Shown here: positions 1-64,000 of the stretch, one piece after another | How the letters are laid out: the number at the start of each line of letters is the position of its first letter | How positions within the stretch are numbered: the stretch's first letter is position 1 | DNA from: Comamonadaceae bacterium | Lineage (GTDB): Bacteria; Pseudomonadota; Gammaproteobacteria; Burkholderiales; Burkholderiaceae_C | DNA length: 64,000 nt | Direction of reading: 5' to 3' | Assembly (NCBI GenBank): GCA_027488115.1 | Contig: JAIYCG010000044.1 | Coordinates: 186,001 to 250,000 of the forward strand | Notes under the pieces: model-generated | Told to the model about the DNA's origin: nothing | The model's input: the letters and a program-made list of their open reading frames with translations, nothing else | Database searches by the model: none | Translations under genes and position numbers: made by a program

Positions 1-210
1 CTGCTTGATTTGAGGCGGTGGCGTTTTGGGTGGCGGCTGCAACAAGGGTTCAATCAGCGTTGTGGTCAGCTCCATGGCCTCTTGCGCCAACATCTCGGCA
101 GGTCCTTTGATGGCTTGTGCCATTGAAAATACAACAAAGACCAACAGCAATGACCCCAAACTAGAAAGTTTGTGACGCTCTTGGTTCAACCTGTCGATGA
201 GTAACATCAT
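1..210 (-). CDS. tonB: TonB-family energy transducer, N-terminal part (cut by window edge)
   Basis: Only the first 70 codons are present. They give a short basic start, one hydrophobic segment (about residues 19-34, SLGSLLLVFVVFSMAQ) and the beginning of a proline-rich stretch (LLQPPPKTPPPQ). That is the N-terminal anchor plus periplasmic spacer layout of TonB proteins, which pass proton-motive energy to outer-membrane receptors. The start ATG overlaps the exbD stop codon as ATGA, so the two are translationally coupled. The C-terminal receptor-binding domain lies outside the window, so TonB versus TolA-like is decided mainly by the exbD neighbour. Confidence 0.7.
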   Translation of the reverse strand, partial: MMLLIDRLNQERHKLSSLGSLLLVFVVFSMAQAIKGPAEMLAQEAMELTTTLIEPLLQPPPKTPPPQIKQ

Positions 211-620
211 TGACGCTCACGAGCTGCAAGAGATACTTTGCCCAAGCCTGATTTTTTGATTTCGTCCATGACGTCAACCAAGGTTTGAACTTCTGCGCCC
301 TTGTCACTGTTCACGATCACGGCAATTTGTTCTGCAGTGCCTGCTTTTTTCTTGACGGCAGCCGACAAGTCTTTGAGCTCAACATCTTTGCCGTCGACTT
401 GAATGACATTTTCTTTTCCCAATGTGACAACAACTTGCACATCTTTGGTTCTGAGTTGTTGCACTTGCGAGGAGTTTGGCTGTTGAGTTTTGATGCCCAA
501 AGCAGGAATCACATTGACACTGATAAGAACAAAGAAAACCAATAAAAACATCATCACATCGATCATGGGGATGATCTCAATGCGTGCTTTTTTTCTTTGT
601 GTTTGCTGCCAATGGCGCAT
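207..620 (-). CDS. exbD: ExbD/TolR-family biopolymer transport protein
   Basis: About 137 residues, usual for the family. It has a basic N-terminus and one membrane helix carrying the conserved Asp in IEIIPMIDVMMFLLVFF (Asp21 from the ATG start), the residue used for proton coupling in ExbD/TolR. A periplasmic domain follows, with the TxxxxxVDG...V-type fold ending in a KxxGxxKVSLA strand. With ExbB (not in view) and the overlapping TonB gene it should power TonB-dependent uptake. A TTG three codons upstream (position 629) is an alternative start; I prefer the ATG. TolR is the alternative name, but the TonB-like neighbour favours ExbD. Confidence 0.88.
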   Translation of the reverse strand: MRHWQQTQRKKARIEIIPMIDVMMFLLVFFVLISVNVIPALGIKTQQPNSSQVQQLRTKDVQVVVTLGKENVIQVDGKDVELKDLSAAVKKKAGTAEQIAVIVNSDKGAEVQTLVDVMDEIKKSGLGKVSLAARERQ

Positions 621-702
621 GTTGCTCAACCGCGAAATGAATAACCCGCAAGAATAGAAAATTAATGTGACAAATTTGTTACTTTCTAGGGTTTGTGCTA
701 AT

Positions 703-2463
703 TCACAACATTCGAATGCGATCTGTTGGAGCGGGCTTTAAGCCAGGGCGTTGCTGGACATAATCTGAGAGCGCATCGACGTCTAACTCACCGCCCGATA
801 CGGTCGGTGCTTGATTGAAGTGCCAAAATCCATCACCGCCAGAAGCTAAGAAGCTGTTCATGGTCACGTTGTAAGCTCGAGCCAAATCAAGTGGCTGTTG
901 ACCGATTTGAATGTTCAGAACCCGTTGTCCTTTGGCCTGTTGAAGATCAACTTCGTATTTCAGACTTTCAGAAGGAAACAACACTTTGGGCCTATCGGGA
1001 TTTACAAATTGATGTTCCAACAAATCTTTGACTTGCTGCCCTGTCATGCGCTTCACAACCAGGGTGTTGCCAAATGGCTGCACTTTAAAGAGTTGTCCAA
1101 AGTTGACAGTGCTGCCACCTGGTTGAACCAAAATATCTGCGCGTACGCCACCAGGGTTCATCAGCGCAAAATCGGATCGACCCCGTTCCGCGGACGCCGT
1201 AGCAGACCATTGAGCATCAGCAATCAGGTTGCCTAGCCCAGACTCGCCGGAGGGGGATGCGTTGCGGGTCATGGAAGATGACAAGCGACCAACCTCTTTG
1301 AGAACTTGCACTTGTGAAGCCTTGCGATAGTCATTCACAATTTTTTCGACATCCATTTGCTTGCCGAAAAAGGGCAGGGCAGAGCTCGGCTGAACTTGGA
1401 CGCCAGAGGCGTTGACAAAGGCTTCACTTTGAACAATGACATTCTTTGCAGTTTTGTTTTGGACTGTTTTAGAAATTGGGTCGATAGACAACTGGATGTG
1501 CGTGAGAAACGTGCCATATTGACCCGCACTGGTCAAAAGAAATGGCTTGTTGGGATTGATTCTTTGGTAGTCGCAAGCGTAAGCACGATGCGTATGACCT
1601 GAAACTACCACATCAAAGCCTGTGTCAAGTTTGTTCAAAATGGGGACAATATCGCCTGAAAGTCCGGGGCATGAAGCATCGTTAGGGCCGCCTTGGATGA
1701 CACCGCCTTCGTGAATGACCAGTACCAAGGCGGATACGCCTTGCGCTTTGAGTATGGGCACCAAAGCATTCGCAGTTGATGCTTCGTCTTCAAATTTCAA
1801 ACCCTTCACGCCTTCAGGGATCACCAAGTTGGGTGTACCTTTGAGGGTCATACCCACAAAACCAACCTTGATCACTTGTTTTCCCTGCTTGAAAGTCTTG
1901 ATGCCATAAGCTGGAAACAAGCTTTCATGGTCTGACTTTTTCACATTCGCAGCCAAGAATTCAAAGTTGGCCCCTGGAAATTGGCGATTGACTTGGCACG
2001 GCTCTAGGCGAGTTAACTTTTCACAACCACCTTGGCGCATTCTCATCAATTCAGGGGTGCCCTTGTCAAACTCGTGATTTCCAACGGCATTGAAATCGAT
2101 GCCCATGGCATTCACCGCTTCAATGGTGGGTTCGTCCAAAAAAAGCGCTGAGATAAGGGGCGTGGCACCAATCATGTCGCCTGCAGAAACAACGGCATGC
2201 AGTGGATTCAGCTTTTTGTGATGTTGTATGGCCGCTGCCAAAAAGGCGGCACCGCCTGCAGGTACTTCTGTCAAACTGCCATCAATCCGCTCCCGGACAC
2301 TCAGGCTGGGGGGCTCTAAGTGGCCATGTAAATCGTTGAAAGCCAAGATACTGACATTGATCTTTTCGTTGGATGCAATGGGCGGTTCGTTCATTGGTGC
2401 ACAGGCGCACAAAAGAAAGCCAGTGAGTGCAAATGCTCTCGAGACCCAGGTCGAAATGATCAT
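703..2463 (-). CDS. Secreted 5'-nucleotidase / 2',3'-cyclic phosphodiesterase family
   Basis: 586 residues. The N-terminus is a signal sequence with a possible lipobox (LLCAC, Cys21). The metallophosphoesterase half shows NDLHGH (Asp44, His46), GDMIG (95-99), GNHEFD (128-133) and SGHTHRAYAC. The C-terminal 5'-nucleotidase domain shows GNLIADAQ, NPGGVRADI and the substrate-stacking NSFLASGGDGF. This UshA/CpdB-like architecture releases phosphate from periplasmic nucleotides. The ATG overlaps the stop of the upstream psd gene (ATGA), so the two form an operon. No separate promoter is visible, so it would follow psd transcription. Confidence 0.9.
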   Translation of the reverse strand: MIISTWVSRAFALTGFLLCACAPMNEPPIASNEKINVSILAFNDLHGHLEPPSLSVRERIDGSLTEVPAGGAAFLAAAIQHHKKLNPLHAVVSAGDMIGATPLISALFLDEPTIEAVNAMGIDFNAVGNHEFDKGTPELMRMRQGGCEKLTRLEPCQVNRQFPGANFEFLAANVKKSDHESLFPAYGIKTFKQGKQVIKVGFVGMTLKGTPNLVIPEGVKGLKFEDEASTANALVPILKAQGVSALVLVIHEGGVIQGGPNDASCPGLSGDIVPILNKLDTGFDVVVSGHTHRAYACDYQRINPNKPFLLTSAGQYGTFLTHIQLSIDPISKTVQNKTAKNVIVQSEAFVNASGVQVQPSSALPFFGKQMDVEKIVNDYRKASQVQVLKEVGRLSSSMTRNASPSGESGLGNLIADAQWSATASAERGRSDFALMNPGGVRADILVQPGGSTVNFGQLFKVQPFGNTLVVKRMTGQQVKDLLEHQFVNPDRPKVLFPSESLKYEVDLQQAKGQRVLNIQIGQQPLDLARAYNVTMNSFLASGGDGFWHFNQAPTVSGGELDVDALSDYVQQRPGLKPAPTDRIRML

Positions 2464-3332
2464 GCTAACTTTTCCAACAAGGCTTGACCCATTTTGATGC
2501 GCTGACCTGTTGCAATGCCCTCAGCCAGCTTAAAACCTTTGGGAACAAAGACCAAAATGGTCGAGCCATGTTGAAACCAGCCAAGCTCTTGGCCTTTGTA
2601 AGTTTGGATGGCGCAAGGAATTTCATTGGGTCCGGTGTAATCGACGTGGAACATCAAATTCACGGCGTGTAAGCGCAAGCTGGCGACCAAGATGGCTGCT
2701 ACGGGCACCATGATCATGGGCGTACCATCTGATAAAGTGAAATTCAGAACAGCCCGCTCGTTTTTGCAAAAAAGTTGCTCAACTCGTTTCAAGGCAATTG
2801 GGTTAACGTTCCAAGTATCCCCAGAAATATGCGTCACATGCGTCAATGTTGCATCTGCTGGCGCGTGAAATCGGTGGTACATGCTAGAAGTCAAGCGCAA
2901 GGTCACGTAGGTGCCATTTTTCAATGACTCAACCAACTCTCCAGTTCTAGGCGTAAAGCCCATCAAGCTCGAAAGACTGTAGGGAAAACCTTTGGCCTGA
3001 AAGACTTGTGTGTGATCGATGGTGCCACATTCGCCCACAATGGCATCGCAGGGACTGCTCAGAATTTCATGACGCATGTCAACGGTTCTAGCCCCCGGCT
3101 TAAGCTCACGAACGAAACAGTCGTGCATGCTGTCAAACTTGGTTTTTGCCGCCTCGCTCAAATCTAGATCGGAAAACAACTTCCAAACGCCGATCGACAA
3201 GTCCCGAACGATGGGGTTTTTAATTTGACTCCACCAACCCATGAAGCGTGTCAGCGTGATCCGTGGAATTCGGTTGGTCAACAGAAAATTCAGGTCCTCT
3301 TGTGAGGTGATTCTTTGAATTAATTGTTTCAT
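2460..3332 (-). CDS. psd: Phosphatidylserine decarboxylase (archetypal PSD family)
   Basis: 290 residues from the chosen start. The C-terminal motif QHGST (Ser257) corresponds to the LGST self-cleavage site that makes the pyruvoyl group; HRFHAP and DYTGPNEIPCA-type PSD motifs precede it. The enzyme turns phosphatidylserine into phosphatidylethanolamine at the inner membrane. I chose ATG 3332 because an AGGA Shine-Dalgarno sits 7 bases before it; ATG 3338 is too close. The half-site CTGTCAC read on the other strand (3343-3349) overlaps this ribosome-binding region. The first motif residue is His rather than Leu, a modest deviation. The pairing with a nucleotidase rather than pssA is unusual. 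Confidence 0.85.
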   Translation of the reverse strand: MKQLIQRITSQEDLNFLLTNRIPRITLTRFMGWWSQIKNPIVRDLSIGVWKLFSDLDLSEAAKTKFDSMHDCFVRELKPGARTVDMRHEILSSPCDAIVGECGTIDHTQVFQAKGFPYSLSSLMGFTPRTGELVESLKNGTYVTLRLTSSMYHRFHAPADATLTHVTHISGDTWNVNPIALKRVEQLFCKNERAVLNFTLSDGTPMIMVPVAAILVASLRLHAVNLMFHVDYTGPNEIPCAIQTYKGQELGWFQHGSTILVFVPKGFKLAEGIATGQRIKMGQALLEKLA

Positions 3333-3365
3333 TTTCATTTTCCTGTCACGAAATCTAAATAAAAA
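3332..3365 (+). promoter_or_regulatory. Candidate PhoB box and -10 for the aminotransferase gene
   Basis: Seen: half-sites TTTTCAT (3332) and CTGTCAC (3343) 11 bases apart, with a weaker TCTAAAT at 3354. Ten bases after the second half-site comes TAAAAA (3360-3365), a possible -10. This matches the Pho box layout (two 7-base repeats, 4-base spacer, -10 about 10 bases downstream). It faces the aminotransferase and at the same time covers the psd leader. PhoB control is inference. Confidence 0.5.
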
Positions 3366-3397
3366 GATGACTTCAACCACTCATCTTCGGATTCAAC

Positions 3398-5050
3398 GTG
3401 TCTGTTCAACTTGCTTTGTCCCTTGGTGCAATTGCACTCTTGTTTCCTTTTGTGAAGAGACGTTTGGAACTGTCGTTTGCCAAACATCCCTCCTTAACGG
3501 GGCACTCTAGAATGGCCAAAAGAGTGGTCTCATTTTTGCCAGGCTATGAGTTCAAGGAAGATCAATTCTTTTCATGTGATGGGGCGCCTGGGGCTGTAGC
3601 TGACACTCGACGCGCTGCTTTTTACCAGTTGGCACATTTGTTACAAACACGTCATGCCAAAAGCATCGAAATGACCGCAGAGGCACGTGAAATTATTTCT
3701 GATCTGCAATTCACAGGCGCTTACCGCGTTCCATTTCAATTCAGCCCGCTGGTTCGTCAGCACTTGAAAGTTGGTGCCTTTATACAGTCTGCAGATGGCG
3801 TATTTGTGACAGATCAAGATGGGCAGCGTTTTTACGACCTCACTGGCTCCTATGGCGTGAACGTTTTTGGCGCTGACTTTTACAAGGAATGCATGAAATT
3901 AGGTTCTGAGAAAGTTGAAGCCGTAGGCGCAACTTTAGGGGCCTATCACCCTTGTGTTGCTTACAACGTGAAGCGCCTCCAAGAAATTTCAGGCCTTGAC
4001 CAAGTTTCGTTTCACATGTCTGGTACAGAAGCGGTTATGCAAGCCGTTAGGCTAGCCAGATATCACACAGGCCGTAAAAATTTAGTACGTTTCTGCGGGG
4101 CATACCATGGTTGGTGGGAAGATGTTCAGCCAGGACCCGGCAACCCCATGCCACCCCGAGAAACTTACACCCTGAGGGACATGCATGAAAACTCTCTCAA
4201 AGTCTTGCGCACCAGAACGGACATTGCGTGTGTCCTGATCAATCCTCTGCAAGCACTTCATTTGAATCAAGGAGCTCCCGGCGATTCATCCCTGGTCGAT
4301 AGCAGTCGCAGGGCGACCTATGATCGGGAGGCCTACACAACTTGGTTGAAAAAACTTCGCCAAGTTTGCAGTGAACGCAACATCGTGCTCATATTTGATG
4401 AGGTTTTCTTAGGGTTCCGTTTGGCCAAGGGTGGTGCACAAGCGTATTTTGGCGTGCAAGCTGACATGGTCACTTACGGTAAAACTTTGGGTGGAGGTTA
4501 TCCCGTTGGCGTGGTGTGCGGCCGTGCCGATTTGATGAAACGGTTCCGATCTGAAAGACCTGCTGACATTTGTTTTGCGCGGGGTACTTTCAATGCTCAT
4601 CCCCACGTCATGGGTGCCATGTCGGTATTTTTGGAAAAGATTGATCAACCAGAAATTTCGGCCATTTACGACAATTTGGACAATACTTGGAACCAAAGGC
4701 GCGAGCGTTTCAATCGGGTCATGACTGAGAAAGGCTTGCCATTGCGGGCAGCCAATATGTCCAGTGTATGGAGCCTTTATTACACGGATACAAGCCGCTA
4801 CAACTGGATGCTTCAGTATTACTTGCGAACTGAGGGCTTGGCACTCAGCTGGGTGGGCACTGGCCGCTTGATTTTCAGCTTGAACTATACAGATGAGGAC
4901 TTCAATGAAGTGTTGACACGATTTGTGGCAGCTTGTGAATCTATGAAATCAGCCCAATGGTTTTGGGCGCCGCCTGAGCTGTCCAACAAACTGATTCGCA
5001 GGTCTATTTTGAAAGAAATGTTTCAAAAACGAGAGGCAATTTCAAATTAA
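3398..5050 (+). CDS. Class III PLP aminotransferase (glutamate-1-semialdehyde aminomutase-like)
   Basis: 550 residues, about 100 longer than ordinary HemL because of an N-terminal extension whose first 20 residues are hydrophobic. PLP motifs are clear: SGTEA (208-212), AYHGWW (235-240), FDEV (333-336, the Asp pairs with the PLP nitrogen) and the Schiff-base Lys362 in YGKTLGGGYPVG. The start is GTG 3398; no in-frame ATG lies nearby. It is divergent from psd and preceded by a candidate Pho box. The substrate is unknown. Tetrapyrrole synthesis is unlikely given the extension and context; an amino-lipid or envelope role is a guess. Confidence 0.75.
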   Translation: MSVQLALSLGAIALLFPFVKRRLELSFAKHPSLTGHSRMAKRVVSFLPGYEFKEDQFFSCDGAPGAVADTRRAAFYQLAHLLQTRHAKSIEMTAEAREIISDLQFTGAYRVPFQFSPLVRQHLKVGAFIQSADGVFVTDQDGQRFYDLTGSYGVNVFGADFYKECMKLGSEKVEAVGATLGAYHPCVAYNVKRLQEISGLDQVSFHMSGTEAVMQAVRLARYHTGRKNLVRFCGAYHGWWEDVQPGPGNPMPPRETYTLRDMHENSLKVLRTRTDIACVLINPLQALHLNQGAPGDSSLVDSSRRATYDREAYTTWLKKLRQVCSERNIVLIFDEVFLGFRLAKGGAQAYFGVQADMVTYGKTLGGGYPVGVVCGRADLMKRFRSERPADICFARGTFNAHPHVMGAMSVFLEKIDQPEISAIYDNLDNTWNQRRERFNRVMTEKGLPLRAANMSSVWSLYYTDTSRYNWMLQYYLRTEGLALSWVGTGRLIFSLNYTDEDFNEVLTRFVAACESMKSAQWFWAPPELSNKLIRRSILKEMFQKREAISN

Positions 5051-5865
5051 AAACGAATGCCCAAGGTCAGGCTAGCTTCTTGGTAGTTGATTTTTTGAGA
5101 AGCCTTGTCTTGCCTTGCGCTGGTCACCACATCTGATAAGTTGACACGTCCAACTTTGTAAGTTGTGCGTGCGAAATAATCCTTTAACAAGTCGACTTCA
5201 AAACCGCCTGCTATGTCAAGGTTGGTTCCTGCTAGGTGGAATTTGTCATTGCGTACTTGACCCAACATGGTCATGGTGATATTGCTTTTGGGAATCACAA
5301 TACCGGCACCTATCAAGGAAAAAAAATGTCCTTTCAGATTGCCTGGCAGGTGGATCATGGGGTATTTTTTTTCGAATTCAAATGAAACCACGTTCAAGCC
5401 ATCTGTATGTTCGTAGTGCATGAACGCGGGCGACAGATATTGCTGACTTGAGTTTGAGTAATTCTTTTGCAAGTACTGGCCCGATGCACCAACAGTTTGA
5501 GCATCTGAAACGACGTATTTCATGTGATCTAAATTCAATGCCAACGCTGTATCGGTATTGATCTGATATGCGATTCGCGCGTTAGTCTGCGGAATCGTGA
5601 TTTTCCCTGGGTTTAAATAGGTATTGAACAGAGTTTGAGGTGTCAGGGTCTTTTGTGTGTCGGTGGCGTGTACGCCATAAAGCGTGAACTGGTGGTCAAC
5701 GCCTTTAAAGTGGATGTCACTTTTTGAGTAGGACTCATTGTTCCATCCCCATTCAAAAGACCATTTGTGAGGTGACTCTAAGTTGAAATTGATTTCTTCA
5801 GCATGAGTGCTCAAAATCAAGCAGCAAGTACAAAGTGAAGCCAATATCTGATTTTTATAGCGCAT
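5047..5865 (-). CDS. Secreted, probably outer-membrane beta-barrel protein of unknown function
   Basis: 272 residues with a Sec signal peptide (LASLCTCCLILSTHA, cleavage near residue 22). The body has alternating polar/hydrophobic strands with many aromatic residues and ends in ..ASLTLGIRF; a terminal Phe is the usual Bam recognition signal of outer-membrane barrels. I do not recognise a family. It is the last gene of a three-gene run with the cysteine-cluster protein and the MipA-like protein. Its stop codon shares bases with the aminotransferase stop (TTAA, convergent). A role for the three genes together cannot be stated. Confidence 0.6.
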   Translation of the reverse strand: MRYKNQILASLCTCCLILSTHAEEINFNLESPHKWSFEWGWNNESYSKSDIHFKGVDHQFTLYGVHATDTQKTLTPQTLFNTYLNPGKITIPQTNARIAYQINTDTALALNLDHMKYVVSDAQTVGASGQYLQKNYSNSSQQYLSPAFMHYEHTDGLNVVSFEFEKKYPMIHLPGNLKGHFFSLIGAGIVIPKSNITMTMLGQVRNDKFHLAGTNLDIAGGFEVDLLKDYFARTTYKVGRVNLSDVVTSARQDKASQKINYQEASLTLGIRF

Positions 5866-5892
5866 ATTTATTCTTCTTTTTGGCGTTGTGCC

Positions 5893-6351
5893 TTAATTGA
5901 CTAACCTGATCTTGATCACAGTTTTGGCATTCAAAACATAGCCTGGGCAGTCGTATCTTTCAATGTCTTCGCCCGAAATAGGAAAAGCGCCGCAATTTGA
6001 TAATCTTCGAAAAGGTGAATTGTAAATTCCGCATTGGAATTTGTCATCCGGTATAGGCTCTAGAAAAAAACATTGTTGATTCAAGCAGCAACTTCCGCAC
6101 TGCGTACAGGCACCTGAAATTTGACCCGATTCATTCAATCGAATGTCAAAAAATGATTCAAAATACCTTTGAACGGGCCCTTGTGAAACAGCCTTGTGGT
6201 GAACTTGCAATTTTTGGAGTGTTTTGCGGTAGTTGAAAATGTATTTTGGTTTCAAAAAAATAACACCAAAAACAATCGGCAAAACTGGGAGTGTGTATTT
6301 GGCTAGAACCAACAAGGCGATTGATGAGCCGCGGATGAATGTATTTTTCAA
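5893..6351 (-). CDS. YkgJ-like cysteine-cluster membrane protein
   Basis: The C-terminal half carries CTQCGSCCLNQQC, then C (FQCGIY), C (LSNCGAF) and C (YDCPGY). This CxxCxxCC plus spaced Cys pattern is the YkgJ/UPF0153 zinc- or iron-binding cluster. A hydrophobic segment (IALLVLAKYTLPVLPIVFGVIFL) lies near the N-terminus. The frame stays open up to 6582, but that part overlaps the MipA-like gene by 115 bases and reads like its shadow. I therefore propose TTG 6351, the first plausible start after the overlap, though without a clear ribosome-binding site. Start uncertain; function unknown. Confidence 0.6.
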   Translation of the reverse strand: MKNTFIRGSSIALLVLAKYTLPVLPIVFGVIFLKPKYIFNYRKTLQKLQVHHKAVSQGPVQRYFESFFDIRLNESGQISGACTQCGSCCLNQQCFFLEPIPDDKFQCGIYNSPFRRLSNCGAFPISGEDIERYDCPGYVLNAKTVIKIRLVN

Positions 6352-6467
6352 AACAAAGTTGATTGAGTGACGGTTAGATGGAAGGTTTGTGAAAATTCTA
6401 TGCTTGCAGTATTGCAGAGCGATGACGAAGTATGTATTCCTAGCTAATTGGAAGCGGTACGCACTTG

Positions 6468-7307
6468 TTAGCGTTGAAAATATAAAACACCAACCTGGCC
6501 AGATGCAATTTCTCTGGATCCTGAAATTTTCTTGAGTTCTGCGATGGGTTGGGAAATAGTCATGGAAGAATACCAAGCCCAATGTCTAGAGATAGATTGC
6601 TTGAAGGTTAAGCCTGCACTGATCTTTTGAAAGCCTGTGGGAACAGAGTTTGCCGGCCCTGGTTTGAATGGCAAAGAAGAATTGCGCCAATGTTCTGCGG
6701 TTGCCCAGGTGCTGTCAGTATGCAAAATCAGTTCACTTTGCTGAAAAACAGGCCAAGCATAAGACAAGCCAAGGTTCAGCGTTGTGCTGTCCCCTTTGTT
6801 CAAAATATCTTGTGTCCAATCTAAATTCAGTCGCCAGCGCTTGTTAATTTTTCGATTCATCATGACGCGCGTTCTCAGTGTATTCTTGCCACCTTCAAAT
6901 ACATCGAATGATTCACCGGTACTCACGTTGTGAACGCGCATAGACAGTCCGACATTCAAATCAGGTTCATCCATGAGTTGATAGCTGAGAGTTGGCTCAC
7001 TTCCAAATTGGCCTAAATTTCGCCAAGCACGACCATCTCCAATGCCCAGCTGCCACTTGCCGTAGCGCAATCCAATGACGGGCCTGACACGAGCAGTGCT
7101 TTCCCAATTGCCAATGTCGTTGGACTTCAGTCGGGTTCCAAGGGTATAGTAAATTTTATCCGAGTCATCCAGAGTTTCAGTTGCCGATATTGAATCACTT
7201 TGAGCGTGAACCCAGCTTGTCAAGAAAGTGAATGCACTGAAAATGATGACGGGTAAAGAAAGAGCACGGAAGCGGGTTATGTTCAAAGCGTACAAAGAAT
7301 TGGTCAT
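6468..7307 (-). CDS. MipA/OmpV-family outer-membrane protein
   Basis: About 279 residues from ATG 7307. A hydrophobic signal sequence (LSLPVIIFSAFTFLTSWVHAQ) is followed by the family pattern ARVRPVIGLRYGKWQLGIGDG, paired strands and a C-terminal ..GQVGVLYFQR. MipA scaffolds murein enzymes in E. coli, but most members, often near regulators or stress genes, have no assigned role. An upstream TTG (7352) would add 15 residues before the signal; I consider the ATG more likely. It is the first gene of the run leading to the cysteine-cluster protein and the barrel protein. Confidence 0.65.
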   Translation of the reverse strand: MTNSLYALNITRFRALSLPVIIFSAFTFLTSWVHAQSDSISATETLDDSDKIYYTLGTRLKSNDIGNWESTARVRPVIGLRYGKWQLGIGDGRAWRNLGQFGSEPTLSYQLMDEPDLNVGLSMRVHNVSTGESFDVFEGGKNTLRTRVMMNRKINKRWRLNLDWTQDILNKGDSTTLNLGLSYAWPVFQQSELILHTDSTWATAEHWRNSSLPFKPGPANSVPTGFQKISAGLTFKQSISRHWAWYSSMTISQPIAELKKISGSREIASGQVGVLYFQR

Positions 7308-7372
7308 GAAAACACTTTGTACGGCAATGAGATTAAAACCGTGTGACATCAAATATTTTTAATCCTCAATGA

Positions 7373-7390
7373 GCGTCATGAAATTGCCAT
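7373..7390 (+). promoter_or_regulatory. Candidate PhoB box before ppk2
   Basis: Half-sites GCGTCAT (7373) and TTGCCAT (7384) with a 4-base spacer GAAA. Each matches five of seven positions of CTGTCAT. The possible -10 elements (TAAAAG at 7390, or GATAAG at 7404) do not sit at the ideal distance from this exact pair, so support is moderate. Confidence 0.4.
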
Positions 7391-7429
7391 AAAAGTCCAA
7401 GAAGATAAGCCAACAAAGGAAACAAGTTT

Positions 7430-8341
7430 ATGAATCAGAAATCACAACTCGATGCAGAACAATTGCGCAAAATTCGCGAAGACATTTTGGATTCCATTGA
7501 TGAAGAGCTAGAAATGGCCTCAGAGGACAGCTTGGATGTCAATGATTCATTGCCATCCTCTGATGAAAAAGTAGCACGTGCTCACTATTTTCGTGAGCTT
7601 CTAAGACTTCAAGGTGAGCTCGTTAAACTGCAAGATTGGGTTGTTGCAAGCAAGCAAAAAGTTGTCATTTTGTTTGAAGGACGTGACGCGGCGGGCAAAG
7701 GTGGCGTCATTAAGCGAATTACGCAAAGACTGAACCCTCGTGTGTGCCGCGTGGCGGCTTTGCCTGCGCCTAACGACCGTGAAAGAACGCAGTGGTACTT
7801 TCAGCGCTATGTCTCTCATCTGCCTGCCGCTGGTGAAATTGTCTTGTTTGATCGCAGTTGGTACAACCGCGCGGGTGTAGAAAAGGTCATGGGTTTTTGT
7901 ACCGATGAAGAATACGAAGAGTTCTTCCGCTCGGTTCCTGAATTTGAAAAAATGTTAGCCCGCAGTGGCATTACCCTGCTCAAGTACTGGTTCTCTATCA
8001 CCGACGATGAGCAGCATGCACGCTTCTTAGGACGAATTCATGACCCTCTCAAGCAGTGGAAACTCAGTCCCATGGATCTAGAAAGTCGCAGACGTTGGGA
8101 AGATTACACCCGAGCTAAAGAAACCATGATTGAACGTACACACATTCCAGAAGCACCTTGGTGGGTTGTTCAAGCGGTTGATAAAAAAAGAGCACGTTTG
8201 AATTGCATTGATCATTTGTTGGGGCAATTCGCGTACCACGATGTAGAGCATGCTCACATTGAAATGCCTGCTCGGGTCAGAAACCCTGATTACATTCGTC
8301 ATCCTGTTCCGGCCAACATGATCGTTCCTGAAAAATACTAA
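7430..8341 (+). CDS. ppk2: Polyphosphate kinase 2
   Basis: 303 residues, one PPK2 domain. Walker A is GRDAAGKGG (84-92), the Walker B/lid region is VLFDRSWYNRAG (138-149, Asp141), and YWFSI and WKLSPMD follow as in class I PPK2. These enzymes make nucleoside triphosphates from polyphosphate or run the reverse reaction in the cytoplasm. An acidic N-terminal tail of about 50 residues precedes the domain. The ribosome-binding site AGGAAA lies 7 bases before ATG. It has its own promoter region and sits between an outer-membrane run and phoD, separate from ppk1 17 kb away. Confidence 0.93.
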   Translation: MNQKSQLDAEQLRKIREDILDSIDEELEMASEDSLDVNDSLPSSDEKVARAHYFRELLRLQGELVKLQDWVVASKQKVVILFEGRDAAGKGGVIKRITQRLNPRVCRVAALPAPNDRERTQWYFQRYVSHLPAAGEIVLFDRSWYNRAGVEKVMGFCTDEEYEEFFRSVPEFEKMLARSGITLLKYWFSITDDEQHARFLGRIHDPLKQWKLSPMDLESRRRWEDYTRAKETMIERTHIPEAPWWVVQAVDKKRARLNCIDHLLGQFAYHDVEHAHIEMPARVRNPDYIRHPVPANMIVPEKY

Positions 8342-8385
8342 GCTCATTTCTTTTAATTGAGTTTCGAGCAAGTAATTTCATAGGC

Positions 8386-8419
8386 TTGTCATTTCCTTGT
8401 TTCAAGATAAGCCTGTTAT
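8386..8419 (+). promoter_or_regulatory. Candidate PhoB box and -10 for phoD
   Basis: Half-sites TTGTCAT (8386) and TTGTTTC (8397), 4-base spacer, then TGTTAT at 8414-8419 exactly 10 bases downstream as a possible -10. A second pair CTGTTAT/CTATACA (8413 and 8424) overlaps it. Transcription from this -10 would begin near 8426, upstream of the AGGTG that serves the proposed start. Confidence 0.5.
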
Positions 8420-8440
8420 TTTTCTATACAGGTGTCTACT

Positions 8441-10126
8441 TTGAAACATATTCAACCACGTCGCGACTTTCTGATTAAAGTCAGCTCAATTTCTGCGGTT
8501 TTGACGACCGGTGGCATTCTCAGTGCTTGCGGTAACAGTGAATCACCCATGGTCAATTATGACTATGGTGTGGCCAGCGGTGACCCCCTGAGTGACCGAG
8601 TCATTTTATGGACACATGCCAAATACCAAGACTCGACAGATGCGGTCAACCTCACATGGGAAGTTGCATCCGATCTCGAGTTTTCAAAAATTCTTGTCAC
8701 AGGTGCAGCCCAAGCCAATTCAGACACGGGCTATACATGCAAGGTAGATGCAACCGGTCTTCAGCCCAATCAGACTTACTATTACCGCTTTAAAGCCGGT
8801 CTTCACACCTCACCCATTGGCAAAACTAAAACTTTGCCCGTTGGCGCTGTGAGCGATGTCAAATTGGCTGTTTTATCCTGTTCCAACTTCCCTGCAGGTT
8901 TTTTCAACGTTTACGCAGAAGTTGCCCGTTCTGATGCAGATGTTGCTATTCACTTAGGTGACTATATTTATGAATATGCAGCTACTGGTTACGCCTCTGA
9001 AAAAGCAGCAAGTTTGGGTCGCACATCTGTTCCCGCCAACGAAATTTTGACCTTGGCTGACTATCGTTTGCGCCATGCCCAATACAAGTCGGATGCCGAT
9101 TCAAAACAGTTCCACGCCAGCAAGCCCCTGATTGCTGTTTGGGATGATCATGAATTTGCGAATGACGCTTACAAAGATGGCGCTGAAAATCACACGGCTG
9201 CAACTGAAGGTTCATTTGCAGTCCGTAAAGCCGCTGCCTTGCAGGCTTATCACGAATGGATGCCTATTCGCACAGGTTCCGACAAAAGCAAAATTTACAG
9301 AAGCTTTAACTTTGGCAACTTGCTGAGCTTGCACATGCTCGATACGCGTTCTATTGGACGCGATCAACAAGTTGAAATTACGGATTTGATCAATCCAGCC
9401 AAGCAAGCAAGTGCATTCGCAACTTTGTCTTCACCCACTAGGCAATTGATGGGCGCAGAGCAGGTTCAGTGGTTGCAAACACAGATGGCCGCTTCTACAG
9501 CGACATGGCAAGTGCTTGGTCAGCAAGTGTTGATGGCCAGAATGGAATTCCCCCTGACCATTCTTCAAGCATTGAACCCGTCTGACACCAGTCCTCAGGC
9601 GCAAGCTGCCGGTCAAAAGGCTATTTCAGATTACCTCACCGCCAAAGGCAAACAAGCGCAAGGCTTTCCCATCACAGCGACTGAAACAGCCTTGCTTAAC
9701 CAACCCAAATTGGGTTACAACTTAGATGCATGGGATGGCTACCCAGCTGCACGTGAAATTCTTTTGTCTACCGCAGCCCAACTCAAAAAGCGTCTGGTGG
9801 TTTTGGCGGGCGATACCCACAATGCTTGGCACAGTGATTTAACGCTGATGTCTGGACAAAAAGTGGGGGAAGAGTTTGCAACTTCCAGCGTCAGCTCACC
9901 CGGACTCGAAGCCTATTTGTCACTCCCACCCGCTCAAGTTAAAGCCATTTTTGAAGGCGTTGTTAAAGATCTCAAGTGGATGGATTCTTCACGTCGTGGT
10001 TATTTGAAATTGACAGTCTCAACGGGTCAAGTTCAGGGTGAGTGGCTGTTCATAGACACCATCACAAGTAGAAACTACAAAGTGGATGTGCCTGTTGCCG
10101 CTGAAAAGCGCGTTTACGCAGCTTGA
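8441..10126 (+). CDS. phoD: Alkaline phosphatase D family, Tat-exported
   Basis: About 561 residues. The N-terminus has a twin-arginine motif (PRRDFLIKV) and a lipobox-like LSACG. The PhoD fold is visible: an N-terminal fibronectin-like domain (YDYGVASGDPLSDRVILWT), then metal ligands in SCSNF, HLGDYIYEY, WDDHEFANDAYKDGA and LAGDTHNAW. It hydrolyses phosphate mono- and diesters outside the inner membrane with Ca/Fe. I prefer TTG 8441 because AGGTG (8430-8434) lies 6 bases before it and the likely promoter ends just upstream; GTG 8432 is the alternative and changes only three residues. Monocistronic, ending at a strong terminator. Confidence 0.92.
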   Translation: MKHIQPRRDFLIKVSSISAVLTTGGILSACGNSESPMVNYDYGVASGDPLSDRVILWTHAKYQDSTDAVNLTWEVASDLEFSKILVTGAAQANSDTGYTCKVDATGLQPNQTYYYRFKAGLHTSPIGKTKTLPVGAVSDVKLAVLSCSNFPAGFFNVYAEVARSDADVAIHLGDYIYEYAATGYASEKAASLGRTSVPANEILTLADYRLRHAQYKSDADSKQFHASKPLIAVWDDHEFANDAYKDGAENHTAATEGSFAVRKAAALQAYHEWMPIRTGSDKSKIYRSFNFGNLLSLHMLDTRSIGRDQQVEITDLINPAKQASAFATLSSPTRQLMGAEQVQWLQTQMAASTATWQVLGQQVLMARMEFPLTILQALNPSDTSPQAQAAGQKAISDYLTAKGKQAQGFPITATETALLNQPKLGYNLDAWDGYPAAREILLSTAAQLKKRLVVLAGDTHNAWHSDLTLMSGQKVGEEFATSSVSSPGLEAYLSLPPAQVKAIFEGVVKDLKWMDSSRRGYLKLTVSTGQVQGEWLFIDTITSRNYKVDVPVAAEKRVYAA

Positions 10127-10156
10127 TGTAAAAACATTCACATCAGCTGTAGACAT

Positions 10157-10188
10157 AAAAAAACCGCTCAGTCTGAGCGGTTTTTTTT
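10157..10188. terminator. Rho-independent terminator, bidirectional
   Basis: Stem CCGCTCA / TGAGCGG with a 3-base loop, flanked by an A run on the left and eight T on the right, so it can work for phoD (+) and for the convergent membrane-protein gene (-). Confidence 0.9.
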
Positions 10189-10199
10189 GGTTCTAAAGA

Positions 10200-10808
10200 T
10201 CAGTGGTACATCTGCTTTGGATTGTTGTCCATTAACTCGCCTTTGAGTAAATACAAAGGCGCTTTGTGATAAAGAATGATGTCATGAAAGGGATCAGTGA
10301 TAATTTTAGTCATCCAGACTAGGCCCGTTTGAACGTCTTTCAAGAAAAACAAATGAATGGTCCTGAAAAGCAAGCCAGAAACACCCAAAATAAGCCATGC
10401 AGCACCGACTTGACGAACCCATTCTGTCAATGTATCCCAAGGCTCAATCATGCCGAATAAACCTGGTTCAACATAGAGAACCATGGGCAAAATGGCCCAG
10501 ATGCTTAACAGCACAACCTTGCGATTTAAGTTGTAACCAACCTTGATCTCTTCTTTGTATTCTTGGGTGGCTTGGTTAATTTCGTCGTAGCCCAAAGGTT
10601 CAAAGAAAAAATGGCCAGACTGACGTGTTGTCATAGATATCAACCAAGCAATCAATGCTGAGATCACAGGATCAATGAACAAAAAAACATAGGCCACCAC
10701 AAAACTGATGGCGCTGATGAAGTGCAGTGTTTGATTGATTCGACTGTGGTGGTAGTAACGGTGGTCGTCAAAACGCTGTATTTTCAAGGCTTCGAAAAAG
10801 GTAGTCAC
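10200..10808 (-). CDS. Unknown multi-spanning membrane protein, possibly Mpo1/DUF962-like
   Basis: 202 residues from GTG 10808, chosen because AGGAGA lies 5 bases upstream; an upstream ATG at 10862 has no such site. Hydrophobic helices lie near residues 30-60 and 95-150, with RYYHHSRINQTLHFI and SGHFFFEPLGYDE between and around them. The His/Asn-rich motif before the first helix and the GHxxFE stretch loosely recall the DUF962/Mpo1 family (a dioxygenase of fatty-acid alpha-oxidation in yeast), but I cannot confirm homology. Its promoter carries a PhoB-type box mirrored by one for the divergent glycosyltransferase, so a phosphate-starvation envelope role is a reasonable inference. Confidence 0.6.
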   Translation of the reverse strand: MTTFFEALKIQRFDDHRYYHHSRINQTLHFISAISFVVAYVFLFIDPVISALIAWLISMTTRQSGHFFFEPLGYDEINQATQEYKEEIKVGYNLNRKVVLLSIWAILPMVLYVEPGLFGMIEPWDTLTEWVRQVGAAWLILGVSGLLFRTIHLFFLKDVQTGLVWMTKIITDPFHDIILYHKAPLYLLKGELMDNNPKQMYH

Positions 10809-10857
10809 GTCGTCTCCTGGTGAGAAATTAAGGGCAGCACACATTGTGCATGCGTTG

Positions 10858-10891
10858 ATCATTATCGCAAATCATGAAATTTCAATGACAA
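10858..10891 (-). promoter_or_regulatory. Candidate PhoB box and -10 for the unknown membrane protein
   Basis: On the minus strand: TTGTCAT (10891-10885) and ATTTCAT (10880-10874) with spacer TGAA, then AATGAT at 10863-10858, ten bases downstream, as a -10. The box is almost a mirror copy of the one at 10899-10916. Confidence 0.55.
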
Positions 10892-10898
10892 GATGCGT

Positions 10899-10972
10899 TT
10901 GTCACTGAAATTTCATCATTTATTTTTTCTTAACTTAATTGTCATCAAATTGTTAAATCAAGCCCCGATGAT
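10899..10972 (+). promoter_or_regulatory. Two candidate PhoB boxes before the GT4 gene
   Basis: First pair TTGTCAC (10899) / ATTTCAT (10910), spacer TGAA, mirrored by the divergent box. Second pair TTGTCAT (10939) / TTGTTAA (10950), spacer CAAA, followed 10 bases later by GATGAT (10967-10972) as a possible -10. Initiation there would fall near the ATG at 10979, giving little or no leader. Fourteen bases of the second box (TTGTCATCAAATTG) recur upstream of ppx. Confidence 0.55.
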
Positions 10973-10978
10973 CAACAC

Positions 10979-12172
10979 ATGGAAAATTCAGTTGATACAT
11001 CGATTGTTCTTGAAGATTACCCTGCCACCAGGCCTTCATTGCGCATTGCAGTTGTCACAGAAACTTGGCCGCCCGAGGTCAATGGTGTGGCCATGACATT
11101 GGCCAAATTGGTTCAAGGTTTGAGTCATCGAAATCATGATGTTCAGTTGATTCGGCCACGCCAAACAAAAACCGAATCACCGATGAATGACTCTTCGCTT
11201 GAAGAGGTGTTGATGCGTGGTATGCCCATACCTAGGTATCCAGAGTTAAAGCTAGGTTTGCCAAGCAAAAAAACACTTGTTAAAACTTGGACATTGAGAC
11301 GACCAGATGTGGTGCACATTGCAACTGAAGGCCCCTTGGGTTGGTCTGCACTGCAAGCGGCCAAGGTTCTAAAACTTCCGGTGACTTCTGACTTCAGAAC
11401 CAATTTTCAGAGTTATTCCAAGCACTATGGTGTAGGGTGGTTGCGAAAGCCCATCGTGGCCTATTTGCGTAAATTTCACAATGCAACCGCTTGTACCATG
11501 GTGCCTACCAGAGAGCTGATGCGGACACTGGGTGAAAATGGATTTTCGAATCTGAAAGTGGTCTCTAGAGGTGTTGATACAAAATTGTTCAACATGTCTA
11601 AACGCGATACAAGCTTGAGAAGTTCCTGGGGTGCTGATGATAAAACCACGGTCCTGATTTCTGTAGGCAGGATGGCGCCTGAAAAAAATTTAGATCAAGT
11701 TTTAAAAATACATGAAGCTCTGAAGCACAAAGGCCAAGAGTTCAAGTTGGTCATGGTGGGAGACGGCCCCTTAAAAGAGCAATTTCAACAACGCTATCCT
11801 GAAATCATATTTCCAGGTATGTTGTCTCAGTCAAATCTCGCTACTTACTATGCTAGCTCTGATTTATTTGTCTTTCCAAGTCAAACAGAAACTTTTGGAA
11901 ATGTGACCTTGGAAGCGCTTGCCAGTGGAATCCCTGTGTTGGCCTTTGATTGTGCAGCAGCAAGAGATTGGGTGCAAACTGGGGTCAACGGGTGGTTGGT
12001 TGCAGAAAACAATCCAGAAGGGTTTGCTGCTCAAGCAGTCGCTATTTTCAACAATCAAGATGCGCTGACTCAAATTACACAAAGCACCAGACAGCAAGTG
12101 GTGCATTTAGACTGGGATCAAATTGCTGAGCAAGTTGAATCGGTTTTTTGGGATGCCATTCGCATGAGATAA
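10979..12172 (+). CDS. GT4 glycosyltransferase, MgtA/SqdX-like
   Basis: 397 residues. The N-terminal Rossmann half starts RIAVVTETWPPEVNGVAMTL (22-41), the usual opening of GDP-mannose- or UDP-sugar-dependent lipid glycosyltransferases (MgtA, SqdX, Agt). The C-terminal half has SVGRMAPEKNLD (228-239) and the EX7E donor motif (Glu304, Glu312 in TETFGNVTLEALASG). Relatives add a sugar to diacylglycerol or a lipid carrier at the cytoplasmic face. Donor and acceptor cannot be fixed; the nearby UDP-glucose dehydrogenase makes UDP-glucuronate a candidate donor. The 3' end overlaps lplT convergently by 55 bases. Pho-type boxes upstream support phosphate control. Confidence 0.82.
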   Translation: MENSVDTSIVLEDYPATRPSLRIAVVTETWPPEVNGVAMTLAKLVQGLSHRNHDVQLIRPRQTKTESPMNDSSLEEVLMRGMPIPRYPELKLGLPSKKTLVKTWTLRRPDVVHIATEGPLGWSALQAAKVLKLPVTSDFRTNFQSYSKHYGVGWLRKPIVAYLRKFHNATACTMVPTRELMRTLGENGFSNLKVVSRGVDTKLFNMSKRDTSLRSSWGADDKTTVLISVGRMAPEKNLDQVLKIHEALKHKGQEFKLVMVGDGPLKEQFQQRYPEIIFPGMLSQSNLATYYASSDLFVFPSQTETFGNVTLEALASGIPVLAFDCAAARDWVQTGVNGWLVAENNPEGFAAQAVAIFNNQDALTQITQSTRQQVVHLDWDQIAEQVESVFWDAIRMR

Positions 12173-13368
12173 ATCATGCCCAAGGTCATGACAGATCCCA
12201 TGATCAGCATCACCCAGTGAAGAGGTAGTTCCAGGGCCAACAGGCCGCTGTAAACACCCAACATCACCATGACGCTGGCGTTTTCATTGAAACCTTGTAC
12301 GGCAATCGACCTGCCTGCTGTTAACAGCTTGTAGCCCCGGTTCTGTAACAGCGCATTCATGGGCACCATCAGCATGCCTCCTGCAAAACCAGTGACCAAC
12401 ATCAGAGGAATCGCAATCCAAAGTGATGATGAAAATGCCAATGCCGGTAAGGACAAACCCAGCCATAGGCCTAGCGGCAGAACCCTGGTAGCGTTTTGAA
12501 GTGCCACATAGTGTCCAGCCACGCCAGCGCCAAAAATAACGCCAAAAGCAACGACAGCCTGAAGCAAGCTGGCTTGCTCCAAGGGCATGTTCAAAGCTTC
12601 CTTGGCCCAAAGCAAAACTGCGAATTGGACCACTGCACCAATGCCCCAAAAAAGTGTGGTCACTGCGAGAGTTAGTTGACCGATAGGATCTTGCCAAAGA
12701 ATTCGATTGCTTTGGATGAAATTTTTGAACAGCGCGATAGGTTTCATACTTTCTTGAACATATCGAATGTTTGGGTTAGGTATGCCGAAGTTCAAAAGAC
12801 CTGCAATGCTGTAGATCACGATCAAGGAAAGCAATGGACCCGCATATTGGGTGTCAAGATCAAGCCCTAACATCTCAATGAATGACAAATTCAGTGTTGA
12901 CATCCATCCAAAGCTTTTTGAGGCAACAAGCAAGCCCCCGCATGCAGTCCCCAAAATGACCGCCATGACCACAGTGACTTCAAGCCATCCATTCGCTTTC
13001 ACCAACTGCTCTGCGGGTACTGTTTCTGTCACTAAACCATATTTAGCAGGCGCATAGGCAGAGGCGGCCATGCCAGCGATGGCGAATGCAAGCATCGGAT
13101 GAAAAGGCGTGAAAATAAATGCCACTCCCACCACTTTGAGCGCGTTCATGCAGGCCATGAGTTTGGCTTTAGGAAACGCGTCAGCCAATGGCCCCATCAG
13201 CGGCGCTAAAAAAACATAAGACAGCGTGAATGAAAATTTGAGCAAAGGCGCCCACCACCCTGGATAACCTTGCTCATAAAGAAATGCAATGCCCAAAATA
13301 AGCAGCGCATTGTCTGCCAAACCTGAAGCGAATTGAGCGCTAATCAGGTAAAAGAATCCTTTGGGCAT
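12118..13368 (-). CDS. lplT: Lysophospholipid transporter LplT (MFS)
   Basis: 416 residues, about 12 hydrophobic segments. The opening FFYLISAQFASGLADNALLILGIAFL and the following APLMGPLADAFPKAKLM loop are typical of LplT, the major-facilitator flippase that brings lysophospholipids back to the inner leaflet. The usual Aas acyltransferase partner is not in view. It starts 3 bases after the ugd stop, so it is co-transcribed with ugd. Its last 18 codons overlap the end of the GT4 gene on the other strand. In E. coli this transporter serves phosphatidylethanolamine repair; here it may take part in lipid turnover during phosphate shortage (inference). Confidence 0.88.
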   Translation of the reverse strand: MPKGFFYLISAQFASGLADNALLILGIAFLYEQGYPGWWAPLLKFSFTLSYVFLAPLMGPLADAFPKAKLMACMNALKVVGVAFIFTPFHPMLAFAIAGMAASAYAPAKYGLVTETVPAEQLVKANGWLEVTVVMAVILGTACGGLLVASKSFGWMSTLNLSFIEMLGLDLDTQYAGPLLSLIVIYSIAGLLNFGIPNPNIRYVQESMKPIALFKNFIQSNRILWQDPIGQLTLAVTTLFWGIGAVVQFAVLLWAKEALNMPLEQASLLQAVVAFGVIFGAGVAGHYVALQNATRVLPLGLWLGLSLPALAFSSSLWIAIPLMLVTGFAGGMLMVPMNALLQNRGYKLLTAGRSIAVQGFNENASVMVMLGVYSGLLALELPLHWVMLIMGSVMTLGMIYLMRMASQKTDSTCSAI

Positions 13369-13371
13369 CTT

Positions 13372-14790
13372 TTATGCCGATGTTTCTGCTTGTTGGATAG
13401 GAGAAACTGCTTTGAAGTGATGCGCCAATTGATTGCGACGTCCAATGCCTTGGTAAGCGATGCCTAAATCTTCGAGCATTTTGGGATCGTACAAATTGCG
13501 CCCATCCAAAATCAAAGGCTGGTTCATGCGCTCTTTGAGCAATTCAAAATCTGGATGATGGAAGGTTTTCCATTCAGTGACAACCAAAAGCGCATCAGCA
13601 TTGTTAGTTGCATCGTAGGCTGTTTCTGCCAAACTGAAACGACTGAGTTCTTCTTCATTTTGAATGTCATGAGACACGGCTTCGTATCCCTCTTTGGAGG
13701 CCAAAGGATCAAAGGCGCAGACAGTGGCACCGCGTTTTAACAATTCTTGAATGATGATGCGGCTAGGCGCTTCACGCATATCGTCGGTGTTTGGCTTGAA
13801 AGACAAGCCCCAAATAGCAAATTTGAGGCCTTGGAGGTCTTGCCCAAAGTGATAGGTTAATCGGGAGACTAAAAGGGTTTTTTGCTGGTCGTTGACATTC
13901 TCTACAGCACTGACCACTTTCATTTGGCTTCCGCAGTCTAATGCAGTCTGGATCAGTGCGCGTGTGTCTTTGGGGAAGCAGCTGCCACCATAACCCGTTC
14001 CAGCGTATAAGAAGTCGTGACCAATTCGCTGATCTGCACCAATTCCACGGCGGATGCTGTCAATGTCTGCGCCAAGCAAATCAGACAAGTTTGCAATCTC
14101 GTTCATGAACGAGATTCTTGTGGCCAACATGGCATTGGCGGCATATTTGGTCAGTTCTGCACTTCTGACATCCATCCAGATGGTGCGGGCATGGTGTCTG
14201 TTAAAGCTGGAATACAACAACTCCATTTTTTGATGCACAGTTTTGTAGTTGGGGCTATCGTCTAGGCCAATCACAATGCGATCAGGGTGCATGAAGTCTT
14301 TGATCGCAGCGCCTTCTTTCAAAAATTCTGGATTGGAGATCACTTCAAACAGCGAGTCTTCAATGCCACGTTTTTTCAATTCGTCTTGCAAACACTTTTG
14401 AACGCGGTATGCGGTACCCACTGGGACCGTCGATTTGTTCACAATCACTTTGAATTTTTTCAAATGACGGCCAATTTGTGTTGCAACTGCCAATACGTGT
14501 TGCAAATCAGCAGAGCCATCTTCTTTGGAAGGTGTACCCACTGCAATGAATATAACTTCACCGTGCTCTACTGCTTGAGCCATGTCTGTGGTGAACTGAA
14601 TTCGACCTTCTGCTCTGTTTCTGGACATCAATTCTTGAAGCCCAGGTTCATAAATTGGCAATCCGGCAGCATTGAGTGTTGCGACTTTATCTGCATCGCT
14701 GTCGATGCACATCACTTGGTGGCCAAGTTCTGCCAAACATCCGCCTGTTACCAGACCTACATAGCCTGCACCAACAATAGAAATTTTCAT
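13372..14790 (-). CDS. ugd: UDP-glucose 6-dehydrogenase
   Basis: 472 residues from ATG 14790, preceded by GGAGA. It has the NAD-binding GAGYVGLVTGG (7-17), the domain-2 SNPEFLKEGAAIKDF stretch, and the catalytic Cys271 in GYGGSCFPKD. It oxidises UDP-glucose to UDP-glucuronate, the precursor for the 4-epimerase gene 4 kb away and for glucuronosyl lipids. First gene of a ugd-lplT operon with PhoB-like half-sites upstream. Confidence 0.95.
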   Translation of the reverse strand: MKISIVGAGYVGLVTGGCLAELGHQVMCIDSDADKVATLNAAGLPIYEPGLQELMSRNRAEGRIQFTTDMAQAVEHGEVIFIAVGTPSKEDGSADLQHVLAVATQIGRHLKKFKVIVNKSTVPVGTAYRVQKCLQDELKKRGIEDSLFEVISNPEFLKEGAAIKDFMHPDRIVIGLDDSPNYKTVHQKMELLYSSFNRHHARTIWMDVRSAELTKYAANAMLATRISFMNEIANLSDLLGADIDSIRRGIGADQRIGHDFLYAGTGYGGSCFPKDTRALIQTALDCGSQMKVVSAVENVNDQQKTLLVSRLTYHFGQDLQGLKFAIWGLSFKPNTDDMREAPSRIIIQELLKRGATVCAFDPLASKEGYEAVSHDIQNEEELSRFSLAETAYDATNNADALLVVTEWKTFHHPDFELLKERMNQPLILDGRNLYDPKMLEDLGIAYQGIGRRNQLAHHFKAVSPIQQAETSA

Positions 14791-14840
14791 GAATATCTCC
14801 AGAAGAGACTTCAATTTTGTTCACTCAAGATTTCTATGTC

Positions 14841-14869
14841 GTGACGAATTCATGTAATTTTCGTGACAT
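14841..14869 (-). promoter_or_regulatory. Candidate PhoB half-site array before ugd
   Basis: Minus-strand half-sites ATGTCAC (14869-14863), ATTACAT (14858-14852) and TCGTCAC (14847-14841) at an exact 11-base period. No good -10 lies at the ideal distance, so I rate it lower than the other boxes. Confidence 0.4.
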
Positions 14870-14921
14870 TAGGTGCCGATCGCAGCCGATCCTCTAATTT
14901 GTGAATCAGATAAATTTGAGA

Positions 14922-14955
14922 ATTTCACTAAACATTCACAGCAAAAGTCTACAAA
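14922..14955 (+). promoter_or_regulatory. Candidate PhoB box and -10 for the phoA operon
   Basis: Half-sites ATTTCAC (14922) and CATTCAC (14933), spacer TAAA, then TACAAA (14950-14955) ten bases later. Initiation would be close to the ATG at 14962. Each half-site matches five of seven consensus positions. Confidence 0.4.
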
Positions 14956-14961
14956 CTGGGA

Positions 14962-15510
14962 ATGAATAAATTTCTTAAAACTGCTTTATTGACGATCAGT
15001 GCAGGTTTTTTTGGGTTAACCATCAGTACCCAAGTACGCTCTCAAGTCAGAATGGAAACCAACGAAGCAACACTTCTTGAATTCCAAGCATTTTTTAAGA
15101 TGCCAATCGGCCCTCAAGGTTTAGAGGTTTCAGACAGGGTTCTGAATGCATCTGGGAAAAAGGTTCGCTTGACTGGCTACATGGTCAAAAATGAGATGCC
15201 CATGCCAGGTGTTTTCATGCTTGCGCCACGTCCCGTGCAAATGAGCGAGCATGCTGATGGTGAAGCCAACGACTTACCTGCCTCAGTTTGTTGGGTTTAC
15301 CTAGACGATCGTCAAAAAAATTGGCTCGTACCCCATGTCCCTGGTCTTTTGACTGTCGAGGGACAGTTCACATTCAATCGCATTGAAGCGTCAGATGGAT
15401 CGGTTGCTTGGTTCCACTTGAAACTAGCGCCAGATGCTGTAAACGCTGCCAGCTCAGATGCCCGTTCACCTCATGGCTTGGGCCAATTGCACCATTCTCA
15501 TTCTCACTAA
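14962..15510 (+). CDS. Secreted protein of unknown function, DUF3299-like
   Basis: 182 residues with a Sec signal (LLTISAGFFGLTIS, cleavage near 28). The middle part KVRLTGYMVKNEMPMPGVFMLAPRP..SVCWVYL resembles the short OB-like DUF3299 proteins that open with a GYxV strand and have a conserved Cys. It ends in a His-rich tail (LGQLHHSHSH) that could bind metal. It precedes the alkaline phosphatase by 8 bases in the same operon, so a role in delivering metal to that Zn/Mg enzyme is conceivable but unproven. Confidence 0.55.
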   Translation: MNKFLKTALLTISAGFFGLTISTQVRSQVRMETNEATLLEFQAFFKMPIGPQGLEVSDRVLNASGKKVRLTGYMVKNEMPMPGVFMLAPRPVQMSEHADGEANDLPASVCWVYLDDRQKNWLVPHVPGLLTVEGQFTFNRIEASDGSVAWFHLKLAPDAVNAASSDARSPHGLGQLHHSHSH

Positions 15511-15518
15511 AGCACAAT

Positions 15519-17549
15519 ATGTTTCATCTATCAAACTCTAAGCACTTACTGGGTTCATTGGCTGCCTTGGCCTTTTTGGGGGCAGAAGTGATGGCGGCAC
15601 CCCAAGTGACCCGGCTGACCCCACCCAGTGAGCTGTTCACCAGCGGCAATGCTGCACCAGTCATCGCACGATTTTTACCAGACCAACGGTTTGATTTGCA
15701 GGCTACCATCGTTCCAGACGCTCCCGATAAATCAATTACCAAGGCTGTTTTTTACATGAATGGTGTTGAAATCAAGTTGCCAGTCTCTGTGAAGACTTGC
15801 GCAACAGGATGTCTGCCTAAGATTGAGAAAAATGCTGCCATCGTGTCGCTCCGTGCGCTTTCAAATACAAAGCCTGGTTTGCATGTTTTCACTGTTGAAG
15901 CAACACAAAGTGATGGTCAAAGTATCAAAGCAAGCGGTAATTTTGAAATTGTTCCATGGCAATTGGGTGGTCAAAAAGTTAAAAATATCATCATCATGTT
16001 AGGTGATGGCATGGGCGCAGCCCAACGCACAGCCGCTCGCATCGTCGCACAGGGGTATGCGCAAGGAAAAGCCAATTCGCCATTGGCCATGGATACGTTC
16101 CCTGTTTCTGGTCAAATTAAAACTGCTTCTTTGAATTCGCTGGTCACTGACTCGGCACCCGGCATGTCGGCTTACGTACTTGGCAATAAAAACAACAACA
16201 ACGAGGAAGGTGTTTTTCCAGACGACACCATTGATCCTTTTGATAATCCACGCATAGAGTACTTGAGTGAGTATTTAAGCCGGACACAAGGTAAGGCGCT
16301 CGGGCTGGTGACAACGGCTGACGTATTTGACGCGACACCTGCTGCCAATGCAGTCCACACCAGCAATCGCGGCGCGGGAACTGGCATTGTTGACCAATAC
16401 CTTGATGACAGAAAACTCACGGGCCTGTCGGTCTTGATGGGGGGCGGTCGGAAATGGTTCTTGCCTTCAACGGTTCCTGGCTCGGCAAGGTCTCACGGCA
16501 ATGACTATGCCTTTTCAATCACGGAGAGCCACACAGCCGATATTGTCAAAAGATGGGGTGCATCTCCAGGGCAATTAGACAAGGATCGTGATTTGATCGC
16601 TGATTTTCAGTTGGCTGGATTTAAATACGCATCTGACCTCACAAGCTTGTCATCGGTTGATTTGAAAACCACTGACAAATTGCTGGGTCTATTTGCTTAC
16701 TCCAACATGAATGTAGCCTTAGACAAAATCGATGGCCGCCGAAATATCGCAAAAGGAATCAAAGGCCGCGTTGTGGATGATTTTGGCTTTCCTGACCAGC
16801 CCATGCTTGAGGAAATGACACATAAAGCATTGGGCGTATTACAAAAAAATAAAAAAGGATTTGTACTGATGGTTGAAGGTGCTTCAATTGACAAGCAGGC
16901 TCACAACATGGACACAGAGCGCTGGATATTGGACATGATTGAATTCGACCGTGCAATCAAGGTGGCTCAAGATTTTGCAGAAAAAGATGGCCAAACTTTG
17001 GTCATCGTCACTGCCGATCACGAATGTTCTGGAGTTGCCCTCATTGGTGGATCCACCGTGACCGATGCAAGACTGCAAGAGTTGGTCAAAGAGGGCGGTG
17101 TTTCCAATCTTCGCGACAAAGTGGTGGGCGTGTATGAAAAAGCAGGATTCCCCAAATACAAAATTGCCAGCGATGGATACCCATCAACAACGGATATTGA
17201 TTATCGACTTTTGGTAGGTTATGGTGCCAATTCAGATCGTCATGAAGACTGGCGCACCAACCCCTTGCCCATGCAAGATGCGCAGCAACCTTTTGCAAAG
17301 GCAACCCCGTTGTCAGCTTATCCGGCTGACCCCGTGGTGCGTGATGCAGAGGGCAAATTCATGATTACTGGCCAAGTGCCTGGTAACAGTGGTGTTCATA
17401 CTGCAACAGACATTCCAATTTCAGCAATGGGCCCGGGTGCTTGGTCCTTCACAGGTGTCATGGACAACACCGACGTCTTTTTTCACCTTGCACAAGCTGC
17501 CGTTAAGGGTGTGGTGAAACCTAACTTCATGACTTCATCTAAAAAATAA
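15519..17549 (+). CDS. phoA: Alkaline phosphatase, PhoA family
   Basis: 676 residues. The signal peptide is LLGSLAALAFLGAEVMAA. The catalytic core has LGDGMGAAQRTAA (metal Asp), TDSAPGMSA (nucleophile Ser), VEGASIDKQAHN, TADHECSG and the late metal His in NSGVHTATD. It is longer than E. coli PhoA because of an extra N-terminal beta domain of about 150 residues and inserts. The frame is open further upstream (to 15408), but that part overlaps the previous gene and the signal peptide fixes the start at 15519. It hydrolyses phosphomonoesters in the periplasm. Second gene of a two-gene operon. Confidence 0.92.
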   Translation: MFHLSNSKHLLGSLAALAFLGAEVMAAPQVTRLTPPSELFTSGNAAPVIARFLPDQRFDLQATIVPDAPDKSITKAVFYMNGVEIKLPVSVKTCATGCLPKIEKNAAIVSLRALSNTKPGLHVFTVEATQSDGQSIKASGNFEIVPWQLGGQKVKNIIIMLGDGMGAAQRTAARIVAQGYAQGKANSPLAMDTFPVSGQIKTASLNSLVTDSAPGMSAYVLGNKNNNNEEGVFPDDTIDPFDNPRIEYLSEYLSRTQGKALGLVTTADVFDATPAANAVHTSNRGAGTGIVDQYLDDRKLTGLSVLMGGGRKWFLPSTVPGSARSHGNDYAFSITESHTADIVKRWGASPGQLDKDRDLIADFQLAGFKYASDLTSLSSVDLKTTDKLLGLFAYSNMNVALDKIDGRRNIAKGIKGRVVDDFGFPDQPMLEEMTHKALGVLQKNKKGFVLMVEGASIDKQAHNMDTERWILDMIEFDRAIKVAQDFAEKDGQTLVIVTADHECSGVALIGGSTVTDARLQELVKEGGVSNLRDKVVGVYEKAGFPKYKIASDGYPSTTDIDYRLLVGYGANSDRHEDWRTNPLPMQDAQQPFAKATPLSAYPADPVVRDAEGKFMITGQVPGNSGVHTATDIPISAMGPGAWSFTGVMDNTDVFFHLAQAAVKGVVKPNFMTSSKK

Positions 17550-17553
17550 ATAC

Positions 17554-18672
17554 CTATGCTGTATTGACTTTGTGCTTTATGAGTATTGGAGAAGATGAGA
17601 ATCTTCTCCAGTGCAGGTTGAACTCCGTGTGAAGGTACCAGATGACCACAATAAGGGTGGCGATTCCGTGAACAGCTAACATCATGCCGCCAAAAGTGGT
17701 CGTTCCATCTGCAATCAAGCGCTTCCCGATGGTCAGCATGTTGTAGTAGCCCATAAAGCAGAGCATTGCCATTGCCAATGAATAACTTCGACCCACTCGC
17801 GGGTTCACACTTGCCAGTTGTACAGCCAGTAAAGCTAAGTTCAATGCCGCTATAAACAAGCCAATCCGCCAAAATAGTTCGCCTTGATTGATTCGCTCCG
17901 TACTTTGAAGAAGCGCATAAGTGGTCAGCATTTGGCTTTGCAAATTCGTCAAAATTTGACGTTTTGCAGGATCAATAAGAAAGTTAAAACTTTCAAATTC
18001 AGTCTGCCTTGCTTCACCTGTTGTGTGATTCAAAACAGTTTGCTGACCTTGATGTAAGTTTAAAAACTTATCGTTCTTTAAGAATTCCACATTGCCAGAT
18101 TTTGCTGTGGTAATTGATTCAGTGTCGCCTTCGAGTTTTGAGATGAAAACGCTGGTGGCTTGATCACTGTCATTTTTCTTTTTCTCAATGAAAAAGACCA
18201 TCTGGTTTGAAGCCGATTCTTGAAATTGACCAGGTGCAACACGTTCAATGTCACTGCGCTTTGCAAATCTATCTTTCAGATATTGTGTTTGGGTATTGCT
18301 CCAAGGCCAAGCAAAAACAGCCAGCAAACTGATGGTCAATACCACTGGCCAACAAAATTGCCAGAGTGGCTTTAAAAATTTAGACAAACTGATACCGCTG
18401 GAAAACCAAATGATCATTTCACTGTCAAGGTACATCCTTGAAAACGTATACACAATGGAGATGAACATGCTTAAAGTGAGTATGGGGCCAGCATTGCCAA
18501 CACCATTGAGTCCAATCAAAAGAATGACTTCTGAAGGATCAGCCTGTCCTTTAGATGCTTGCCCTAAAATGCGGATGAGCATGATGGTCATCACAATGGT
18601 GAACAAGATGACTGTGGAACCCCCAAAGTTCCTAAGAAGTTCTTTGTGAATGCTTTTTTGAAAAATAGTCAT
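17554..18672 (-). CDS. lptF: LptF/YjgP-family lipopolysaccharide export permease
   Basis: 372 residues, six predicted membrane helices in two groups of three with a periplasmic jellyroll-like domain (about 125-260) between them, the LptF/LptG plan. Motifs include IFQKSIHKELLRNFGGS at the start and SMFISIVYTFSRMYLDSEMIIWFSSGIS. LptF works with LptG and LptB2 to pull LPS out of the inner membrane. No lptG follows. It lies 32 bases behind the UDP-sugar epimerase gene and seems to share its promoter, so it may be a specialised paralogue rather than the housekeeping copy. Convergent with phoA, 4 bases apart. Confidence 0.85.
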   Translation of the reverse strand: MTIFQKSIHKELLRNFGGSTVILFTIVMTIMLIRILGQASKGQADPSEVILLIGLNGVGNAGPILTLSMFISIVYTFSRMYLDSEMIIWFSSGISLSKFLKPLWQFCWPVVLTISLLAVFAWPWSNTQTQYLKDRFAKRSDIERVAPGQFQESASNQMVFFIEKKKNDSDQATSVFISKLEGDTESITTAKSGNVEFLKNDKFLNLHQGQQTVLNHTTGEARQTEFESFNFLIDPAKRQILTNLQSQMLTTYALLQSTERINQGELFWRIGLFIAALNLALLAVQLASVNPRVGRSYSLAMAMLCFMGYYNMLTIGKRLIADGTTTFGGMMLAVHGIATLIVVIWYLHTEFNLHWRRFSSSPILIKHKVNTA

Positions 18673-18704
18673 AGATACTCAATGCCGAGACCCTCTGATT
18701 TGAG

Positions 18705-19709
18705 TCATGCAGGCTGCCAATTCACTAACCATTTTGCCATTTCAGCCAAACCGTCCTTCATAGAGGTATGCGGCCATTCACCTATCAGATGCAAGAGTTT
18801 AAGGTCGCTAGCGCATGTGAGGGGAACATCAGACACTTGCATGGGCGCCAATTCAATCATGGGTTCGATGCCCAGGCACTCAGAAAGTAGGCTGACAAAA
18901 TCAGTGACTTGAATGGGGCTAGAGTGTCCAACATTGACGACGTCGACGCCTTGTCGAGCAACACCCAATTCAATGAGACGAGTTAATGCGAAAACAGTAT
19001 CTCCCACATAGGTGAAGTCTCTTTTCAGTAAACCGTCTCCAAACAGTTGAATGGGCTGTCTTTTTCGCATTTTCTGAGCAAAAAGGAGCGGGGCCATGTC
19101 AAGTCTTCCCCATGGTCCATACACCGTAAAGAATCGAAGCCCAAGCGAAGGCGTTTTGTACTGGGCAAAGTAGGCTTGTGCCATCACTTCATTGGCAATT
19201 TTGGTGGCAGCGTAAAAGGATTCTGGTGTATCGCAGCGGTCTGTTTCCCGAAATGGTGCATCTGTTCTTGAGCCATAAACACTCGAAGAACTGGCATACA
19301 GAAATTCCTGAACCTCAAAGTGTTTGCATGCGTCCAATACGTTAGCAAACCCATTCAGGTTTGATTTCACAAAATCCATGGGTGATTTCACAGAATGCCT
19401 GACCCCAGCCTGCGCTGCAAGATGCACTACCACATCTGGCTGAAAAGAACCAAACAGGGACATGACAGCACCATGTTCCGAAAGGTCTATTGCTTGGTAT
19501 TGAATTTGATTTCCTTGCAGGAAGTGAGCAATTCTATCGAAGCGGAGTCTTTGAAGGATCAGATGATTTGAATCACCCACATCAAAAAATTGATTTCTAA
19601 AGTTGTACATATCACAACCTAGCACTTCGTAACCTAAAGCATTGAGGTGCTCGGCCAAGCGAGAGCCTATAAATCCAGCGGCACCAGTGATCAGAACTTT
19701 ACGTTTCAT
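18705..19709 (-). CDS. NAD-dependent UDP-sugar 4-epimerase (probable UDP-glucuronate 4-epimerase)
   Basis: 334 residues, extended short-chain dehydrogenase fold: GAAGFIG (9-15), HLAAQAGVRHS (96-106), SSSVYG (141-146), catalytic Tyr166/Lys170 in FYAATK, and FFTVYGPWGRLDMAP. The HLAAQAGVRxS and TVYGPWGRPDMA signatures are those of UDP-glucuronate 4-epimerases that make UDP-galacturonate; substrate assignment is by family resemblance. With ugd it completes UDP-glucose to UDP-glucuronate to UDP-galacturonate. A palindromic PhoB-type site and TAGATT -10 precede it, with predicted initiation at or next to the ATG. Confidence 0.85.
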   Translation of the reverse strand: MKRKVLITGAAGFIGSRLAEHLNALGYEVLGCDMYNFRNQFFDVGDSNHLILQRLRFDRIAHFLQGNQIQYQAIDLSEHGAVMSLFGSFQPDVVVHLAAQAGVRHSVKSPMDFVKSNLNGFANVLDACKHFEVQEFLYASSSSVYGSRTDAPFRETDRCDTPESFYAATKIANEVMAQAYFAQYKTPSLGLRFFTVYGPWGRLDMAPLLFAQKMRKRQPIQLFGDGLLKRDFTYVGDTVFALTRLIELGVARQGVDVVNVGHSSPIQVTDFVSLLSECLGIEPMIELAPMQVSDVPLTCASDLKLLHLIGEWPHTSMKDGLAEMAKWLVNWQPA

Positions 19710-19715
19710 ATCTCC

Positions 19716-19760
19716 AATCTAGAAAATTTTCATGACACTGTCATGAAACTTGGTTGAAAT
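19716..19760. promoter_or_regulatory. Palindromic divergent PhoB site for the epimerase and PAP2 operons
   Basis: Perfect palindrome: arms TTTCATGACA (19728-19737) and TGTCATGAAA (19739-19748) around one C. Rightward half-sites are TTTTCAT (19727) and CTGTCAT (19738), then TGAAAT (19755-19760) 10 bases on. Leftward half-sites are GTTTCAT and GTGTCAT (19749-19732), then TAGATT (19721-19716) 10 bases on, the same hexamer as at pstS. One compact element can thus drive both operons. Confidence 0.65.
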
Positions 19761-19801
19761 AAAAATGTCGCAAATGATTGATCAATTTGCGCTCGTCATC
19801 T

Positions 19802-20614
19802 ATGAATAACCAATCTCTCCAGCATTGCTCGTCTTACAAAATGGTACTTTTTTCTACCATTGCGTTGATTGCCTGTGTCAGTCTGAGTATTTTGCTGATG
19901 TCATCTGGTTGGAATCAAGTCTGGATGCTGCGAATTCACGCCACACCCTATTTGCCTACTTCTTTCTGGGCTTTGATCAATCTCGGTGGAGACGCTTGGG
20001 TGGCTTTGCTCATCCTTCTATTGGTAGAGCGCAAACCTGGCGAGATTACCTCTTGGGTACTCAAAACATGGCTCATAGGTGCAATTGTCTCGCAACTCAT
20101 CAAATACCTGTTGCCCATGCCAAGGCCAGCTAGCGTTTTGGGTGTGCAGAATTTAAGCATCATTGATTCCCCTCCCTTGGTGAGCGGATCCATGCCGTCA
20201 GGTCATGCCCTTGCGGCAGTTTCGTGTGCTTTGATTGTTTGCACAGTACTCAAGCTTAGAGGTGCCCAGAGTTGGCATCTTTGGCTCATTGCATTGACAG
20301 CGGGCATAACCGCTTGGGCGCGAGTGGCAGTGGGTGCTCACTGGCCATCAGATGTGATTGCTGGGTCAGGTTTGGCCTTTGCGGTGGTGGCCCTAGCACA
20401 CCTGTGGGAGCGTCGGCATTCCTGGAACGCTTGGTTTCAAGGTACCAAAGGCGGTGCATTTCTCATTGTCCTGCACATCATGATTTCCTTGCACTTGGCG
20501 ACACCCCAATCGGATTTCTTTTTTGTGCAGTTTGTCCAATTCAATTTGGCTTGTATTTCACTCATGCGCGCCGTTTTTTTGATTAAAAGATATTTCCTGA
20601 TTCGAACGCAATGA
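19802..20614 (+). CDS. PAP2-superfamily membrane phosphatase (first of two)
   Basis: About 270 residues, six membrane helices. All three motifs are intact: KX6RP (KYLLPMPRP), PSGHA, and RX5HX3D (RVAVGAHWPSD). Members dephosphorylate undecaprenyl pyrophosphate, phosphatidate/PGP or lipid A at the periplasmic face. Because it starts the run containing ArnC/ArnT-like transferases and a second PAP2 enzyme, a lipid A or lipid-carrier substrate is likely. ATG 19802 is preferred over an upstream TTG (19778). Confidence 0.8.
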   Translation: MNNQSLQHCSSYKMVLFSTIALIACVSLSILLMSSGWNQVWMLRIHATPYLPTSFWALINLGGDAWVALLILLLVERKPGEITSWVLKTWLIGAIVSQLIKYLLPMPRPASVLGVQNLSIIDSPPLVSGSMPSGHALAAVSCALIVCTVLKLRGAQSWHLWLIALTAGITAWARVAVGAHWPSDVIAGSGLAFAVVALAHLWERRHSWNAWFQGTKGGAFLIVLHIMISLHLATPQSDFFFVQFVQFNLACISLMRAVFLIKRYFLIRTQ

Positions 20615-20631
20615 ATTGGATGGTTTAAAAA

Positions 20632-21585
20632 ATGAAGTACGTTATTTCGGAAAAGCAATTTGAATCACATGTTCGAATTCGAAAATGGTTTTACCGCCTT
20701 GTTTTTTGGATGCTTGCACTGATGTTGCTGCTTGCGTTGGTTCGACATTCTGATTGGAATCAGACGTTCTCACGTCTGATGGAAGTTCCCAAAGTCATTC
20801 TTTTGATTTGCACTTTAGGTTGGTTGAGCAGTTTTTTGTTCCGGGCGCTTCGATTCAAGGCCGAGTGGAAGTCCCAAGGCAGGATCAGTTTGTGGGATTC
20901 TTTGAGCTTAACTTTTTTGCACAATGCAGCTGTGGTGCTGGTGCCCTTTCGAGTCGGTGAATTAGGCTATCCGGTCTTGGTCAAAAAATTGCTGAATGTG
21001 TCATTGCAACAATGTATTCGAAGCCTTCTGTGGCTGAGATTCCAAGATGGCATCGTTTTAATTTCCTTGGCATTTTTGTTATTGCCTTTTACCAGCATTG
21101 AGTTGCGTATTTCAATTTTTTTGTTTGTGATGTTCTTGTTTTTTTTCACCCAAAAATGGTGGCTGCGTTTATTGAGGTCCCGCCATTTTCTAATTCGGCA
21201 AGTTAGAGCGTTTTTGCACCAAAGGTCCGATGCATCGGGCTGGTTTTGGTCTGCAGCCAATTGGATTGTCAAAATCTTGGTTGTTGCCCTCTTGCTTTCA
21301 AACTTGACAGGTTTAGAAGCGCTTCAAACTGTTCGTGGCGCCTTGACGGGTGAACTGTCTGCATTGTTGCCATTGACAGGTCCTGCGGGACTCGGGACCT
21401 ACGAAGCAGGCGTTTGGTCTGGCTTAGGCCTCACTTGGCAAGAGATGAAGGGACTGATGGGTAGTGTTTTATTAACCCACCTTTTCTTCCTTTGCATTTC
21501 ACTTCTAGGTGCAGTAGTGGCCTTGTCCTTTAATACACTTTCTAATGATCAAAACAAATCAAAGCAGCGTGGCGCCCATGTCTGA
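20632..21585 (+). CDS. YbhN/UPF0104-type integral membrane protein (lysylphosphatidylglycerol synthase TM-domain family)
   Basis: 317 residues with about eight hydrophobic helices. Family marks are PFRVGELGYPVLVKKLL (near 105), RFQDGIVLISL and the late GPAGLGTYEAGVWSGL. The family includes the flippase domain of MprF and proteins next to glycosyltransferases; it is often proposed to move lipids or lipid-linked sugars across the membrane. There is no synthase domain, so aminoacylation is not expected. It lies between a PAP2 phosphatase and a polyprenyl-phosphate glycosyltransferase and overlaps the latter by 8 bases, consistent with a flipping role for the carrier sugar (inference). Confidence 0.78.
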   Translation: MKYVISEKQFESHVRIRKWFYRLVFWMLALMLLLALVRHSDWNQTFSRLMEVPKVILLICTLGWLSSFLFRALRFKAEWKSQGRISLWDSLSLTFLHNAAVVLVPFRVGELGYPVLVKKLLNVSLQQCIRSLLWLRFQDGIVLISLAFLLLPFTSIELRISIFLFVMFLFFFTQKWWLRLLRSRHFLIRQVRAFLHQRSDASGWFWSAANWIVKILVVALLLSNLTGLEALQTVRGALTGELSALLPLTGPAGLGTYEAGVWSGLGLTWQEMKGLMGSVLLTHLFFLCISLLGAVVALSFNTLSNDQNKSKQRGAHV

Positions 21586-22609
21586 CTCTCAGCGAAACAC
21601 CATACAGTTAGAAGCGCCAATGAGGGCGCATCAGCTTTCAGTTGTCGTGCCAATGTTCAACGAAGAAGAACTGGCACCTGATTTGATTCAAGCTGTTCAA
21701 ACTGCATTACTGAGCTATCCATTTCCGTGGGAGTTGATCGTGGTTGATGACGGTAGCAGCGATGCCACTTGGGCGCAATTGAATATCGCCGCGAAAGAGG
21801 TGGGGCCTCATGTCCGATTGATTCGTTTGCTTCGTAACTTCAAGCAGACTGCAGCAATGCAGGCAGGAATTGACTCAGCCAGGGGCGATGTGATTGTGAC
21901 CATGGATGGTGATTTGCAAAATGACCCTCGCGATATTCCGAGATTGGTTCAGCACTTGCTGTCGAATGACCTCGATATGGTGGCCGGTTGGCGCCAGAAT
22001 CGTCAAGATGGCTTATGGCTCCGGAAGATTCCTTCAAAACTAGCCAATCGATTGATTCGCAATGTCAGTGGACTTAACTTTCAAGACCTGGGTTGCAGTC
22101 TGAAGGCTTTTCGAACATCGGTGCTGCGCAAAGTACGCCTCTACGGTGAGATGCACCGATTCATTCCAGCTTGGTTAGCAACTGTGACATCACCGATGCG
22201 AATGGCGGAGCTACCTGTTTCGCATTTTCCTCGAACAAAAGGTCAATCTAAATATGGTCTTTCTCGAACATTTCGTGTCTTGCTTGACCTTTTATCTATT
22301 CACTATTTTTTAAGGTTTGGTTCACGGCCAGGTCATTTCTTCGGTGGACTTGGCAGTATCGTCACAGGCATAGGTCTGTTGATTCTGACTTACTTGGGTA
22401 TTTTGAAAGCTTTGGGTGAGTCGATTGGCAATCGACCCTTGATGTTTCTGGGATTCTTTGCAGTAGTCAGTGGCTTGCAGCTTCTAACGACCGGCGTCAT
22501 TGCAGAAATACTGATGCGCACTTACTACGATGCTGGGAAATTTAACTCCTATCACACGCTGAATGAGTATGGTGCTCAGCCCAATGAGGCCTGGCATGTC
22601 ATCAAGTGA
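21578..22609 (+). CDS. GT2 polyprenyl-phosphate glycosyltransferase, ArnC/RgtE-like
   Basis: About 343 residues. The catalytic GT2 domain has VVPMFNEEE, VVDDGSSDATW and MDGDLQNDPRD (DXD equivalent). The acceptor-side loop QDLGCSLKAFR and two C-terminal membrane helices match ArnC, GtrB and RgtE enzymes, which place a sugar on a polyprenyl phosphate. In Rhizobium RgtE loads galacturonate; in E. coli ArnC loads formyl-aminoarabinose. ArnA/ArnB/ArnD are absent and a UDP-glucuronate epimerase is nearby, so galacturonate is the favoured sugar (inference). ATG 21578 is chosen; ATG 21545 is possible but overlaps the previous gene by 41 bases. Confidence 0.83.
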   Translation: MSDSQRNTIQLEAPMRAHQLSVVVPMFNEEELAPDLIQAVQTALLSYPFPWELIVVDDGSSDATWAQLNIAAKEVGPHVRLIRLLRNFKQTAAMQAGIDSARGDVIVTMDGDLQNDPRDIPRLVQHLLSNDLDMVAGWRQNRQDGLWLRKIPSKLANRLIRNVSGLNFQDLGCSLKAFRTSVLRKVRLYGEMHRFIPAWLATVTSPMRMAELPVSHFPRTKGQSKYGLSRTFRVLLDLLSIHYFLRFGSRPGHFFGGLGSIVTGIGLLILTYLGILKALGESIGNRPLMFLGFFAVVSGLQLLTTGVIAEILMRTYYDAGKFNSYHTLNEYGAQPNEAWHVIK

Positions 22610-24194
22610 AAAATCAAACCCTTTGAATCTCCAATGGTTCTTGGGCGCCATTGCCTTGCTTGGCTTATTTTTGCTTGGTCTAGACAAAGCATTTTTATTT
22701 GATGTGGATGAAGGTGCATTCACGGAAGCCACTCGTGAGATGTTGGTGTCTGGTGATTGGGGTCACACCACGCTGAATGGCCTAGATCGATTTGACAAAC
22801 CCATCGGTGTCTATTGGTTGCAAGCTGTCAGTGCTTCTGTCTTTGGATTGAACGAGTTTGCTTTCAGATTGCCTTCTGCACTCTCTGGTTGGATAGCCAG
22901 TCTTGCTTTGGCGCGTTTCACATACTCGCAATGGGGACCCCGTGCTGGCCTTTTGGCTGCTGTCATCTCAGCAACCAGTTTAGGTCCTTGGGCAATGGCA
23001 AGAACTGCAACAGCAGATGCTTTGTTGGGGCTTTTTTTCGTCTTGATCTTTATTGACCTCTGGCGTGTCATCAATACCAACAGCGTGATTTCTCGGAGGA
23101 AGTTGGCCCTTTGGGTTGCCTTGGGGCTGTTGGTCAAAGGACCTGTCGCCATTGTTTTACCCTTTGGCACTTTGGCTATTTTTGGTTTGCTCATGCCTCA
23201 AGCGCGCGCGCCACTGAAGGCACTGTTTTTGGATCTTGGCGCTTGGTTAACTTTGATTGCAGTGGCTTGTCCTTGGTATCTCTATGCCTACGCAAGGCAT
23301 GGGCAAAACTTCATCCATGGTTTTCTCTTGAAGCACAACGTCGAGCGCTTCATGGGCAGCATGGAAGGGCACTCGGGTCATTGGGCATACTTCTTCATTG
23401 CTTTGCCATTGCTTTGGTTGCCCTGGTCCACCTTGTTCTTGAGTGCTATTGTCAAAGTACGAACTCAATGGCAACAACCACTCTTGAAATATGCATGGAT
23501 TTGGTTTGCCTTTGTGTTTTGTTTCTTTAGCATAGCCAATACCAAGCTACCCCATTATTTGCTTTACGCAGGCCCAGCGGTGTGCCTTTTGCTGACTTCT
23601 GCAGCCTTGTCAGCAAGCCGTCGCTTGTGGGTCTTGACATGGGCTGTTGCGATGTCTGGCTTGGCCGGAATTCTGTTTCTACCGAGTTTCTTACAGCAAC
23701 ATCCTGAATGGGTCAAGGATGTTTTTTACAAAACCTTGTTAGCTGGATCACCAGATCCCCAAATGAAGGTTTGGCTGTTTGCACTGCCATTGCTTATTTA
23801 TGTCGGGCCAACTTTCAATATGGTGATGCGTGTCTTTAAGCTAGGTACCGTCAACAGGACTCAAGGCTTTGGATTTATCTCCTTTTCAGTTTTTCAAGCC
23901 GGTGTTTTAGCACTTGTTGTTTTGCCTTGGTGGTCTCAAACACTCCAAGCACCCGTTCAAGGCTTGGCTTTGAAGTTTCGTGAAAACACTACCACCATTG
24001 TTCAGTGGGGTGTTCATCTGCCTTCTTTCGCAACTTACAGGCAACAAGAGGCCCCAAGGCGCGAACCATTGCCAGGTGAGTTGGCCTTGGTCAAGAACAT
24101 CCAGCCCATTTGGCCTTCTGAATGGGAAACGCTTGAAGTCATGGGACCTCTTGCTATAGTGAAGGCGGCAGACCCATTGAGAAGCAAACCATGA
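22596..24194 (+). CDS. ArnT-like GT83 lipid-A-type glycosyltransferase
   Basis: About 532 residues, a dozen membrane helices. The first periplasmic loop holds FDVDEGAFTEATREML, the acidic pair expected of the PMT/ArnT fold, then DRFDKPIGVYWLQ and RLPSA. A C-terminal periplasmic part follows. These enzymes take a sugar from a polyprenyl phosphate and attach it to lipid A or core. GAGG lies 6 bases before ATG 22596, inside the end of the ArnC-like gene. With the GT2 gene it forms the donor/transferase pair; galacturonate transfer in the manner of Rhizobium RgtA-D is my preferred reading, aminoarabinose less so. Confidence 0.85.
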   Translation: MSSSEKSNPLNLQWFLGAIALLGLFLLGLDKAFLFDVDEGAFTEATREMLVSGDWGHTTLNGLDRFDKPIGVYWLQAVSASVFGLNEFAFRLPSALSGWIASLALARFTYSQWGPRAGLLAAVISATSLGPWAMARTATADALLGLFFVLIFIDLWRVINTNSVISRRKLALWVALGLLVKGPVAIVLPFGTLAIFGLLMPQARAPLKALFLDLGAWLTLIAVACPWYLYAYARHGQNFIHGFLLKHNVERFMGSMEGHSGHWAYFFIALPLLWLPWSTLFLSAIVKVRTQWQQPLLKYAWIWFAFVFCFFSIANTKLPHYLLYAGPAVCLLLTSAALSASRRLWVLTWAVAMSGLAGILFLPSFLQQHPEWVKDVFYKTLLAGSPDPQMKVWLFALPLLIYVGPTFNMVMRVFKLGTVNRTQGFGFISFSVFQAGVLALVVLPWWSQTLQAPVQGLALKFRENTTTIVQWGVHLPSFATYRQQEAPRREPLPGELALVKNIQPIWPSEWETLEVMGPLAIVKAADPLRSKP

Positions 24195-24946
24195 CCCCTC
24201 TGATGCAGCAAGTTTTAAAACAAAATTTGAATAAGCATGCTCATTGTTTACCCGGTTGCATTGCCATCTTCATTTTGGCAGCATTGATCTTCAATGCTTA
24301 TCCCCAATTGGACCTTTGGGTGTCTGGTTTGTTTTACGCGGGAAATGGAAAATTTCCGGCGAATGAGATGCTGCTGATTCAATCTCTCTACCACGGCACA
24401 CCTTGGGCAGGTCGTTTGCTGTTTGCTTGTTCAATTTTTCTTTTGATATTGGCTGTCTTGTTGCCAAGCAAAGTTTCAAGAAGGCATTGGCGTCGTGCAG
24501 CTGCTGTGGTTCTTGTGGTCGTTCTTGGTATTGGATTCTTAGTGCATACAGCTTTGAAGGACGGTATGGGTCGTCCTCGTCCGCGAGATGTGCAGGTTTT
24601 TGCAGGCGCTACTGCCTTTGTGCCTGTCTTTGTGCCCAGTCAATTTTGTCAAACAAACTGCTCTTTCGTCAGTGGACATGCAGCAGTTGGTTTTTCGCTC
24701 ATGTCTTTGGGAATGTTTGGTATCCGAAGGAGGCGACAATTTTGGCTTCTAACGGGCTTGATCGTGGGAGGCGTGATAGGTCTGGGAAGAATTGCTCAGG
24801 GCGGGCACTTTTTAAGTGACATTGTTTTTTCAATGATTGCAATTTGGACTTCTCATCTTTTCATTAGGCTTGTTTGGTTGCGATTCAGGGTGTGGCAACT
24901 ACACCATCGAAACGTTCCTGTCTCACGTTTGGATCAAGATGTGTAA
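24191..24946 (+). CDS. PAP2-superfamily phosphatase, LpxE-like
   Basis: 251 residues, six helices, motifs KX6RP (KDGMGRPRP), FVSGHA and RX5HX3D (RIAQGGHFLSD). The long loop between motifs 1 and 2 containing FVPSQFCQTNCSF has the two-Cys pattern seen in LpxE/LpxT-like lipid A phosphatases. The ATG overlaps the ArnT-like stop (ATGA), tying it to lipid A modification: removal of a lipid A phosphate is the simplest reading. Whether it acts at the 1 or the 4' position cannot be told. Last gene of the run; no clear terminator follows in the 137-base gap. Confidence 0.8.
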   Translation: MTPLMQQVLKQNLNKHAHCLPGCIAIFILAALIFNAYPQLDLWVSGLFYAGNGKFPANEMLLIQSLYHGTPWAGRLLFACSIFLLILAVLLPSKVSRRHWRRAAAVVLVVVLGIGFLVHTALKDGMGRPRPRDVQVFAGATAFVPVFVPSQFCQTNCSFVSGHAAVGFSLMSLGMFGIRRRRQFWLLTGLIVGGVIGLGRIAQGGHFLSDIVFSMIAIWTSHLFIRLVWLRFRVWQLHHRNVPVSRLDQDV

Positions 24947-25083
24947 CGTGAGGCAGAAAATCCGCACCGAACTGGCGTCTTTCACCAAATCATCATTAAA
25001 TTGAAGTAAATTTTATCAATACTAAAATGAGGATGATTGAAATTTTTCTTTGAGACAGTTTATTTAAGAATGGATGCGACCAA

Positions 25084-27177
25084 TTGAGAAAGCCTACAAC
25101 ATTGACTCCTATTGATTTAAATTCTGGCGTCGATTTGCTAGACCGTGATGTAAGTATTTTGGCTTTCAATGAGCGTGTTTTAGATTGGGCAAAACGTCCA
25201 GAAGTTCCACTTTTAGAGCGGCTTAGGTATTTATGTATCGTGTCTTCTAATTTGGATGAGTTTTTTGAAGTACGTGCTGATTTGCACATGTCTGCACTCA
25301 GAAACGATGACGACAAGGGAACGTACAGCAAAAAAACCTTCGAGGCTGTGTACCAGACTGCAAGAGATTTAGTTAACGAACAATACAGCCTTTACAACGC
25401 TGTTCTATTGCCCAGTTTGCAAAAAGAAGGCATCAAAATTCTTTCTCATGGAGAAAGAAATTTGGTTCAAAAGAAATGGGTTCAAGATTATTTCAGACGT
25501 GAAGTCAAACCCCTATTGGTTCCTGTCGGACTTGACCCTGCACATCCCTTTCCTCAAGTCGCCAACAAATCTTTGAATTTCATTGTTCAATTGTCTGGCA
25601 AGGATGCATTTGGCAGGTCAAATGACATTGCCATTGTCAAAGTTCCAAGAGTGTTGCCCAGGGTCATTCCACTTCCTGCCAAAGTTGCTGGCCATGGAAA
25701 AGCGTTTGTTCTACTGTCCAGTGTCATTCGTGCGCATTTGAATGACCTATTTCCTGGTCGAGAAGTCGGGCAGTTCTCGCAATTTCGGGTCACGCGAAAT
25801 TCAGACTTGTCGGTCGATGAGGAAGAAGTTGAAAACTTGCGAACTGCTTTGCGCAAGGGCTTGCAACATCGTCAGTACGGGCAGGCATTGCGTTTAGAAG
25901 TTTCTGACAGCTGTGCAGAACATTTGTCAGACTTTTTGCTCAAACAATTCAGCTTACCAGCATCAGCCTTATTTCGTGCAGCAGGACCCGTGAATTTGGT
26001 TCGACTCAGCCAGCTGATTGACTTGGTGGCCGATCCTGAATTACTTTTTTCGCCTTACCAATCGAGTTTTCCTAAACAGTTAAAGCAAGGGGAATCCATT
26101 TTTGCACGCATGCAGAAAGAGGATGTGCTGATTCATCAACCCTTTGAAAGTTTTGATGGCGTCTTGGCTTTCCTGAAGGAGGCTGTTGAAGACCCTCAGG
26201 TGTTAGCCATTAAACAAACCATTTATCGAACAGGCAGTGATCCTGCCATGATGAACTTACTCCGTGAGGCTGTCCGGCGCGGAAAAGAAGTCACGGCAGT
26301 AGTTGAACTTAAAGCCCGATTCGATGAGGAAGCCAATATCAATTGGGCAGAGCAATTGGAGTCTGTGGGTGCGCAGGTTGTCTATGGTGTGGTTGGCTTA
26401 AAAACGCACGCCAAAATGTTGTTGGTCACTAGGCGCGAGGGGCGAATTCTCAAGCGATACGGGCACTTATCGACAGGCAATTACAACCCCAGAACCGCCA
26501 AGCTCTATACAGACTTAAGCTACCTCACGAGTGATGCGCGCATTACCGCTGACATGGATACCTTGTTTGTTCACTTGGCAAGCCCCAGTCGTTTGGGAAG
26601 AATGAGTAAATTATTGGCGGCTCCTTTTCTTTTGCAAAAGAAAATGGTGGAAAAAATTGAAACTGTAGGTGCTGCAGCAGCCAAAGGCTTGCCAGCCAGA
26701 ATTGTTGCGAAAATGAATTCGCTAACCGATCCGGTGCTCATTCATGCCCTCATTTTGGCGGGTCAAAAAGGTGCCCAAATTGATTTGATCGTTAGAGGCG
26801 CTTGCATGTTGCCTGCTGGTATTCCGGGACAAACCGAGAACATCCGGGTGAGATCCATCATTGGTAGGTTCTTAGAACACTCACGAGTCTTCTTTTTTGA
26901 AGCCGATACCGTGCAAGACATTTATCTTTCAAGTGCCGATTGGATGTCTCGCAACATGACTCGACGTGTTGAACTGGCCTGGCCCGTCTTGGAATTGTCT
27001 CTGCGACAAAGACTCATCGATGAATGCCTTTTGGCATATTTGCATGACACGCGCAATGCTTGGACTTTAGAGGCCGATGGCAAATACCAACGCGTGGAGA
27101 AGCAAGGGCGAAAACCTCAAAGTGCGCAAGCGCTTTTGATGCAGAAATATTCACCAGCGAAAACAAAACCTCGTTAA
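25084..27177 (+). CDS. ppk1: Polyphosphate kinase 1
   Basis: 697 residues with all four PPK1 domains: N-terminal helical domain (NERVLDWAKRP..LERLRYLCIVSSNLDEFFEVR, 29-64), head, and two phospholipase-D-like domains. The autophosphorylated His442 is in GLKTHAKMLLV; HLSTGNYN (461-468) and the second-domain LEHSRVFFFE follow. It builds polyphosphate from ATP. The start is TTG 25084; the next in-frame Met (residue 69) would cut the conserved N-domain. sixA follows 37 bases later. I see no convincing Pho box upstream. Confidence 0.95.
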   Translation: MRKPTTLTPIDLNSGVDLLDRDVSILAFNERVLDWAKRPEVPLLERLRYLCIVSSNLDEFFEVRADLHMSALRNDDDKGTYSKKTFEAVYQTARDLVNEQYSLYNAVLLPSLQKEGIKILSHGERNLVQKKWVQDYFRREVKPLLVPVGLDPAHPFPQVANKSLNFIVQLSGKDAFGRSNDIAIVKVPRVLPRVIPLPAKVAGHGKAFVLLSSVIRAHLNDLFPGREVGQFSQFRVTRNSDLSVDEEEVENLRTALRKGLQHRQYGQALRLEVSDSCAEHLSDFLLKQFSLPASALFRAAGPVNLVRLSQLIDLVADPELLFSPYQSSFPKQLKQGESIFARMQKEDVLIHQPFESFDGVLAFLKEAVEDPQVLAIKQTIYRTGSDPAMMNLLREAVRRGKEVTAVVELKARFDEEANINWAEQLESVGAQVVYGVVGLKTHAKMLLVTRREGRILKRYGHLSTGNYNPRTAKLYTDLSYLTSDARITADMDTLFVHLASPSRLGRMSKLLAAPFLLQKKMVEKIETVGAAAAKGLPARIVAKMNSLTDPVLIHALILAGQKGAQIDLIVRGACMLPAGIPGQTENIRVRSIIGRFLEHSRVFFFEADTVQDIYLSSADWMSRNMTRRVELAWPVLELSLRQRLIDECLLAYLHDTRNAWTLEADGKYQRVEKQGRKPQSAQALLMQKYSPAKTKPR

Positions 27178-27214
27178 GTTGTTCTCATTCGTCAAAACTT
27201 GAAAAGAGTCAAAG

Positions 27215-27676
27215 ATGGATTTAATTTTCTGGAGACACGCTGAAGCATTTGATGCCTTGGAAGGACAAGATGACCTCTCGCGTACCCTCACGCCTAAAGG
27301 TGAGAAGCAAGCAGTCAGAATGAGTCAGTGGCTGGATCGACAGTTGCCTGAAGGCATTCGTGTCATGTCTAGCCCAGCTGTACGATGTGAGCAAACTGTT
27401 AAAACGCTGGGCAGAAAAGTTAAATACAAATCTGAGCTCTTGCCCAACGCCAGCATCGACGATTTGCTTCTGACTGCTGGGTGGCCAGACGCCAAAATGT
27501 CTGTGCTGATCGTGGGTCACCAACCAGTATTGGGTCAGGCAATTGCCTACCTTTTGGGGCTTCCAGCGGGTGAGTGCTCAGTCAGAAAGGGCGCTGTCTG
27601 GTGGTTAAGAAGTCGGGTGCGAGAAAATGTGACGCAAACAGTTGTAGTCAGTGTGCAGACACCCGAGCTTCTTTGA
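27215..27676 (+). CDS. sixA: SixA-type phosphohistidine phosphatase
   Basis: 153 residues, histidine-phosphatase superfamily: catalytic RH (Arg7-His8, IFWRHAEA), the later arginine in MSSPAVRCEQT and the second His in IVGHQPVLGQ. SixA removes phosphate from phosphohistidines. Here it directly follows ppk1, an enzyme with a phosphohistidine intermediate; SixA-ppk1 adjacency recurs in betaproteobacteria. The stop codon abuts the stop of the next gene on the opposite strand with no base between. Confidence 0.88.
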   Translation: MDLIFWRHAEAFDALEGQDDLSRTLTPKGEKQAVRMSQWLDRQLPEGIRVMSSPAVRCEQTVKTLGRKVKYKSELLPNASIDDLLLTAGWPDAKMSVLIVGHQPVLGQAIAYLLGLPAGECSVRKGAVWWLRSRVRENVTQTVVVSVQTPELL

Positions 27677-28195
27677 TTAAGACTTTGCAGGGCGGCCTGT
27701 TTTCAATGCGGGCACATTGGCCAAGGCTGTCAAAAATGCTTTGTCGTTTAAGCTGCTCAAAAGCTTGAGACCCGCACGCAAAATTTCACTCTTTTTAGCA
27801 CTGTGCTTTAAACCAAGGGCTTTTTGTTTTAAACCAGCAATGGCTTGGTATTCGTCTTTTGGAAATGTGAAGCTATCTCTGACCAGCTTGGGCTTTTTGA
27901 GCTTTGTCTCAGTCACGGCTGGGACTGCGGGAATTGACTTGGCTTTAGGCTTAGTTTGAGTAGCAGTTTTCTTTGTAGGCGCAGTCGGTGTTTTGCTTGC
28001 AGGCTTCTTGGTCACAATGGATTTCGACTTTGCGGGTGCTTTGACGGCTGTTTTGCTAGGTGCTTTCTTGGCAGTTTTGCGCACCGCCTTTTTGGCAACA
28101 GTTGGGGTTGTCTGAGTTGAAGCAGGGGCTAATTTTTCAGCGGTTTTGGCAGGCGTATGAATTGCCGATGACTGGGTTGTGTTCTCAGTAGACAT
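27677..28195 (-). CDS. Histone-H1-like Lys/Ala/Pro-rich protein with a small C-terminal domain
   Basis: 172 residues from ATG 28195 (an open upstream part runs into ppx). Residues about 30-105 are low-complexity Lys/Ala/Thr/Pro repeats (AVRKTAKKAPSK, VTKKPASKTPT). The last 65 residues form a folded-looking unit (VRDSFTFPKDEYQAIAGLKQKAL..KKSEILRAGLKLL) that resembles a ribbon-helix-helix-type helical pair. Such AlgP/HctB-like tails bind DNA and, in Pseudomonas AlgP, locate to polyphosphate granules. Lying between sixA and ppx, a granule-to-nucleoid link is plausible; this is inference. Repeats make translation errors and length variation likely. Confidence 0.7.
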   Translation of the reverse strand: MSTENTTQSSAIHTPAKTAEKLAPASTQTTPTVAKKAVRKTAKKAPSKTAVKAPAKSKSIVTKKPASKTPTAPTKKTATQTKPKAKSIPAVPAVTETKLKKPKLVRDSFTFPKDEYQAIAGLKQKALGLKHSAKKSEILRAGLKLLSSLNDKAFLTALANVPALKTGRPAKS

Positions 28196-28229
28196 GTTAA
28201 AAATGGGAAAAGTTAAACGTGCAAATAGT

Positions 28230-29747
28230 TTATATCGTTTTTCCATTCATTTCAACAAATTCCAATTGCCATGTCGTTTTCTGCCAAGCGATGCATTCCT
28301 CTCGGAGCAAATGAGCCGATTGTGGCCACTGCTGAATCCAAGATTTTTTGCAATGAATAACGAACCCAGTCTTGTTGTCGCCTGAAATTTTGAGTTGGAT
28401 GCCCTTGAGATCGGGCTCTCTTCTTGCATGGCACAAAATAGCTGCGATGCGCAGGCTCATCAACTGGATCATGAATTCGGGGTTTTTAAGCTCAATCTCT
28501 AGCTTTTTCAATTTTCCGCGGTGCCCCAAAATAAGCTGACTCAGGCGATGCAGCTCCAGCATTGAAAAACCTGGAAGATCTGCGTTGTCAAGGATGTAAG
28601 CGCCATGTTTGTGAAAATCACTGTGAGAAATACGGGTGCCAATTTCCAACAAGTGTGCAGCCCAACCTAGTTTTCTTTCAAGTCGCAAAGCCCGGTCTGG
28701 TTCACAGGTCGATTTGTCCAAGACGCCTTTGAAAAGTGTGATGGCTGTTTGTTTGACGCGTGCTGCTTGCGCTGTATCAACTGCAAATCGATTGCCAAGG
28801 GCTGTGACCATGGAGCTTCGCAGGTCTGTGCTCTCTTCTCTTTGTAGAAGATCGTACAAAACGCCGTGCCTTAAAGCGCCTTGTGCGGCATGCATCGTGT
28901 CAATTTGCATCAAATCGAAGAGGGCGCACAGAACAGACAAGCCGCCACCGATGACTGGTTTTCGATCTTCTTTCACGCCTTCCAAGCGAAGTGACTCAAC
29001 GCTTCCAGACTTGATTAATTTTTCTTTAAGCCAAATGAGTCCCTCTCGCGAAATGGTCTCTTCTGGCCAACCTGCAGCTTGCAGCACATCCGTTACAGCA
29101 CCAATGGTGCCAGACGAGCCATAGGCCACATCCCAACTGTTTCGAGGGTAAAGCGACAGGGCTTCATCCAGAACCGCCTTGGCAGCCACTTCAGCCCTGT
29201 CAAATGCCAAGGTAGAAAACTCGCCATCTGCAAAGTATTTCATGGACCACTTCACACTTCCAACGCGATAGGATTCCATGATGTGAGGCTTGAAGCCCTT
29301 GCCCATGATTATTTCTGTAGACCTACCGCCGATGTCGATGACCAAGCGCCTATCTTCAGATTGGGGGAGTAAGTTGACAACGCCCGAATAAATTAAGCGG
29401 GCTTCCTCGCGTCCAGAAATCACCTCTATGGGAAAGCCTAAAAGTTTTTCCGCATGGCTTAGGAATTCGTCCCTGTTTTTGGCTTCTCGAAGCGTTTGAG
29501 TTGCAACCGCGCGAACGAATTTATTGCCAAAACCAGAAAGTCTTTCAGAAAATCGGGCCAAACAATCCCAACCGCGCTGCATGGCTTCTTGGGACAATAG
29601 TCTCTCAGCATCCAGGCCGTTACCTTGCCTCACGGTTTCTTTAAGGTATTCAACACGGCGAATATGTCCGTGCTCTAAGACGCCAATTTCTAAGCGAAAA
29701 CTGTTTGAGCCCAAGTCGATGGCTGCTAGTAATTGTCCGTTTTGCAT
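28230..29747 (-). CDS. ppx: Exopolyphosphatase (Ppx/GppA family)
   Basis: 505 residues, the full-length Ppx form. The ASKHA phosphate-1 loop is AAIDLGSNSFRLEIG (8-22); VIDIGGRSTEI is the second loop; YGSSGTIGAV follows. The C-terminal half contains an HD-like helical region (AAHLLEIGTRISHSDFHKHGAYIL). It trims orthophosphate from polyphosphate ends and can also act on pppGpp. It opposes ppk1/ppk2 in this window. ATG 29747. Confidence 0.94.
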   Translation of the reverse strand: MQNGQLLAAIDLGSNSFRLEIGVLEHGHIRRVEYLKETVRQGNGLDAERLLSQEAMQRGWDCLARFSERLSGFGNKFVRAVATQTLREAKNRDEFLSHAEKLLGFPIEVISGREEARLIYSGVVNLLPQSEDRRLVIDIGGRSTEIIMGKGFKPHIMESYRVGSVKWSMKYFADGEFSTLAFDRAEVAAKAVLDEALSLYPRNSWDVAYGSSGTIGAVTDVLQAAGWPEETISREGLIWLKEKLIKSGSVESLRLEGVKEDRKPVIGGGLSVLCALFDLMQIDTMHAAQGALRHGVLYDLLQREESTDLRSSMVTALGNRFAVDTAQAARVKQTAITLFKGVLDKSTCEPDRALRLERKLGWAAHLLEIGTRISHSDFHKHGAYILDNADLPGFSMLELHRLSQLILGHRGKLKKLEIELKNPEFMIQLMSLRIAAILCHARREPDLKGIQLKISGDNKTGFVIHCKKSWIQQWPQSAHLLREECIAWQKTTWQLEFVEMNGKTI

Positions 29748-29790
29748 CTAAATTCTTTAAATTTGCTTAGCGATACCGTCAAACTTTCTT

Positions 29791-29824
29791 ATTTTGTGTA
29801 CAAAATTTTTCAATTTGATGACAA
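29791..29824 (-). promoter_or_regulatory. Candidate PhoB box and -10 for ppx
   Basis: Minus strand: TTGTCAT (29824-29818), spacer CAAA, TTGAAAA (29813-29807), then CAAAAT at 29796-29791 ten bases on. The stretch TTGTCATCAAATTG is identical to that before the GT4 gene. Confidence 0.4.
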
Positions 29825-29890
29825 AAAGAAGGTTTTTTATGCTCACCAAAACACTGTCATGCGCAAAAATTTATTCAGTTAACTGAAGCA

Positions 29891-29935
29891 TTGTCTATAA
29901 ATTGACATGATTTTGTCACAATTGGCGGATAGATT
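29891..29935 (+). promoter_or_regulatory. PhoB box array and -10 of the pst operon
   Basis: Three half-sites at an exact 11-base period: TTGTCTA (29891), TTGACAT (29902), TTGTCAC (29913). Ten bases after the last comes TAGATT (29930-29935), the right place for the -10 of a Pho promoter. An isolated perfect CTGTCAT lies further upstream (29854). Expected leader about 85 bases. Confidence 0.75.
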
Positions 29936-30027
29936 GAGAGCGTGATGTAAAAGTTTGTCGATGAAAGATCGGCGTTCACATTGCACATACGAACACCAAG
30001 TATCAACCCTGAATCAAGGATTCAAAC

Positions 30028-31050
30028 ATGCTAAAGATCAAAACATGGGTCGCTGCACTGGGCTTAAGCGCCATCGCAGCAACTTCAATGGCGGCCGACC
30101 TGACGGGTGCTGGCGCTTCTTTTCCTTTCCCTATTTATGCCAAGTGGGCTGAAGCCTACAAAGCAAAGACAGGCCACTCCTTGAACTACCAATCCATCGG
30201 TTCTTCTGGTGGTATCAAGCAGATCAAAGCCAAAACCGTTGACTTTGGTGCAACAGATGCGCCTATGTCAGCCGAAGAGTTGGAAAAAGACGGCTTGGTT
30301 CAATTTCCAGCCATCATTGGAGGCGTTGTAGCCGTCGTGAACATCGATGGCATCAAGCCAGGTCAAGTGAAGTTAACGGGTGAAATGTTGGCCGATGTAT
30401 TTGCAGGCGTCATTCCAAAGTGGAACGACAAGCGCATTACTGACATGAACCCCGGCGTTGCCATGCCAGATGCTGCCATCACTGTTGTGCACCGTGCTGA
30501 CGGCTCTGGAACGACAGCTGTGTTCACCGACTATTTGACCAAAGTCAGTGCCAACTGGAAATCAACCGTGGGTGCAGGTGCTGCCGTGAAGTGGCCTGCT
30601 GCATCTTCCGTGGGTGGCAAGGGCAACGAAGGTGTTGCTGCCAACGTGACCCGCATTAAGAACTCAATTGGCTACGTTGAGTATGCTTATGCCAAGAAAA
30701 ACAACATGTCACACCTCAATTTGCGCAACTTGGCCGGTCAAATTGTGGAACCTGACGACGACACATTTGCAGCAGCTTCTGCCAGCACAGATTGGTCAAA
30801 GATTCCAGGTATGAGCATTTATTTGACAAACGCACCCGGTGCTAAGTCATGGCCCATTACTGGCGCTTCATTCATCTTGATGTACAAGCAGCCAGTTAAC
30901 AAAGCCAACTCTGCTGAAGTCTTGAAGTTCTTTGATTTTGCATTCAAAGATGGTAAGAAGATGGCGGCCGATTTGGAATACGTGCCCATGCCTGACGCTA
31001 CAACTGACTTCATTCGCAAGAGTGTTTGGAACAACATCAACTTGAAGTAA
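30028..31050 (+). CDS. pstS: Phosphate ABC transporter, periplasmic binding protein
   Basis: 340 residues. Signal peptide [19 protein letters not shown], then [18 protein letters not shown] and the phosphate-contacting [19 protein letters not shown] and [16 protein letters not shown] loops. It binds orthophosphate and delivers it to PstCA. AAGGA stands 7 bases before ATG. First gene of pstSCAB-phoU-phoBR. Confidence 0.97.
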
Positions 31051-31057
31051 AAAAGTC

Positions 31058-31087
31058 AAACACCCACTGAGCGTTCGGTGGGTGTTT
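31058..31087 (+). terminator. Intercistronic hairpin between pstS and pstC
   Basis: Perfect 10-base stem AAACACCCAC / GTGGGTGTTT with a 10-base loop, ending in TTTCTTT rather than a full T tract. It fits a partial terminator or 3'-end stabiliser that keeps pstS mRNA above the downstream permease genes. Confidence 0.7.
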
Positions 31088-31114
31088 CTTTGGCGTAAAG
31101 CACAAGAGACCCGT

Positions 31115-32095
31115 ATGAACAATGCAGACAGTTTGATGACACCCCACAGGCAGAGCGTTCTGCGGTGGCAGCGGTGGCAAGATTATTTTTTTGAAAAGAC
31201 AACGATGGTCTTTGCTCTGTCCACTTTGGTGGCACTGACGGGCATCATCGTCTCTTTGTTTATCAGTTCATGGCCGGTGCTCACCACGTTCGGTTTTGAA
31301 TTTTTTTACACCATTGAATGGGACATCATCAATTCGAAATTTGGTGGATTGATCGCCATTTTCGGAACAGTTGTCACAGCATCCATCGCAATTTTGATTG
31401 CGCTGCCATTGAGCTTTGGCATTGCTGTATTTTTGACTGAAACATGCCCAATGCCATTGCGCAGACCTTTGGGTACGGCCATTGAATTGTTGGCAGCTGT
31501 GCCGTCCATCATCTACGGCATGTTCGGATTGTTTATTTTTGCCCCTTTGTTTGCTGAGTATGTACAGCCAGCACTGGCTGGTAGCTTGGGTCAAATTCCC
31601 GGCATCGGTATTTTATTCACCGGTGCTTTCAATGGCGTAGGAATTTTGGCTGCGGGCCTTATTTTGGCCATGATGATTCTGCCATTTATCGCCTCTGTGA
31701 TGCGCGATGTGTTTGAAATCGTTCCTCCTATTTTGAAGGAGTCAGCCTATGGCATTGGCTGCACCACTTGGGAAGTGGTGACCAAGATTGTTTTGCCCTA
31801 CACCAAGACGGGTGTTGTGGGCGGTGTGATGTTAGGCTTAGGCCGTGCTCTCGGTGAAACCATGGCGGTAACATTTGTGATTGGCAATGCCCACAAATTG
31901 TCGCCATCACTCTTCTCACCAGGCAACTCTATTGCTTCCACATTGGCCAATGAATTTGGCGAAGCAGAGCCAGGCCTCCACTATGCTGCTTTGTTCACTT
32001 TGGGCTTGGCCTTGTTCTTAATCACCTTGGTCGTTTTGTCTTTGGCTAAATGGATGCTGATTCGTGCAGAAGCCAAGAAAGGCATGAAAACATGA
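31115..32095 (+). CDS. pstC: Phosphate ABC transporter permease PstC
   Basis: 326 residues, six helices and the ABC permease coupling motif near [44 protein letters not shown] is the PstC signature. With PstA it forms the membrane channel for phosphate. ATG 31115 is chosen; the frame is open 11 codons further up, inside the hairpin region. Confidence 0.95.
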
Positions 32096-32958
32096 ACACT
32101 AAATCCAACATGGATCCCGCCATCTACGCAACGCGCAAGCGTGCTAATTTGATTGGCTTGGTTTTGTCAATGTCTGCCATGGCGATTGGCTTGGTTTTTT
32201 TACTTTGGATTTTGGCCATTTTGATGTTCAAAGGCTTCTCTGCTTTGAATTTTGATCTTTTGACCCAAAATTCGCCAGCCCCTGGCACTCCCGGAGGCGG
32301 ATTGGTTAACGCCATTGTGGGCAGTCTGATGATTGTCTTGTCTTGCTCCTTGCTAAGCACGCCCATAGGTGTTTTGGCGGGTGTTTATTTGTCAGAATAT
32401 GGTGACAGAAGCAAAAGTGCTGCGATCACTCGTTTTGTCAACGACATCATGTTGTCTGCGCCCTCCATCGTGATTGGCTTGTTTGTGTATGCCCTGGTCG
32501 TGGTGCCTTCCAAGCATTTTTCTGGTTGGGCTGGCACCATTGCTTTGTCTTTGATCGCTATTCCAGTGGTCGTTCGCACAACCGAGAACATGCTCAAATT
32601 AGTGCCTGTCAGCTTGCGTGAGGCTGCCTTTGCATTGGGTGCGCCAAAGTGGAAAGTTTCTACAACGGTGGTTCTCAAAGCTGCAAAAAGCGGTGTGATG
32701 ACAGGTCTGTTGTTGGCCCTTGCCCGTGTGTCTGGTGAGACTGCTCCATTGTTGTTTACTGCTTTGAACAACCAGTTTTTCTCATGGGATATGAACAAGC
32801 CGATGGCAAACCTTCCCGTGATGATTTTCCAATTTGCCATGAGCCCTTATGAAAACTGGGTGAGTTTGGCATGGGGCGGTGCTTTGCTCATCACTCTCAC
32901 AGTTTTGGCACTCAACATCATTGCCCGTGTTGCGTTTCGCGAAAAAGTCTCAGTCTAA
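32092..32958 (+). CDS. pstA: Phosphate ABC transporter permease PstA
   Basis: 288 residues from ATG 32092, which overlaps the pstC stop as ATGA. Six helices; PstA marks are [54 protein letters not shown] and the later [15 protein letters not shown]. Second half of the phosphate channel. Confidence 0.95.
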
Positions 32959-32979
32959 TCTTAGAACTTCTCTACCATC

Positions 32980-33756
32980 ATGAATACATTACCTGCCACC
33001 AAAGAAATCATTTTAGAAGTTCGCAATCTGAACTTTTACTACGGTGCATTTCAAGGCTTGAAGAACATCAACCTGGACATTCAAAAGAATACCGTCACGG
33101 CATTCATTGGACCTTCTGGCTGCGGTAAGTCAACGCTGCTCAGAGCCCTCAACCGCATGTATGACCTGTACCCCGGGCAGCGTGCTGAGGGTGAAATTAA
33201 CTTTGATGGCCAAAACATTCTTAACCCCAAACAAGACTTGAACTTGTTGCGCTCACGTGTGGGCATGGTCTTCCAAAAGCCAACTCCGTTTCCCATGTCG
33301 ATCTATGACAACATTGCATTTGGTGTGAAGTTGTACGAAAACTTGTCGCGCAGCGACATGGATGAACGCGTGGAATGGGCTTTGCAAAAAGCAGCTATTT
33401 GGACCGAAGTCAAAGACAAGCTGGGACAAAGCGGTTTGTCTTTGTCGGGCGGTCAGCAACAGCGTCTTTGCATTGCCCGTGGCATTGCGGTCAAACCCGC
33501 CATTTTGCTACTGGACGAACCAACCTCTGCGCTTGACCCTATTTCAACTGGCAAGGTGGAAGAACTGGTGCATACCCTCAAGAGTGAATACACTGTGGTC
33601 ATCGTGACCCACAACATGCAGCAAGCTGCCCGCGTTTCTGACTACACAGCCTACATGTATTTGGGTGAGTTGATGGAGTTTGGTGAAACCGATCAAATAT
33701 TCATGAAGCCAGCACGTCAAGAAACTGAAGACTACATTACTGGCCGTTTCGGCTAA
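32980..33756 (+). CDS. pstB: Phosphate ABC transporter ATPase PstB
   Basis: 258 residues. Walker [11 protein letters not shown] loop in [16 protein letters not shown], signature [10 protein letters not shown], Walker [13 protein letters not shown] and switch His in [13 protein letters not shown]. It powers PstCA and forms part of the complex that signals through PhoU to PhoR. Confidence 0.97.
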
Positions 33757-33772
33757 TTAGGGAAGAGAAATC

Positions 33773-34471
33773 ATGGATAAGCATATTTCAAGTCAATTTG
33801 ACGCCGAGTTGGGCAGCGTTTCAACGCGTGTGCTTGAGTTGGGCGGTTTGGTGGAATCACAAATTCGCCATGCTGTGTATTCTTTGTCTCAGTTCAACAC
33901 AGAAGTGGCCGACCAAGTGATTGCCACTGAAGCACAAGTCAATGCCATGGAAGTAGAAATTGATCGCGACTTGTCTTCCATCATTGCACGCCGGCAGCCT
34001 ACTGCAATTGACCTTCGCCTTTTGATTGCAATTTCCAAAATCACTGCCAACTTAGAGCGTGCTGGCGATGAATCAGAAAAAATTGCTCGCATGGTGAAAT
34101 CCATCATCAGCAGCGGAAATTCACGTGCATTGCCTTCCTCAGAGTTGCGCATAGCAGCTGATTTAGCATCCGGTCTCTTGCGCAAAGCACTTGATGCATT
34201 TGCGCGTCTTGACGTCACTGAAGCAGTTTCAATCTTGAAAGAAGACGACTTAATCGACGCAGAGTTTGACGGTTTTGTGCGCAAATTGGTCACTTACATG
34301 ATGGAAGACCCTCGCACCATTTCTGCCAGCCTAGATCTGTTGTTTGTAGCCAAGGCCATTGAGAGAATTGGTGACCATGCTAAGAACATTGCGGAGTTCA
34401 TTATTTATGTGGTTAAAGGTGCTGACGTGCGTCACATTGCTTTGGCCGATGTGGAGTCTGTTGTCCAATGA
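33773..34471 (+). CDS. phoU: Phosphate signalling protein PhoU
   Basis: 232 residues, two related three-helix bundles; the repeated E/DxxxD metal motifs appear in NLERAGDESEKIARM and AKAIERIGDHAKNIAEFI. PhoU reports Pst activity to PhoR and restrains the Pho response. Its stop codon overlaps the phoB start (ATGA). Confidence 0.96.
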   Translation: MDKHISSQFDAELGSVSTRVLELGGLVESQIRHAVYSLSQFNTEVADQVIATEAQVNAMEVEIDRDLSSIIARRQPTAIDLRLLIAISKITANLERAGDESEKIARMVKSIISSGNSRALPSSELRIAADLASGLLRKALDAFARLDVTEAVSILKEDDLIDAEFDGFVRKLVTYMMEDPRTISASLDLLFVAKAIERIGDHAKNIAEFIIYVVKGADVRHIALADVESVVQ

Positions 34472-35184
34472 GAAGCTTGCCGCGTATATTGATTGTTGAA
34501 GATGAGCCTGCTATTGCAGAACTCATCGCAGTTAATCTGCGTCACAACGGCTTCCAACCTATTTGGGCCATGGACGGTGAAACCGCCCAAAAGGAGTTGG
34601 ACGACGTGCTACCAGACGTTATCTTGCTTGATTGGATGCTGCCAAAGGAAAGTGGATTGTCACTTGCTAAAAAGTGGCGCGGTGACAAGCGGTCTCAAAC
34701 CATCCCTATCTTAATGCTCACAGCCAGGGGTGATGAAATAGACCGTGTTGCTGGCTTGGATGCTGGTGCAGACGATTACATCGTGAAACCGTTTTCAACC
34801 AAAGAATTGTTGGCTCGAATTCGGGCAGTCCTGCGCAGACGCTCGCCTGAGCAGTCTGCGGGTCGACTTCAATTGGGACAATTGCTTTTGGATGCGGATA
34901 CCCACCGAGTCAGCTATCAAGAACAGCCCCTGAAGCTTGGGCCTACTGAATTTAAATTGCTTCAATATTTCATGACGCACAAAGAGCGAGTCCACAGTCG
35001 TGGTCAATTGCTTGATAGAGTCTGGGGCGATCATGTCTTCATTGAAGAGCGCACGGTCGATGTGCATGTGAAAAGACTCCGAGAAGCATTAGGTGCCGCA
35101 GGCAACATGGTTGAAACTGTTCGTGGTGCGGGCTATCGCTTCACTGAACTGACTCAAATCACAAATACGACTGCAGTAGGCTAA
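34468..35184 (+). CDS. phoB: Phosphate response regulator PhoB
   Basis: 238 residues. The receiver domain has acidic pocket Glu11-Asp12 (IVEDEPA), phospho-acceptor Asp55 (ILLDWMLPKESG), Thr in MLTARGDE and Lys in YIVKPFSTKELL. The C-terminal winged helix has LGPTEFKLLQYFM and RTVDVHVKRLREALGAAG...VRGAGYRF. It should bind the 7-4-7 boxes described across this window. Confidence 0.96.
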   Translation: MRSLPRILIVEDEPAIAELIAVNLRHNGFQPIWAMDGETAQKELDDVLPDVILLDWMLPKESGLSLAKKWRGDKRSQTIPILMLTARGDEIDRVAGLDAGADDYIVKPFSTKELLARIRAVLRRRSPEQSAGRLQLGQLLLDADTHRVSYQEQPLKLGPTEFKLLQYFMTHKERVHSRGQLLDRVWGDHVFIEERTVDVHVKRLREALGAAGNMVETVRGAGYRFTELTQITNTTAVG

Positions 35185-35219
35185 TTGGGCTGGTTCACAT
35201 AGCCATCCGAGCCTCTGAT

Positions 35220-36551
35220 ATGTTTTCTCGCACAATAAGCCTGTTCTTTTGGATGGGATTGGCCGCGTTGGCAGGTTATTGGCTCAACTCAAATTCAGGT
35301 CATTTACTCGGTGCTTTTTTTATATGTTTTTTCACGGTCCTCAAAGACCTCTGGAAAGGCCAAAAAATCACAGAATGGCTGCGGCATAACAATGTCCAAG
35401 AGCCGCCACAAATGGGTGGTATTTGGGGTGACTTGATTGACCGTATGCGTCGCATCCTGAATGAACAACGCAAGCAGACGCAAAACGAAGTTCAAAAGCT
35501 GCAAGACTTTTTATTGGCCATCCAAGCATCACCTAACGGTGTGGTCTTGTTAGACCCTGAAGGCAGAATTGAATGGTGCAATCAAACGGCCGCCCAGCAT
35601 TTAGGCATGGATGCCAAGCGAGACTTGATGCAGCATGTTGTTCATTTGGTCAGAGACCCTGTTTTCAAGAAGTATTTCACCAGTGAATCACATGAAGGTG
35701 AGGTCATCATAGATGGCCGAAGTGTATCGTTGCAAAAGGCAGTTAAGCTGTCTGTGCAACTGCACAATTATGGTGAAAACAGACAATTGCTTCTCACCCG
35801 TGATGTCACCGCAGTGGCCCAAGCAGAAGCCATGCGCCGTGATTTCGTGGCCAACGTGTCTCATGAAATACGCACCCCTTTGACCGTGATGAGTGGCTTC
35901 ATTGAAACTTTGCAAAGTCTCAATTTGAACAAAGATGAGCGCGATCAATACCTCGATTTGATGTCGTTGCAAGCAAGCCGTATGCAAGATTTGGTCAATG
36001 ATTTATTGATTCTTTCTCAATTGGAAGGTAGCAATTTGCCTTCAATCAATGAACCCATATCATTGCTAGGCCTCATGGCTGGCATTGAGTCGGAAGCACG
36101 CGGACTTTCTGCTTCTAATTTGCAAGAGTTTGAAGCGCCTCAAATTTTACATTTTGAAACACCAGAAAGTGTTCGATTGAGTGGTGCCAACAAAGAACTT
36201 CATAGCGCCATCTCAAATTTGGTGAACAACGCTGTCCGTTATACCCCTTCGGGTGGTCGTATCACATCAAGCTGGACTTTGTTGCCAGACCAGAGAATTC
36301 AATTCAGTGTGACAGATACAGGTCCAGGCATTGCATCCGAACATCTACCCCGTTTAACGGAGCGCTTTTACAGAGTCGATCGCAGTCGATCCAGAGAATC
36401 TGGTGGTACTGGATTGGGATTGGCCATTGCAAAACATGTGATGCAAAGACATGGCGGCGAATTGAAAATTGAAAGTGAAGTTGGAAAAGGCTCCAAATTC
36501 ACTTTGATTTTTCCCGCCTCACGAGTCCTTCAAGAAACTGAATCTGTCTAG
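35220..36551 (+). CDS. phoR: Phosphate sensor kinase PhoR
   Basis: 443 residues. Two N-terminal helices (5-45) without a large periplasmic domain, as in PhoR; then a PAS domain (about 95-200), phospho-acceptor His215 in FVANVSHEIRTPLTVMSG, and HATPase boxes NLVNNAVRYTPSGG, DTGPGI and GGTGLGLAIAKH. It phosphorylates PhoB under phosphate limitation. The stop shares bases with the convergent corA-like stop (CTAG). Confidence 0.95.
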   Translation: MFSRTISLFFWMGLAALAGYWLNSNSGHLLGAFFICFFTVLKDLWKGQKITEWLRHNNVQEPPQMGGIWGDLIDRMRRILNEQRKQTQNEVQKLQDFLLAIQASPNGVVLLDPEGRIEWCNQTAAQHLGMDAKRDLMQHVVHLVRDPVFKKYFTSESHEGEVIIDGRSVSLQKAVKLSVQLHNYGENRQLLLTRDVTAVAQAEAMRRDFVANVSHEIRTPLTVMSGFIETLQSLNLNKDERDQYLDLMSLQASRMQDLVNDLLILSQLEGSNLPSINEPISLLGLMAGIESEARGLSASNLQEFEAPQILHFETPESVRLSGANKELHSAISNLVNNAVRYTPSGGRITSSWTLLPDQRIQFSVTDTGPGIASEHLPRLTERFYRVDRSRSRESGGTGLGLAIAKHVMQRHGGELKIESEVGKGSKFTLIFPASRVLQETESV

Positions 36552-37852
36552 CGCTTTGCAACTCGGATCAGTTTTTTTCTTTCAAAACGTTTTAAGCCTA
36601 AAAAAGTCAAATAGCCAATGACGATGGATGCCGTGGCAAAGCCCGCATAGGCAATGGGCCATTCAATCCCTTGCGTCATCATTGAAAATTCGGACATACC
36701 GCCCATGCCTGCCAGGATATTGATCGGCATGAACACGACACTGAAAACCGTCAGTTGGTTCACTCGTTTATTTTGATTGATGTTAATGAAACCAATGGTT
36801 GCGTCCATTAAAAAGTTGATCTTGTCGAATAAAAACGCTGTGTGACTGTTGAGCGATTCGATGTTGCGCATCACTTGCTTGGCATCTTCAATTTGAGAAT
36901 CTTTGAGCAAACGTGCACGAAGCAAGAAATTCAGTGCTCTTTGGGTATCCAAAATATTGCCCCGAATTCGGCCATTTTCTGATTCTTCTTCGGCAATGCT
37001 GGAAAGTGTCAAAGCAGCTTGCTCGTCACTCACATGTTCGTTCAGGACCATTTTGCCCACAGTATTAAGTGTTGCGTAAATTCTTTCCAAAGAGTCGGCT
37101 GAACATTCAACATCGGCTGCATAAAGGTCTAACAGTACATCGACACAATCTGTCACATAACCGGGTTGCGTTAAAGCGCGTCTTTTTTGCAATCTAAAAA
37201 CGGGTAACTCTTCGTCGCGAATGGAGAAAATGATGCCGCCGTGCAAAATGAATGCTACGGATACGCTTTGAGCCTCACCTTGTCGCTCAAGTAAAAAATT
37301 GGAATGCAGGTGAATGGCATCTTTAGGGTCAATGAAAAACCGTGAGGAAACCTCAAGCTCTGTTTCTTCCAAAGGATCGGGAAGCTCTATGTCGTAGTGA
37401 GCGCCAATGAACGCACGCTCTGCTTTGCTCGTGTTCAGTAAGTCGATCCAAATAGGCTTGATATTCTCTAGGTCTGTACGGCCTTGTATGGGAATTTGTT
37501 TGAGTCGCCCATCGGCCAGTTCGAAAACACTGAGCTTGCTGTTTTCAAAGTCGGGCTCTCTTCCTTGAGCAAGTTGCTCTCGGCGCTCGTTTGACATTTC
37601 CCACAAAATTTCATTTTGACGTTTGGACGGAACCCTTGCCCAGACCCATTGGGCTTGTTCTAGGCTGACAGCTTCAAGCGTAGTAGCTAATTCATGCGAG
37701 GCGCTTGCTTGAATGTAGTTTTGCAACTCAGCATCATGTTGCTTGAGTAAAACAGTTTCAACTCTCTGCGAATGGGGGGAGGTTTGTTTTTTGACCATGC
37801 CGTCGATCAATTTTTGCTTGTCTAGGATGGCGACTAGTTTTTCTTTGGACAT
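36548..37852 (-). CDS. CorA-like divalent-cation transporter with an MgtE_N-like N-terminal region
   Basis: 434 residues from ATG 37852. The C-terminus has the two CorA helices (VFSVVFMPINILAGMGG and WPIAYAGFATASIVIGYLTFLG), but the canonical pore motif GMN is replaced by GMS (GGMSEF). The N-terminal 100 residues (LEAVSLEQAQWVWARVPSKRQNEILWEM) look like the helical repeats of MgtE_N, followed by a CorA cytoplasmic domain. Mg or Co transport is the family role; the changed motif leaves ion selectivity open. Placed between phoR and phoX, convergent with phoR. Confidence 0.75.
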   Translation of the reverse strand: MSKEKLVAILDKQKLIDGMVKKQTSPHSQRVETVLLKQHDAELQNYIQASASHELATTLEAVSLEQAQWVWARVPSKRQNEILWEMSNERREQLAQGREPDFENSKLSVFELADGRLKQIPIQGRTDLENIKPIWIDLLNTSKAERAFIGAHYDIELPDPLEETELEVSSRFFIDPKDAIHLHSNFLLERQGEAQSVSVAFILHGGIIFSIRDEELPVFRLQKRRALTQPGYVTDCVDVLLDLYAADVECSADSLERIYATLNTVGKMVLNEHVSDEQAALTLSSIAEEESENGRIRGNILDTQRALNFLLRARLLKDSQIEDAKQVMRNIESLNSHTAFLFDKINFLMDATIGFININQNKRVNQLTVFSVVFMPINILAGMGGMSEFSMMTQGIEWPIAYAGFATASIVIGYLTFLGLKRFERKKLIRVAKR

Positions 37853-37921
37853 AAGGTCAGAATAACTCTTTGAATTGGAGCAATATTTCAATATAGCTCA
37901 ATTAACCTGCTAGGTCTGAAG

Positions 37922-37950
37922 AAAAAAAAGGGCCCCATTGGGCCCTTTTT
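37922..37950 (-). terminator. Rho-independent terminator after phoX
   Basis: Stem AAAAAGGGCC / GGCCCTTTTT with a 6-base loop; on the minus strand the hairpin runs into eight T residues. It lies just behind the phoX stop and before the corA-like gene. Confidence 0.88.
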
Positions 37951-37964
37951 GATATCTTGGACGC

Positions 37965-40118
37965 TTAGGATCCAAGATTGCCGCCATCCCTGCGCGTCAC
38001 CACAACGGTGGCCGAGCGAGGACGCTTGATTGAAGTGGCTGAACTCTGAGCATCAGGCCAAGCGCTGGTTGGCTTTGCAAGCGTTCCATTTTCGCCAGGA
38101 TGCTGAACGTTGAAGAACATGGTCTTGCCGTCGGGTGTGACAGCAATGCCTGTAATTTCACAGTCTTTAGGTCCAACTAAAAAGCGACGAACTGTTTCTG
38201 GTGTGGCATTCGCGCCTTTGATGGTGCTTGTACCCCCTGCTGCAGTTGCGGTTCCGCCATCGCCAACTTTGCCAGGCACAGCAGCCAACATCATGCAGTT
38301 GGTTACATCGGTGTAAGCGCCGTCGTCGGTTTGGATCCAGAGCATGCCGCGTGGGTCAAAGTACAAACCGTCTGGGCTGGCAAAGTCATTGACAGCAGTA
38401 AGGCCAGACAAATTGACATCGGGTTTGTCGGTGGCTTCTGCGCCAAACAAATAAATATCCCATGTGAATTTCACAGCGGCTTGGTTGGCAGCATCTTCTT
38501 TCCAGCGAATGATGTGGCCAAAAGGATTTCCCTTGTTGACTCTCGTAGAACCATCAGGGTTGGTGTAGGTGTCTTCGTAGTAACGGGGGTTGGCTGCATC
38601 AGGCTTCAGTTGGCTACCAGTCGGTGTAGCAGAGACAGGAACGCGATTGCTGTTGTTGGTGAGGGTCATGTAAGCCTCGCCATTCAAGGGGTTCACGGCA
38701 CCCCACTCAGGACGGTCCATTTTGGTAGCACCAACAATGTCTGCGGCCAAACGAATGTTAATCAGCACGTCCGCTTGGTCTTCAAAGGCGTAGGTGGCGT
38801 TCTTTGAATCAAGGCCATTCTTGCCAAAGGCTAACTCAACCCATTGACCGGAGCCGTCTGCATTGAATTTGGCTACATACATGGTGCCTTCATCCAAGTA
38901 CTTTGCACCAGCAGCCATGCCGCCTCCCACGTCTTTGGCATCCCACAATGCTTTAGAAACAAATTTGTAGATGTATTCATTGCGAGCATCATCGCCCTGA
39001 TAAATCACGATAGGTTGACCAACTACAGCAGGTGCTGGCCATGCGCCTTCGTGATTGATACGGGCCAGCGCAGTCCGCTTGGCAGGTGTTGAAGTGGCAT
39101 TGAAAGGGTCAATTTCGACAACCCAACCAAATGTGTTGGCAATGTTGCGATAGTCTTCAGAGGCTGAGGCGCCTGTGACGGTGGATGACCAGCGTGCATA
39201 CAGATCGTCAGCGCCAACTGAGTCCCAAAGGTAAGGGCTCTTGCGATTTTCTGGCAGACCGTAGCGGTTTAATGCAGCCACTTCTTTGGCGGTGCGCTTG
39301 GCGTTATCGCCAGCTCCACGGCTCACAACGTTGAGCCAGTTTTCTTCGCAAGTCAGGTAAGTGCCCCAGGGTGTGTAGCCGTTGGCGCAGTTGTTGTTGG
39401 TACCGCGTGTTTTGGTGCCGTCGGTAGAGAATTTCGTTTTGAGTTGTGCACTTCCTTTTGCAGCGCCTGTGAAAACCATTTCAGTGGCGGAGGTAATGCG
39501 TCGGTTGAACTTGGAGCCACGCACCATACCCATGTCGTAACCAATGTTGCGCTTCACTTCAACCACGCTCACGCCGTGTGCATAAATTTCTTTTTCAACT
39601 TCGGATGCCACACGAGTAGCGCCTGCAGTCATGCCATTGGCGTGCAGGCCGTAAGGTTGAACAACATACTCATGGTTGACACAGAGCAAACCCCGATCTG
39701 AACGCTCAGCCTGGTAAGTGCCCGCATCGGACATACCAAAGTAGTACATACCGTCATGGCCGTCGCCAATGCGGCGATTGTAGGATTCTGCAGTTTCTGA
39801 GCCGTTGTCTTTCCATGACTCATCGCCAAACATCATGGGATCGCCTAGAGCATGCAAAATGCTGACTTGATAGCCTTCTGGCACCGTTACAACGTCTAGT
39901 TTATTTTTTGCAACTGCAGCAAAACCCAAATTCAAACCACTAGAGCTTACGCCACCGCATGCAGTCAAACTCAGGCCGCCCAACAAGGTGGAGGCGGTGA
40001 GGCCAATACCACCTTTAAGTGTTTGACGACGGCTCAAACGGATGGCCAACAGGTCATCCATGTGCAGGTTGGCTGATGAATTGACAATTTCGTTATCGTC
40101 GTAAGTGTTGTGGCTCAT
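37965..40118 (-). CDS. phoX: PhoX-family (DUF839) phosphatase, Tat-exported
   Basis: 717 residues. A twin-arginine signal (LSRRQTLKGGIGL, Arg30-Arg31) is followed by a lipobox-like LTACGG. The body has family stretches CVNHEYV, TPWGTYLTCEENW, VVEIDPFNATSTPAKRTALARINHEG, RPEWGAVNPLNGEAYMTLTNN and SPDGLYFDPRGMLWIQTDD. PhoX enzymes are Ca/Fe-dependent monoesterases that act outside the inner membrane. AAGGA lies about 10 bases before ATG. A Pho-type half-site sits in the upstream terminator. Confidence 0.92.
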   Translation of the reverse strand: MSHNTYDDNEIVNSSANLHMDDLLAIRLSRRQTLKGGIGLTASTLLGGLSLTACGGVSSSGLNLGFAAVAKNKLDVVTVPEGYQVSILHALGDPMMFGDESWKDNGSETAESYNRRIGDGHDGMYYFGMSDAGTYQAERSDRGLLCVNHEYVVQPYGLHANGMTAGATRVASEVEKEIYAHGVSVVEVKRNIGYDMGMVRGSKFNRRITSATEMVFTGAAKGSAQLKTKFSTDGTKTRGTNNNCANGYTPWGTYLTCEENWLNVVSRGAGDNAKRTAKEVAALNRYGLPENRKSPYLWDSVGADDLYARWSSTVTGASASEDYRNIANTFGWVVEIDPFNATSTPAKRTALARINHEGAWPAPAVVGQPIVIYQGDDARNEYIYKFVSKALWDAKDVGGGMAAGAKYLDEGTMYVAKFNADGSGQWVELAFGKNGLDSKNATYAFEDQADVLINIRLAADIVGATKMDRPEWGAVNPLNGEAYMTLTNNSNRVPVSATPTGSQLKPDAANPRYYEDTYTNPDGSTRVNKGNPFGHIIRWKEDAANQAAVKFTWDIYLFGAEATDKPDVNLSGLTAVNDFASPDGLYFDPRGMLWIQTDDGAYTDVTNCMMLAAVPGKVGDGGTATAAGGTSTIKGANATPETVRRFLVGPKDCEITGIAVTPDGKTMFFNVQHPGENGTLAKPTSAWPDAQSSATSIKRPRSATVVVTRRDGGNLGS

Positions 40119-40149
40119 TGAAGAAGTCCTTTGTGGTTGAAAACCTCGA

Positions 40150-40191
40150 TTTAAAAAAAAAAGGATGACAGTTCTGTGAACCTGTCATCCA
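40150..40191 (-). terminator. Terminator of the metallophosphatase gene that also carries a PhoB-type site for phoX
   Basis: Minus strand: stem GGATGACAG / CTGTCATCC (9 bases) followed by ten T residues (40163-40154), a textbook terminator. The downstream arm contains a perfect CTGTCAT (40172-40166), with GGTTCAC 11 bases before it and TTAAAT (40155-40150) 10 bases after it, a possible -10 for phoX. Confidence 0.75.
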
Positions 40192-40235
40192 ATTGGGGTG
40201 AATTTATAAGGGCTTTTGTAATCTTCAATGAGAAT

Positions 40236-41243
40236 TTATTTGGTGTGTTGAACCATCACGGGCTCAATGTCAAAAACTGACTCGCGCTTATCGTCTATAG
40301 TGACTTTGACCCAATGTAAGTTGGGACTTCCAAAAGTTTGCAAACGTGTCAAATTAGGAAGTACTTTGCTAGGGCTGTAAAGTGGTTTGTCCACTTTGAA
40401 AAAGTGGGTGTCGCCATGGACCAAAAGGACTTGCCCTTTGTAATTTTCGGTCTCTTTCACCACTGCTTGCAAGAAAGCTTGGTAGCCACTGACATTGGGC
40501 GCCTTGCTTTCATCAATGTCCTCGGTTTCTGGCAAGTCAAAACCTGGATCGGCTTGAAAAGCCAGCAAGATGCCGCGAGCATTTTGTTCCTTGGCTTTTT
40601 GAAAGCTGGCTTTCATCCAGTTGATATTGGCTACATCCCGCGCAGCGTATTCGGCGTTGCCTTGCTCACACTGAAGTGTCGTACGAGCACTTTTGTTTTT
40701 GCAGTCTTTTTCATCCAAAATTTTGTTGTTGTTGCTGCCAGGAATATTGAGCGTGACAAACATCACGTTGTTTTTGCTGAAGCGCTTGTTTTCAATGTAC
40801 ATGCTGTCTTGATCCTTGGCGCTTTCCAAAGCAATTGCCCTAGGACCAAAACTAAATGGCTTGGTAAACATGACTTTTCGCAAATGGGCCAAACGCTCTT
40901 GAGAATCGTAGCCACCGTTGTTCAGGCGGTGGCAGTCCGTCCATTCGTTGTCACCAGGAATATAGACAACTGGGTGACTCATGCCATCGAACATTTTGAT
41001 GGCATCTGTAAAGACATTGTCTGTGCACTTTGAACTGCCATCTTTGATATCGCCTACATAGATGCTGAAGTCAATTTTGGCGCTGTTCAAGCTGTTCAGG
41101 ATGGCCGGCATTTTGGCAGCGTCTCCGGCTTTTTCATAAGGCATATCGCCCCAAAGACCAAATGAGAAAGACGAAGCTTGCGAAGAGAGAGACAGCGTCA
41201 GGGCCAATGCGCCCATGAGAGAAATAAATGGTGTTTTTTTCAT
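40236..41243 (-). CDS. Secreted calcineurin-like metallophosphoesterase
   Basis: 335 residues from ATG 41243 (an upstream TTG at 41261 is weaker). The signal peptide is PFISLMGALALTLSLSSQASS. Metallophosphatase motifs are FGLWGDMPY, YVGDIKDG, YIPGDNEWTDC (GDNE in place of the common GNHE) and LVHGDTHFFKV. This form resembles secreted phosphatases whose substrate is unproven. Flanked by its own terminator and a Pho-type promoter, and set between phoX and the porin, it is most simply an extracellular phosphate-scavenging enzyme. Confidence 0.82.
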   Translation of the reverse strand: MKKTPFISLMGALALTLSLSSQASSFSFGLWGDMPYEKAGDAAKMPAILNSLNSAKIDFSIYVGDIKDGSSKCTDNVFTDAIKMFDGMSHPVVYIPGDNEWTDCHRLNNGGYDSQERLAHLRKVMFTKPFSFGPRAIALESAKDQDSMYIENKRFSKNNVMFVTLNIPGSNNNKILDEKDCKNKSARTTLQCEQGNAEYAARDVANINWMKASFQKAKEQNARGILLAFQADPGFDLPETEDIDESKAPNVSGYQAFLQAVVKETENYKGQVLLVHGDTHFFKVDKPLYSPSKVLPNLTRLQTFGSPNLHWVKVTIDDKRESVFDIEPVMVQHTK

Positions 41244-41279
41244 AGTGTGATTCAGATTCAATCAGTGTTTTAATATTTC

Positions 41280-41313
41280 AATCTAGCAGATGTATGTGAC
41301 ATTTTGAAGAACG
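41280..41313 (-). promoter_or_regulatory. Candidate PhoB box and -10 for the metallophosphatase
   Basis: Minus strand: CGTTCTT (41313-41307, weak) and ATGTCAC (41302-41296), then TAGATT (41285-41280) exactly 10 bases on. The hexamer is the same as at pstS and at the epimerase gene. Confidence 0.5.
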
Positions 41314-41343
41314 GTTGTGGTGGAAAAATGACGTCAATTTTTT

Positions 41344-41377
41344 GTTTCATGAATTCGTCATTGAAGTTGTTTGAAAT
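41344..41377 (+). promoter_or_regulatory. Candidate PhoB box and -10 for the porin
   Basis: Half-sites GTTTCAT (41344) and TCGTCAT (41355), spacer GAAT, then TGAAAT (41372-41377) 10 bases on, the same -10 as proposed for the PAP2 operon. Confidence 0.5.
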
Positions 41378-41429
41378 ACGTGTTGCTTCTAATTTAGACA
41401 GCTTTTTTTTAACAAACTTCATCTCAATC

Positions 41430-42488
41430 ATGAAAATCAAACACACTCTCTTGGCTGCGTCTATGCTTGCAGCAATGTCTGCACAAGCGCAGACGGCCTT
41501 CACTGTTTATGGCAACGCTGACATTGCCATCAACAATGACGTGAAAACAGCAACAACAGGCATCAAGACGGAAGAAACTTCGGTTGTTCCTGGCGGCTTG
41601 TCTACCAGCAACGTTGGATTCCGTGGTGAGCGCGAAATCGCAAAAGGTTTGAAAGCTACTTTCCAAATGGAATTTGAAGTTGACCAAACAACTGACTCCG
41701 GTATTGTCAAAACACGTGCTGGTTTGGTTGGTTTGGCTGGTGATTTTGGTGCCGTGACATTTGGTCGCCGCACAACTTTGGCCAAAGTAGCGATTGACTT
41801 TTTGGATGCCAACGACGCAGCCAACACGGCTGGCTTCATTGGTGACAATGCACGCGATTCACGTCGCAACGACATGATCACTTACTCCACCCCTAATTTC
41901 TCAGGTTTTTCTGCAGACGTTCAGTTGGGATTGGGCGCTCCTACACGCATCACCAGCGCTGCAGGTGTTGTCACTCAAGATGGCAAATCTGAAGATTCAA
42001 GCTCAGTTGGTTTGAATTATTCAAATGGCCCCTTGGCTGTGAAGTGGGTTAACGATTCCATCAAAAATTACAGCAAGTCTGTTTCTGTTGCTGGTTACAG
42101 CGTTGCCGTTCCAACAGCCATGGCAACTCGCAAAAATGAAGCATTTGGCGCAACTTATGACTTTGGTGTTGCCAAGCTTTACTTCGTTGATACCAAGCTG
42201 AAGCAAGGTACTGATGCGACACTGGTGACTTTTGACACACAAACTTTAGGTGTACGCGCGCCAATGGGTAACTTTACTTTGGTTGCTGAAGCTGGCACTG
42301 GTAAAGCAAAATTGACTAACTCACCTGTAAAAGCCGATGTGGATGCTTTGCAGTTGGCAGTCTTGTACACACTTGCCAAGGACACAACATTGTTTGGTGT
42401 TTATGGCACAGAGTCTATTGCACACCCCACTTTCTTAAAGAAGGCTGAGCAAAAGAACACGCACATTGGTATTCGCTACAAGTTCTAA
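41430..42488 (+). CDS. Outer-membrane porin, Gram-negative porin family 4
   Basis: 352 residues. The signal peptide is LLAASMLAAMSAQAQ; then TAFTVYGNADIAI, GFRGEREIAKGLKATFQMEFEVD, GDFGAVTFGRR and the terminal IGIRYKF, all typical of betaproteobacterial trimeric porins. Frame open to 41304 upstream, but the signal peptide sets ATG 41430. A Pho-type promoter suggests a phosphate-starvation-induced anion channel (PhoE/OprP analogue); selectivity cannot be read from sequence alone. Confidence 0.92.
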   Translation: MKIKHTLLAASMLAAMSAQAQTAFTVYGNADIAINNDVKTATTGIKTEETSVVPGGLSTSNVGFRGEREIAKGLKATFQMEFEVDQTTDSGIVKTRAGLVGLAGDFGAVTFGRRTTLAKVAIDFLDANDAANTAGFIGDNARDSRRNDMITYSTPNFSGFSADVQLGLGAPTRITSAAGVVTQDGKSEDSSSVGLNYSNGPLAVKWVNDSIKNYSKSVSVAGYSVAVPTAMATRKNEAFGATYDFGVAKLYFVDTKLKQGTDATLVTFDTQTLGVRAPMGNFTLVAEAGTGKAKLTNSPVKADVDALQLAVLYTLAKDTTLFGVYGTESIAHPTFLKKAEQKNTHIGIRYKF

Positions 42489-42516
42489 GTTTTTTCCGTT
42501 TCCAAGGTACTTTACA

Positions 42517-42540
42517 GGCCCGCTCTGCGGGCCTTTTTTA
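42517..42540 (+). terminator. Rho-independent terminator of the porin gene
   Basis: Stem GGCCCGC / GCGGGCC with loop TCT, followed by six T residues. Confidence 0.92.
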
Positions 42541-42577
42541 TGGACTTTGCACAATTTAAATCTGTTAAATTTCATCT

Positions 42578-43006
42578 GTGCTGTTTAAAAAACTCATTAG
42601 CCTCCACTTCCCACTTGGCATTCTGTTTGTCATGGGCTTGATGCTGTCATTCAATGCCTTAGCCTGGAATCTGTTCAGCATTGAGGATGTTTCTGAAGTG
42701 ACTTTGTCTAAAGCTGAACTTCAAAAAGTCAAAGTCAATGCGGGTTGGGCCAAAGGAGAAGACCAACCTCTGATCTTTGAGGTCACCAACGACTTGAAAG
42801 GCCCCATTCAGTGCAGTGCTGCCAATGTTGAACTCAATGACGGTAAAACAGTGAGCAAGGTTTTTGTGCCGAAATTTGCCATACCGGGTCAATCCACCCG
42901 AAACGCATCCATGCCGGTGGTCAAAGGCACAATGAAATCGTATGCTTTAACCTGTTCTTGTTTCAAAAAAAAGGGCTCTGACGCATGCTTCAACCCACTC
43001 AGATAA
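42578..43006 (+). CDS. Small secreted protein of unknown function
   Basis: 142 residues from GTG 42578. Hydrophobic signal LGILFVMGLMLSFNALA, then a beta-rich domain with four Cys (IQCSAAN, LTCSCF, DACF), probably two disulfides. I recognise no family. It follows the porin terminator and stands alone before an inverted-repeat element. Confidence 0.6.
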   Translation: MLFKKLISLHFPLGILFVMGLMLSFNALAWNLFSIEDVSEVTLSKAELQKVKVNAGWAKGEDQPLIFEVTNDLKGPIQCSAANVELNDGKTVSKVFVPKFAIPGQSTRNASMPVVKGTMKSYALTCSCFKKKGSDACFNPLR

Positions 43007-43019
43007 ATGGCGTTGAAAA

Positions 43020-43174
43020 AATAATTGGGGTCAGATCAACATTAATTTTGTCAATCAAAGAGGTCTGAAGGCAAGGGGGGCTGAACGATTTCTGGTACGC
43101 CAGTATGAGGAAGCCCCCCTTGCCTTCAGACCTCTTTGATTGACAAAATTAATGTTGATCTGACCCCAATTATT
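43020..43174. repeat. Perfect 63-base inverted repeat with 29-base centre (MITE/REP-like element)
   Basis: Arm 43020-43082 and arm 43112-43174 are exact reverse complements (checked base by base). Each begins AATAATTGGGGTCAGATCAA and ends in GGGGGGCT. The 29-base centre (43083-43111) has its own small palindrome CTGG TACG CCAG. No transposase is present. The outer GGGGTCAGATC motif is like termini of REP/RAYT-type non-autonomous elements. It may now also end transcription between convergent genes. Confidence 0.85.
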
Positions 43175-43181
43175 CAATTAT

Positions 43182-44024
43182 TTAAAACTCGACAGTTTGT
43201 CCTTCGGTCATCACGATCACCTTGGTGTTGGCGCCTTTCATGGCTTCGACGAACTCGGCTGAAGTGCCTTTGGTGAGTGGGTTAGAACCGAAGTGCATGG
43301 GAATGACAGACTTGGCCGGAATCCAAGTCTTCATGCCAAACGCAGCATCTTCTGGATCCATGGTGAAGTTGCCACCAATTGGAATCAGCACCAAGTCTGG
43401 CTTGTAGCGGTCATAGATGAACTTCATGTCACCAAACAATCCAGTATCGCCCATGTGCCAAATTTTGAATCCGTTTTCCATTTGGATGATGTAGCCCACC
43501 GCTTCACCAGCAGGGTGAGATTCGTTTTTGCCAGTAGCCGGATTGTGATGGACCAAGAGGGATGAATGCTCAGCTTGTACGGCAGTGACTTTGATACCTG
43601 GCAAGGGTGTCACGTGGCCAGTTTTGTTGAAGCGATGACCTAAATTGGCAGGCAAGATGCCAAGGGTGATGAGGGGCGTCACCATGTCTGCAGGACCATA
43701 CAACACCGTATTTTGTGTTTTGGCAATGGCAGGCGCATCGCCAATGTGGTCGACGTGTGCATGAGTAACCAGCAACAAATCTACTTTGCCCAATGCGGCA
43801 ATGTCAGTTTTGTAAGGGGCTGGCGTTTTAGGACCCCCTGTCAGCCAAGGATCAATCACAATGGTTTTGCCACCGGGTGTTTTGATTTTGAAGCCGGCTT
43901 GGCCTAGCCATAAAAGTTCTGTTTTGCCTGATGCTTGCGCCTGCGCAGAGGCGGAGCTTGTTGCAAGGCCAAAGCCAAGGGCCAGAGAGAGCGCTACATT
44001 GATGATTTTTTGAAATTGAAACAT
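43182..44024 (-). CDS. Secreted metallo-beta-lactamase-fold hydrolase (UPF0173-like)
   Basis: 280 residues. Signal peptide IINVALSLALGFGLATSSASA; metal motif THAHVDHIGD (HxHxDH), then HMGDTGLFGD and PMHFGSNP. This is the UlaG/UPF0173 type of metal-dependent hydrolase with an added export signal. Substrate unknown. GGAGAG lies 4 bases before ATG. Its last codons reach to within 8 bases of the inverted repeat. Confidence 0.82.
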   Translation of the reverse strand: MFQFQKIINVALSLALGFGLATSSASAQAQASGKTELLWLGQAGFKIKTPGGKTIVIDPWLTGGPKTPAPYKTDIAALGKVDLLLVTHAHVDHIGDAPAIAKTQNTVLYGPADMVTPLITLGILPANLGHRFNKTGHVTPLPGIKVTAVQAEHSSLLVHHNPATGKNESHPAGEAVGYIIQMENGFKIWHMGDTGLFGDMKFIYDRYKPDLVLIPIGGNFTMDPEDAAFGMKTWIPAKSVIPMHFGSNPLTKGTSAEFVEAMKGANTKVIVMTEGQTVEF

Positions 44025-44166
44025 GGTCTCTCCGTGTGTAGAAACTTCATGCTAAGGGGCTTTCTCAACTAAAGTACTAGGGTTTTTCATAGGCTATCGG
44101 AAAAACTCTCATAAGACTTAAGAGCCAAGTTCTGACACACTTTCAAGCAACCCTTTGGATTGCCCT

Positions 44167-44979
44167 ATGAAAACTGCCCACACTGTTTTTTTAACCACCG
44201 CTTTTGCTCTTCTTCAATCACTCATTCCCATGTCGTCCTGCAACGCTCAAACTACCAGCTCCTTAGCGCAAGCTTTTGCACCCACAGGCACTTTGCGGGC
44301 CTCCATCAATTTGGGCAACCCCATCTTGGCCAATAAGGACGCCAATGGACAACCAGTCGGCGTCTCGATTGATCTGGCAACTGAGTTGGCAAAGCGCTTG
44401 GGTGTGCCCTTGAGCTTGGTTGTCTTTGATGCGGCGGGCAAATCTGTCGATGCCATTACCAACGAAAAGGCTGACTTTGGATTTTTCGCCATTGACCCTG
44501 TGCGCGGCCAAGGCATTGCATTCACTGGCCCTTATGTGCTTATTGAGGGTAGTTATTTGGTAGCCAACAACTCACCCTTGACCAGCAACGAACAGGTCGA
44601 CAAAAAGGGCATTCGAATTGCAGTGGGCAAGGGCAGTGCCTATGACTTGTTTCTAACCCGTGAAATTAAGCATGCTGAACTACAAAGAGCGCCCACTTCG
44701 CCCACCACAGTCGACTACTTCATTTCTGAAAAACTAGAGGTCGCAGCTGGCGTGAAGCAACAATTGGAAATGGATGCCAAACGCTTGCCTAACTTGCGAT
44801 TGTTGCCAGGCCGCTTTATGGTGATCGAACAAGCGATGGGGTTGCCAAAATCACGCAGTCCAGAAGCGCAAGCCTATTTGAAAAAATTTGTTGAAGAAAT
44901 GAAATCTTCTGGCTTTGTGGCGGCTTCCTTGGCGCGGCACAAAATTGAAGGTGCTGCGGTGGCACCTGCTTCACCATAA
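44167..44979 (+). CDS. Solute-binding protein, family 3 (orphan)
   Basis: 270 residues. Signal peptide TVFLTTAFALLQSLIPMSSCNA; then TLRASINLGNPILA, GVSIDLATELAKRLGVPLSLV and KADFGFFAIDP, the family 3 (amino-acid type) binding fold. No permease or ATPase gene is adjacent, so partners must be elsewhere or it serves another receptor. Ligand unknown. ATG 44167 is used in preference to a TTG at 44155. Confidence 0.82.
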   Translation: MKTAHTVFLTTAFALLQSLIPMSSCNAQTTSSLAQAFAPTGTLRASINLGNPILANKDANGQPVGVSIDLATELAKRLGVPLSLVVFDAAGKSVDAITNEKADFGFFAIDPVRGQGIAFTGPYVLIEGSYLVANNSPLTSNEQVDKKGIRIAVGKGSAYDLFLTREIKHAELQRAPTSPTTVDYFISEKLEVAAGVKQQLEMDAKRLPNLRLLPGRFMVIEQAMGLPKSRSPEAQAYLKKFVEEMKSSGFVAASLARHKIEGAAVAPASP

Positions 44980-44996
44980 GAACAAAAAAACGAGTT

Positions 44997-45755
44997 TCAA
45001 TCTAAATACAGCGATTGCAAACGAAGCAGGGCAGCGGGTGTTAAGTTCAGCTCTTGGTTTAAATAATTTTGAACGCTGCCATATCTGGCATGAATTTCTT
45101 CTAAAGAAGCTTGCAAAAAGCTTTCTTGAACTTCCCACACAATTTTCAAAACATCTGGTGCTAGGGAGGTAGCGCCAATGCTGTTGCGCTTGTAGAGTTG
45201 GTTGGTCAGCAGATAGTCACGCCAAATGTCAGCCTCTGAAACGCCTAACGCGTAAAGCACCAAAGCAGCTGCCAAGCCCGTGCGATCTTTGCCTGCGGTG
45301 CAATGAAACAGAAGAGGCTCTGGTTGGTCTAAGAGGTGTTCAAACAACTGCGCAAATCGGCCAGAGTCAACTCGAACAAAATCGCGGTAGGTGGTTTGCA
45401 TGGCATCCAAAGCATCTGCCGCAGTCAATGGTTTGCCAGTAAGGTGCTGAGCTTGCAACCTTTGAACCACGGTAGGCTCAATGCTCAAACTGTGACGTTG
45501 AATGTCGGGCCAATCGTAAGCCTGTGCCTGACTTTCTTGGACACCTCTGAAATCAAACGACCTTTTAATGCCGATGCTTTGAATTTGCTGCAAATCTTCT
45601 GCCGATAAATTAGCCAAATGATCAGAGCGGAAAATTTTGCGCCATTTGACAGGACGACCCTCCTGACCCACATAGCCACCCAGGTCGCGGAAGTTAGAGG
45701 CGCCACTTAAGGGGAGGTGACGCCGCGAGACGTCTTGTTTGGAATCCATCATCAT
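44997..45755 (-). CDS. Tyrosine/dual-specificity phosphatase (Y_phosphatase3 type)
   Basis: About 252 residues. The P-loop HCTAGKDRTGLAAAL (CX5R) is preceded by SGASNFRDLGGYVGQEGRPVKWRKIFRSDHL, the opening of the Y_phosphatase3/IphP-like family. Cytoplasmic, no signal. Target unknown; such enzymes can act on phosphotyrosine or phosphoinositides. Three ATGs in a row (45755, 45752, 45749) leave the start loose by two codons. Confidence 0.85.
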   Translation of the reverse strand: MMMDSKQDVSRRHLPLSGASNFRDLGGYVGQEGRPVKWRKIFRSDHLANLSAEDLQQIQSIGIKRSFDFRGVQESQAQAYDWPDIQRHSLSIEPTVVQRLQAQHLTGKPLTAADALDAMQTTYRDFVRVDSGRFAQLFEHLLDQPEPLLFHCTAGKDRTGLAAALVLYALGVSEADIWRDYLLTNQLYKRNSIGATSLAPDVLKIVWEVQESFLQASLEEIHARYGSVQNYLNQELNLTPAALLRLQSLYLD

Positions 45756-45860
45756 GTGAGCGATGTTAACGTCATTATTTGACAATTATTTATCATCGAA
45801 GAATGAAAAAATCGCATTCACTTTGGGTGAACAGCAAAGTCAGCCACTGTGATCACGCAT

Positions 45861-46856
45861 TCAAATGATTCGGCCAAATCTTGAAAAATTACGCAGGCAG
45901 GCAAACAATATGAAGAGCATGCCAAACAATGCGACATAAGACGTAATTTCACTCAGTGCTCTTTTTTCAAAGCGCAATCGATAGCCAAGTTGGTCATAAA
46001 TTTTGGTCAACCCCTCCGTGCTCTCGGCCCTGAAATAGTCAGCTTGTGTGATCGCTGCTACTTTCTTCAAGGCTTCGTCTTCAAGTTTGACGCGCATGCT
46101 GCGGCCTTGTATGTGCACCACATCACCTTCCGCTGTGCCAATGCCAACTGTATAAACCTTAACCTCGTGCGATGCAGCCAACTCGGCCATTTTGAGCAAC
46201 TCAGGTCCCATGTTGCTTTGGCCGTCGCTGATGAGTACGATGGCCATGTTGCGACCTCTGCTGGCAGAAGCCTCTGATTCTTTGGGCTTCTGAGCATCCA
46301 AGGATTTGCCTGAGTCTGCTGGTTTTCTGGGTCCACCGTTGTCTGAAGCTTCATTGATGATTTTTTGAGCGTCGATGCCAGAGCCAGGCAGCAAAGCCTC
46401 CAAGGCTATCAACAAGCCAGAGCCCAGCGCAGACCCATACTGCAAAGGTAAATTTTCAAGAGCCCGTCTGAGCGTGTCTCTTTCCTCTGTGGGGGCCTGC
46501 GCCAATGCAGCCGTGCCTGCCACCGTGACCAAGCCAACCCGCAAGCGCGCGGGTTTGCTATCAATGAACTTCAAAGCGGCCTGTTGAGCAGCCTCGATGC
46601 GAGAGGGTTTTAAATCTTTGGCGCGCATGCTGCCGGAAGTGTCCAGTGCCAGCATCACAGTGGCTTCTCTGAGTGGCGTCATTAAGACGGATTGGGGTCG
46701 TGCCATGGCGACGCAGAGCAGACACAAACCTAGACTCAATATGATCGGAGGGAAACGCTTGGTGACATAGGCGTAGGCAAGACCCAAGACAGGCACCAGA
46801 AGTAGACTGTACAAGACCATGGGCCATAAAAAACTGACGGAGCGAAGGTCAGGCAC
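45861..46856 (-). CDS. VWA-domain membrane protein, BatA-like
   Basis: 331 residues: two N-terminal helices (about 10-50), a von Willebrand A domain with MIDAS DTSGSM, a basic/acidic insert (GGPRKPADSGKSLDAQKPKESEA), and a C-terminal helix. Usually encoded with a MoxR ATPase and a DUF58 protein, as here. Overlaps the DUF58 gene by 8 bases. Likely role: metal-dependent protein assembly or envelope stress (family context only). Confidence 0.85.
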   Translation of the reverse strand: MPDLRSVSFLWPMVLYSLLLVPVLGLAYAYVTKRFPPIILSLGLCLLCVAMARPQSVLMTPLREATVMLALDTSGSMRAKDLKPSRIEAAQQAALKFIDSKPARLRVGLVTVAGTAALAQAPTEERDTLRRALENLPLQYGSALGSGLLIALEALLPGSGIDAQKIINEASDNGGPRKPADSGKSLDAQKPKESEASASRGRNMAIVLISDGQSNMGPELLKMAELAASHEVKVYTVGIGTAEGDVVHIQGRSMRVKLEDEALKKVAAITQADYFRAESTEGLTKIYDQLGYRLRFEKRALSEITSYVALFGMLFILFACLRNFSRFGRII

Positions 46857-47742
46857 GCCAGAGTCTCCTTTTTCGCAATTCAGAAAATCTTAAAAGGGCC
46901 GCAGCAATGTCCTCGGTGGTTGAAAGTTCCAAGGCATCTACACCGGCCTGCGCAAATGTGGTGAGAAGCTGCTGTTCCCTTTCTTCTACCAAATTGGCAT
47001 AGCGCAATCTGAATTTGGCATTGGCTGTGTCGATCAGCAATTGATCCGAAGATTCAGAGTCCTGAAGTGTCATCAGGCCCACATTGGGCAGTTGTGTCTC
47101 AACAGGGTCGAAAATTCGTACTGCAACGGCGTCATGTCGTCGGCCCAATTGAGAGAGTTCTTTGGCCCAATCAAATTGACCCATGAAGTCAGACACCACA
47201 AAGACAGAAGAGCGGCGTTTGAGCAAGCCATTGGCTCTGGCAAGCCATTGGTTCAAATCAGTTTGATGTGGGGCTTTGGACAGGACGGTGGTTTGAGCGG
47301 TGTGCAAAACATGCAGAAGGTGACGTCTTCCCATTCTGGCGGGGATGTATTGATACCCCTCAGCTTCGTGAGGACTCAAGATCAGCGCGCCAATTCGATT
47401 GCCACGTTGCATGAGCAACTTGGCCATGATGGCCACAAAGGACAACATCAGTTCGCGTTTGCTTTGACCCGTACTTGCAAAATTCATGGAGCCAGACAGG
47501 TCCAACAAAAACCAAGCGCTGATTTCTCGGTCCTCTTGGTGCTCTCTCACATAAGGCGTTTGCATGCGTGCCGTCACATTCCAATCAATGTGCCTAACAT
47601 CGTCATGCGTTTGATACTCACGCAAGTCTGCAAGCTCCAACCCTGCCCCTCTGAACAAGGTTTGGTGGTCTCCCTGTAACAAGCCATCTAGCCTGCGCAG
47701 GACCGTCCACTCAAGTTGCTGCAACAAGGCTTCAGCCGACAT
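46849..47742 (-). CDS. DUF58-family protein
   Basis: 297 residues; the DUF58 signature is ELADLREYQTHDDVRHIDWNVTARM near residue 32-56, followed by a VWA-like core with DLSGSM. Partner of MoxR ATPases. It overlaps moxR by 11 bases upstream and the VWA gene by 8 bases downstream, so the three are one operon. Confidence 0.87.
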   Translation of the reverse strand: MSAEALLQQLEWTVLRRLDGLLQGDHQTLFRGAGLELADLREYQTHDDVRHIDWNVTARMQTPYVREHQEDREISAWFLLDLSGSMNFASTGQSKRELMLSFVAIMAKLLMQRGNRIGALILSPHEAEGYQYIPARMGRRHLLHVLHTAQTTVLSKAPHQTDLNQWLARANGLLKRRSSVFVVSDFMGQFDWAKELSQLGRRHDAVAVRIFDPVETQLPNVGLMTLQDSESSDQLLIDTANAKFRLRYANLVEEREQQLLTTFAQAGVDALELSTTEDIAAALLRFSELRKRRLWRA

Positions 47743-48769
47743 TCGATGCCATGGGTTGGGTTGGCATGGGAATGGCCTTCATCACTTCTTGAATGATGCC
47801 GTCGGGTGTCTTGCCCTCAGCCAAAGCGGTGTAAGAAAGTACCAGCCGATGTCTTAAAACGTCGGGTACCAGGTAGGCCACATCTTCGGGCAGTGCGTAG
47901 TCTCGGCCGCGCATCAAAGCCAGTGCTCTAGCACCTTCAATCAGTCCAATGCTGGCACGAGGGCTGGCGCCAAAGCTAATCAGAGTTTGGAGTTTCTCTA
48001 AGCCGTAGCGTTCTGGAAAGCGTGTGGCAGAGATCAGTTTGACTGCATAGTGCACAAGGCTGGGGTCGACATAGCAATGCCGGCATTGCGCTTGCAGAGT
48101 TTGCAAGTCTTCTGGGGTGACCACGCCAGTGACTTGTGCGCCGCCAGAAATGACGCGCTGAACAATGACAAACTCATCGTCTTCAGAGGGGTAGTCAATC
48201 AAAACCTTCATCATGAAACGATCGACTTGCGCCTCCGGCAACGGGTAAGTGCCTTCAGTTTCGATGGGGTTTTGCGTGGCCATGACCAAGAAAGGCGAAG
48301 GCACTCGGTGTGATTGACCCGCAATCGTGACTTGTCTTTCTTGCATCACTTCAAGCAACGCGCTTTGAACTTTGGCAGGCGCTCGGTTTATTTCATCTGC
48401 CAGCAAAAGGTTGGTGAACACGGGTCCTAAAACGGTGCTGAACTCGCTTGTTTGCTGATTGAAAATTCGCGTGCCCACAAGGTCGGCAGGCAGCAAATCA
48501 GGCGTGAACTGAATTCGACTGAATTGACCGTTCAATGTTTTGGAAAGAGTGTTGACTGTGAGCGTTTTGGCCAATCCTGGCACGCCTTCAATGAGGAGGT
48601 GACCTTGCGCAAGCAATGCAATCAAGACCCGTTCCAAAAAAGCATCTTGCCCCACCACCACACGTTTCACTTCATACATGACCCTTTGCATCAGCGCAGC
48701 AGCCTCCGCTGGGTTCTTGAGTTGCGGTGTTGAGTGTTGACCGCGCCAAGCTTCGTTCAATTGAGTCAT
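47732..48769 (-). CDS. MoxR-family AAA+ ATPase
   Basis: 345 residues. Walker A is EGVPGLAKT, Walker B LLLADEINRAPAK, sensor 1 MATQNPIETEGTYPLPEAQ with the arginine finger in DRFMMK, and C-terminal SFGASPRASIGLIEGARALA. A chaperone-like ATPase that works with the neighbouring DUF58 and VWA proteins. Confidence 0.92.
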   Translation of the reverse strand: MTQLNEAWRGQHSTPQLKNPAEAAALMQRVMYEVKRVVVGQDAFLERVLIALLAQGHLLIEGVPGLAKTLTVNTLSKTLNGQFSRIQFTPDLLPADLVGTRIFNQQTSEFSTVLGPVFTNLLLADEINRAPAKVQSALLEVMQERQVTIAGQSHRVPSPFLVMATQNPIETEGTYPLPEAQVDRFMMKVLIDYPSEDDEFVIVQRVISGGAQVTGVVTPEDLQTLQAQCRHCYVDPSLVHYAVKLISATRFPERYGLEKLQTLISFGASPRASIGLIEGARALALMRGRDYALPEDVAYLVPDVLRHRLVLSYTALAEGKTPDGIIQEVMKAIPMPTQPMASNVG

Positions 48770-48787
48770 GGGGTTCCCTCTGAAAAT

Positions 48788-49750
48788 TTAAAAAGGTGGT
48801 AGGCCGACGGCAGAGCCCGCGCTTTCAATGGTGGTGGCAAACGCAATGCCAATGAATGTTCTGGCCGATGTGGGGTTCAAAATGGCCGTGACAATGCCAA
48901 CGACCTCGCCAGACATGTTGACCAAGGGGCCACCCGAATTACCAGGGTTGGCGGCTGCATCAAATTGAATCAGACCGTTGAGGTCTTGATTGCCATCGGG
49001 TGATTTGAATTTTCGATTGAGGCCAGAGACCACGCCCGCGGATACAGAGGGACCGATGCCAAATGGAAAGCCAACAGCCACAACTTGGTCGCCCGGTAAC
49101 AGTTGCTGGCTGGAACCTAAAATGGCGGGCTCCAGGTCATCTGGAATTTTTTTCGGTTTGATCACAGCCAAGTCTTTGTCGGGCTGAACGCCAATCACAA
49201 TGGCTTCTGACTCGGTGCCGTCAAAAAAAGTGACTTTCAATCTTTTGGCACCCGCAATCACATGAAAATTGGTCAAAATTGTGCCGTCATCTTTGATGAC
49301 CACACCGGTGCCAACGCCACTTTCTTTGTCAGTGTCTTTATTTTTGGGGTCTGCAGCGTAAGACTGGACATGAACAACCGCGCCTTGCACAGAGGCCGCC
49401 GCCTTTGCGCTTGCCGATGGCAGCTCTTTGTTTTGCAGCGTGTGCAATACAGCGCCATCAATGTCGCTTTGCGTAAGGCTTTTGGGCAAAGGATTCAGTG
49501 TGATGAAAGCTGCCATGGCAAGCAGGGTTAGCACAACGCCCAGAAAGAAGACGGCGGCAAAGTCCCACCTCCATTGAGAATTCCAAAATTGAAGTTTGCT
49601 TTTTGAGGGCGCTGAAGGCTGGGATGGCTTGGAGGCGGCAGAAGTTGAGGCAGGAGTTGTGGCAGACGAGGTCGCGGTTGCATCCGCAACAGGGTGCGAG
49701 ACCGAACCCACAGTTCGCGGGCTTTTGCTAAAAACCGCCTCTCGTTTCAT
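48788..49750 (-). CDS. Membrane-anchored trypsin-like serine protease (S1C, no PDZ)
   Basis: About 320 residues. An Ala/Ser/Thr/Pro-rich cytoplasmic stretch (20-55), one helix (FAAVFFLGVVLTLLAMAAFITL), then the protease: His in TNFHVIAGA, Asp in DKDLAVIK, Ser in GNSGGPLV. It stops about 40 residues after the Ser motif, so the PDZ domains of DegP/DegS are missing. ATG 49750 is used. Placed head of the moxR run, 18 bases away, perhaps co-transcribed. Confidence 0.86.
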   Translation of the reverse strand: MKREAVFSKSPRTVGSVSHPVADATATSSATTPASTSAASKPSQPSAPSKSKLQFWNSQWRWDFAAVFFLGVVLTLLAMAAFITLNPLPKSLTQSDIDGAVLHTLQNKELPSASAKAAASVQGAVVHVQSYAADPKNKDTDKESGVGTGVVIKDDGTILTNFHVIAGAKRLKVTFFDGTESEAIVIGVQPDKDLAVIKPKKIPDDLEPAILGSSQQLLPGDQVVAVGFPFGIGPSVSAGVVSGLNRKFKSPDGNQDLNGLIQFDAAANPGNSGGPLVNMSGEVVGIVTAILNPTSARTFIGIAFATTIESAGSAVGLPPF

Positions 49751-49812
49751 CAAATAACCATAACACAAGCTTCAATGGTAAATTGGGGGAACTTGCGAAA
49801 ACCCTATTGGCT

Positions 49813-50901
49813 ATGCAATTTCTACATCCTTTCATGCTTTGGTCCCTTTTGGTGCTGCCCCTTTTGCTTGCGGGCTATGTGTGGTTGTTAAGGCGCAAGC
49901 GACAGCAGGTGGTCACTTTTTCTGCGGTTTCTTGGATCTTGCAAAACATGGAGTTGCCGTCTCCCTGGCGGCGTCACGTTCCTCCGGCCTTGATCGGGGT
50001 GGCCATTGCGTTGTTGTTGTTTGCCAGTGCCAGACCCATGGCCAGGGTGACTTTGCCAGCCGACTACATGACGCTCATCATGGCCATGGATGTCTCTCGA
50101 AGCATGTTGGCAGAAGATGTCGAGCCCAGCAGAATCAAGGCGGCGCAGAAGGCTGCCAAAGAATTTTTACAAGATCTTCCCAAAAACGTTCGAGTGGGAA
50201 TTGTTTCTTTTGCAGGTAACGCTCAGGTGGTGCAGCATGTGTCGCAAGACAAAGAAGAGTTGGTGGCTGCCATTGATCGTTTTCAATTGCAAAGGGGCAC
50301 AGCCACAGGCAGTGGTCTTTTGTTGGCCTTGAGCACCCTCAGGCCTGAAGCATCTATTGACTTGGAGGCGGCTCTTTACAACACCAATCCCTATGGCATG
50401 ACCGATCAAAGTCAGTCGGGTGGCGCCAAAAGTTTGGATGCCAAGCCAGCTGCAAAAGAGCGAACCCCCGAACCCCCTGGGTCTTACAAGGGCGGTGCCA
50501 TCGTCTTGCTGTCGGACGGCCGCCGCACAACAGGTCCAGACCCCTTGCTGGCAGCCAAGAGGGCGGCAGATCTAGGTGTTCGTGTTTACACTGTTGGATT
50601 TGGCACACCGAACGGCTTTATTCCAGGCTACGAAGGTTATTCCTATTTCACCCAAGTGGATGAGGAGGCATTAAAAGGCATTGCCAAGATCACTGAGGCC
50701 GACTATTTCAAGGCTGGTTCGGCAGAGGATTTGAAACAAGTCTACAAACATCTCTCGACCCAATTCACGATGGAAAAACGAGACACAGAAATCACAGCCT
50801 TGCTTTCAGGCTTGGCACTGATGCTCGTTTTCCTAGCCCTCCTGCTGTCTGCAGTTTGGTTCAAAATGGGCCCTCAGAATTCTTTTAAATCATTTAGCTA
50901 G
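49813..50901 (+). CDS. Second VWA-domain membrane protein, BatA-like
   Basis: 362 residues, same plan as the minus-strand VWA gene 3 kb away: helices at both ends, VWA domain with MIDAS DVSRSM, GNAQVVQHVSQDKEELVAAIDRFQLQRGTATGSGLL and a Lys/Pro/Glu-rich insert. The two share phrases such as EDVEPSRIKAAQKAA versus KDLKPSRIEAAQQAA, so they are paralogues. Divergent from the protease gene. ATG 49813. Confidence 0.85.
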   Translation: MQFLHPFMLWSLLVLPLLLAGYVWLLRRKRQQVVTFSAVSWILQNMELPSPWRRHVPPALIGVAIALLLFASARPMARVTLPADYMTLIMAMDVSRSMLAEDVEPSRIKAAQKAAKEFLQDLPKNVRVGIVSFAGNAQVVQHVSQDKEELVAAIDRFQLQRGTATGSGLLLALSTLRPEASIDLEAALYNTNPYGMTDQSQSGGAKSLDAKPAAKERTPEPPGSYKGGAIVLLSDGRRTTGPDPLLAAKRAADLGVRVYTVGFGTPNGFIPGYEGYSYFTQVDEEALKGIAKITEADYFKAGSAEDLKQVYKHLSTQFTMEKRDTEITALLSGLALMLVFLALLLSAVWFKMGPQNSFKSFS

Positions 50902-50909
50902 GTCATTCA

Positions 50910-51698
50910 ATGGTTGAAAATGGCATCTTGAAAATTGAGTCGATGAAAAATCGCTGTACGCCAGCAGAGTGGCAGGCCCGAGTTGACTTGGCTGCTTGCT
51001 ATCGCTTGGTCGACCTCTATGGCATGTCCGACATGATGGCCAATCATGTGTCATGCAGTGTGCCGGGTGAAGAGGGCGCCTTTTTGATCAATCCTTACGG
51101 CATGATGTACGAAGAAATGACCGCATCCTGTCTGATCAAAATTGACATTCATGGCAACATTTTGGACAAGCCTGACTTCGGAGACCTGAACTACGGCATC
51201 AACAAAGCAGGTTACGTCATTCACAGCGCCATTCATGAGGCTCGGCCCGAAGTCAGGTGCATCATTCACACACACAGTTGGGCCTCCATGGCAGTTTCTG
51301 CACTTGAGTGTGGCTTGCTGCCCTTGACTCAAACGGCCATGCGCTTTTTGAAAATTGCCTACCATGATTACCAAGGCGTGGTTTTGAACAACGACGAGAA
51401 AGTGTCTTTGCTCAAAGACTTGGGGCAGGGCGAAGCTTTGATTTTGCGCAACCATGGTGCACTGACAGTGGGTCAAAGCGTGGGAGAAGCATTTAATTGG
51501 GCGCACAGATTAGAGTTGGCCTGCCACTCGCAATTGGCTGCCATGGCTTGCAACACGCCGCTGACCAAAGTAGCGCCAGATGTTTTAGAAGAAACGTGGA
51601 ACAACTACCAGCCAAGTACTCGCAGGCCTTACGGCCTGATGGAGTGGCCAGCGCTGTTGCGAAAATTAGATCGCCTCGACCCTAGCTACCGAACCTAA
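50910..51698 (+). CDS. Class II aldolase/adducin-family protein
   Basis: 262 residues. Family marks: DLYGMSDMMANHVSCSVPGEEGAFLINPYGMMYEEM, zinc ligands in IIHTHSW and later LRNHGALTVG. Members cleave or epimerise sugar-phosphate-like substrates; many in this subgroup lack a known substrate. It starts 8 bases after the VWA gene and is followed by a dehydrogenase gene, a common pair in small-acid metabolism. Confidence 0.83.
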   Translation: MVENGILKIESMKNRCTPAEWQARVDLAACYRLVDLYGMSDMMANHVSCSVPGEEGAFLINPYGMMYEEMTASCLIKIDIHGNILDKPDFGDLNYGINKAGYVIHSAIHEARPEVRCIIHTHSWASMAVSALECGLLPLTQTAMRFLKIAYHDYQGVVLNNDEKVSLLKDLGQGEALILRNHGALTVGQSVGEAFNWAHRLELACHSQLAAMACNTPLTKVAPDVLEETWNNYQPSTRRPYGLMEWPALLRKLDRLDPSYRT

Positions 51699-51735
51699 AT
51701 GGCTTTGATTCAATACACGCCAGCCAACTGACCGT

Positions 51736-52758
51736 ATGAAGATATTGCTGTCTCATTTGGCATTGGATGCCTTGTTGCCAGACATTGCCAAAGTGATGGG
51801 TTCGCTGCCTTTTGAATGCGTGAGCTTTGAGCATGCTGTCAGCTCGGGGCGGCGAGATTTTGATGTGGCCTTTGTATCGCGCGACGTCACTGGCTTGTCG
51901 ACCAAACATGAGCTGGCACCCAGCCTTCAGGCTTGTTACAAAGTTTTAGATGAATCGCCCAACTTGCGTTGGGTTCACATTCACTCTGCTGGCGCAGATC
52001 GCGAAATTTATGTTCGACTCAATGCCAAGGGTGTTGAGATTGCCACATCTTCAGGCGCCAACGCCGAAGTTGTGGCTCAAACCGCCTTGGCTGGCTTGCT
52101 GGCTTTGTCGCGAAAATTTCCAGAATTGGTGCACGCCATGCATGCCAAAAAGTGGGCGCCATTGCTTGGTTCACAATTGCCGCCAGATTTAAAAGGTCAA
52201 ACGGCTCTGTTGGTGGGCTGGGGTCCTATTGCACAAAGGGTGGCACAGTTTCTGTCAGTGTTAGGTCTTCGTCTGAAAGTGGTGCGCCAGAAATTACCAG
52301 CTCAACATGAAGTGAAGTTAGGCGCCGGTTCTTCGCAGCCAGAAATGCTGACCTTTGAAACCATCGACCAAGCTTTGCCATCAACCGATTGGGTCATACT
52401 GATGTGCCCCTTGACTGACACAACTCGCGGCTTGATCAATGCCCAAAGGCTGAACTTGCTGCCACCTGGTGCTGGCTTGGTGAATGTGGCTCGCGGCGAA
52501 GTGGTGGTTGAAAAAGACTTAATTGATGCGCTTCAAAACGGTGCCTTAGGAAGCGCTTATTTGGATGTTTTTGAGCATGAACCACTGGCCCAAACGTCAC
52601 CATTGTGGAGCCTGCCGAATGTGATTGTGACGCCCCATTCCGCAGGGTTTTCTGCGGGAAATGAAGCCAGGGTGAGTCAAATGTTCCTAGACAATCTTGC
52701 GAAATGGGCTTTGGAAGCGAAAAAAGCCGTGCTACAATCCGATGCTTCGCGGCTGTAG
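51736..52758 (+). CDS. D-2-hydroxyacid dehydrogenase
   Basis: 340 residues. NAD fold ALLVGWGPIAQRVAQFL (Gly-rich loop GWGPIA, a variant of GxGxxG), catalytic Arg in VNVARGEVV, Glu in DVFEHEPLA and His in VTPHSAG. It reduces a 2-keto acid or oxidises a D-2-hydroxy acid; substrate unknown. The last 10 bases including the TAG stop lie inside the tRNA-Arg gene. Confidence 0.88.
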   Translation: MKILLSHLALDALLPDIAKVMGSLPFECVSFEHAVSSGRRDFDVAFVSRDVTGLSTKHELAPSLQACYKVLDESPNLRWVHIHSAGADREIYVRLNAKGVEIATSSGANAEVVAQTALAGLLALSRKFPELVHAMHAKKWAPLLGSQLPPDLKGQTALLVGWGPIAQRVAQFLSVLGLRLKVVRQKLPAQHEVKLGAGSSQPEMLTFETIDQALPSTDWVILMCPLTDTTRGLINAQRLNLLPPGAGLVNVARGEVVVEKDLIDALQNGALGSAYLDVFEHEPLAQTSPLWSLPNVIVTPHSAGFSAGNEARVSQMFLDNLAKWALEAKKAVLQSDASRL

Positions 52759-52825
52759 CTCAGCTGGATAGAGTACTTGGCTACGAACCAAGGGGTCGTG
52801 GGTTCGATTCCTGCCAGCCGCACCA
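52749..52825 (+). tRNA. tRNA-Arg (anticodon ACG)
   Basis: 77 bases including encoded CCA. Acceptor stem GCGGCTG / CAGCCGC, D arm with AGCTCAGCTGGATAGAGT, anticodon stem CTTGG/CCAAG with loop CTACGAA (ACG at 52783-52785), T arm GGGTTCGATTCC. A34 would be inosine to read CGN. Confidence 0.96.
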
Positions 52826-52835
52826 AATGATCAGA

Positions 52836-52877
52836 GGGTTAGTAGATGAACGTCTACTAACCCTTTCGTCTTTTTGG
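52836..52877 (+). terminator. Terminator after tRNA-Arg
   Basis: Perfect 11-base stem GGGTTAGTAGA / TCTACTAACCC with a 6-base loop, then TTTCGTCTTTTT. Confidence 0.85.
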
Positions 52878-52901
52878 CTTTGCTGATCGATAAGGCATGG
52901 G

Positions 52902-53315
52902 TCAGCGGGCGCTGAGTCTAATCCCAACAAATTCGGCATGATAAATGTTGACAGTGGCACGCAGCATTCTTTTGGTGCCAGCAATATCGTTGATGACAAG
53001 GTGGCATTCCAAACTAACGTCGCCCTCCTCTCCGTCCTCGCCTTTCAGCCAAGTCTTGCTACCCTTGCGACATGAGACCGGCAACCCGTCCAAGGTCAGG
53101 TTCATGGACAACAGCGTGTCGTCATGACTTCCCGAGAAGTCCGCCTTGAAATGGATTTGTTGCTCGCGTCCGGTGGAAGTCACTGGGCATCGATATTCTC
53201 GCCGTTTGAAGTTGGCCGATTGGGTTTCACAAGCCAACACATCCTCGGCATAAGTTGGACTTGCCGTGGCGACAATCGCTAAAAAAATACAGATGATCCC
53301 AGCGCGCTTATTCAT
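52902..53315 (-). CDS. Small secreted protein of unknown function
   Basis: 137 residues from ATG 53315, chosen because AAGGGA lies 7 bases upstream and a signal peptide (IICIFLAIVATASPTYA) follows; the frame is open to 53423 without a better site. The mature part has four Cys (LACET, YRCPV, VSCRK, LECHL) and beta-strand character. No family recognised. Last gene of the minus-strand cassette beside the tRNA. Confidence 0.6.
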   Translation of the reverse strand: MNKRAGIICIFLAIVATASPTYAEDVLACETQSANFKRREYRCPVTSTGREQQIHFKADFSGSHDDTLLSMNLTLDGLPVSCRKGSKTWLKGEDGEEGDVSLECHLVINDIAGTKRMLRATVNIYHAEFVGIRLSAR

Positions 53316-53358
53316 TGACGATCCCTTTGCACCGGTTCTGCCGGCGTCATGACAAAAC

Positions 53359-53982
53359 TCAAGCCTCAAACCCAATAGCGTAGCCCCATGCATCCAGCCG
53401 ATCAGGGATGGCATTGAAAGCAAGGGTAATTCGCTCGGCCCCTAGGTTGACAGGTACTTCATGCAGAAGGTGGCTTGGAAAAAGAATCAAGTCACCAGGT
53501 TCAGGGAGTGGGGCGTTCCATTTGTCGGCGTTAAAGGGACCTGACTTCATGCCCGCGTGCGTATTGCGAAATACAAACTCTGCACCGCCAAGCGGGCGGC
53601 TAAAACGGGTACACGCGGAAGTGTCGCAGGTGCTTAGATAAAGGACGCCAGATGCGAAACAGTTGGAATGGTTGTGAAGCGACTGGCTTCCATTGTGCTG
53701 AAGTACATTCACCCAAATCTCTTTCACAAGCCATCGCAGTGACTCACCAAAAAGCAGTTGACCGAACGCCTGCAAGTGAGGCCCGATCTGCCGGACGACT
53801 GCATCCAGAGTGGTGTCTTCGCCCGGCCTGAGGATGCGCGTGTGCGACAGTTGGGTGGATCGTTGGTTGGCCACCGAAGCCGCTAGAGACAAGCGTTGTC
53901 CCAAGGCAATGGCTGCTTCTGGAGAGAGCAATGCGGGTATGCGCAGGACCGGGGTGGGAAACAACTCAAAGATTTCAGACAT
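53359..53982 (-). CDS. Putative 2OG-Fe(II) oxygenase (TIGR02466-type)
   Basis: 207 residues. Opens FELFPTPVLRIPAL, as in this family; the jellyroll core has WVNVLQHNGSQSLHNHSNCFASGVLYL, the second ligand region FPSHLLHEVPVN and an Arg (ERITLAFNAI) for 2-oxoglutarate. HxS/N rather than HxD at the first site makes metal binding less certain. Target unknown. It starts 6 bases after the HupE-like gene. Confidence 0.72.
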   Translation of the reverse strand: MSEIFELFPTPVLRIPALLSPEAAIALGQRLSLAASVANQRSTQLSHTRILRPGEDTTLDAVVRQIGPHLQAFGQLLFGESLRWLVKEIWVNVLQHNGSQSLHNHSNCFASGVLYLSTCDTSACTRFSRPLGGAEFVFRNTHAGMKSGPFNADKWNAPLPEPGDLILFPSHLLHEVPVNLGAERITLAFNAIPDRLDAWGYAIGFEA

Positions 53983-53988
53983 AGTCTG

Positions 53989-54960
53989 TCAGCCCGCAAT
54001 CACTGCGATGCGCGATAGCGTCCAAAACACCGAGATGCTGCCAATGCCGTACAAAATGACTTGCCGCGCGGTCGAGGTCCAAGTGTATTTTCGGGAAGCT
54101 ATAACCACCAGCCATGCCAGACCGATGACCACCAATTGACCAGCCTCCACACCCAGATTGAAGGTGAACAGTGCTATGTTGGCATGCTGTTCAGGCAGTC
54201 CAATGTCTTTGAGTGCACCTGCGAAGCCCAGCCCGTGTATGAGTCCAAATACAAAAGCCACAATGCCAGGCCAACGGCGGGTGATTGTGTCCTTTTGATT
54301 CAAGGCTTCCGCACTCACCAAAACAATCGACAAAGCGATGACGGCCTCTACAGGTGGTGGCCTTAGCGTCAATGCACCTAACGCACTGGCGGCTAGTGTC
54401 AGGCTGTGGGCAACTGTGAACAATGTGATGGTTGCCAAAAGTTGACGCCGAAAACCCACCAACAACAACAAGCTGATGACAAACAACAAATGATCAATGC
54501 CGCTCATAATATGTTCTATGCCCAGCACAACATAAGTTTGCGCCACTTGCCATGCGTCGCGCTCGTCGCGCGCAGAGCCAAACAAGCGCGCTGCAGGTTG
54601 GTTCTGGGTCAAGGTAAACGTACTGCGTTGCTCTCCTTGCCAAGTGATCCGTAAAATGACGGCTGAGTAGTTCTTTCCTATGCCATTGACTGCCAGGCTT
54701 CCCGCTAGCCCGCGTTCGCCACAACGAACAGTATTTGCATCACCAACACATCCTTCTGGCCAGACCGGCGTTAAGTCTTGAGAAATAGGTGTGTTTTTGC
54801 CGGGTACGCCCCACGCCCACACAAACTCTTTAGGAGCGACCTCCCGCATCGTCAGATCGGCCATTGTCATCTCGTGAGCGTCAACTTGTGCGCCGCTCAC
54901 CAGCAAAACGATGGACAAGAATGCGCGCTTGATCAACTGACTGACATGGAAATCCATCAC
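53989..54960 (-). CDS. HupE/UreJ-family membrane protein
   Basis: 323 residues. Signal/anchor LSIVLLVSGAQVDA, a periplasmic N-domain of about 120 residues, then six or seven helices with GIDHLLFVISLLLL, LFTVAHSLTLA, IVLVSAEALN and FGLIHGLGFAGAL. The His/Asp-bearing helices are those thought to bind Ni/Co or other metal in HupE/UreJ. No hydrogenase or urease is near, so the substrate is unclear. Its ATG overlaps the isomerase stop. Confidence 0.82.
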   Translation of the reverse strand: MMDFHVSQLIKRAFLSIVLLVSGAQVDAHEMTMADLTMREVAPKEFVWAWGVPGKNTPISQDLTPVWPEGCVGDANTVRCGERGLAGSLAVNGIGKNYSAVILRITWQGEQRSTFTLTQNQPAARLFGSARDERDAWQVAQTYVVLGIEHIMSGIDHLLFVISLLLLVGFRRQLLATITLFTVAHSLTLAASALGALTLRPPPVEAVIALSIVLVSAEALNQKDTITRRWPGIVAFVFGLIHGLGFAGALKDIGLPEQHANIALFTFNLGVEAGQLVVIGLAWLVVIASRKYTWTSTARQVILYGIGSISVFWTLSRIAVIAG

Positions 54961-55796
54961 GAATTCTTTCCTTCATCGCGAATGCGGTATTTTTTGCCTA
55001 ACTCGCGAATGGCGTTTTTGGTTAACTGCGAGGAAGTGAATTCCTTCCATTCTGTGAACACACGCTCTCTCATTTCGTCGTAGTTGACCTCACGGCCAGG
55101 CGTCAACGCAGTTAACCGTATTGCACGATATCCTTCTTGGCTTTGAAGCACCGCCCAAGTGCCAATGGTTTGCTTTGTAAGTGCATCGGCAAATGCCGTG
55201 CCATAACTTTGATCTAAATTGGGCCTGGGCCTGTCTTTGAAAATACGCAAACTCGCCTCCAGTTCAGGCGTCTGTTGACCGTTCAGGGCTGTCACAAACT
55301 TATTCAACTTTTCAGGGGTTGAATCACTGGCAGCCAGCACGGCTTCTTCAAAACTATAACGTGCAGGCAGGTCATACTGATCGCGCCGCGAATCGAACCA
55401 TTTGCGCAAACCTTCATCGTCGATTTTTGGCAAGACCAGCCCAGACTGCGTAGCGGTCAAAACTTTGAACACCACCCGGTCCTTCATCGCTTGATCACCC
55501 CGGTCCATACCAAGTGCAAGCCCCTCCCTGAATAAAACTTCGTTGTCCACCCATCGGTCGGTGAGCACTTTGAGTTCGGCAGCGGTAGGCTCTCTTTTCA
55601 TGCCAGCCACAAAGGCACCGCGAGCCTCGGCGTAAATTTCCTTGGTAATCACGATGTCTTGTGGATCGCCCCGCACGGACAGAAACAAAGCATCGGCTGC
55701 AAAGATAAGGGCACCCAACACAATAAAGTGTGTCAGCGGTTCACGCAAGGCGCGCTGAAGCCAAGTTGATGGTGTCTGATGAATTGAAGATTCCAT
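54957..55796 (-). CDS. Membrane-anchored parvulin-like peptidyl-prolyl isomerase
   Basis: 279 residues: one N-terminal helix (FIVLGALIFAADALFLSV), a SurA-like helical part (RWVDNEVLFREGLALGMDRGDQAMKDRVVFKV), then a PpiC-like domain (YSFEEAVLA..LNGQQTPELEA..TALTPGREVNYDEMRERV). The pairing with a HupE/UreJ protein recurs in proteobacteria, suggesting it helps fold or export a partner of that membrane protein. It starts 5 bases after the synthase gene. Confidence 0.75.
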   Translation of the reverse strand: MESSIHQTPSTWLQRALREPLTHFIVLGALIFAADALFLSVRGDPQDIVITKEIYAEARGAFVAGMKREPTAAELKVLTDRWVDNEVLFREGLALGMDRGDQAMKDRVVFKVLTATQSGLVLPKIDDEGLRKWFDSRRDQYDLPARYSFEEAVLAASDSTPEKLNKFVTALNGQQTPELEASLRIFKDRPRPNLDQSYGTAFADALTKQTIGTWAVLQSQEGYRAIRLTALTPGREVNYDEMRERVFTEWKEFTSSQLTKNAIRELGKKYRIRDEGKNS

Positions 55797-55801
55797 GGCG
55801 A

Positions 55802-58444
55802 TTAGTTCAAATTGACAAGAGGTTTGCCAGATGGCGAAAAGGATGCAGATGAAAGGGCGGCTTGCACTGCAGATTTTACTTGGGCAGAAAGCTTTGGATC
55901 TGTTTCTCGAACCGCTTCAGCCAAGGCCAGAAGCGGCTCAGAAGCAGGGCGAAAATCTGGACTTATGGTCACCATGTCCAAGAGCGGCGCGCGCAATTGT
56001 TCGAGCATGACCAAAGGGTCGGGGTTGGGACGCACAGCCATGCCAAAAGCAAGGTACTTGGTGCGCGCAGCCCAGTAAGCCTCAAGTCTTAGCGCTTCAG
56101 CACTCTGGCCAGAGCCTATGACATCGTTCGTGCGAGGAGCAAGCTCTTGCATCAGTGTGGCCAGCCTGCTCCTGGGCGCCTCTTGGGGCGAGTAACTGAC
56201 CCAAGGTGCCCTGTGGTTTACCACCGGCCGGTCATCCGTGTTGAGGATAGCGTCACGCACAAATTCCTTCAGTGTCTGAGGCCCGGCAATGATGCTGCCA
56301 AGCACCGCAAACTCATCATCGAGCTTGGCACGTTTTAACGCACTTGCCATTCGCGGCGACATTGCAGTCATTCGGGCGTGAACAGCTTCAACTTGCCACG
56401 CCGGCTGATCGGGTCGGGAGATCAAGCCAATCACAGGCGTGTCTAGGCTGTTGCTGGCAAGCACGGCCACAGCATTGGGATAAACCTTTACAAAAGCGGC
56501 CACGATGCTGCGAAGTGTCGCGATGTCCATTTGATGCAATGCCAGCCATTGGCAAAACAGACCACCGGGCTCAAGACGGGACCGCACAGCAGAAAAGTGC
56601 TCGACGGTGTACAAGCTGCCAGCCCCGTTTCTGGCTGGATGAAAAAGATCGGCTACGACCACGTCGTAGCGATAAGTTGTGGATTGAACATAGCGACGAG
56701 CGTCAGCGGCCACAGTTGCAACAGGGCTGGCAGAAGCAGGTGCGCCAGTTTTCAAAGCGAAAATGCCTGCCACCTCAATGACTTCAGGCAAAAGCTCAAC
56801 AGCTTTCACTTTGACCTTGGGGTCAAGGGCTGCAGCGTTGGCCGTGTAGCCTGTACCGTAGCCTAGAAACAAAGCTGTTCGAGGTGACGGATGCAAGATC
56901 AGGGGCATCTGTGCCAGACGTGTCTCTACCTGGCCGCTGGCACTGCTGCCTTCCTGGACGCGGTTGTTAATGTGCAATCGCGCCACACCGTCGGCATCGG
57001 ATACCACACTCACTGTAGCCATCACACCCTCACGATAGGACAACAAACGCCCGCCCGCAGACAAGTCCACAAATCGAAGAGGGCCCGCAAAAGTAGCCAT
57101 CAGCATCAAAGATCCAAATGCCACCCAGCCTGCGGGTTGATTCCAACTCTTGATGGATCGAAGCGCCAAATACCCTGAAATCAATATCAACAGAACAGCT
57201 CTTGCACCGGCAAAAGGTATCAAAAGAAGGCCAACGAGAGCCGGCGCAAGGGCCGAGCCCAAATTGTTGATGCCGAAAGCGATGCCTAGCGGCATGCCAA
57301 TTTGCTGGGCCTGGCGACACAACAAAGTGAAAAGCGCGCCCATGGCCATGGCAGGTAAAAGCATGGCGGCCATTCCTGCAACCCACTCGCCGGCAAGTGC
57401 TGCGGCTGCGTCGGAGCCAAGCCAGCGTGCAGGCAGAGCGTAGCTGTGATCTGCCCACCAGAGGCTGATGCCACCCAAAAAAATCGAAACAATGAGCGCA
57501 CCAAGTGCTTGGTCTATGCGCTCAGCTGAGTCATTCAAAGTGACGACTGCGCGCTTGATGATGACAGCGCCCAAGGCAGTACCCACCAAAAAAACCGCAA
57601 GCAACATGGCGTAGGTGTAGACCGTATTTTCTGTCACTTGGCTGATCACGCGAACAGCAAGTACCTCATAACCGATGCCCAGCAGTCCAGTGAAGAAAAG
57701 GCGTAGCGCAACTGATTGCTGCGAGGGCATTTGTAAGGGTGAGTCATTAGCCTGGATCTGAGGCGGTTCAGTTTCAGCTGCCGGCAAGCTGGCATCAAGA
57801 TTCACCTGCTCACCCCAAATTTTCCATGCCAAGAGGGCGCAAGTAGCGTTGAACGCTGCAAAGACCATGCTGGTGCCAAGCAGTCCGATGTGAGGCACAA
57901 AATAGAACACGCCAAGCAGCAGGCCCGCCACGGCGCCTAATGTATTGGCGGCATACAAACTGCCAAGGACTTGAGTTTGACTTCGCCTTAGCAAACGCTC
58001 CATGGCAGGCAGAGTTGCGCCCATGGCCAAAGTGGCAGGAAGTAAAGCAATGAAAGGAATGAAAAAAGCAAGGGTCCAATGCCAAACTGCCGATGGTTCG
58101 GCGCCAATCCATTGAGACAAATGCGGTAAGACCAAGGGTGATGCAAAGGTCACAAGCAGTGCCCAAACTGCAATCAATGCCTCTAGACCAGCATACCAAC
58201 GACCAGGGTATGGGCTGCGTTCCACACGGTGGGCTAGCAACAGTGAGCCTGCCGAAATGCCACCAAAGAAAGCAGCCAACACTGAAAGAACAGCAATGAT
58301 TTCATGTCCCAGTGCCAAGCCAAACTGCGCCGTCCAGACCATTTGCCAGACCAAGCCGCCCGCACCAGATGCAAACATCAGAAGAAATGCCAGCCCTGAT
58401 TGAGCTTGTCCTGCCATCACTGGCTTCTGCGCCTTGGTGGACAT
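55802..58444 (-). CDS. Fused membrane protein and spermidine-synthase-like methyltransferase-fold domain
   Basis: 880 residues from ATG 58444 (an upstream TTG at 58477 lies in the preceding terminator). The N-terminal half is multi-spanning (SGLAFLLMFASGAGGLVWQMVW..GISAGSLLLAHRVE). The SpeE-like Rossmann domain follows near 500-680: ALFLGYGTGYTANAAALDP, AVELLPEVIEVA, VVVADLFHP, YTVEHFSAVRSRLEPGGLFCQW. Polyamine synthesis is not assured; many fused forms have other roles. A C-terminal helical tail of about 150 residues is unassigned. Confidence 0.78.
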   Translation of the reverse strand: MSTKAQKPVMAGQAQSGLAFLLMFASGAGGLVWQMVWTAQFGLALGHEIIAVLSVLAAFFGGISAGSLLLAHRVERSPYPGRWYAGLEALIAVWALLVTFASPLVLPHLSQWIGAEPSAVWHWTLAFFIPFIALLPATLAMGATLPAMERLLRRSQTQVLGSLYAANTLGAVAGLLLGVFYFVPHIGLLGTSMVFAAFNATCALLAWKIWGEQVNLDASLPAAETEPPQIQANDSPLQMPSQQSVALRLFFTGLLGIGYEVLAVRVISQVTENTVYTYAMLLAVFLVGTALGAVIIKRAVVTLNDSAERIDQALGALIVSIFLGGISLWWADHSYALPARWLGSDAAAALAGEWVAGMAAMLLPAMAMGALFTLLCRQAQQIGMPLGIAFGINNLGSALAPALVGLLLIPFAGARAVLLILISGYLALRSIKSWNQPAGWVAFGSLMLMATFAGPLRFVDLSAGGRLLSYREGVMATVSVVSDADGVARLHINNRVQEGSSASGQVETRLAQMPLILHPSPRTALFLGYGTGYTANAAALDPKVKVKAVELLPEVIEVAGIFALKTGAPASASPVATVAADARRYVQSTTYRYDVVVADLFHPARNGAGSLYTVEHFSAVRSRLEPGGLFCQWLALHQMDIATLRSIVAAFVKVYPNAVAVLASNSLDTPVIGLISRPDQPAWQVEAVHARMTAMSPRMASALKRAKLDDEFAVLGSIIAGPQTLKEFVRDAILNTDDRPVVNHRAPWVSYSPQEAPRSRLATLMQELAPRTNDVIGSGQSAEALRLEAYWAARTKYLAFGMAVRPNPDPLVMLEQLRAPLLDMVTISPDFRPASEPLLALAEAVRETDPKLSAQVKSAVQAALSSASFSPSGKPLVNLN

Positions 58445-58475
58445 CGAAATTTCGGCCGTCAAAACATGTACTTTC

Positions 58476-58532
58476 AAAAAAAAGAAACCCGGCCTATAGC
58501 CGGGTGTGCAAGTCCGAGATCCGGACTTGCAC
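58476..58532 (-). terminator. Double-hairpin terminator after the DUF3604 gene
   Basis: Minus strand: an 11-base stem GTGCAAGTCCG / CGGACTTGCAC (58532-58506), then CCCGGC / GCCGGG (58504-58488) followed by TTTCTTTTTTTT. The second hairpin with its T run is the terminator proper. Confidence 0.85.
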
Positions 58533-58548
58533 GTCTTGCTAGCACGCT

Positions 58549-60657
58549 TTATTTAGCGCCTACAACCTTCACTGAGTTGGTCACTTCAATGTAAACAGGG
58601 TTGCTGTAGAACCACAGGTCTGCCCATGCGGCGACGTCCAGGCTAGAGTACTTGACGCCGTTGACAGTCCGCATGTGTGCTGGGCAAGCAGCATCAGAAC
58701 AAATCACTTTGCCAGGTTTTTGAGCCTCAGCCTTAGCCGGGTCAACAAACGGTGACAAGTCATAGTCGTTCAAGGGGTTGCCGTTTGCATCGGTTTCAAA
58801 CGGTGTGGATGCGGGCAGGTTGGTGCCGCGCAAACGAACGTACTGAGAAACCTTCACAGCGGGAATGCGGTAGCTCATCACCCGCAGACCATCGGCAGTG
58901 GCTGTCCAGTTGGTGCTGTTGAACACCTTCTTGATACCTGCGGACGGGTTGCTAGCAGCAGCAGTGCCTTCAATTCCTGCGTATTTCGCTGTGTCTGTGG
59001 GGCTCACAAAGCCAGTCACATTGCCGCCAATGACATCGATGTGATCGAGGACAGGCTGGTCTAGAGGCTGAGTGATACCAATTTGCTTGAGCGAAGGATT
59101 GGGAAAGCTATAAGGTGAGAAGTTTTTGCCGATTGGATCGCGCACAGCAATGGCCACCACCACATCTGCACCAGGTGCTACCACCAGCTTTTCACCCATG
59201 GTGGCACAGCCGTTGATGCGAACCTCTGCATTTTTGAGTGCAGCATTGGCCGCTGCTTTTTCCACCAGCGCTTTGAAAGCTGGGCGAGGAATGGCTGGAT
59301 TGGCCGCACAAGCAACGAAGGCCAAACGGTCGATCAAGTCGCCACTGCCAGCAAAGCTGTTACCTGAACGCAAACCGTCAATGATGGCTTCAGCTGTCAA
59401 GTTGTTAGTGCCTTTGCGAGCCATCACATAGTCTTTTTGGTATTCACCAGGGTAAAAGTCTTGGTCGGACTCACGCTGGTCGGGGCCAAAGGAGCCGCGG
59501 TTATGGTAGTCAGAACTTGCGAAGAACCACCACTTACGACCTTCACCCAAGAGAGCGTCCCACACGCCGCCAATTTTGGCCGCATAAATACCTGTGCCGC
59601 CATAGGTACCAAGTCCTACGCTGTCAAAACCACCAGTAGGGTTAGCCAAAGAAGCGCCTCGGTTGGGAGCGTATTCACCTCTGTTTTCAGAGGCCTGGTG
59701 GCCAGGCATGGACTCAAAACCGAAAGCAATGTCAGGTGCCGCGTTGTTAAAGTTACGCAAATGCTCGATGTTGAAACCCCTGTTGTTGTTTGCGAGGTAA
59801 ACACCAGCGCGCTCCAGGTGGGCGGGAACAAAGTAACTCGTTGTAGGCGCTTTTTCTTTCAACCACTTGATACCTTCAACGGTTTTGCGGTGTCCGAGGT
59901 CAAGCGTTGAAGCTGAGTTGGAGCCTGTGATTTTGCGTGCAGTAGCGCTCAAAGCATCTGTGCTGGTGGTGCCTGCCACAGAGCAGTCCCATTGGTTTTC
60001 TGCGCCGCGGCTGGTGTCCGTATCTGAGCGGTCAAAGCAATATTCGTACTGAGCCTGAAGGTTGGCATTGCCAGACACACCAGATTGTGGCCAAGGCCGT
60101 TGGCCCTGCAGAACCACCATAGACACGTGTTCGTGACCCGGTGCGTTTTGCTCCAAGCCAATCCAGATGGGCTTTTGACGTGCACGGCTTTCGTCTTCAG
60201 TGACCTTGTACTGAAATTCTTGAATTTCTTGCCAACGCCACATAGCCTTTGGCGTAGCTGTACCGTCACCTTTGATGGCTGCACGGCCGCCTGGCAGTGT
60301 GGACTCCCAAGATTGGTTAGGACCTTTGAGCGAACTGGCGGGCTGACCACCATTCACAACCGGTTCAAACGGGTCTTCACGAAGCGTACAGTTTCTGGCG
60401 CTGCTGCCACCGTGGTCCGCTTGAACAAACCAGTCCAGACCGAAGGTTTTAACGGACTTGTCAATCAACTTTTGCATAGAAATCTGACCATCCGAACAAG
60501 TCGTGTGGTTGTGAAAGTCGCCGGTGACGTAGGTGCCTGCAGGCTTGGTGTTGGCTTTTTCAGCTGCTGTTGCGATTTGCACTGTAGCAACAGACATCAA
60601 ACCTACCAAAGAAGCTACAGCAACTGTAGTGTGACGAAGGGCGAATTTTTTGCTCAT
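58549..60657 (-). CDS. DUF3604-family secreted protein
   Basis: 702 residues. Signal peptide VAVASLVGLMSVATVQIATAA. PHP-like metal motifs: GDFHNHTTCSDG (47-57; His49, His51) and VQADHGG (78-84), later PAHLERAG and SSDYHNRGSFGP. These fit a secreted PHP/amidohydrolase-like metal enzyme, but no reaction is known for DUF3604. It follows the lipoprotein gene by 31 bases and is cut off from the downstream genes by the double-hairpin terminator. Confidence 0.85.
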   Translation of the reverse strand: MSKKFALRHTTVAVASLVGLMSVATVQIATAAEKANTKPAGTYVTGDFHNHTTCSDGQISMQKLIDKSVKTFGLDWFVQADHGGSSARNCTLREDPFEPVVNGGQPASSLKGPNQSWESTLPGGRAAIKGDGTATPKAMWRWQEIQEFQYKVTEDESRARQKPIWIGLEQNAPGHEHVSMVVLQGQRPWPQSGVSGNANLQAQYEYCFDRSDTDTSRGAENQWDCSVAGTTSTDALSATARKITGSNSASTLDLGHRKTVEGIKWLKEKAPTTSYFVPAHLERAGVYLANNNRGFNIEHLRNFNNAAPDIAFGFESMPGHQASENRGEYAPNRGASLANPTGGFDSVGLGTYGGTGIYAAKIGGVWDALLGEGRKWWFFASSDYHNRGSFGPDQRESDQDFYPGEYQKDYVMARKGTNNLTAEAIIDGLRSGNSFAGSGDLIDRLAFVACAANPAIPRPAFKALVEKAAANAALKNAEVRINGCATMGEKLVVAPGADVVVAIAVRDPIGKNFSPYSFPNPSLKQIGITQPLDQPVLDHIDVIGGNVTGFVSPTDTAKYAGIEGTAAASNPSAGIKKVFNSTNWTATADGLRVMSYRIPAVKVSQYVRLRGTNLPASTPFETDANGNPLNDYDLSPFVDPAKAEAQKPGKVICSDAACPAHMRTVNGVKYSSLDVAAWADLWFYSNPVYIEVTNSVKVVGAK

Positions 60658-60688
60658 GGAAAATACCTTTTAATGCGTTGGTTGTGAG

Positions 60689-61162
60689 TTAAATCGATGA
60701 GGTCGATGACTGATCACCGTAAAAATAGACAACGCCAAGAGAGACTAAAACTTTGGTGCTGAATTCGACTGATGTTGTGTCAGCGTCTGAATTGGTGAGG
60801 GTGGCACTCAGTGTGCAAATATTACTGCTGTCGCAGCCTGACAATTTAGCGTTGGTGACAGAAGCCATTGGGAACAAAGACAAATCTGGATTTGTTCCAA
60901 GGGCTGTTGAGTTGGCATTCAGCGAATTCTCAAGATCAGACTTTGTGAATCCACTGTCCAGAAACTTTTCATTGAAGAGACTGGGCAAAGCTTTGGTGTC
61001 AAAACCAGCGCTGCTGACCAACGCAGAAAGGTAATTGCTAAATTTATTAGAAAACTCAGATGCAGCGCCCTCGAGGTTAAGAGCGCTATGACCTCCGCAG
61101 GCGCTCAATGTCAGCACAGCGCTTAAAAATAAAGAGGATGAAAAAACTTTTTTGCTGATCAT
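60689..61162 (-). CDS. Small lipoprotein of unknown function
   Basis: 157 residues; lipobox LSAC (Cys22) after SSSLFLSAVLT. The rest is Ser/Asn/Leu-rich with a late Cys pair (SGCDSSNICT). No family recognised. First gene of the minus-strand cassette and, from spacing, co-transcribed with the DUF3604 gene. Confidence 0.65.
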   Translation of the reverse strand: MISKKVFSSSLFLSAVLTLSACGGHSALNLEGAASEFSNKFSNYLSALVSSAGFDTKALPSLFNEKFLDSGFTKSDLENSLNANSTALGTNPDLSLFPMASVTNAKLSGCDSSNICTLSATLTNSDADTTSVEFSTKVLVSLGVVYFYGDQSSTSSI

Positions 61163-61381
61163 GCTAGAGATGCTCCCGTGGGGTTGGTGAAAAGTGATTT
61201 GTCAGTTGTGTTACAAATAAACGGATGAATGTTAATGTCTCAATATGACGGTAATAAGTCGTCAGTGCACTAGGCAAATGGGCTACGCCTTGCCACTTTG
61301 TGCTCGAAGTACCAAGGGTTTCTGCTCCACATGTTTAAGTTGCGCAGCATACTGTCGGAGTTGAACCTGAGAAAACACACC

Positions 61382-61951
61382 ATGAGCAAAGTTCTTACTC
61401 GCGAAACAGGCCACGAGCCAGAAGACGATGGCGAAGATCCCAGTCTGCCGCCCTTGCCGGCGGGTACGCGCAATTACATGACCCCTCAGGGCTATGCCAG
61501 TTTGCGTGCCGAGTTGTTCACGCTCATGGACGATGAGCGTCCCAAGGTGGTGGACATTGTTCATTGGGCCGCCAGCAACGGTGATCGTTCTGAGAACGGA
61601 GATTACATTTACGGCAAAAAGCGCTTGCGCGAAATTGATCGGCGCATACGGTTTTTAACCAAGCGCTTAGAAATTGCAGAAGTGACAGACCCCAGCACAC
61701 ACCATGGCAAAGACCAAGTTTTTTTCGGGGCCACGGTGACGTATGTGGAAGAAAACGGCGATGAGCGCACGGTCACCATTCTCGGTATGGATGAGGCCGA
61801 CAGCTTGAAGGGTGAGGTCAGTTGGGTCTCACCGATTGCACGCACCTTGTTAAAGTCAAGCACTGGCGATGTGCTGAAGCTTGTCACGCCGCAAGGCTGG
61901 CGCGAGATCGAAGTGCTCAATGTGACTTACCCCAGGCCTGAGGAACACTGA
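61382..61951 (+). CDS. greB: Transcript cleavage factor GreB
   Basis: 189 residues from ATG 61382. The coiled-coil tip GDRSENGDYIYGKKRLREIDRRIRFLTKRL carries the acidic pair that enters the RNA polymerase channel; the C-terminal FKBP-like domain has GATVTYVEENGDERTVTILGMDEAD and SWVSPIARTLLKSSTGD. An N-terminal extension of about 30 acidic residues is longer than in E. coli. The 219 bases upstream hold no other gene. Convergent with spoT, 6 bases apart. Confidence 0.93.
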   Translation: MSKVLTRETGHEPEDDGEDPSLPPLPAGTRNYMTPQGYASLRAELFTLMDDERPKVVDIVHWAASNGDRSENGDYIYGKKRLREIDRRIRFLTKRLEIAEVTDPSTHHGKDQVFFGATVTYVEENGDERTVTILGMDEADSLKGEVSWVSPIARTLLKSSTGDVLKLVTPQGWREIEVLNVTYPRPEEH

Positions 61952-61957
61952 CTATGC

Positions 61958-64000
61958 TTATGATGAACCTTGACCGCGCAATCGGTGGGTAATTCGTTCC
62001 GCGTTCAAAACAGCAGCAGTGCGCTTCAAGTTTTTAAGAACGGTTTCAAGATGGCTAACATCGCGCACAGAAATGACGAAAGTATTTTCGGCAGCATCTT
62101 GCACACTGGCTTGTCCCATTTCCACGTGAACGATGTCAACCTCTGAGTCGGCCAGTGTGCCAGCCACTCTGGCCAAGACGCCTTTGGTGTTGACTACAGT
62201 GACTTTGATGCTGGTTTCAAAGCCGCGCATGATTTCATCGGACCACTCCACCCCAATGAAGCGCTCACTGTCTTTCTGCTGGAGCTTCATGCCAACGCTG
62301 CAATCTGATGTGTGAACGGCCAAACCTTCTCCCCTGCCCAAGTAGCCAATGATCTTGTCGCCTGGCAAAGGGCGGCAGCAATGTGCATAGACAACCGATG
62401 CGTTTTCGGTGCCATCCAACAAGATAGCGCCCTGTGACAGCGTGTCGTTGGCCATGAACCTTTCACGCGTCATGAGCAACGGATCAGGTTTCTCACCCAT
62501 CTCTGTTAGAAGTGCAGCCATTCGTTTGGCCACAATACTGGCTATGCGTTTGCCAAGTCCGACATCGACCAAGAGATCATTTTTGTTTCGGTTACCCGTG
62601 AAGCGAAATACTTTTTCCCACATGGCCTGATAACGTGAGGGATCTTCAGGCATTTTTTCAATGCCCTCTGCGCGCAAGGCTTGGGTGAGAAGTTTCAAAC
62701 CTAAGTCGATCGACTCACTGTGCGCCATGGTTTTCAGGTGGTGCCTGATTCTGGAGCGTGCGCGCCCAGTTCTGACAAAACCTAACCAAGAAGGGTTGGG
62801 TGCGGAAACCGGTGCGGTCATGACTTCCACCACATCGCCGTTCTTTAACTCTGTGCGCAGAGGAACTTGCTGGTTGTTGATTTTGGCCGCCACCAAATGG
62901 TCGCCTAGGTTGGTGTGAATCATGTAGGCGAAATCAACGACCGTTGCACCCCTTGGGAGTGACATGATTTGGCTCTTGGGCGTAAAGACATAGACGGCAT
63001 CTGGAAATAAATCAACTTTGACGTGATCCCAAAATTCAGACGCATCGCGTGTTTCTTTTTGAATGTCCAACAGTGACTGTAGCCACTGCGTGCCCAATCT
63101 TTCTGCTTCCATGCCAGTCGATGTTTTGTCCTTGTAGAGCCAGTGGGCTGCAACACCCGATTCGGCCACCACATTCATGGCTTCGGTGCGCATTTGAAAC
63201 TCAACATTGACGCCAGATGGGCACACCAAGGTGGTGTGCAATGACTGATAGCCATTCACTTTGCCAATGGCAATGTGGTCCTTGAAACGCCCGGGTACGG
63301 GCTTGTACATCTGATGCAAAATGCCCAAGGCTGTGTAGCAATCAATGACCGAAGGCACAATGAGTCTGAAGCCATAAATGTCGGTCACTTGGGCAAAGCT
63401 CAGATGCTTGCCATCCATTTTTTTGTAGATAGAAAAGAGCGTTTTTTCGCGGCCGGAAATTTGAACTTCGATGCCGGCCTTTGAGAAAGTGGACTCTAGT
63501 TCAGCATGAACTTTCTGAATTAAATCTCGCCTTCTGTTGCGAGCTTTGGCAACAGCCTTGGACAAAATGGCATAGCGCCATGGCTTCAAGTGGCGAAATG
63601 ACAAGTCTTGCAATTCACGGTAGGTTTGATTCAAGCCTAGGCGGTGCGCAATGGGTGCGTAAATTTCTATTGTTTCTGACGAGATGCGGCTCCATTTTTC
63701 GCGGGGCATGTCTGCCATGGTGCGCATGTTGTGCGAGCGATCGGCCAATTTGATTAAGATCACGCGAACATCACGTGCCATGGCCAACAACATTTTTCGG
63801 AACGATTCGGCCTGATTTTCTTCGCGGGTGTTGAACTCCAGTTTGTCCAACTTCGTTAAGCCATCGACCAACTCCGCCACTGAAGATCCAAACCTTTCAA
63901 TCAAGTCGGATTTGGTGACGCCGCAATCTTCCATGACGTCGTGCATCAAAGCGGCCATCAATGCTTGCGCGTCGAGCTTCCATTCGGTGCACTGCGTGGC
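61958..64000 (-). CDS. spoT: Bifunctional (p)ppGpp synthetase/hydrolase SpoT, C-terminal 680 residues (N-terminus beyond window)
   Basis: The frame is open to the window edge. Present: the end of the HD hydrolase domain (ALMHDVMEDCGV..KLADRSHNMRT), synthetase domain (YGFRLIVPSVIDCYTALGILHQ, GYQSLHTTLV), TGS domain (VYVFTPKSQIMSLPRGATVVDFAYMIHT), zinc-finger/helical region (VVYAHCCRPLPGDKIIGY) and ACT domain at the end. The intact HD residues argue for SpoT/Rel rather than RelA. It sets the alarmone level in response to starvation, including phosphate. Confidence 0.95.
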   Translation of the reverse strand, partial: ATQCTEWKLDAQALMAALMHDVMEDCGVTKSDLIERFGSSVAELVDGLTKLDKLEFNTREENQAESFRKMLLAMARDVRVILIKLADRSHNMRTMADMPREKWSRISSETIEIYAPIAHRLGLNQTYRELQDLSFRHLKPWRYAILSKAVAKARNRRRDLIQKVHAELESTFSKAGIEVQISGREKTLFSIYKKMDGKHLSFAQVTDIYGFRLIVPSVIDCYTALGILHQMYKPVPGRFKDHIAIGKVNGYQSLHTTLVCPSGVNVEFQMRTEAMNVVAESGVAAHWLYKDKTSTGMEAERLGTQWLQSLLDIQKETRDASEFWDHVKVDLFPDAVYVFTPKSQIMSLPRGATVVDFAYMIHTNLGDHLVAAKINNQQVPLRTELKNGDVVEVMTAPVSAPNPSWLGFVRTGRARSRIRHHLKTMAHSESIDLGLKLLTQALRAEGIEKMPEDPSRYQAMWEKVFRFTGNRNKNDLLVDVGLGKRIASIVAKRMAALLTEMGEKPDPLLMTRERFMANDTLSQGAILLDGTENASVVYAHCCRPLPGDKIIGYLGRGEGLAVHTSDCSVGMKLQQKDSERFIGVEWSDEIMRGFETSIKVTVVNTKGVLARVAGTLADSEVDIVHVEMGQASVQDAAENTFVISVRDVSHLETVLKNLKRTAAVLNAERITHRLRGQGSS

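Follow-up and report, generated by a model that had tools for sequence, protein, structure and literature searches.

A putative PhoB-controlled gene module for exchanging lipopolysaccharide phosphate for galacturonate in a Limnohabitans-like genome

The phosphates of lipopolysaccharide (LPS) are a standing phosphorus cost of Gram-negative cells, and the replacement of membrane phospholipids in phosphate stress is known. Several described systems attach sugars to LPS: the rhizobial transferase RgtD belongs to family GT83, RgtA, RgtB and RgtC are core transferases, and WaaH of E. coli adds glucuronate to an inner-core heptose and is not known to involve a polyprenyl carrier, a PAP2 phosphatase or lipid A. 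Among the closest counterparts to the locus described here is the rhizobial lipid A galacturonate pathway, formed by LpxF/LpxE, RgtE and RgtD/RgtF, whose genes are reported from Oligotropha, Caulobacter and Aquifex as well (PMC7663294). Its enzyme kinds are a PAP2 lipid A phosphatase, a GT2 polyprenyl-phosphate-galacturonate synthase and a galacturonate transferase; some homologues of rgtE and rgtF occur in clusters, and the portions of that paper drawn on here describe no whole set and do not mention Pho control. WaaH provides a second likeness, in that a PhoB-induced uronic acid is added to LPS and phosphate is lost (PMC6358824). The PlcP-Agt route of P. aeruginosa and rhizobia shares Pho boxes and the use of UDP-glucuronate but acts on diacylglycerol, not on LPS (PMC8528852).

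The window, a 64,000-nucleotide stretch of a Limnohabitans-like genome, contains an epimerase gene and a PAP2–YbhN–GT2–GT83–LpxF-like operon that diverge from a palindromic PhoB-like site. ORF, Pfam and NCBIfam checks recovered, in its place, every gene that an earlier note on this DNA had named. Compared by description with the Rgt pathway, the locus holds by family a GT2, a GT83, a candidate lipid A phosphatase (with the LpxF match below its cut-off) and a likely source of UDP-galacturonate. In contrast to the rhizobial case, the set in the window's Burkholderiales genus is clustered and comes with an epimerase of its own, Pho-like sites, a YbhN-like protein and often an LptF variant. The Arn pathway is similar in that ArnC and ArnT are the nearest relatives of the GT2 and the GT83, both in the curated library and among solved structures; it differs in that the window genome lacks a full ArnA and has the epimerase, the YbhN-like protein and the LpxF-like phosphatase instead. 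Where the module has the YbhN-like protein, the Arn pathway has ArnE/ArnF. The stretch 13372–24946 also contains phoA and lptF, neither of which had been discussed in the earlier note.

The gene set is conserved across relatives, which rules out a chance neighbourhood. Among 60 genomes of the genus, the window's own included in each count, the LpxF-like gene had a strong match in 16 (E<1e-50) and the epimerase gene in 15 (E<1e-70); both end genes occurred together in 14, and the three discordant cases were contig ends inside the cluster. The cluster is thus one inherited module, kept or lost whole. In a diverged member (G072), all six genes point the same way in a single run that ends with the epimerase gene, and the epimerase is therefore part of the set; G070 shows the same order as far as its stretch reaches. 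The LpxF-like PAP2 gene was the operon end in all genus loci long enough to reach it.

Two minus-strand genes would supply the sugar nucleotide. The first is ugd, encoding UDP-glucose 6-dehydrogenase (13372–14814, likely ATG at 14790), with three Pfam UDPG_MGDP_dh domains and an NCBIfam NDP-sugDHase match above cut-off. The second encodes an NAD-dependent SDR resembling UDP-glucuronate 4-epimerase (UGAepi; 18705–19709), assigned on profile matches and active-site residues. In profile comparisons with solved structures, it matched 5u4q at E 1.8e-91 and the B. cereus UGAepi 6zl6 at E 2e-47, while the G072 epimerase matched 5u4q at E 3.9e-113. UGAepi enzymes bind the carboxylate through a network of Thr126-Ser127-Ser128-Thr178 and Arg185 (B. 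cereus numbering), and the Ser128 position is Glu in decarboxylases (parts of PMC7984243 and PMC12338863). In the window epimerase and its relatives, S141, S142, S143, T195 and R202 as well as the catalytic Y166 and K170 were invariant in all nine aligned sequences, so that the carboxylate network, Ser rather than Glu at the key position and the Tyr/Lys pair are all present; the position of B. cereus Thr126 is Ser, as in 5u4q. On the Ser in place of Glu, a UDP-glucuronate decarboxylase was rejected. These residues support the proposal that ugd and the epimerase would together yield UDP-galacturonate. A search of the window's own genome found no full ArnA, in line with the absence of arnA noted before: the best match scored 133.9 of 777 bits and covered model positions 8–285, the formyltransferase part, and the other part gave only two weak matches of 25 and 19 bits, the latter being the window's epimerase. 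L-Ara4N transfer was rejected on this lack of a full ArnA. Because the epimerase carries the UGAepi residues and the genome has no full ArnA, the transferred sugar is likely galacturonate.

Three plus-strand genes are consistent with a polyprenyl-phosphate route for this sugar. The GT2 (21545–22609), an ArnC-like candidate polyprenyl-phosphate sugar synthase, has ArnC as its best curated family (NCBIfam E 4e-52, 177 of 529 bits) and matched a solved ArnC chain at E 6.1e-48. The ArnT-like GT83/PMT_2 transferase (22563–24194) likewise has ArnT as its best curated family (E 1.4e-38), at 132.9 of 567 bits far below the curated cut-off, and its profile matched the solved ArnT 5ezm at E 1.2e-44. Upstream lies a YbhN-like LPG_synthase_TM protein (20632–21585; Pfam PF03706, E 1.8e-14), a candidate flippase of the polyprenyl-phosphate-sugar, and proteins of this type adjoin a homologous GT2 on pSymB of S. 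meliloti and in A. lipoferum 4B as well. A polyprenyl-phosphate sugar route that does without ArnA, as had been suggested, is supported by the GT2 and GT83 families and the ArnA absence.

The operon begins and ends with PAP2 genes. The LpxF-like PAP2 (24191–24946, plus strand), a candidate lipid A 4'-phosphatase, has LpxF as its best family (NCBIfam NF045633, E 3.5e-32); the match spans 208 of 217 positions and at 112 bits stays far below the cut-off of 400, and the LpxF model matched all 26 homologues. The catalytic motifs are present, with K123, R128, R130, P131, G162 and R200 invariant and H163, H206 and D210 nearly invariant across 26 rows. Searching plasmids with LpxF yielded 35 records, every one below 60% identity; of four annotated regions inspected, two were informative, through their neighbouring YbhN and GT2 genes. 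The other enzyme, PAP2a, is a membrane PAP2 phosphatase starting at 19778 or 19802 and ending at 20614 on the plus strand (Pfam PAP2, E 3.2e-19). Its best family is the undecaprenyl-diphosphatase SepP, whose model matched 27 of 27 homologues, and the LpxE model matched 13 of 27; the window protein itself reached E 0.007 against LpxE, and the LpxE model found no genome match at E 0.001. PAP2a thus looks closer to undecaprenyl-diphosphatases than to LpxE, and the claim that both PAP2 enzymes act on lipid A found no support in that form. In its predicted model (pLDDT 92), Aquifex LpxE (6ebu) ranked third by fold with a TM-score by target of 0.74. Fold searches recovered the general PAP2 fold and nothing more specific: PAP2a had a single match at E<0.001, the LpxF-like protein had none, and among PDB sequences the LpxF profile matched nothing at E 0.001.

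Between the divergent epimerase and PAP2a genes lie overlapping, divergent Pho-box-like sites (19727–19775), identified by consensus score and conservation and containing a perfect palindrome, TTTCATGACA-C-TGTCATGAAA, at 19728–19748. Sites were scored out of 22 against a Pho-box consensus. The gap holds two sites of 17/22 and two of 16/22; the window has three sites of 17/22, two of them in this gap, compared with 0.25 expected per 64 kb from eight Markov-sampled controls. Across ten loci, 31 of 33 positions of the site were invariant. For 23 regions, ten of the window's clade and five of the LimC type scored 16–18, a level reached by <2% of equal-length windows; a score of 15 (3–4% of such windows) was obtained for L059 and L063, and the remaining six scored 10–14, with L070, L076, G072 and L112 not standing out. 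For L060 and L065, the excised stretches are apparently coding and uninformative for Pho sites. At ugd, a triple 11-bp half-site was seen by eye on the minus strand (TGTCACGAAAA TTACATGAATT CGTCACG), and its score was unremarkable, with 15/22 in the window and 13–17 in eight relatives. The window also encodes pstSCAB-phoU-phoB-phoR (30028–36551, plus strand), with every protein above its curated NCBIfam cut-off and a Pho-box-like site of 16/22 at 29902–29923; a TTTGTCACAAT-type site was found by eye before pstS in relatives. The palindromic PhoB-type site previously reported between the two arms is present and conserved, and control of the cluster by a PhoB-type regulator is supported by these conserved sites.

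Codirectional with the epimerase gene and 32 bp downstream of it lies lptF (17554–18672, minus strand), which at 319.9 bits exceeded the 230-bit cut-off of the NCBIfam LptF model TIGR04407. New in this analysis is that, in the protein tree, this LptF belongs to a second LptF lineage, splitting from canonical LptF with a support of 98/100; the L052 LptF, whose start was miscalled by the ORF finder, was excluded from the tree, the contact counts and the mean identities. The gene stood immediately behind the epimerase in nine of ten window-clade loci. Outside the clade, lptF or lptG was found in 4 of 73 loci, many with cut flanks, and in L086, L108, L122 and L126 the distance between lptFG and GT83 was at most 10 kb. 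In a survey of 40 genomes that included the window's own, the linked LptF was the only one found in G000 and G082, the window's species and a sister, where the lptG-pepA place is intact; seven genomes (G001, G007, G023, G024, G025, G070 and G072) had the module and a single canonical-type LptF. This linkage ties the module to LPS, and LPS as the target class, as first suggested, is backed by the LpxF-like PAP2, the ArnT-like GT83 and the linked LptF. Differences fixed between the two groups fell on 3 of 11 LptF contact positions versus 16 of 355 columns (p 0.01), and a looser definition with disjoint columns gave 4 of 11 versus 70 of 355 (p 0.15). The residue at the position that contacts the 4'-phosphate (K317 in E. 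coli) is Lys in the variant LptF and Gln in the canonical LptF of Limnohabitans; the direction of this difference is not simple, as Lys is also present in E. coli, which has the phosphate. LptG residues did not covary with the module.

Our preferred reading, held with moderate confidence, is that a PhoB-controlled module swaps a phosphate on LPS, most likely the one at the 4' position of lipid A, for galacturonate, with lipid A as the presumed acceptor. Ugd would form UDP-glucuronate and the epimerase UDP-galacturonate. Judging by family and operon membership, the GT2 would load galacturonate onto undecaprenyl phosphate, the YbhN-like protein would turn the loaded carrier towards the periplasm, the LpxF-like PAP2 would take off the 4'-phosphate and the GT83 would transfer galacturonate. 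PAP2a may either free the 1-position or recycle undecaprenyl diphosphate. The modified LPS would exit via LptB2FG with the linked LptF variant, and the palindrome would represent a pair of overlapping PhoB sites in divergent orientation, through which both arms are induced when phosphate is short. The idea of a simple phosphate switch fared less well. LptF is essential in E. coli, and the sole LptF found in the species sits behind the Pho site; the transcript is therefore presumably never fully off, and expression at all phosphate levels weakens a pure switch. It is possible, and we put it forward tentatively, that in some Limnohabitans-like bacteria the variant LptF evolved together with a Pho-controlled swap of lipid A phosphate for galacturonate and, in the window's species and a sister, displaced the standard LptF, committing the outer membrane to phosphate-poor LPS.

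Other products of the same genes were weighed. Galacturonate might go to the LPS core or O-antigen rather than to the lipid A backbone, with the GT83 acting in the manner of RgtA/B/C and the PAP2 enzymes recycling undecaprenyl phosphate or stripping core phosphates. The match of PAP2a to undecaprenyl-diphosphatases fits this, as does the precedent of WaaH, a Pho-controlled core uronate with core phosphate loss (part of PMC6358824), and no title on Limnohabitans LPS structure was among the matches listed in the open-licence PMC literature. Yet an LpxF-like PAP2 whose 26 homologues all match LpxF ends the operon, and the only solved GT83 relative found is the lipid A transferase ArnT; we regard a core or O-antigen target as unlikely. 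A different acceptor is suggested by the nearby lipid-type GT4 (10979–12172), which with its nearby Pho-like sites could be the main user of UDP-glucuronate. The main product would then be a phosphorus-free glucuronosyl- or galacturonosyl-diacylglycerol made in a PlcP-Agt-like manner, with ugd serving the GT4 and the GT2–GT83 operon a side branch. Sites scoring 15–17/22 occur in all eight loci between the GT4 gene and the gene divergent from it, the two best NCBIfam matches of GT4 are lipid glycosyltransferases (both below cut-off), and under phosphate stress P. aeruginosa produces glucuronic acid-diacylglycerol from genes with Pho boxes (part of PMC8528852). However, the co-inherited epimerase, GT2, GT83 and LpxF-like genes would be left unexplained, and GT4 glycolipid and LPS outputs can coexist. 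We consider a glycolipid as the main product improbable.

A sugar other than galacturonate (L-Ara4N, glucose or glucuronate), moved by the GT2 and GT83 to a lipid A phosphate as in the Arn pathway, would agree with ArnC and ArnT as their best curated families. We consider it very improbable: the genome lacks a full ArnA, a UGAepi-like epimerase lies inside the module, and removal of the 4'-phosphate would abolish the Arn acceptor there.

The preferred exchange on lipid A is not wholly new. A Pho-controlled swap of an LPS phosphate for a uronic acid has been described for WaaH in the inner core of E. coli (PMC6358824), and certain other bacteria carry galacturonate where lipid A would have a phosphate (PMC7663294), on the parts of both papers used here. 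Within the portions of the open-licence PMC literature covered, we found no description of the gene cluster and none of a PhoB-controlled lipid A phosphate replacement, and the covered parts of PMC6581854, PMC11828411 and PMC12186959 describe no Pho-controlled lipid A dephosphorylation.

The two LptF lineages offer natural test material for cargo recognition by the exporter. The Limnohabitans group is common in freshwater. If the preferred reading is true, a common freshwater group would save phosphorus within its LPS, with a bearing on phosphorus cycling, surface charge, peptide resistance and cargo recognition by LPS exporters.

The window, part of contig C47 of a 2.95-Mb genome, belongs to a Limnohabitans-like bacterium, since close GT83 relatives occur in named isolates of Limnohabitans and in MAGs assigned to Comamonadaceae or Burkholderiales. 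Limnohabitans is a genus of freshwater habitats. ORFs and family matches bore out the presence of every gene listed in the earlier note. On the minus strand, left of the PhoB-like palindrome (19728-19748), lie the epimerase (18705-19709), then lptF and, farther off, ugd; on the plus strand, to its right, lie PAP2a, a YbhN-like gene, GT2, GT83 and an LpxF-like PAP2 (19802-24946), then ppk. The stretch also contains phoD, a lipid-type GT4, LplT, phoA and a ppx-like gene by ORF and family search, and pstSCAB-phoUBR above curated cut-offs. A conserved 182-aa putative secreted protein, without a Pfam match at E 0.001, is encoded before phoA (14962-15510).

The proposed supply of UDP-galacturonate held up. 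The epimerase profile matched 5u4q (E 1.8e-91; labeled dTDP-glucose 4,6-dehydratase in the PDB) and the Bacillus cereus UDP-glucuronate 4-epimerase (E 2e-47), in which the substrate carboxylate is held by Thr126, Ser127, Ser128, Thr178 and Arg185 (PMC7984243; PMC12338863). The counterparts S141, S142, S143, T195 and R202 are invariant in 9/9 sequences. A decarboxylase function was considered and rejected, as the Glu at position 128 (B. cereus numbering) that marks decarboxylases in the same sources is missing. No full ArnA was found in the own genome, which agrees with the claimed absence of aminoarabinose synthesis as far as arnA is concerned. Together with the neighboring ugd, these features make UDP-GalA the likely donor.

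The claim that two PAP2 enzymes remove phosphates fared unevenly. The best family of the second PAP2 was LpxF (112 of the 400 bits of the curated cut-off), and the LpxF model matched all 26 of its homologues, but PAP2a was closest to the undecaprenyl-diphosphatase SepP, which matched 27/27 of its homologues compared with 13/27 for LpxE. These two readings of PAP2a overlap, because LpxE enzymes also cleave undecaprenyl diphosphate (PMC6581854). Confident structure models of PAP2a and the LpxF-like protein (pLDDT 92 and 90, respectively) identified the PAP2 fold only in fold searches. For GT83, the best family was ArnT (133 of 567 bits), and its profile also matched the solved ArnT structure.

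Wherever the contig permits, the order epimerase/PAP2a-ybhN-GT2-GT83-lpxF repeats in the 13 stretches L031-L043, which come from ten genomes of Limnohabitans. In a set of 60 genomes of the genus that includes the window's own, strong matches to LpxF (E<1e-50) and to the epimerase (E<1e-70) were present in 16 and 15, respectively, and together in 14; in the three discordant genomes (G005, G082 and G075) the contig stops within the cluster. In genome G072 all six module genes form a single codirectional run with the epimerase at its end, and G070 has the same order as far as its stretch reaches. Hence, the epimerase is a member of the module, which is inherited as a unit and exists in two gene orders. 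Beyond the genus, loci of Massilia and Noviherbaspirillum (L086, L102, L110 and L114) showed epimerase-GT2-GT83 runs; Rubrivivax and some Gammaproteobacteria have GT2/GT83/PAP2/LpxF sets. In three loci checked, a second GT83-type (PMT_2) gene precedes LpxF (L066, 11455-13017; L112, 11500-13053; L126, about 12309-13769); these loci are LimC-type (our grouping of loci resembling those of the module-bearing isolates G3-2, L069, and 2KL-51, L073), Rubrivivax and gammaproteobacterial, and the additional enzyme could act at the second lipid A end. On S. meliloti pSymB (L205, 6952-10506), YbhN-like, GT2 (47% identical) and PMT_2 genes lie together, adjoining a lipid kinase gene.

Pho control was assessed with a 22-base consensus against eight Markov-sampled controls. 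The window contains three best Pho-box-like sites, against 0.25 expected per 64 kb from the controls, and two of the three lie in the epimerase/PAP2a gap. Across the window's clade (our term for the ten loci closest to the window, including that of the isolate Limnohabitans sp. MMS-10A-178, LimB, L055), 31 of 33 positions of the core TTCATGACAYTGTCATGAAACTTGGYTGAAATA are invariant; mean identity is 0.87 around the core, 0.63 toward the epimerase and 0.37 toward PAP2a. In a comparison of 23 regions, scores of 16-18, reached by <2% of equal-length windows, were obtained for the ten window's-clade and five LimC-type regions, and a score of 15 (3-4% of such windows) for L059 and L063. No standout score was found by consensus scan in L070, L076, G072 or Rubrivivax L112; the L060 and L065 stretches, as cut, seem coding. 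Pho control is thus predicted with good support in two lineages of the genus, where it may represent local recruitment of an older module. The gap between the lipid-type GT4 and a divergent Mpo1-like gene (10863-10978) carries Pho-box-like sites scoring 15-17 in 8/8 loci, making this GT4 a candidate Pho-controlled glycolipid synthase. By score, nothing sets the ugd region apart (13-17 in nine loci), although a triple half-site is readable there by eye.

The lptF gene (17554-18672) begins 32 bp after the epimerase stop and adjoins the epimerase in nine of the ten window's-clade loci, G001 being the exception. In a survey of 40 genus genomes (own genome counted), 12 of them module carriers, a second LptF above cut-off was present in five, all carriers. 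Seven carriers (G001, G007, G023, G024, G025, G070 and G072) have a single LptF above cut-off, adjoining lptG, so the variant is not obligatory. Cluster LptFs separate from the canonical copies, those at the lptG-pepA place, with a support of 98/100; mean identity is 50% between the groups and 72% and 74% within them. In the sister genomes G000 (the window's own, 96% complete) and G082 (94%), lptG is directly divergent from pepA without an intervening lptF (L213, C36, 5110-6308; L247, C26, 2967-4198); the canonical gene seems to have been lost, and the cluster copy is the sole LptF found. That of G082 adjoins ugd and shares 89% identity with the copy in the window. Also in G082 (L248, C584, 6478-6681), a short epimerase end lies at a contig edge behind the Pho site; over 70 residues its identity to the window's epimerase is only 47%, although the genes next to it reach 89-96%.

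An lptF or lptG match lies within 10 kb of GT83 in 10/79 loci, six of them from the window's clade, and in 7/41 where flanks are full. Canonical lptFG occurs ≤10 kb from GT83 also in Noviherbaspirillum and three loci labeled or likely Gammaproteobacteria, and about 4 kb upstream in G072. Among the results of this analysis, the recurring link speaks most strongly for LPS as the substrate class. Two other members of the genus, G026 (L225, 10182-13031) and G022 (L227, about 8275-10900), lack a strong LpxF match; the sole LptF found in each adjoins a different ArnT-like GT83, with lptG elsewhere, which is a second LptF/GT83 link. In the solved LptB2FG complex, the 4'-phosphate is contacted by LptF K317 and LptG K40 (PMC6744409). 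Position 317 is Gln in 11/11 canonical genus LptFs and Lys in 8/8 cluster copies; LptG position 40 is Gln in 14 of 15 rows and a gap in the 15th, independent of module presence. Fixed differences appear enriched at LptF contact positions (p 0.01; p 0.15 under a looser definition), which we regard as a lead only.

Under phosphate shortage, PhoB~P would rise and induce both arms; UDP-GalA would be made, loaded onto undecaprenyl phosphate and flipped. The LpxF-like enzyme would remove the lipid A 4'-phosphate and GalA would then be transferred to such lipid A, retaining a negative charge at the former phosphate site. The phosphate switch claimed in the earlier note gains from the conserved Pho sites in two lineages, but a sole LptF in the left arm implies that this arm is always on at some level, which would fit an lptF with its own promoter or a species in lasting phosphate shortage. 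Replacement of lipid A phosphates by GalA is described for Oligotropha, Caulobacter, Aquifex and rhizobia (PMC7663294), phosphate loss with uronate gain under Pho control for the E. coli core through WaaH (PMC6358824), and uronosyl lipids under phosphate stress are likewise known (PMC6445935; PMC8528852). No description of the combination of Pho control, a clustered lipid A-type set and an LptF variant was found in the portions of the literature searched. The observation behind the earlier note is confirmed and its interpretation, a Pho-controlled swap of lipid A phosphate for galacturonate, partly supported; LptF is the one unexpected component of an otherwise known kind of system.
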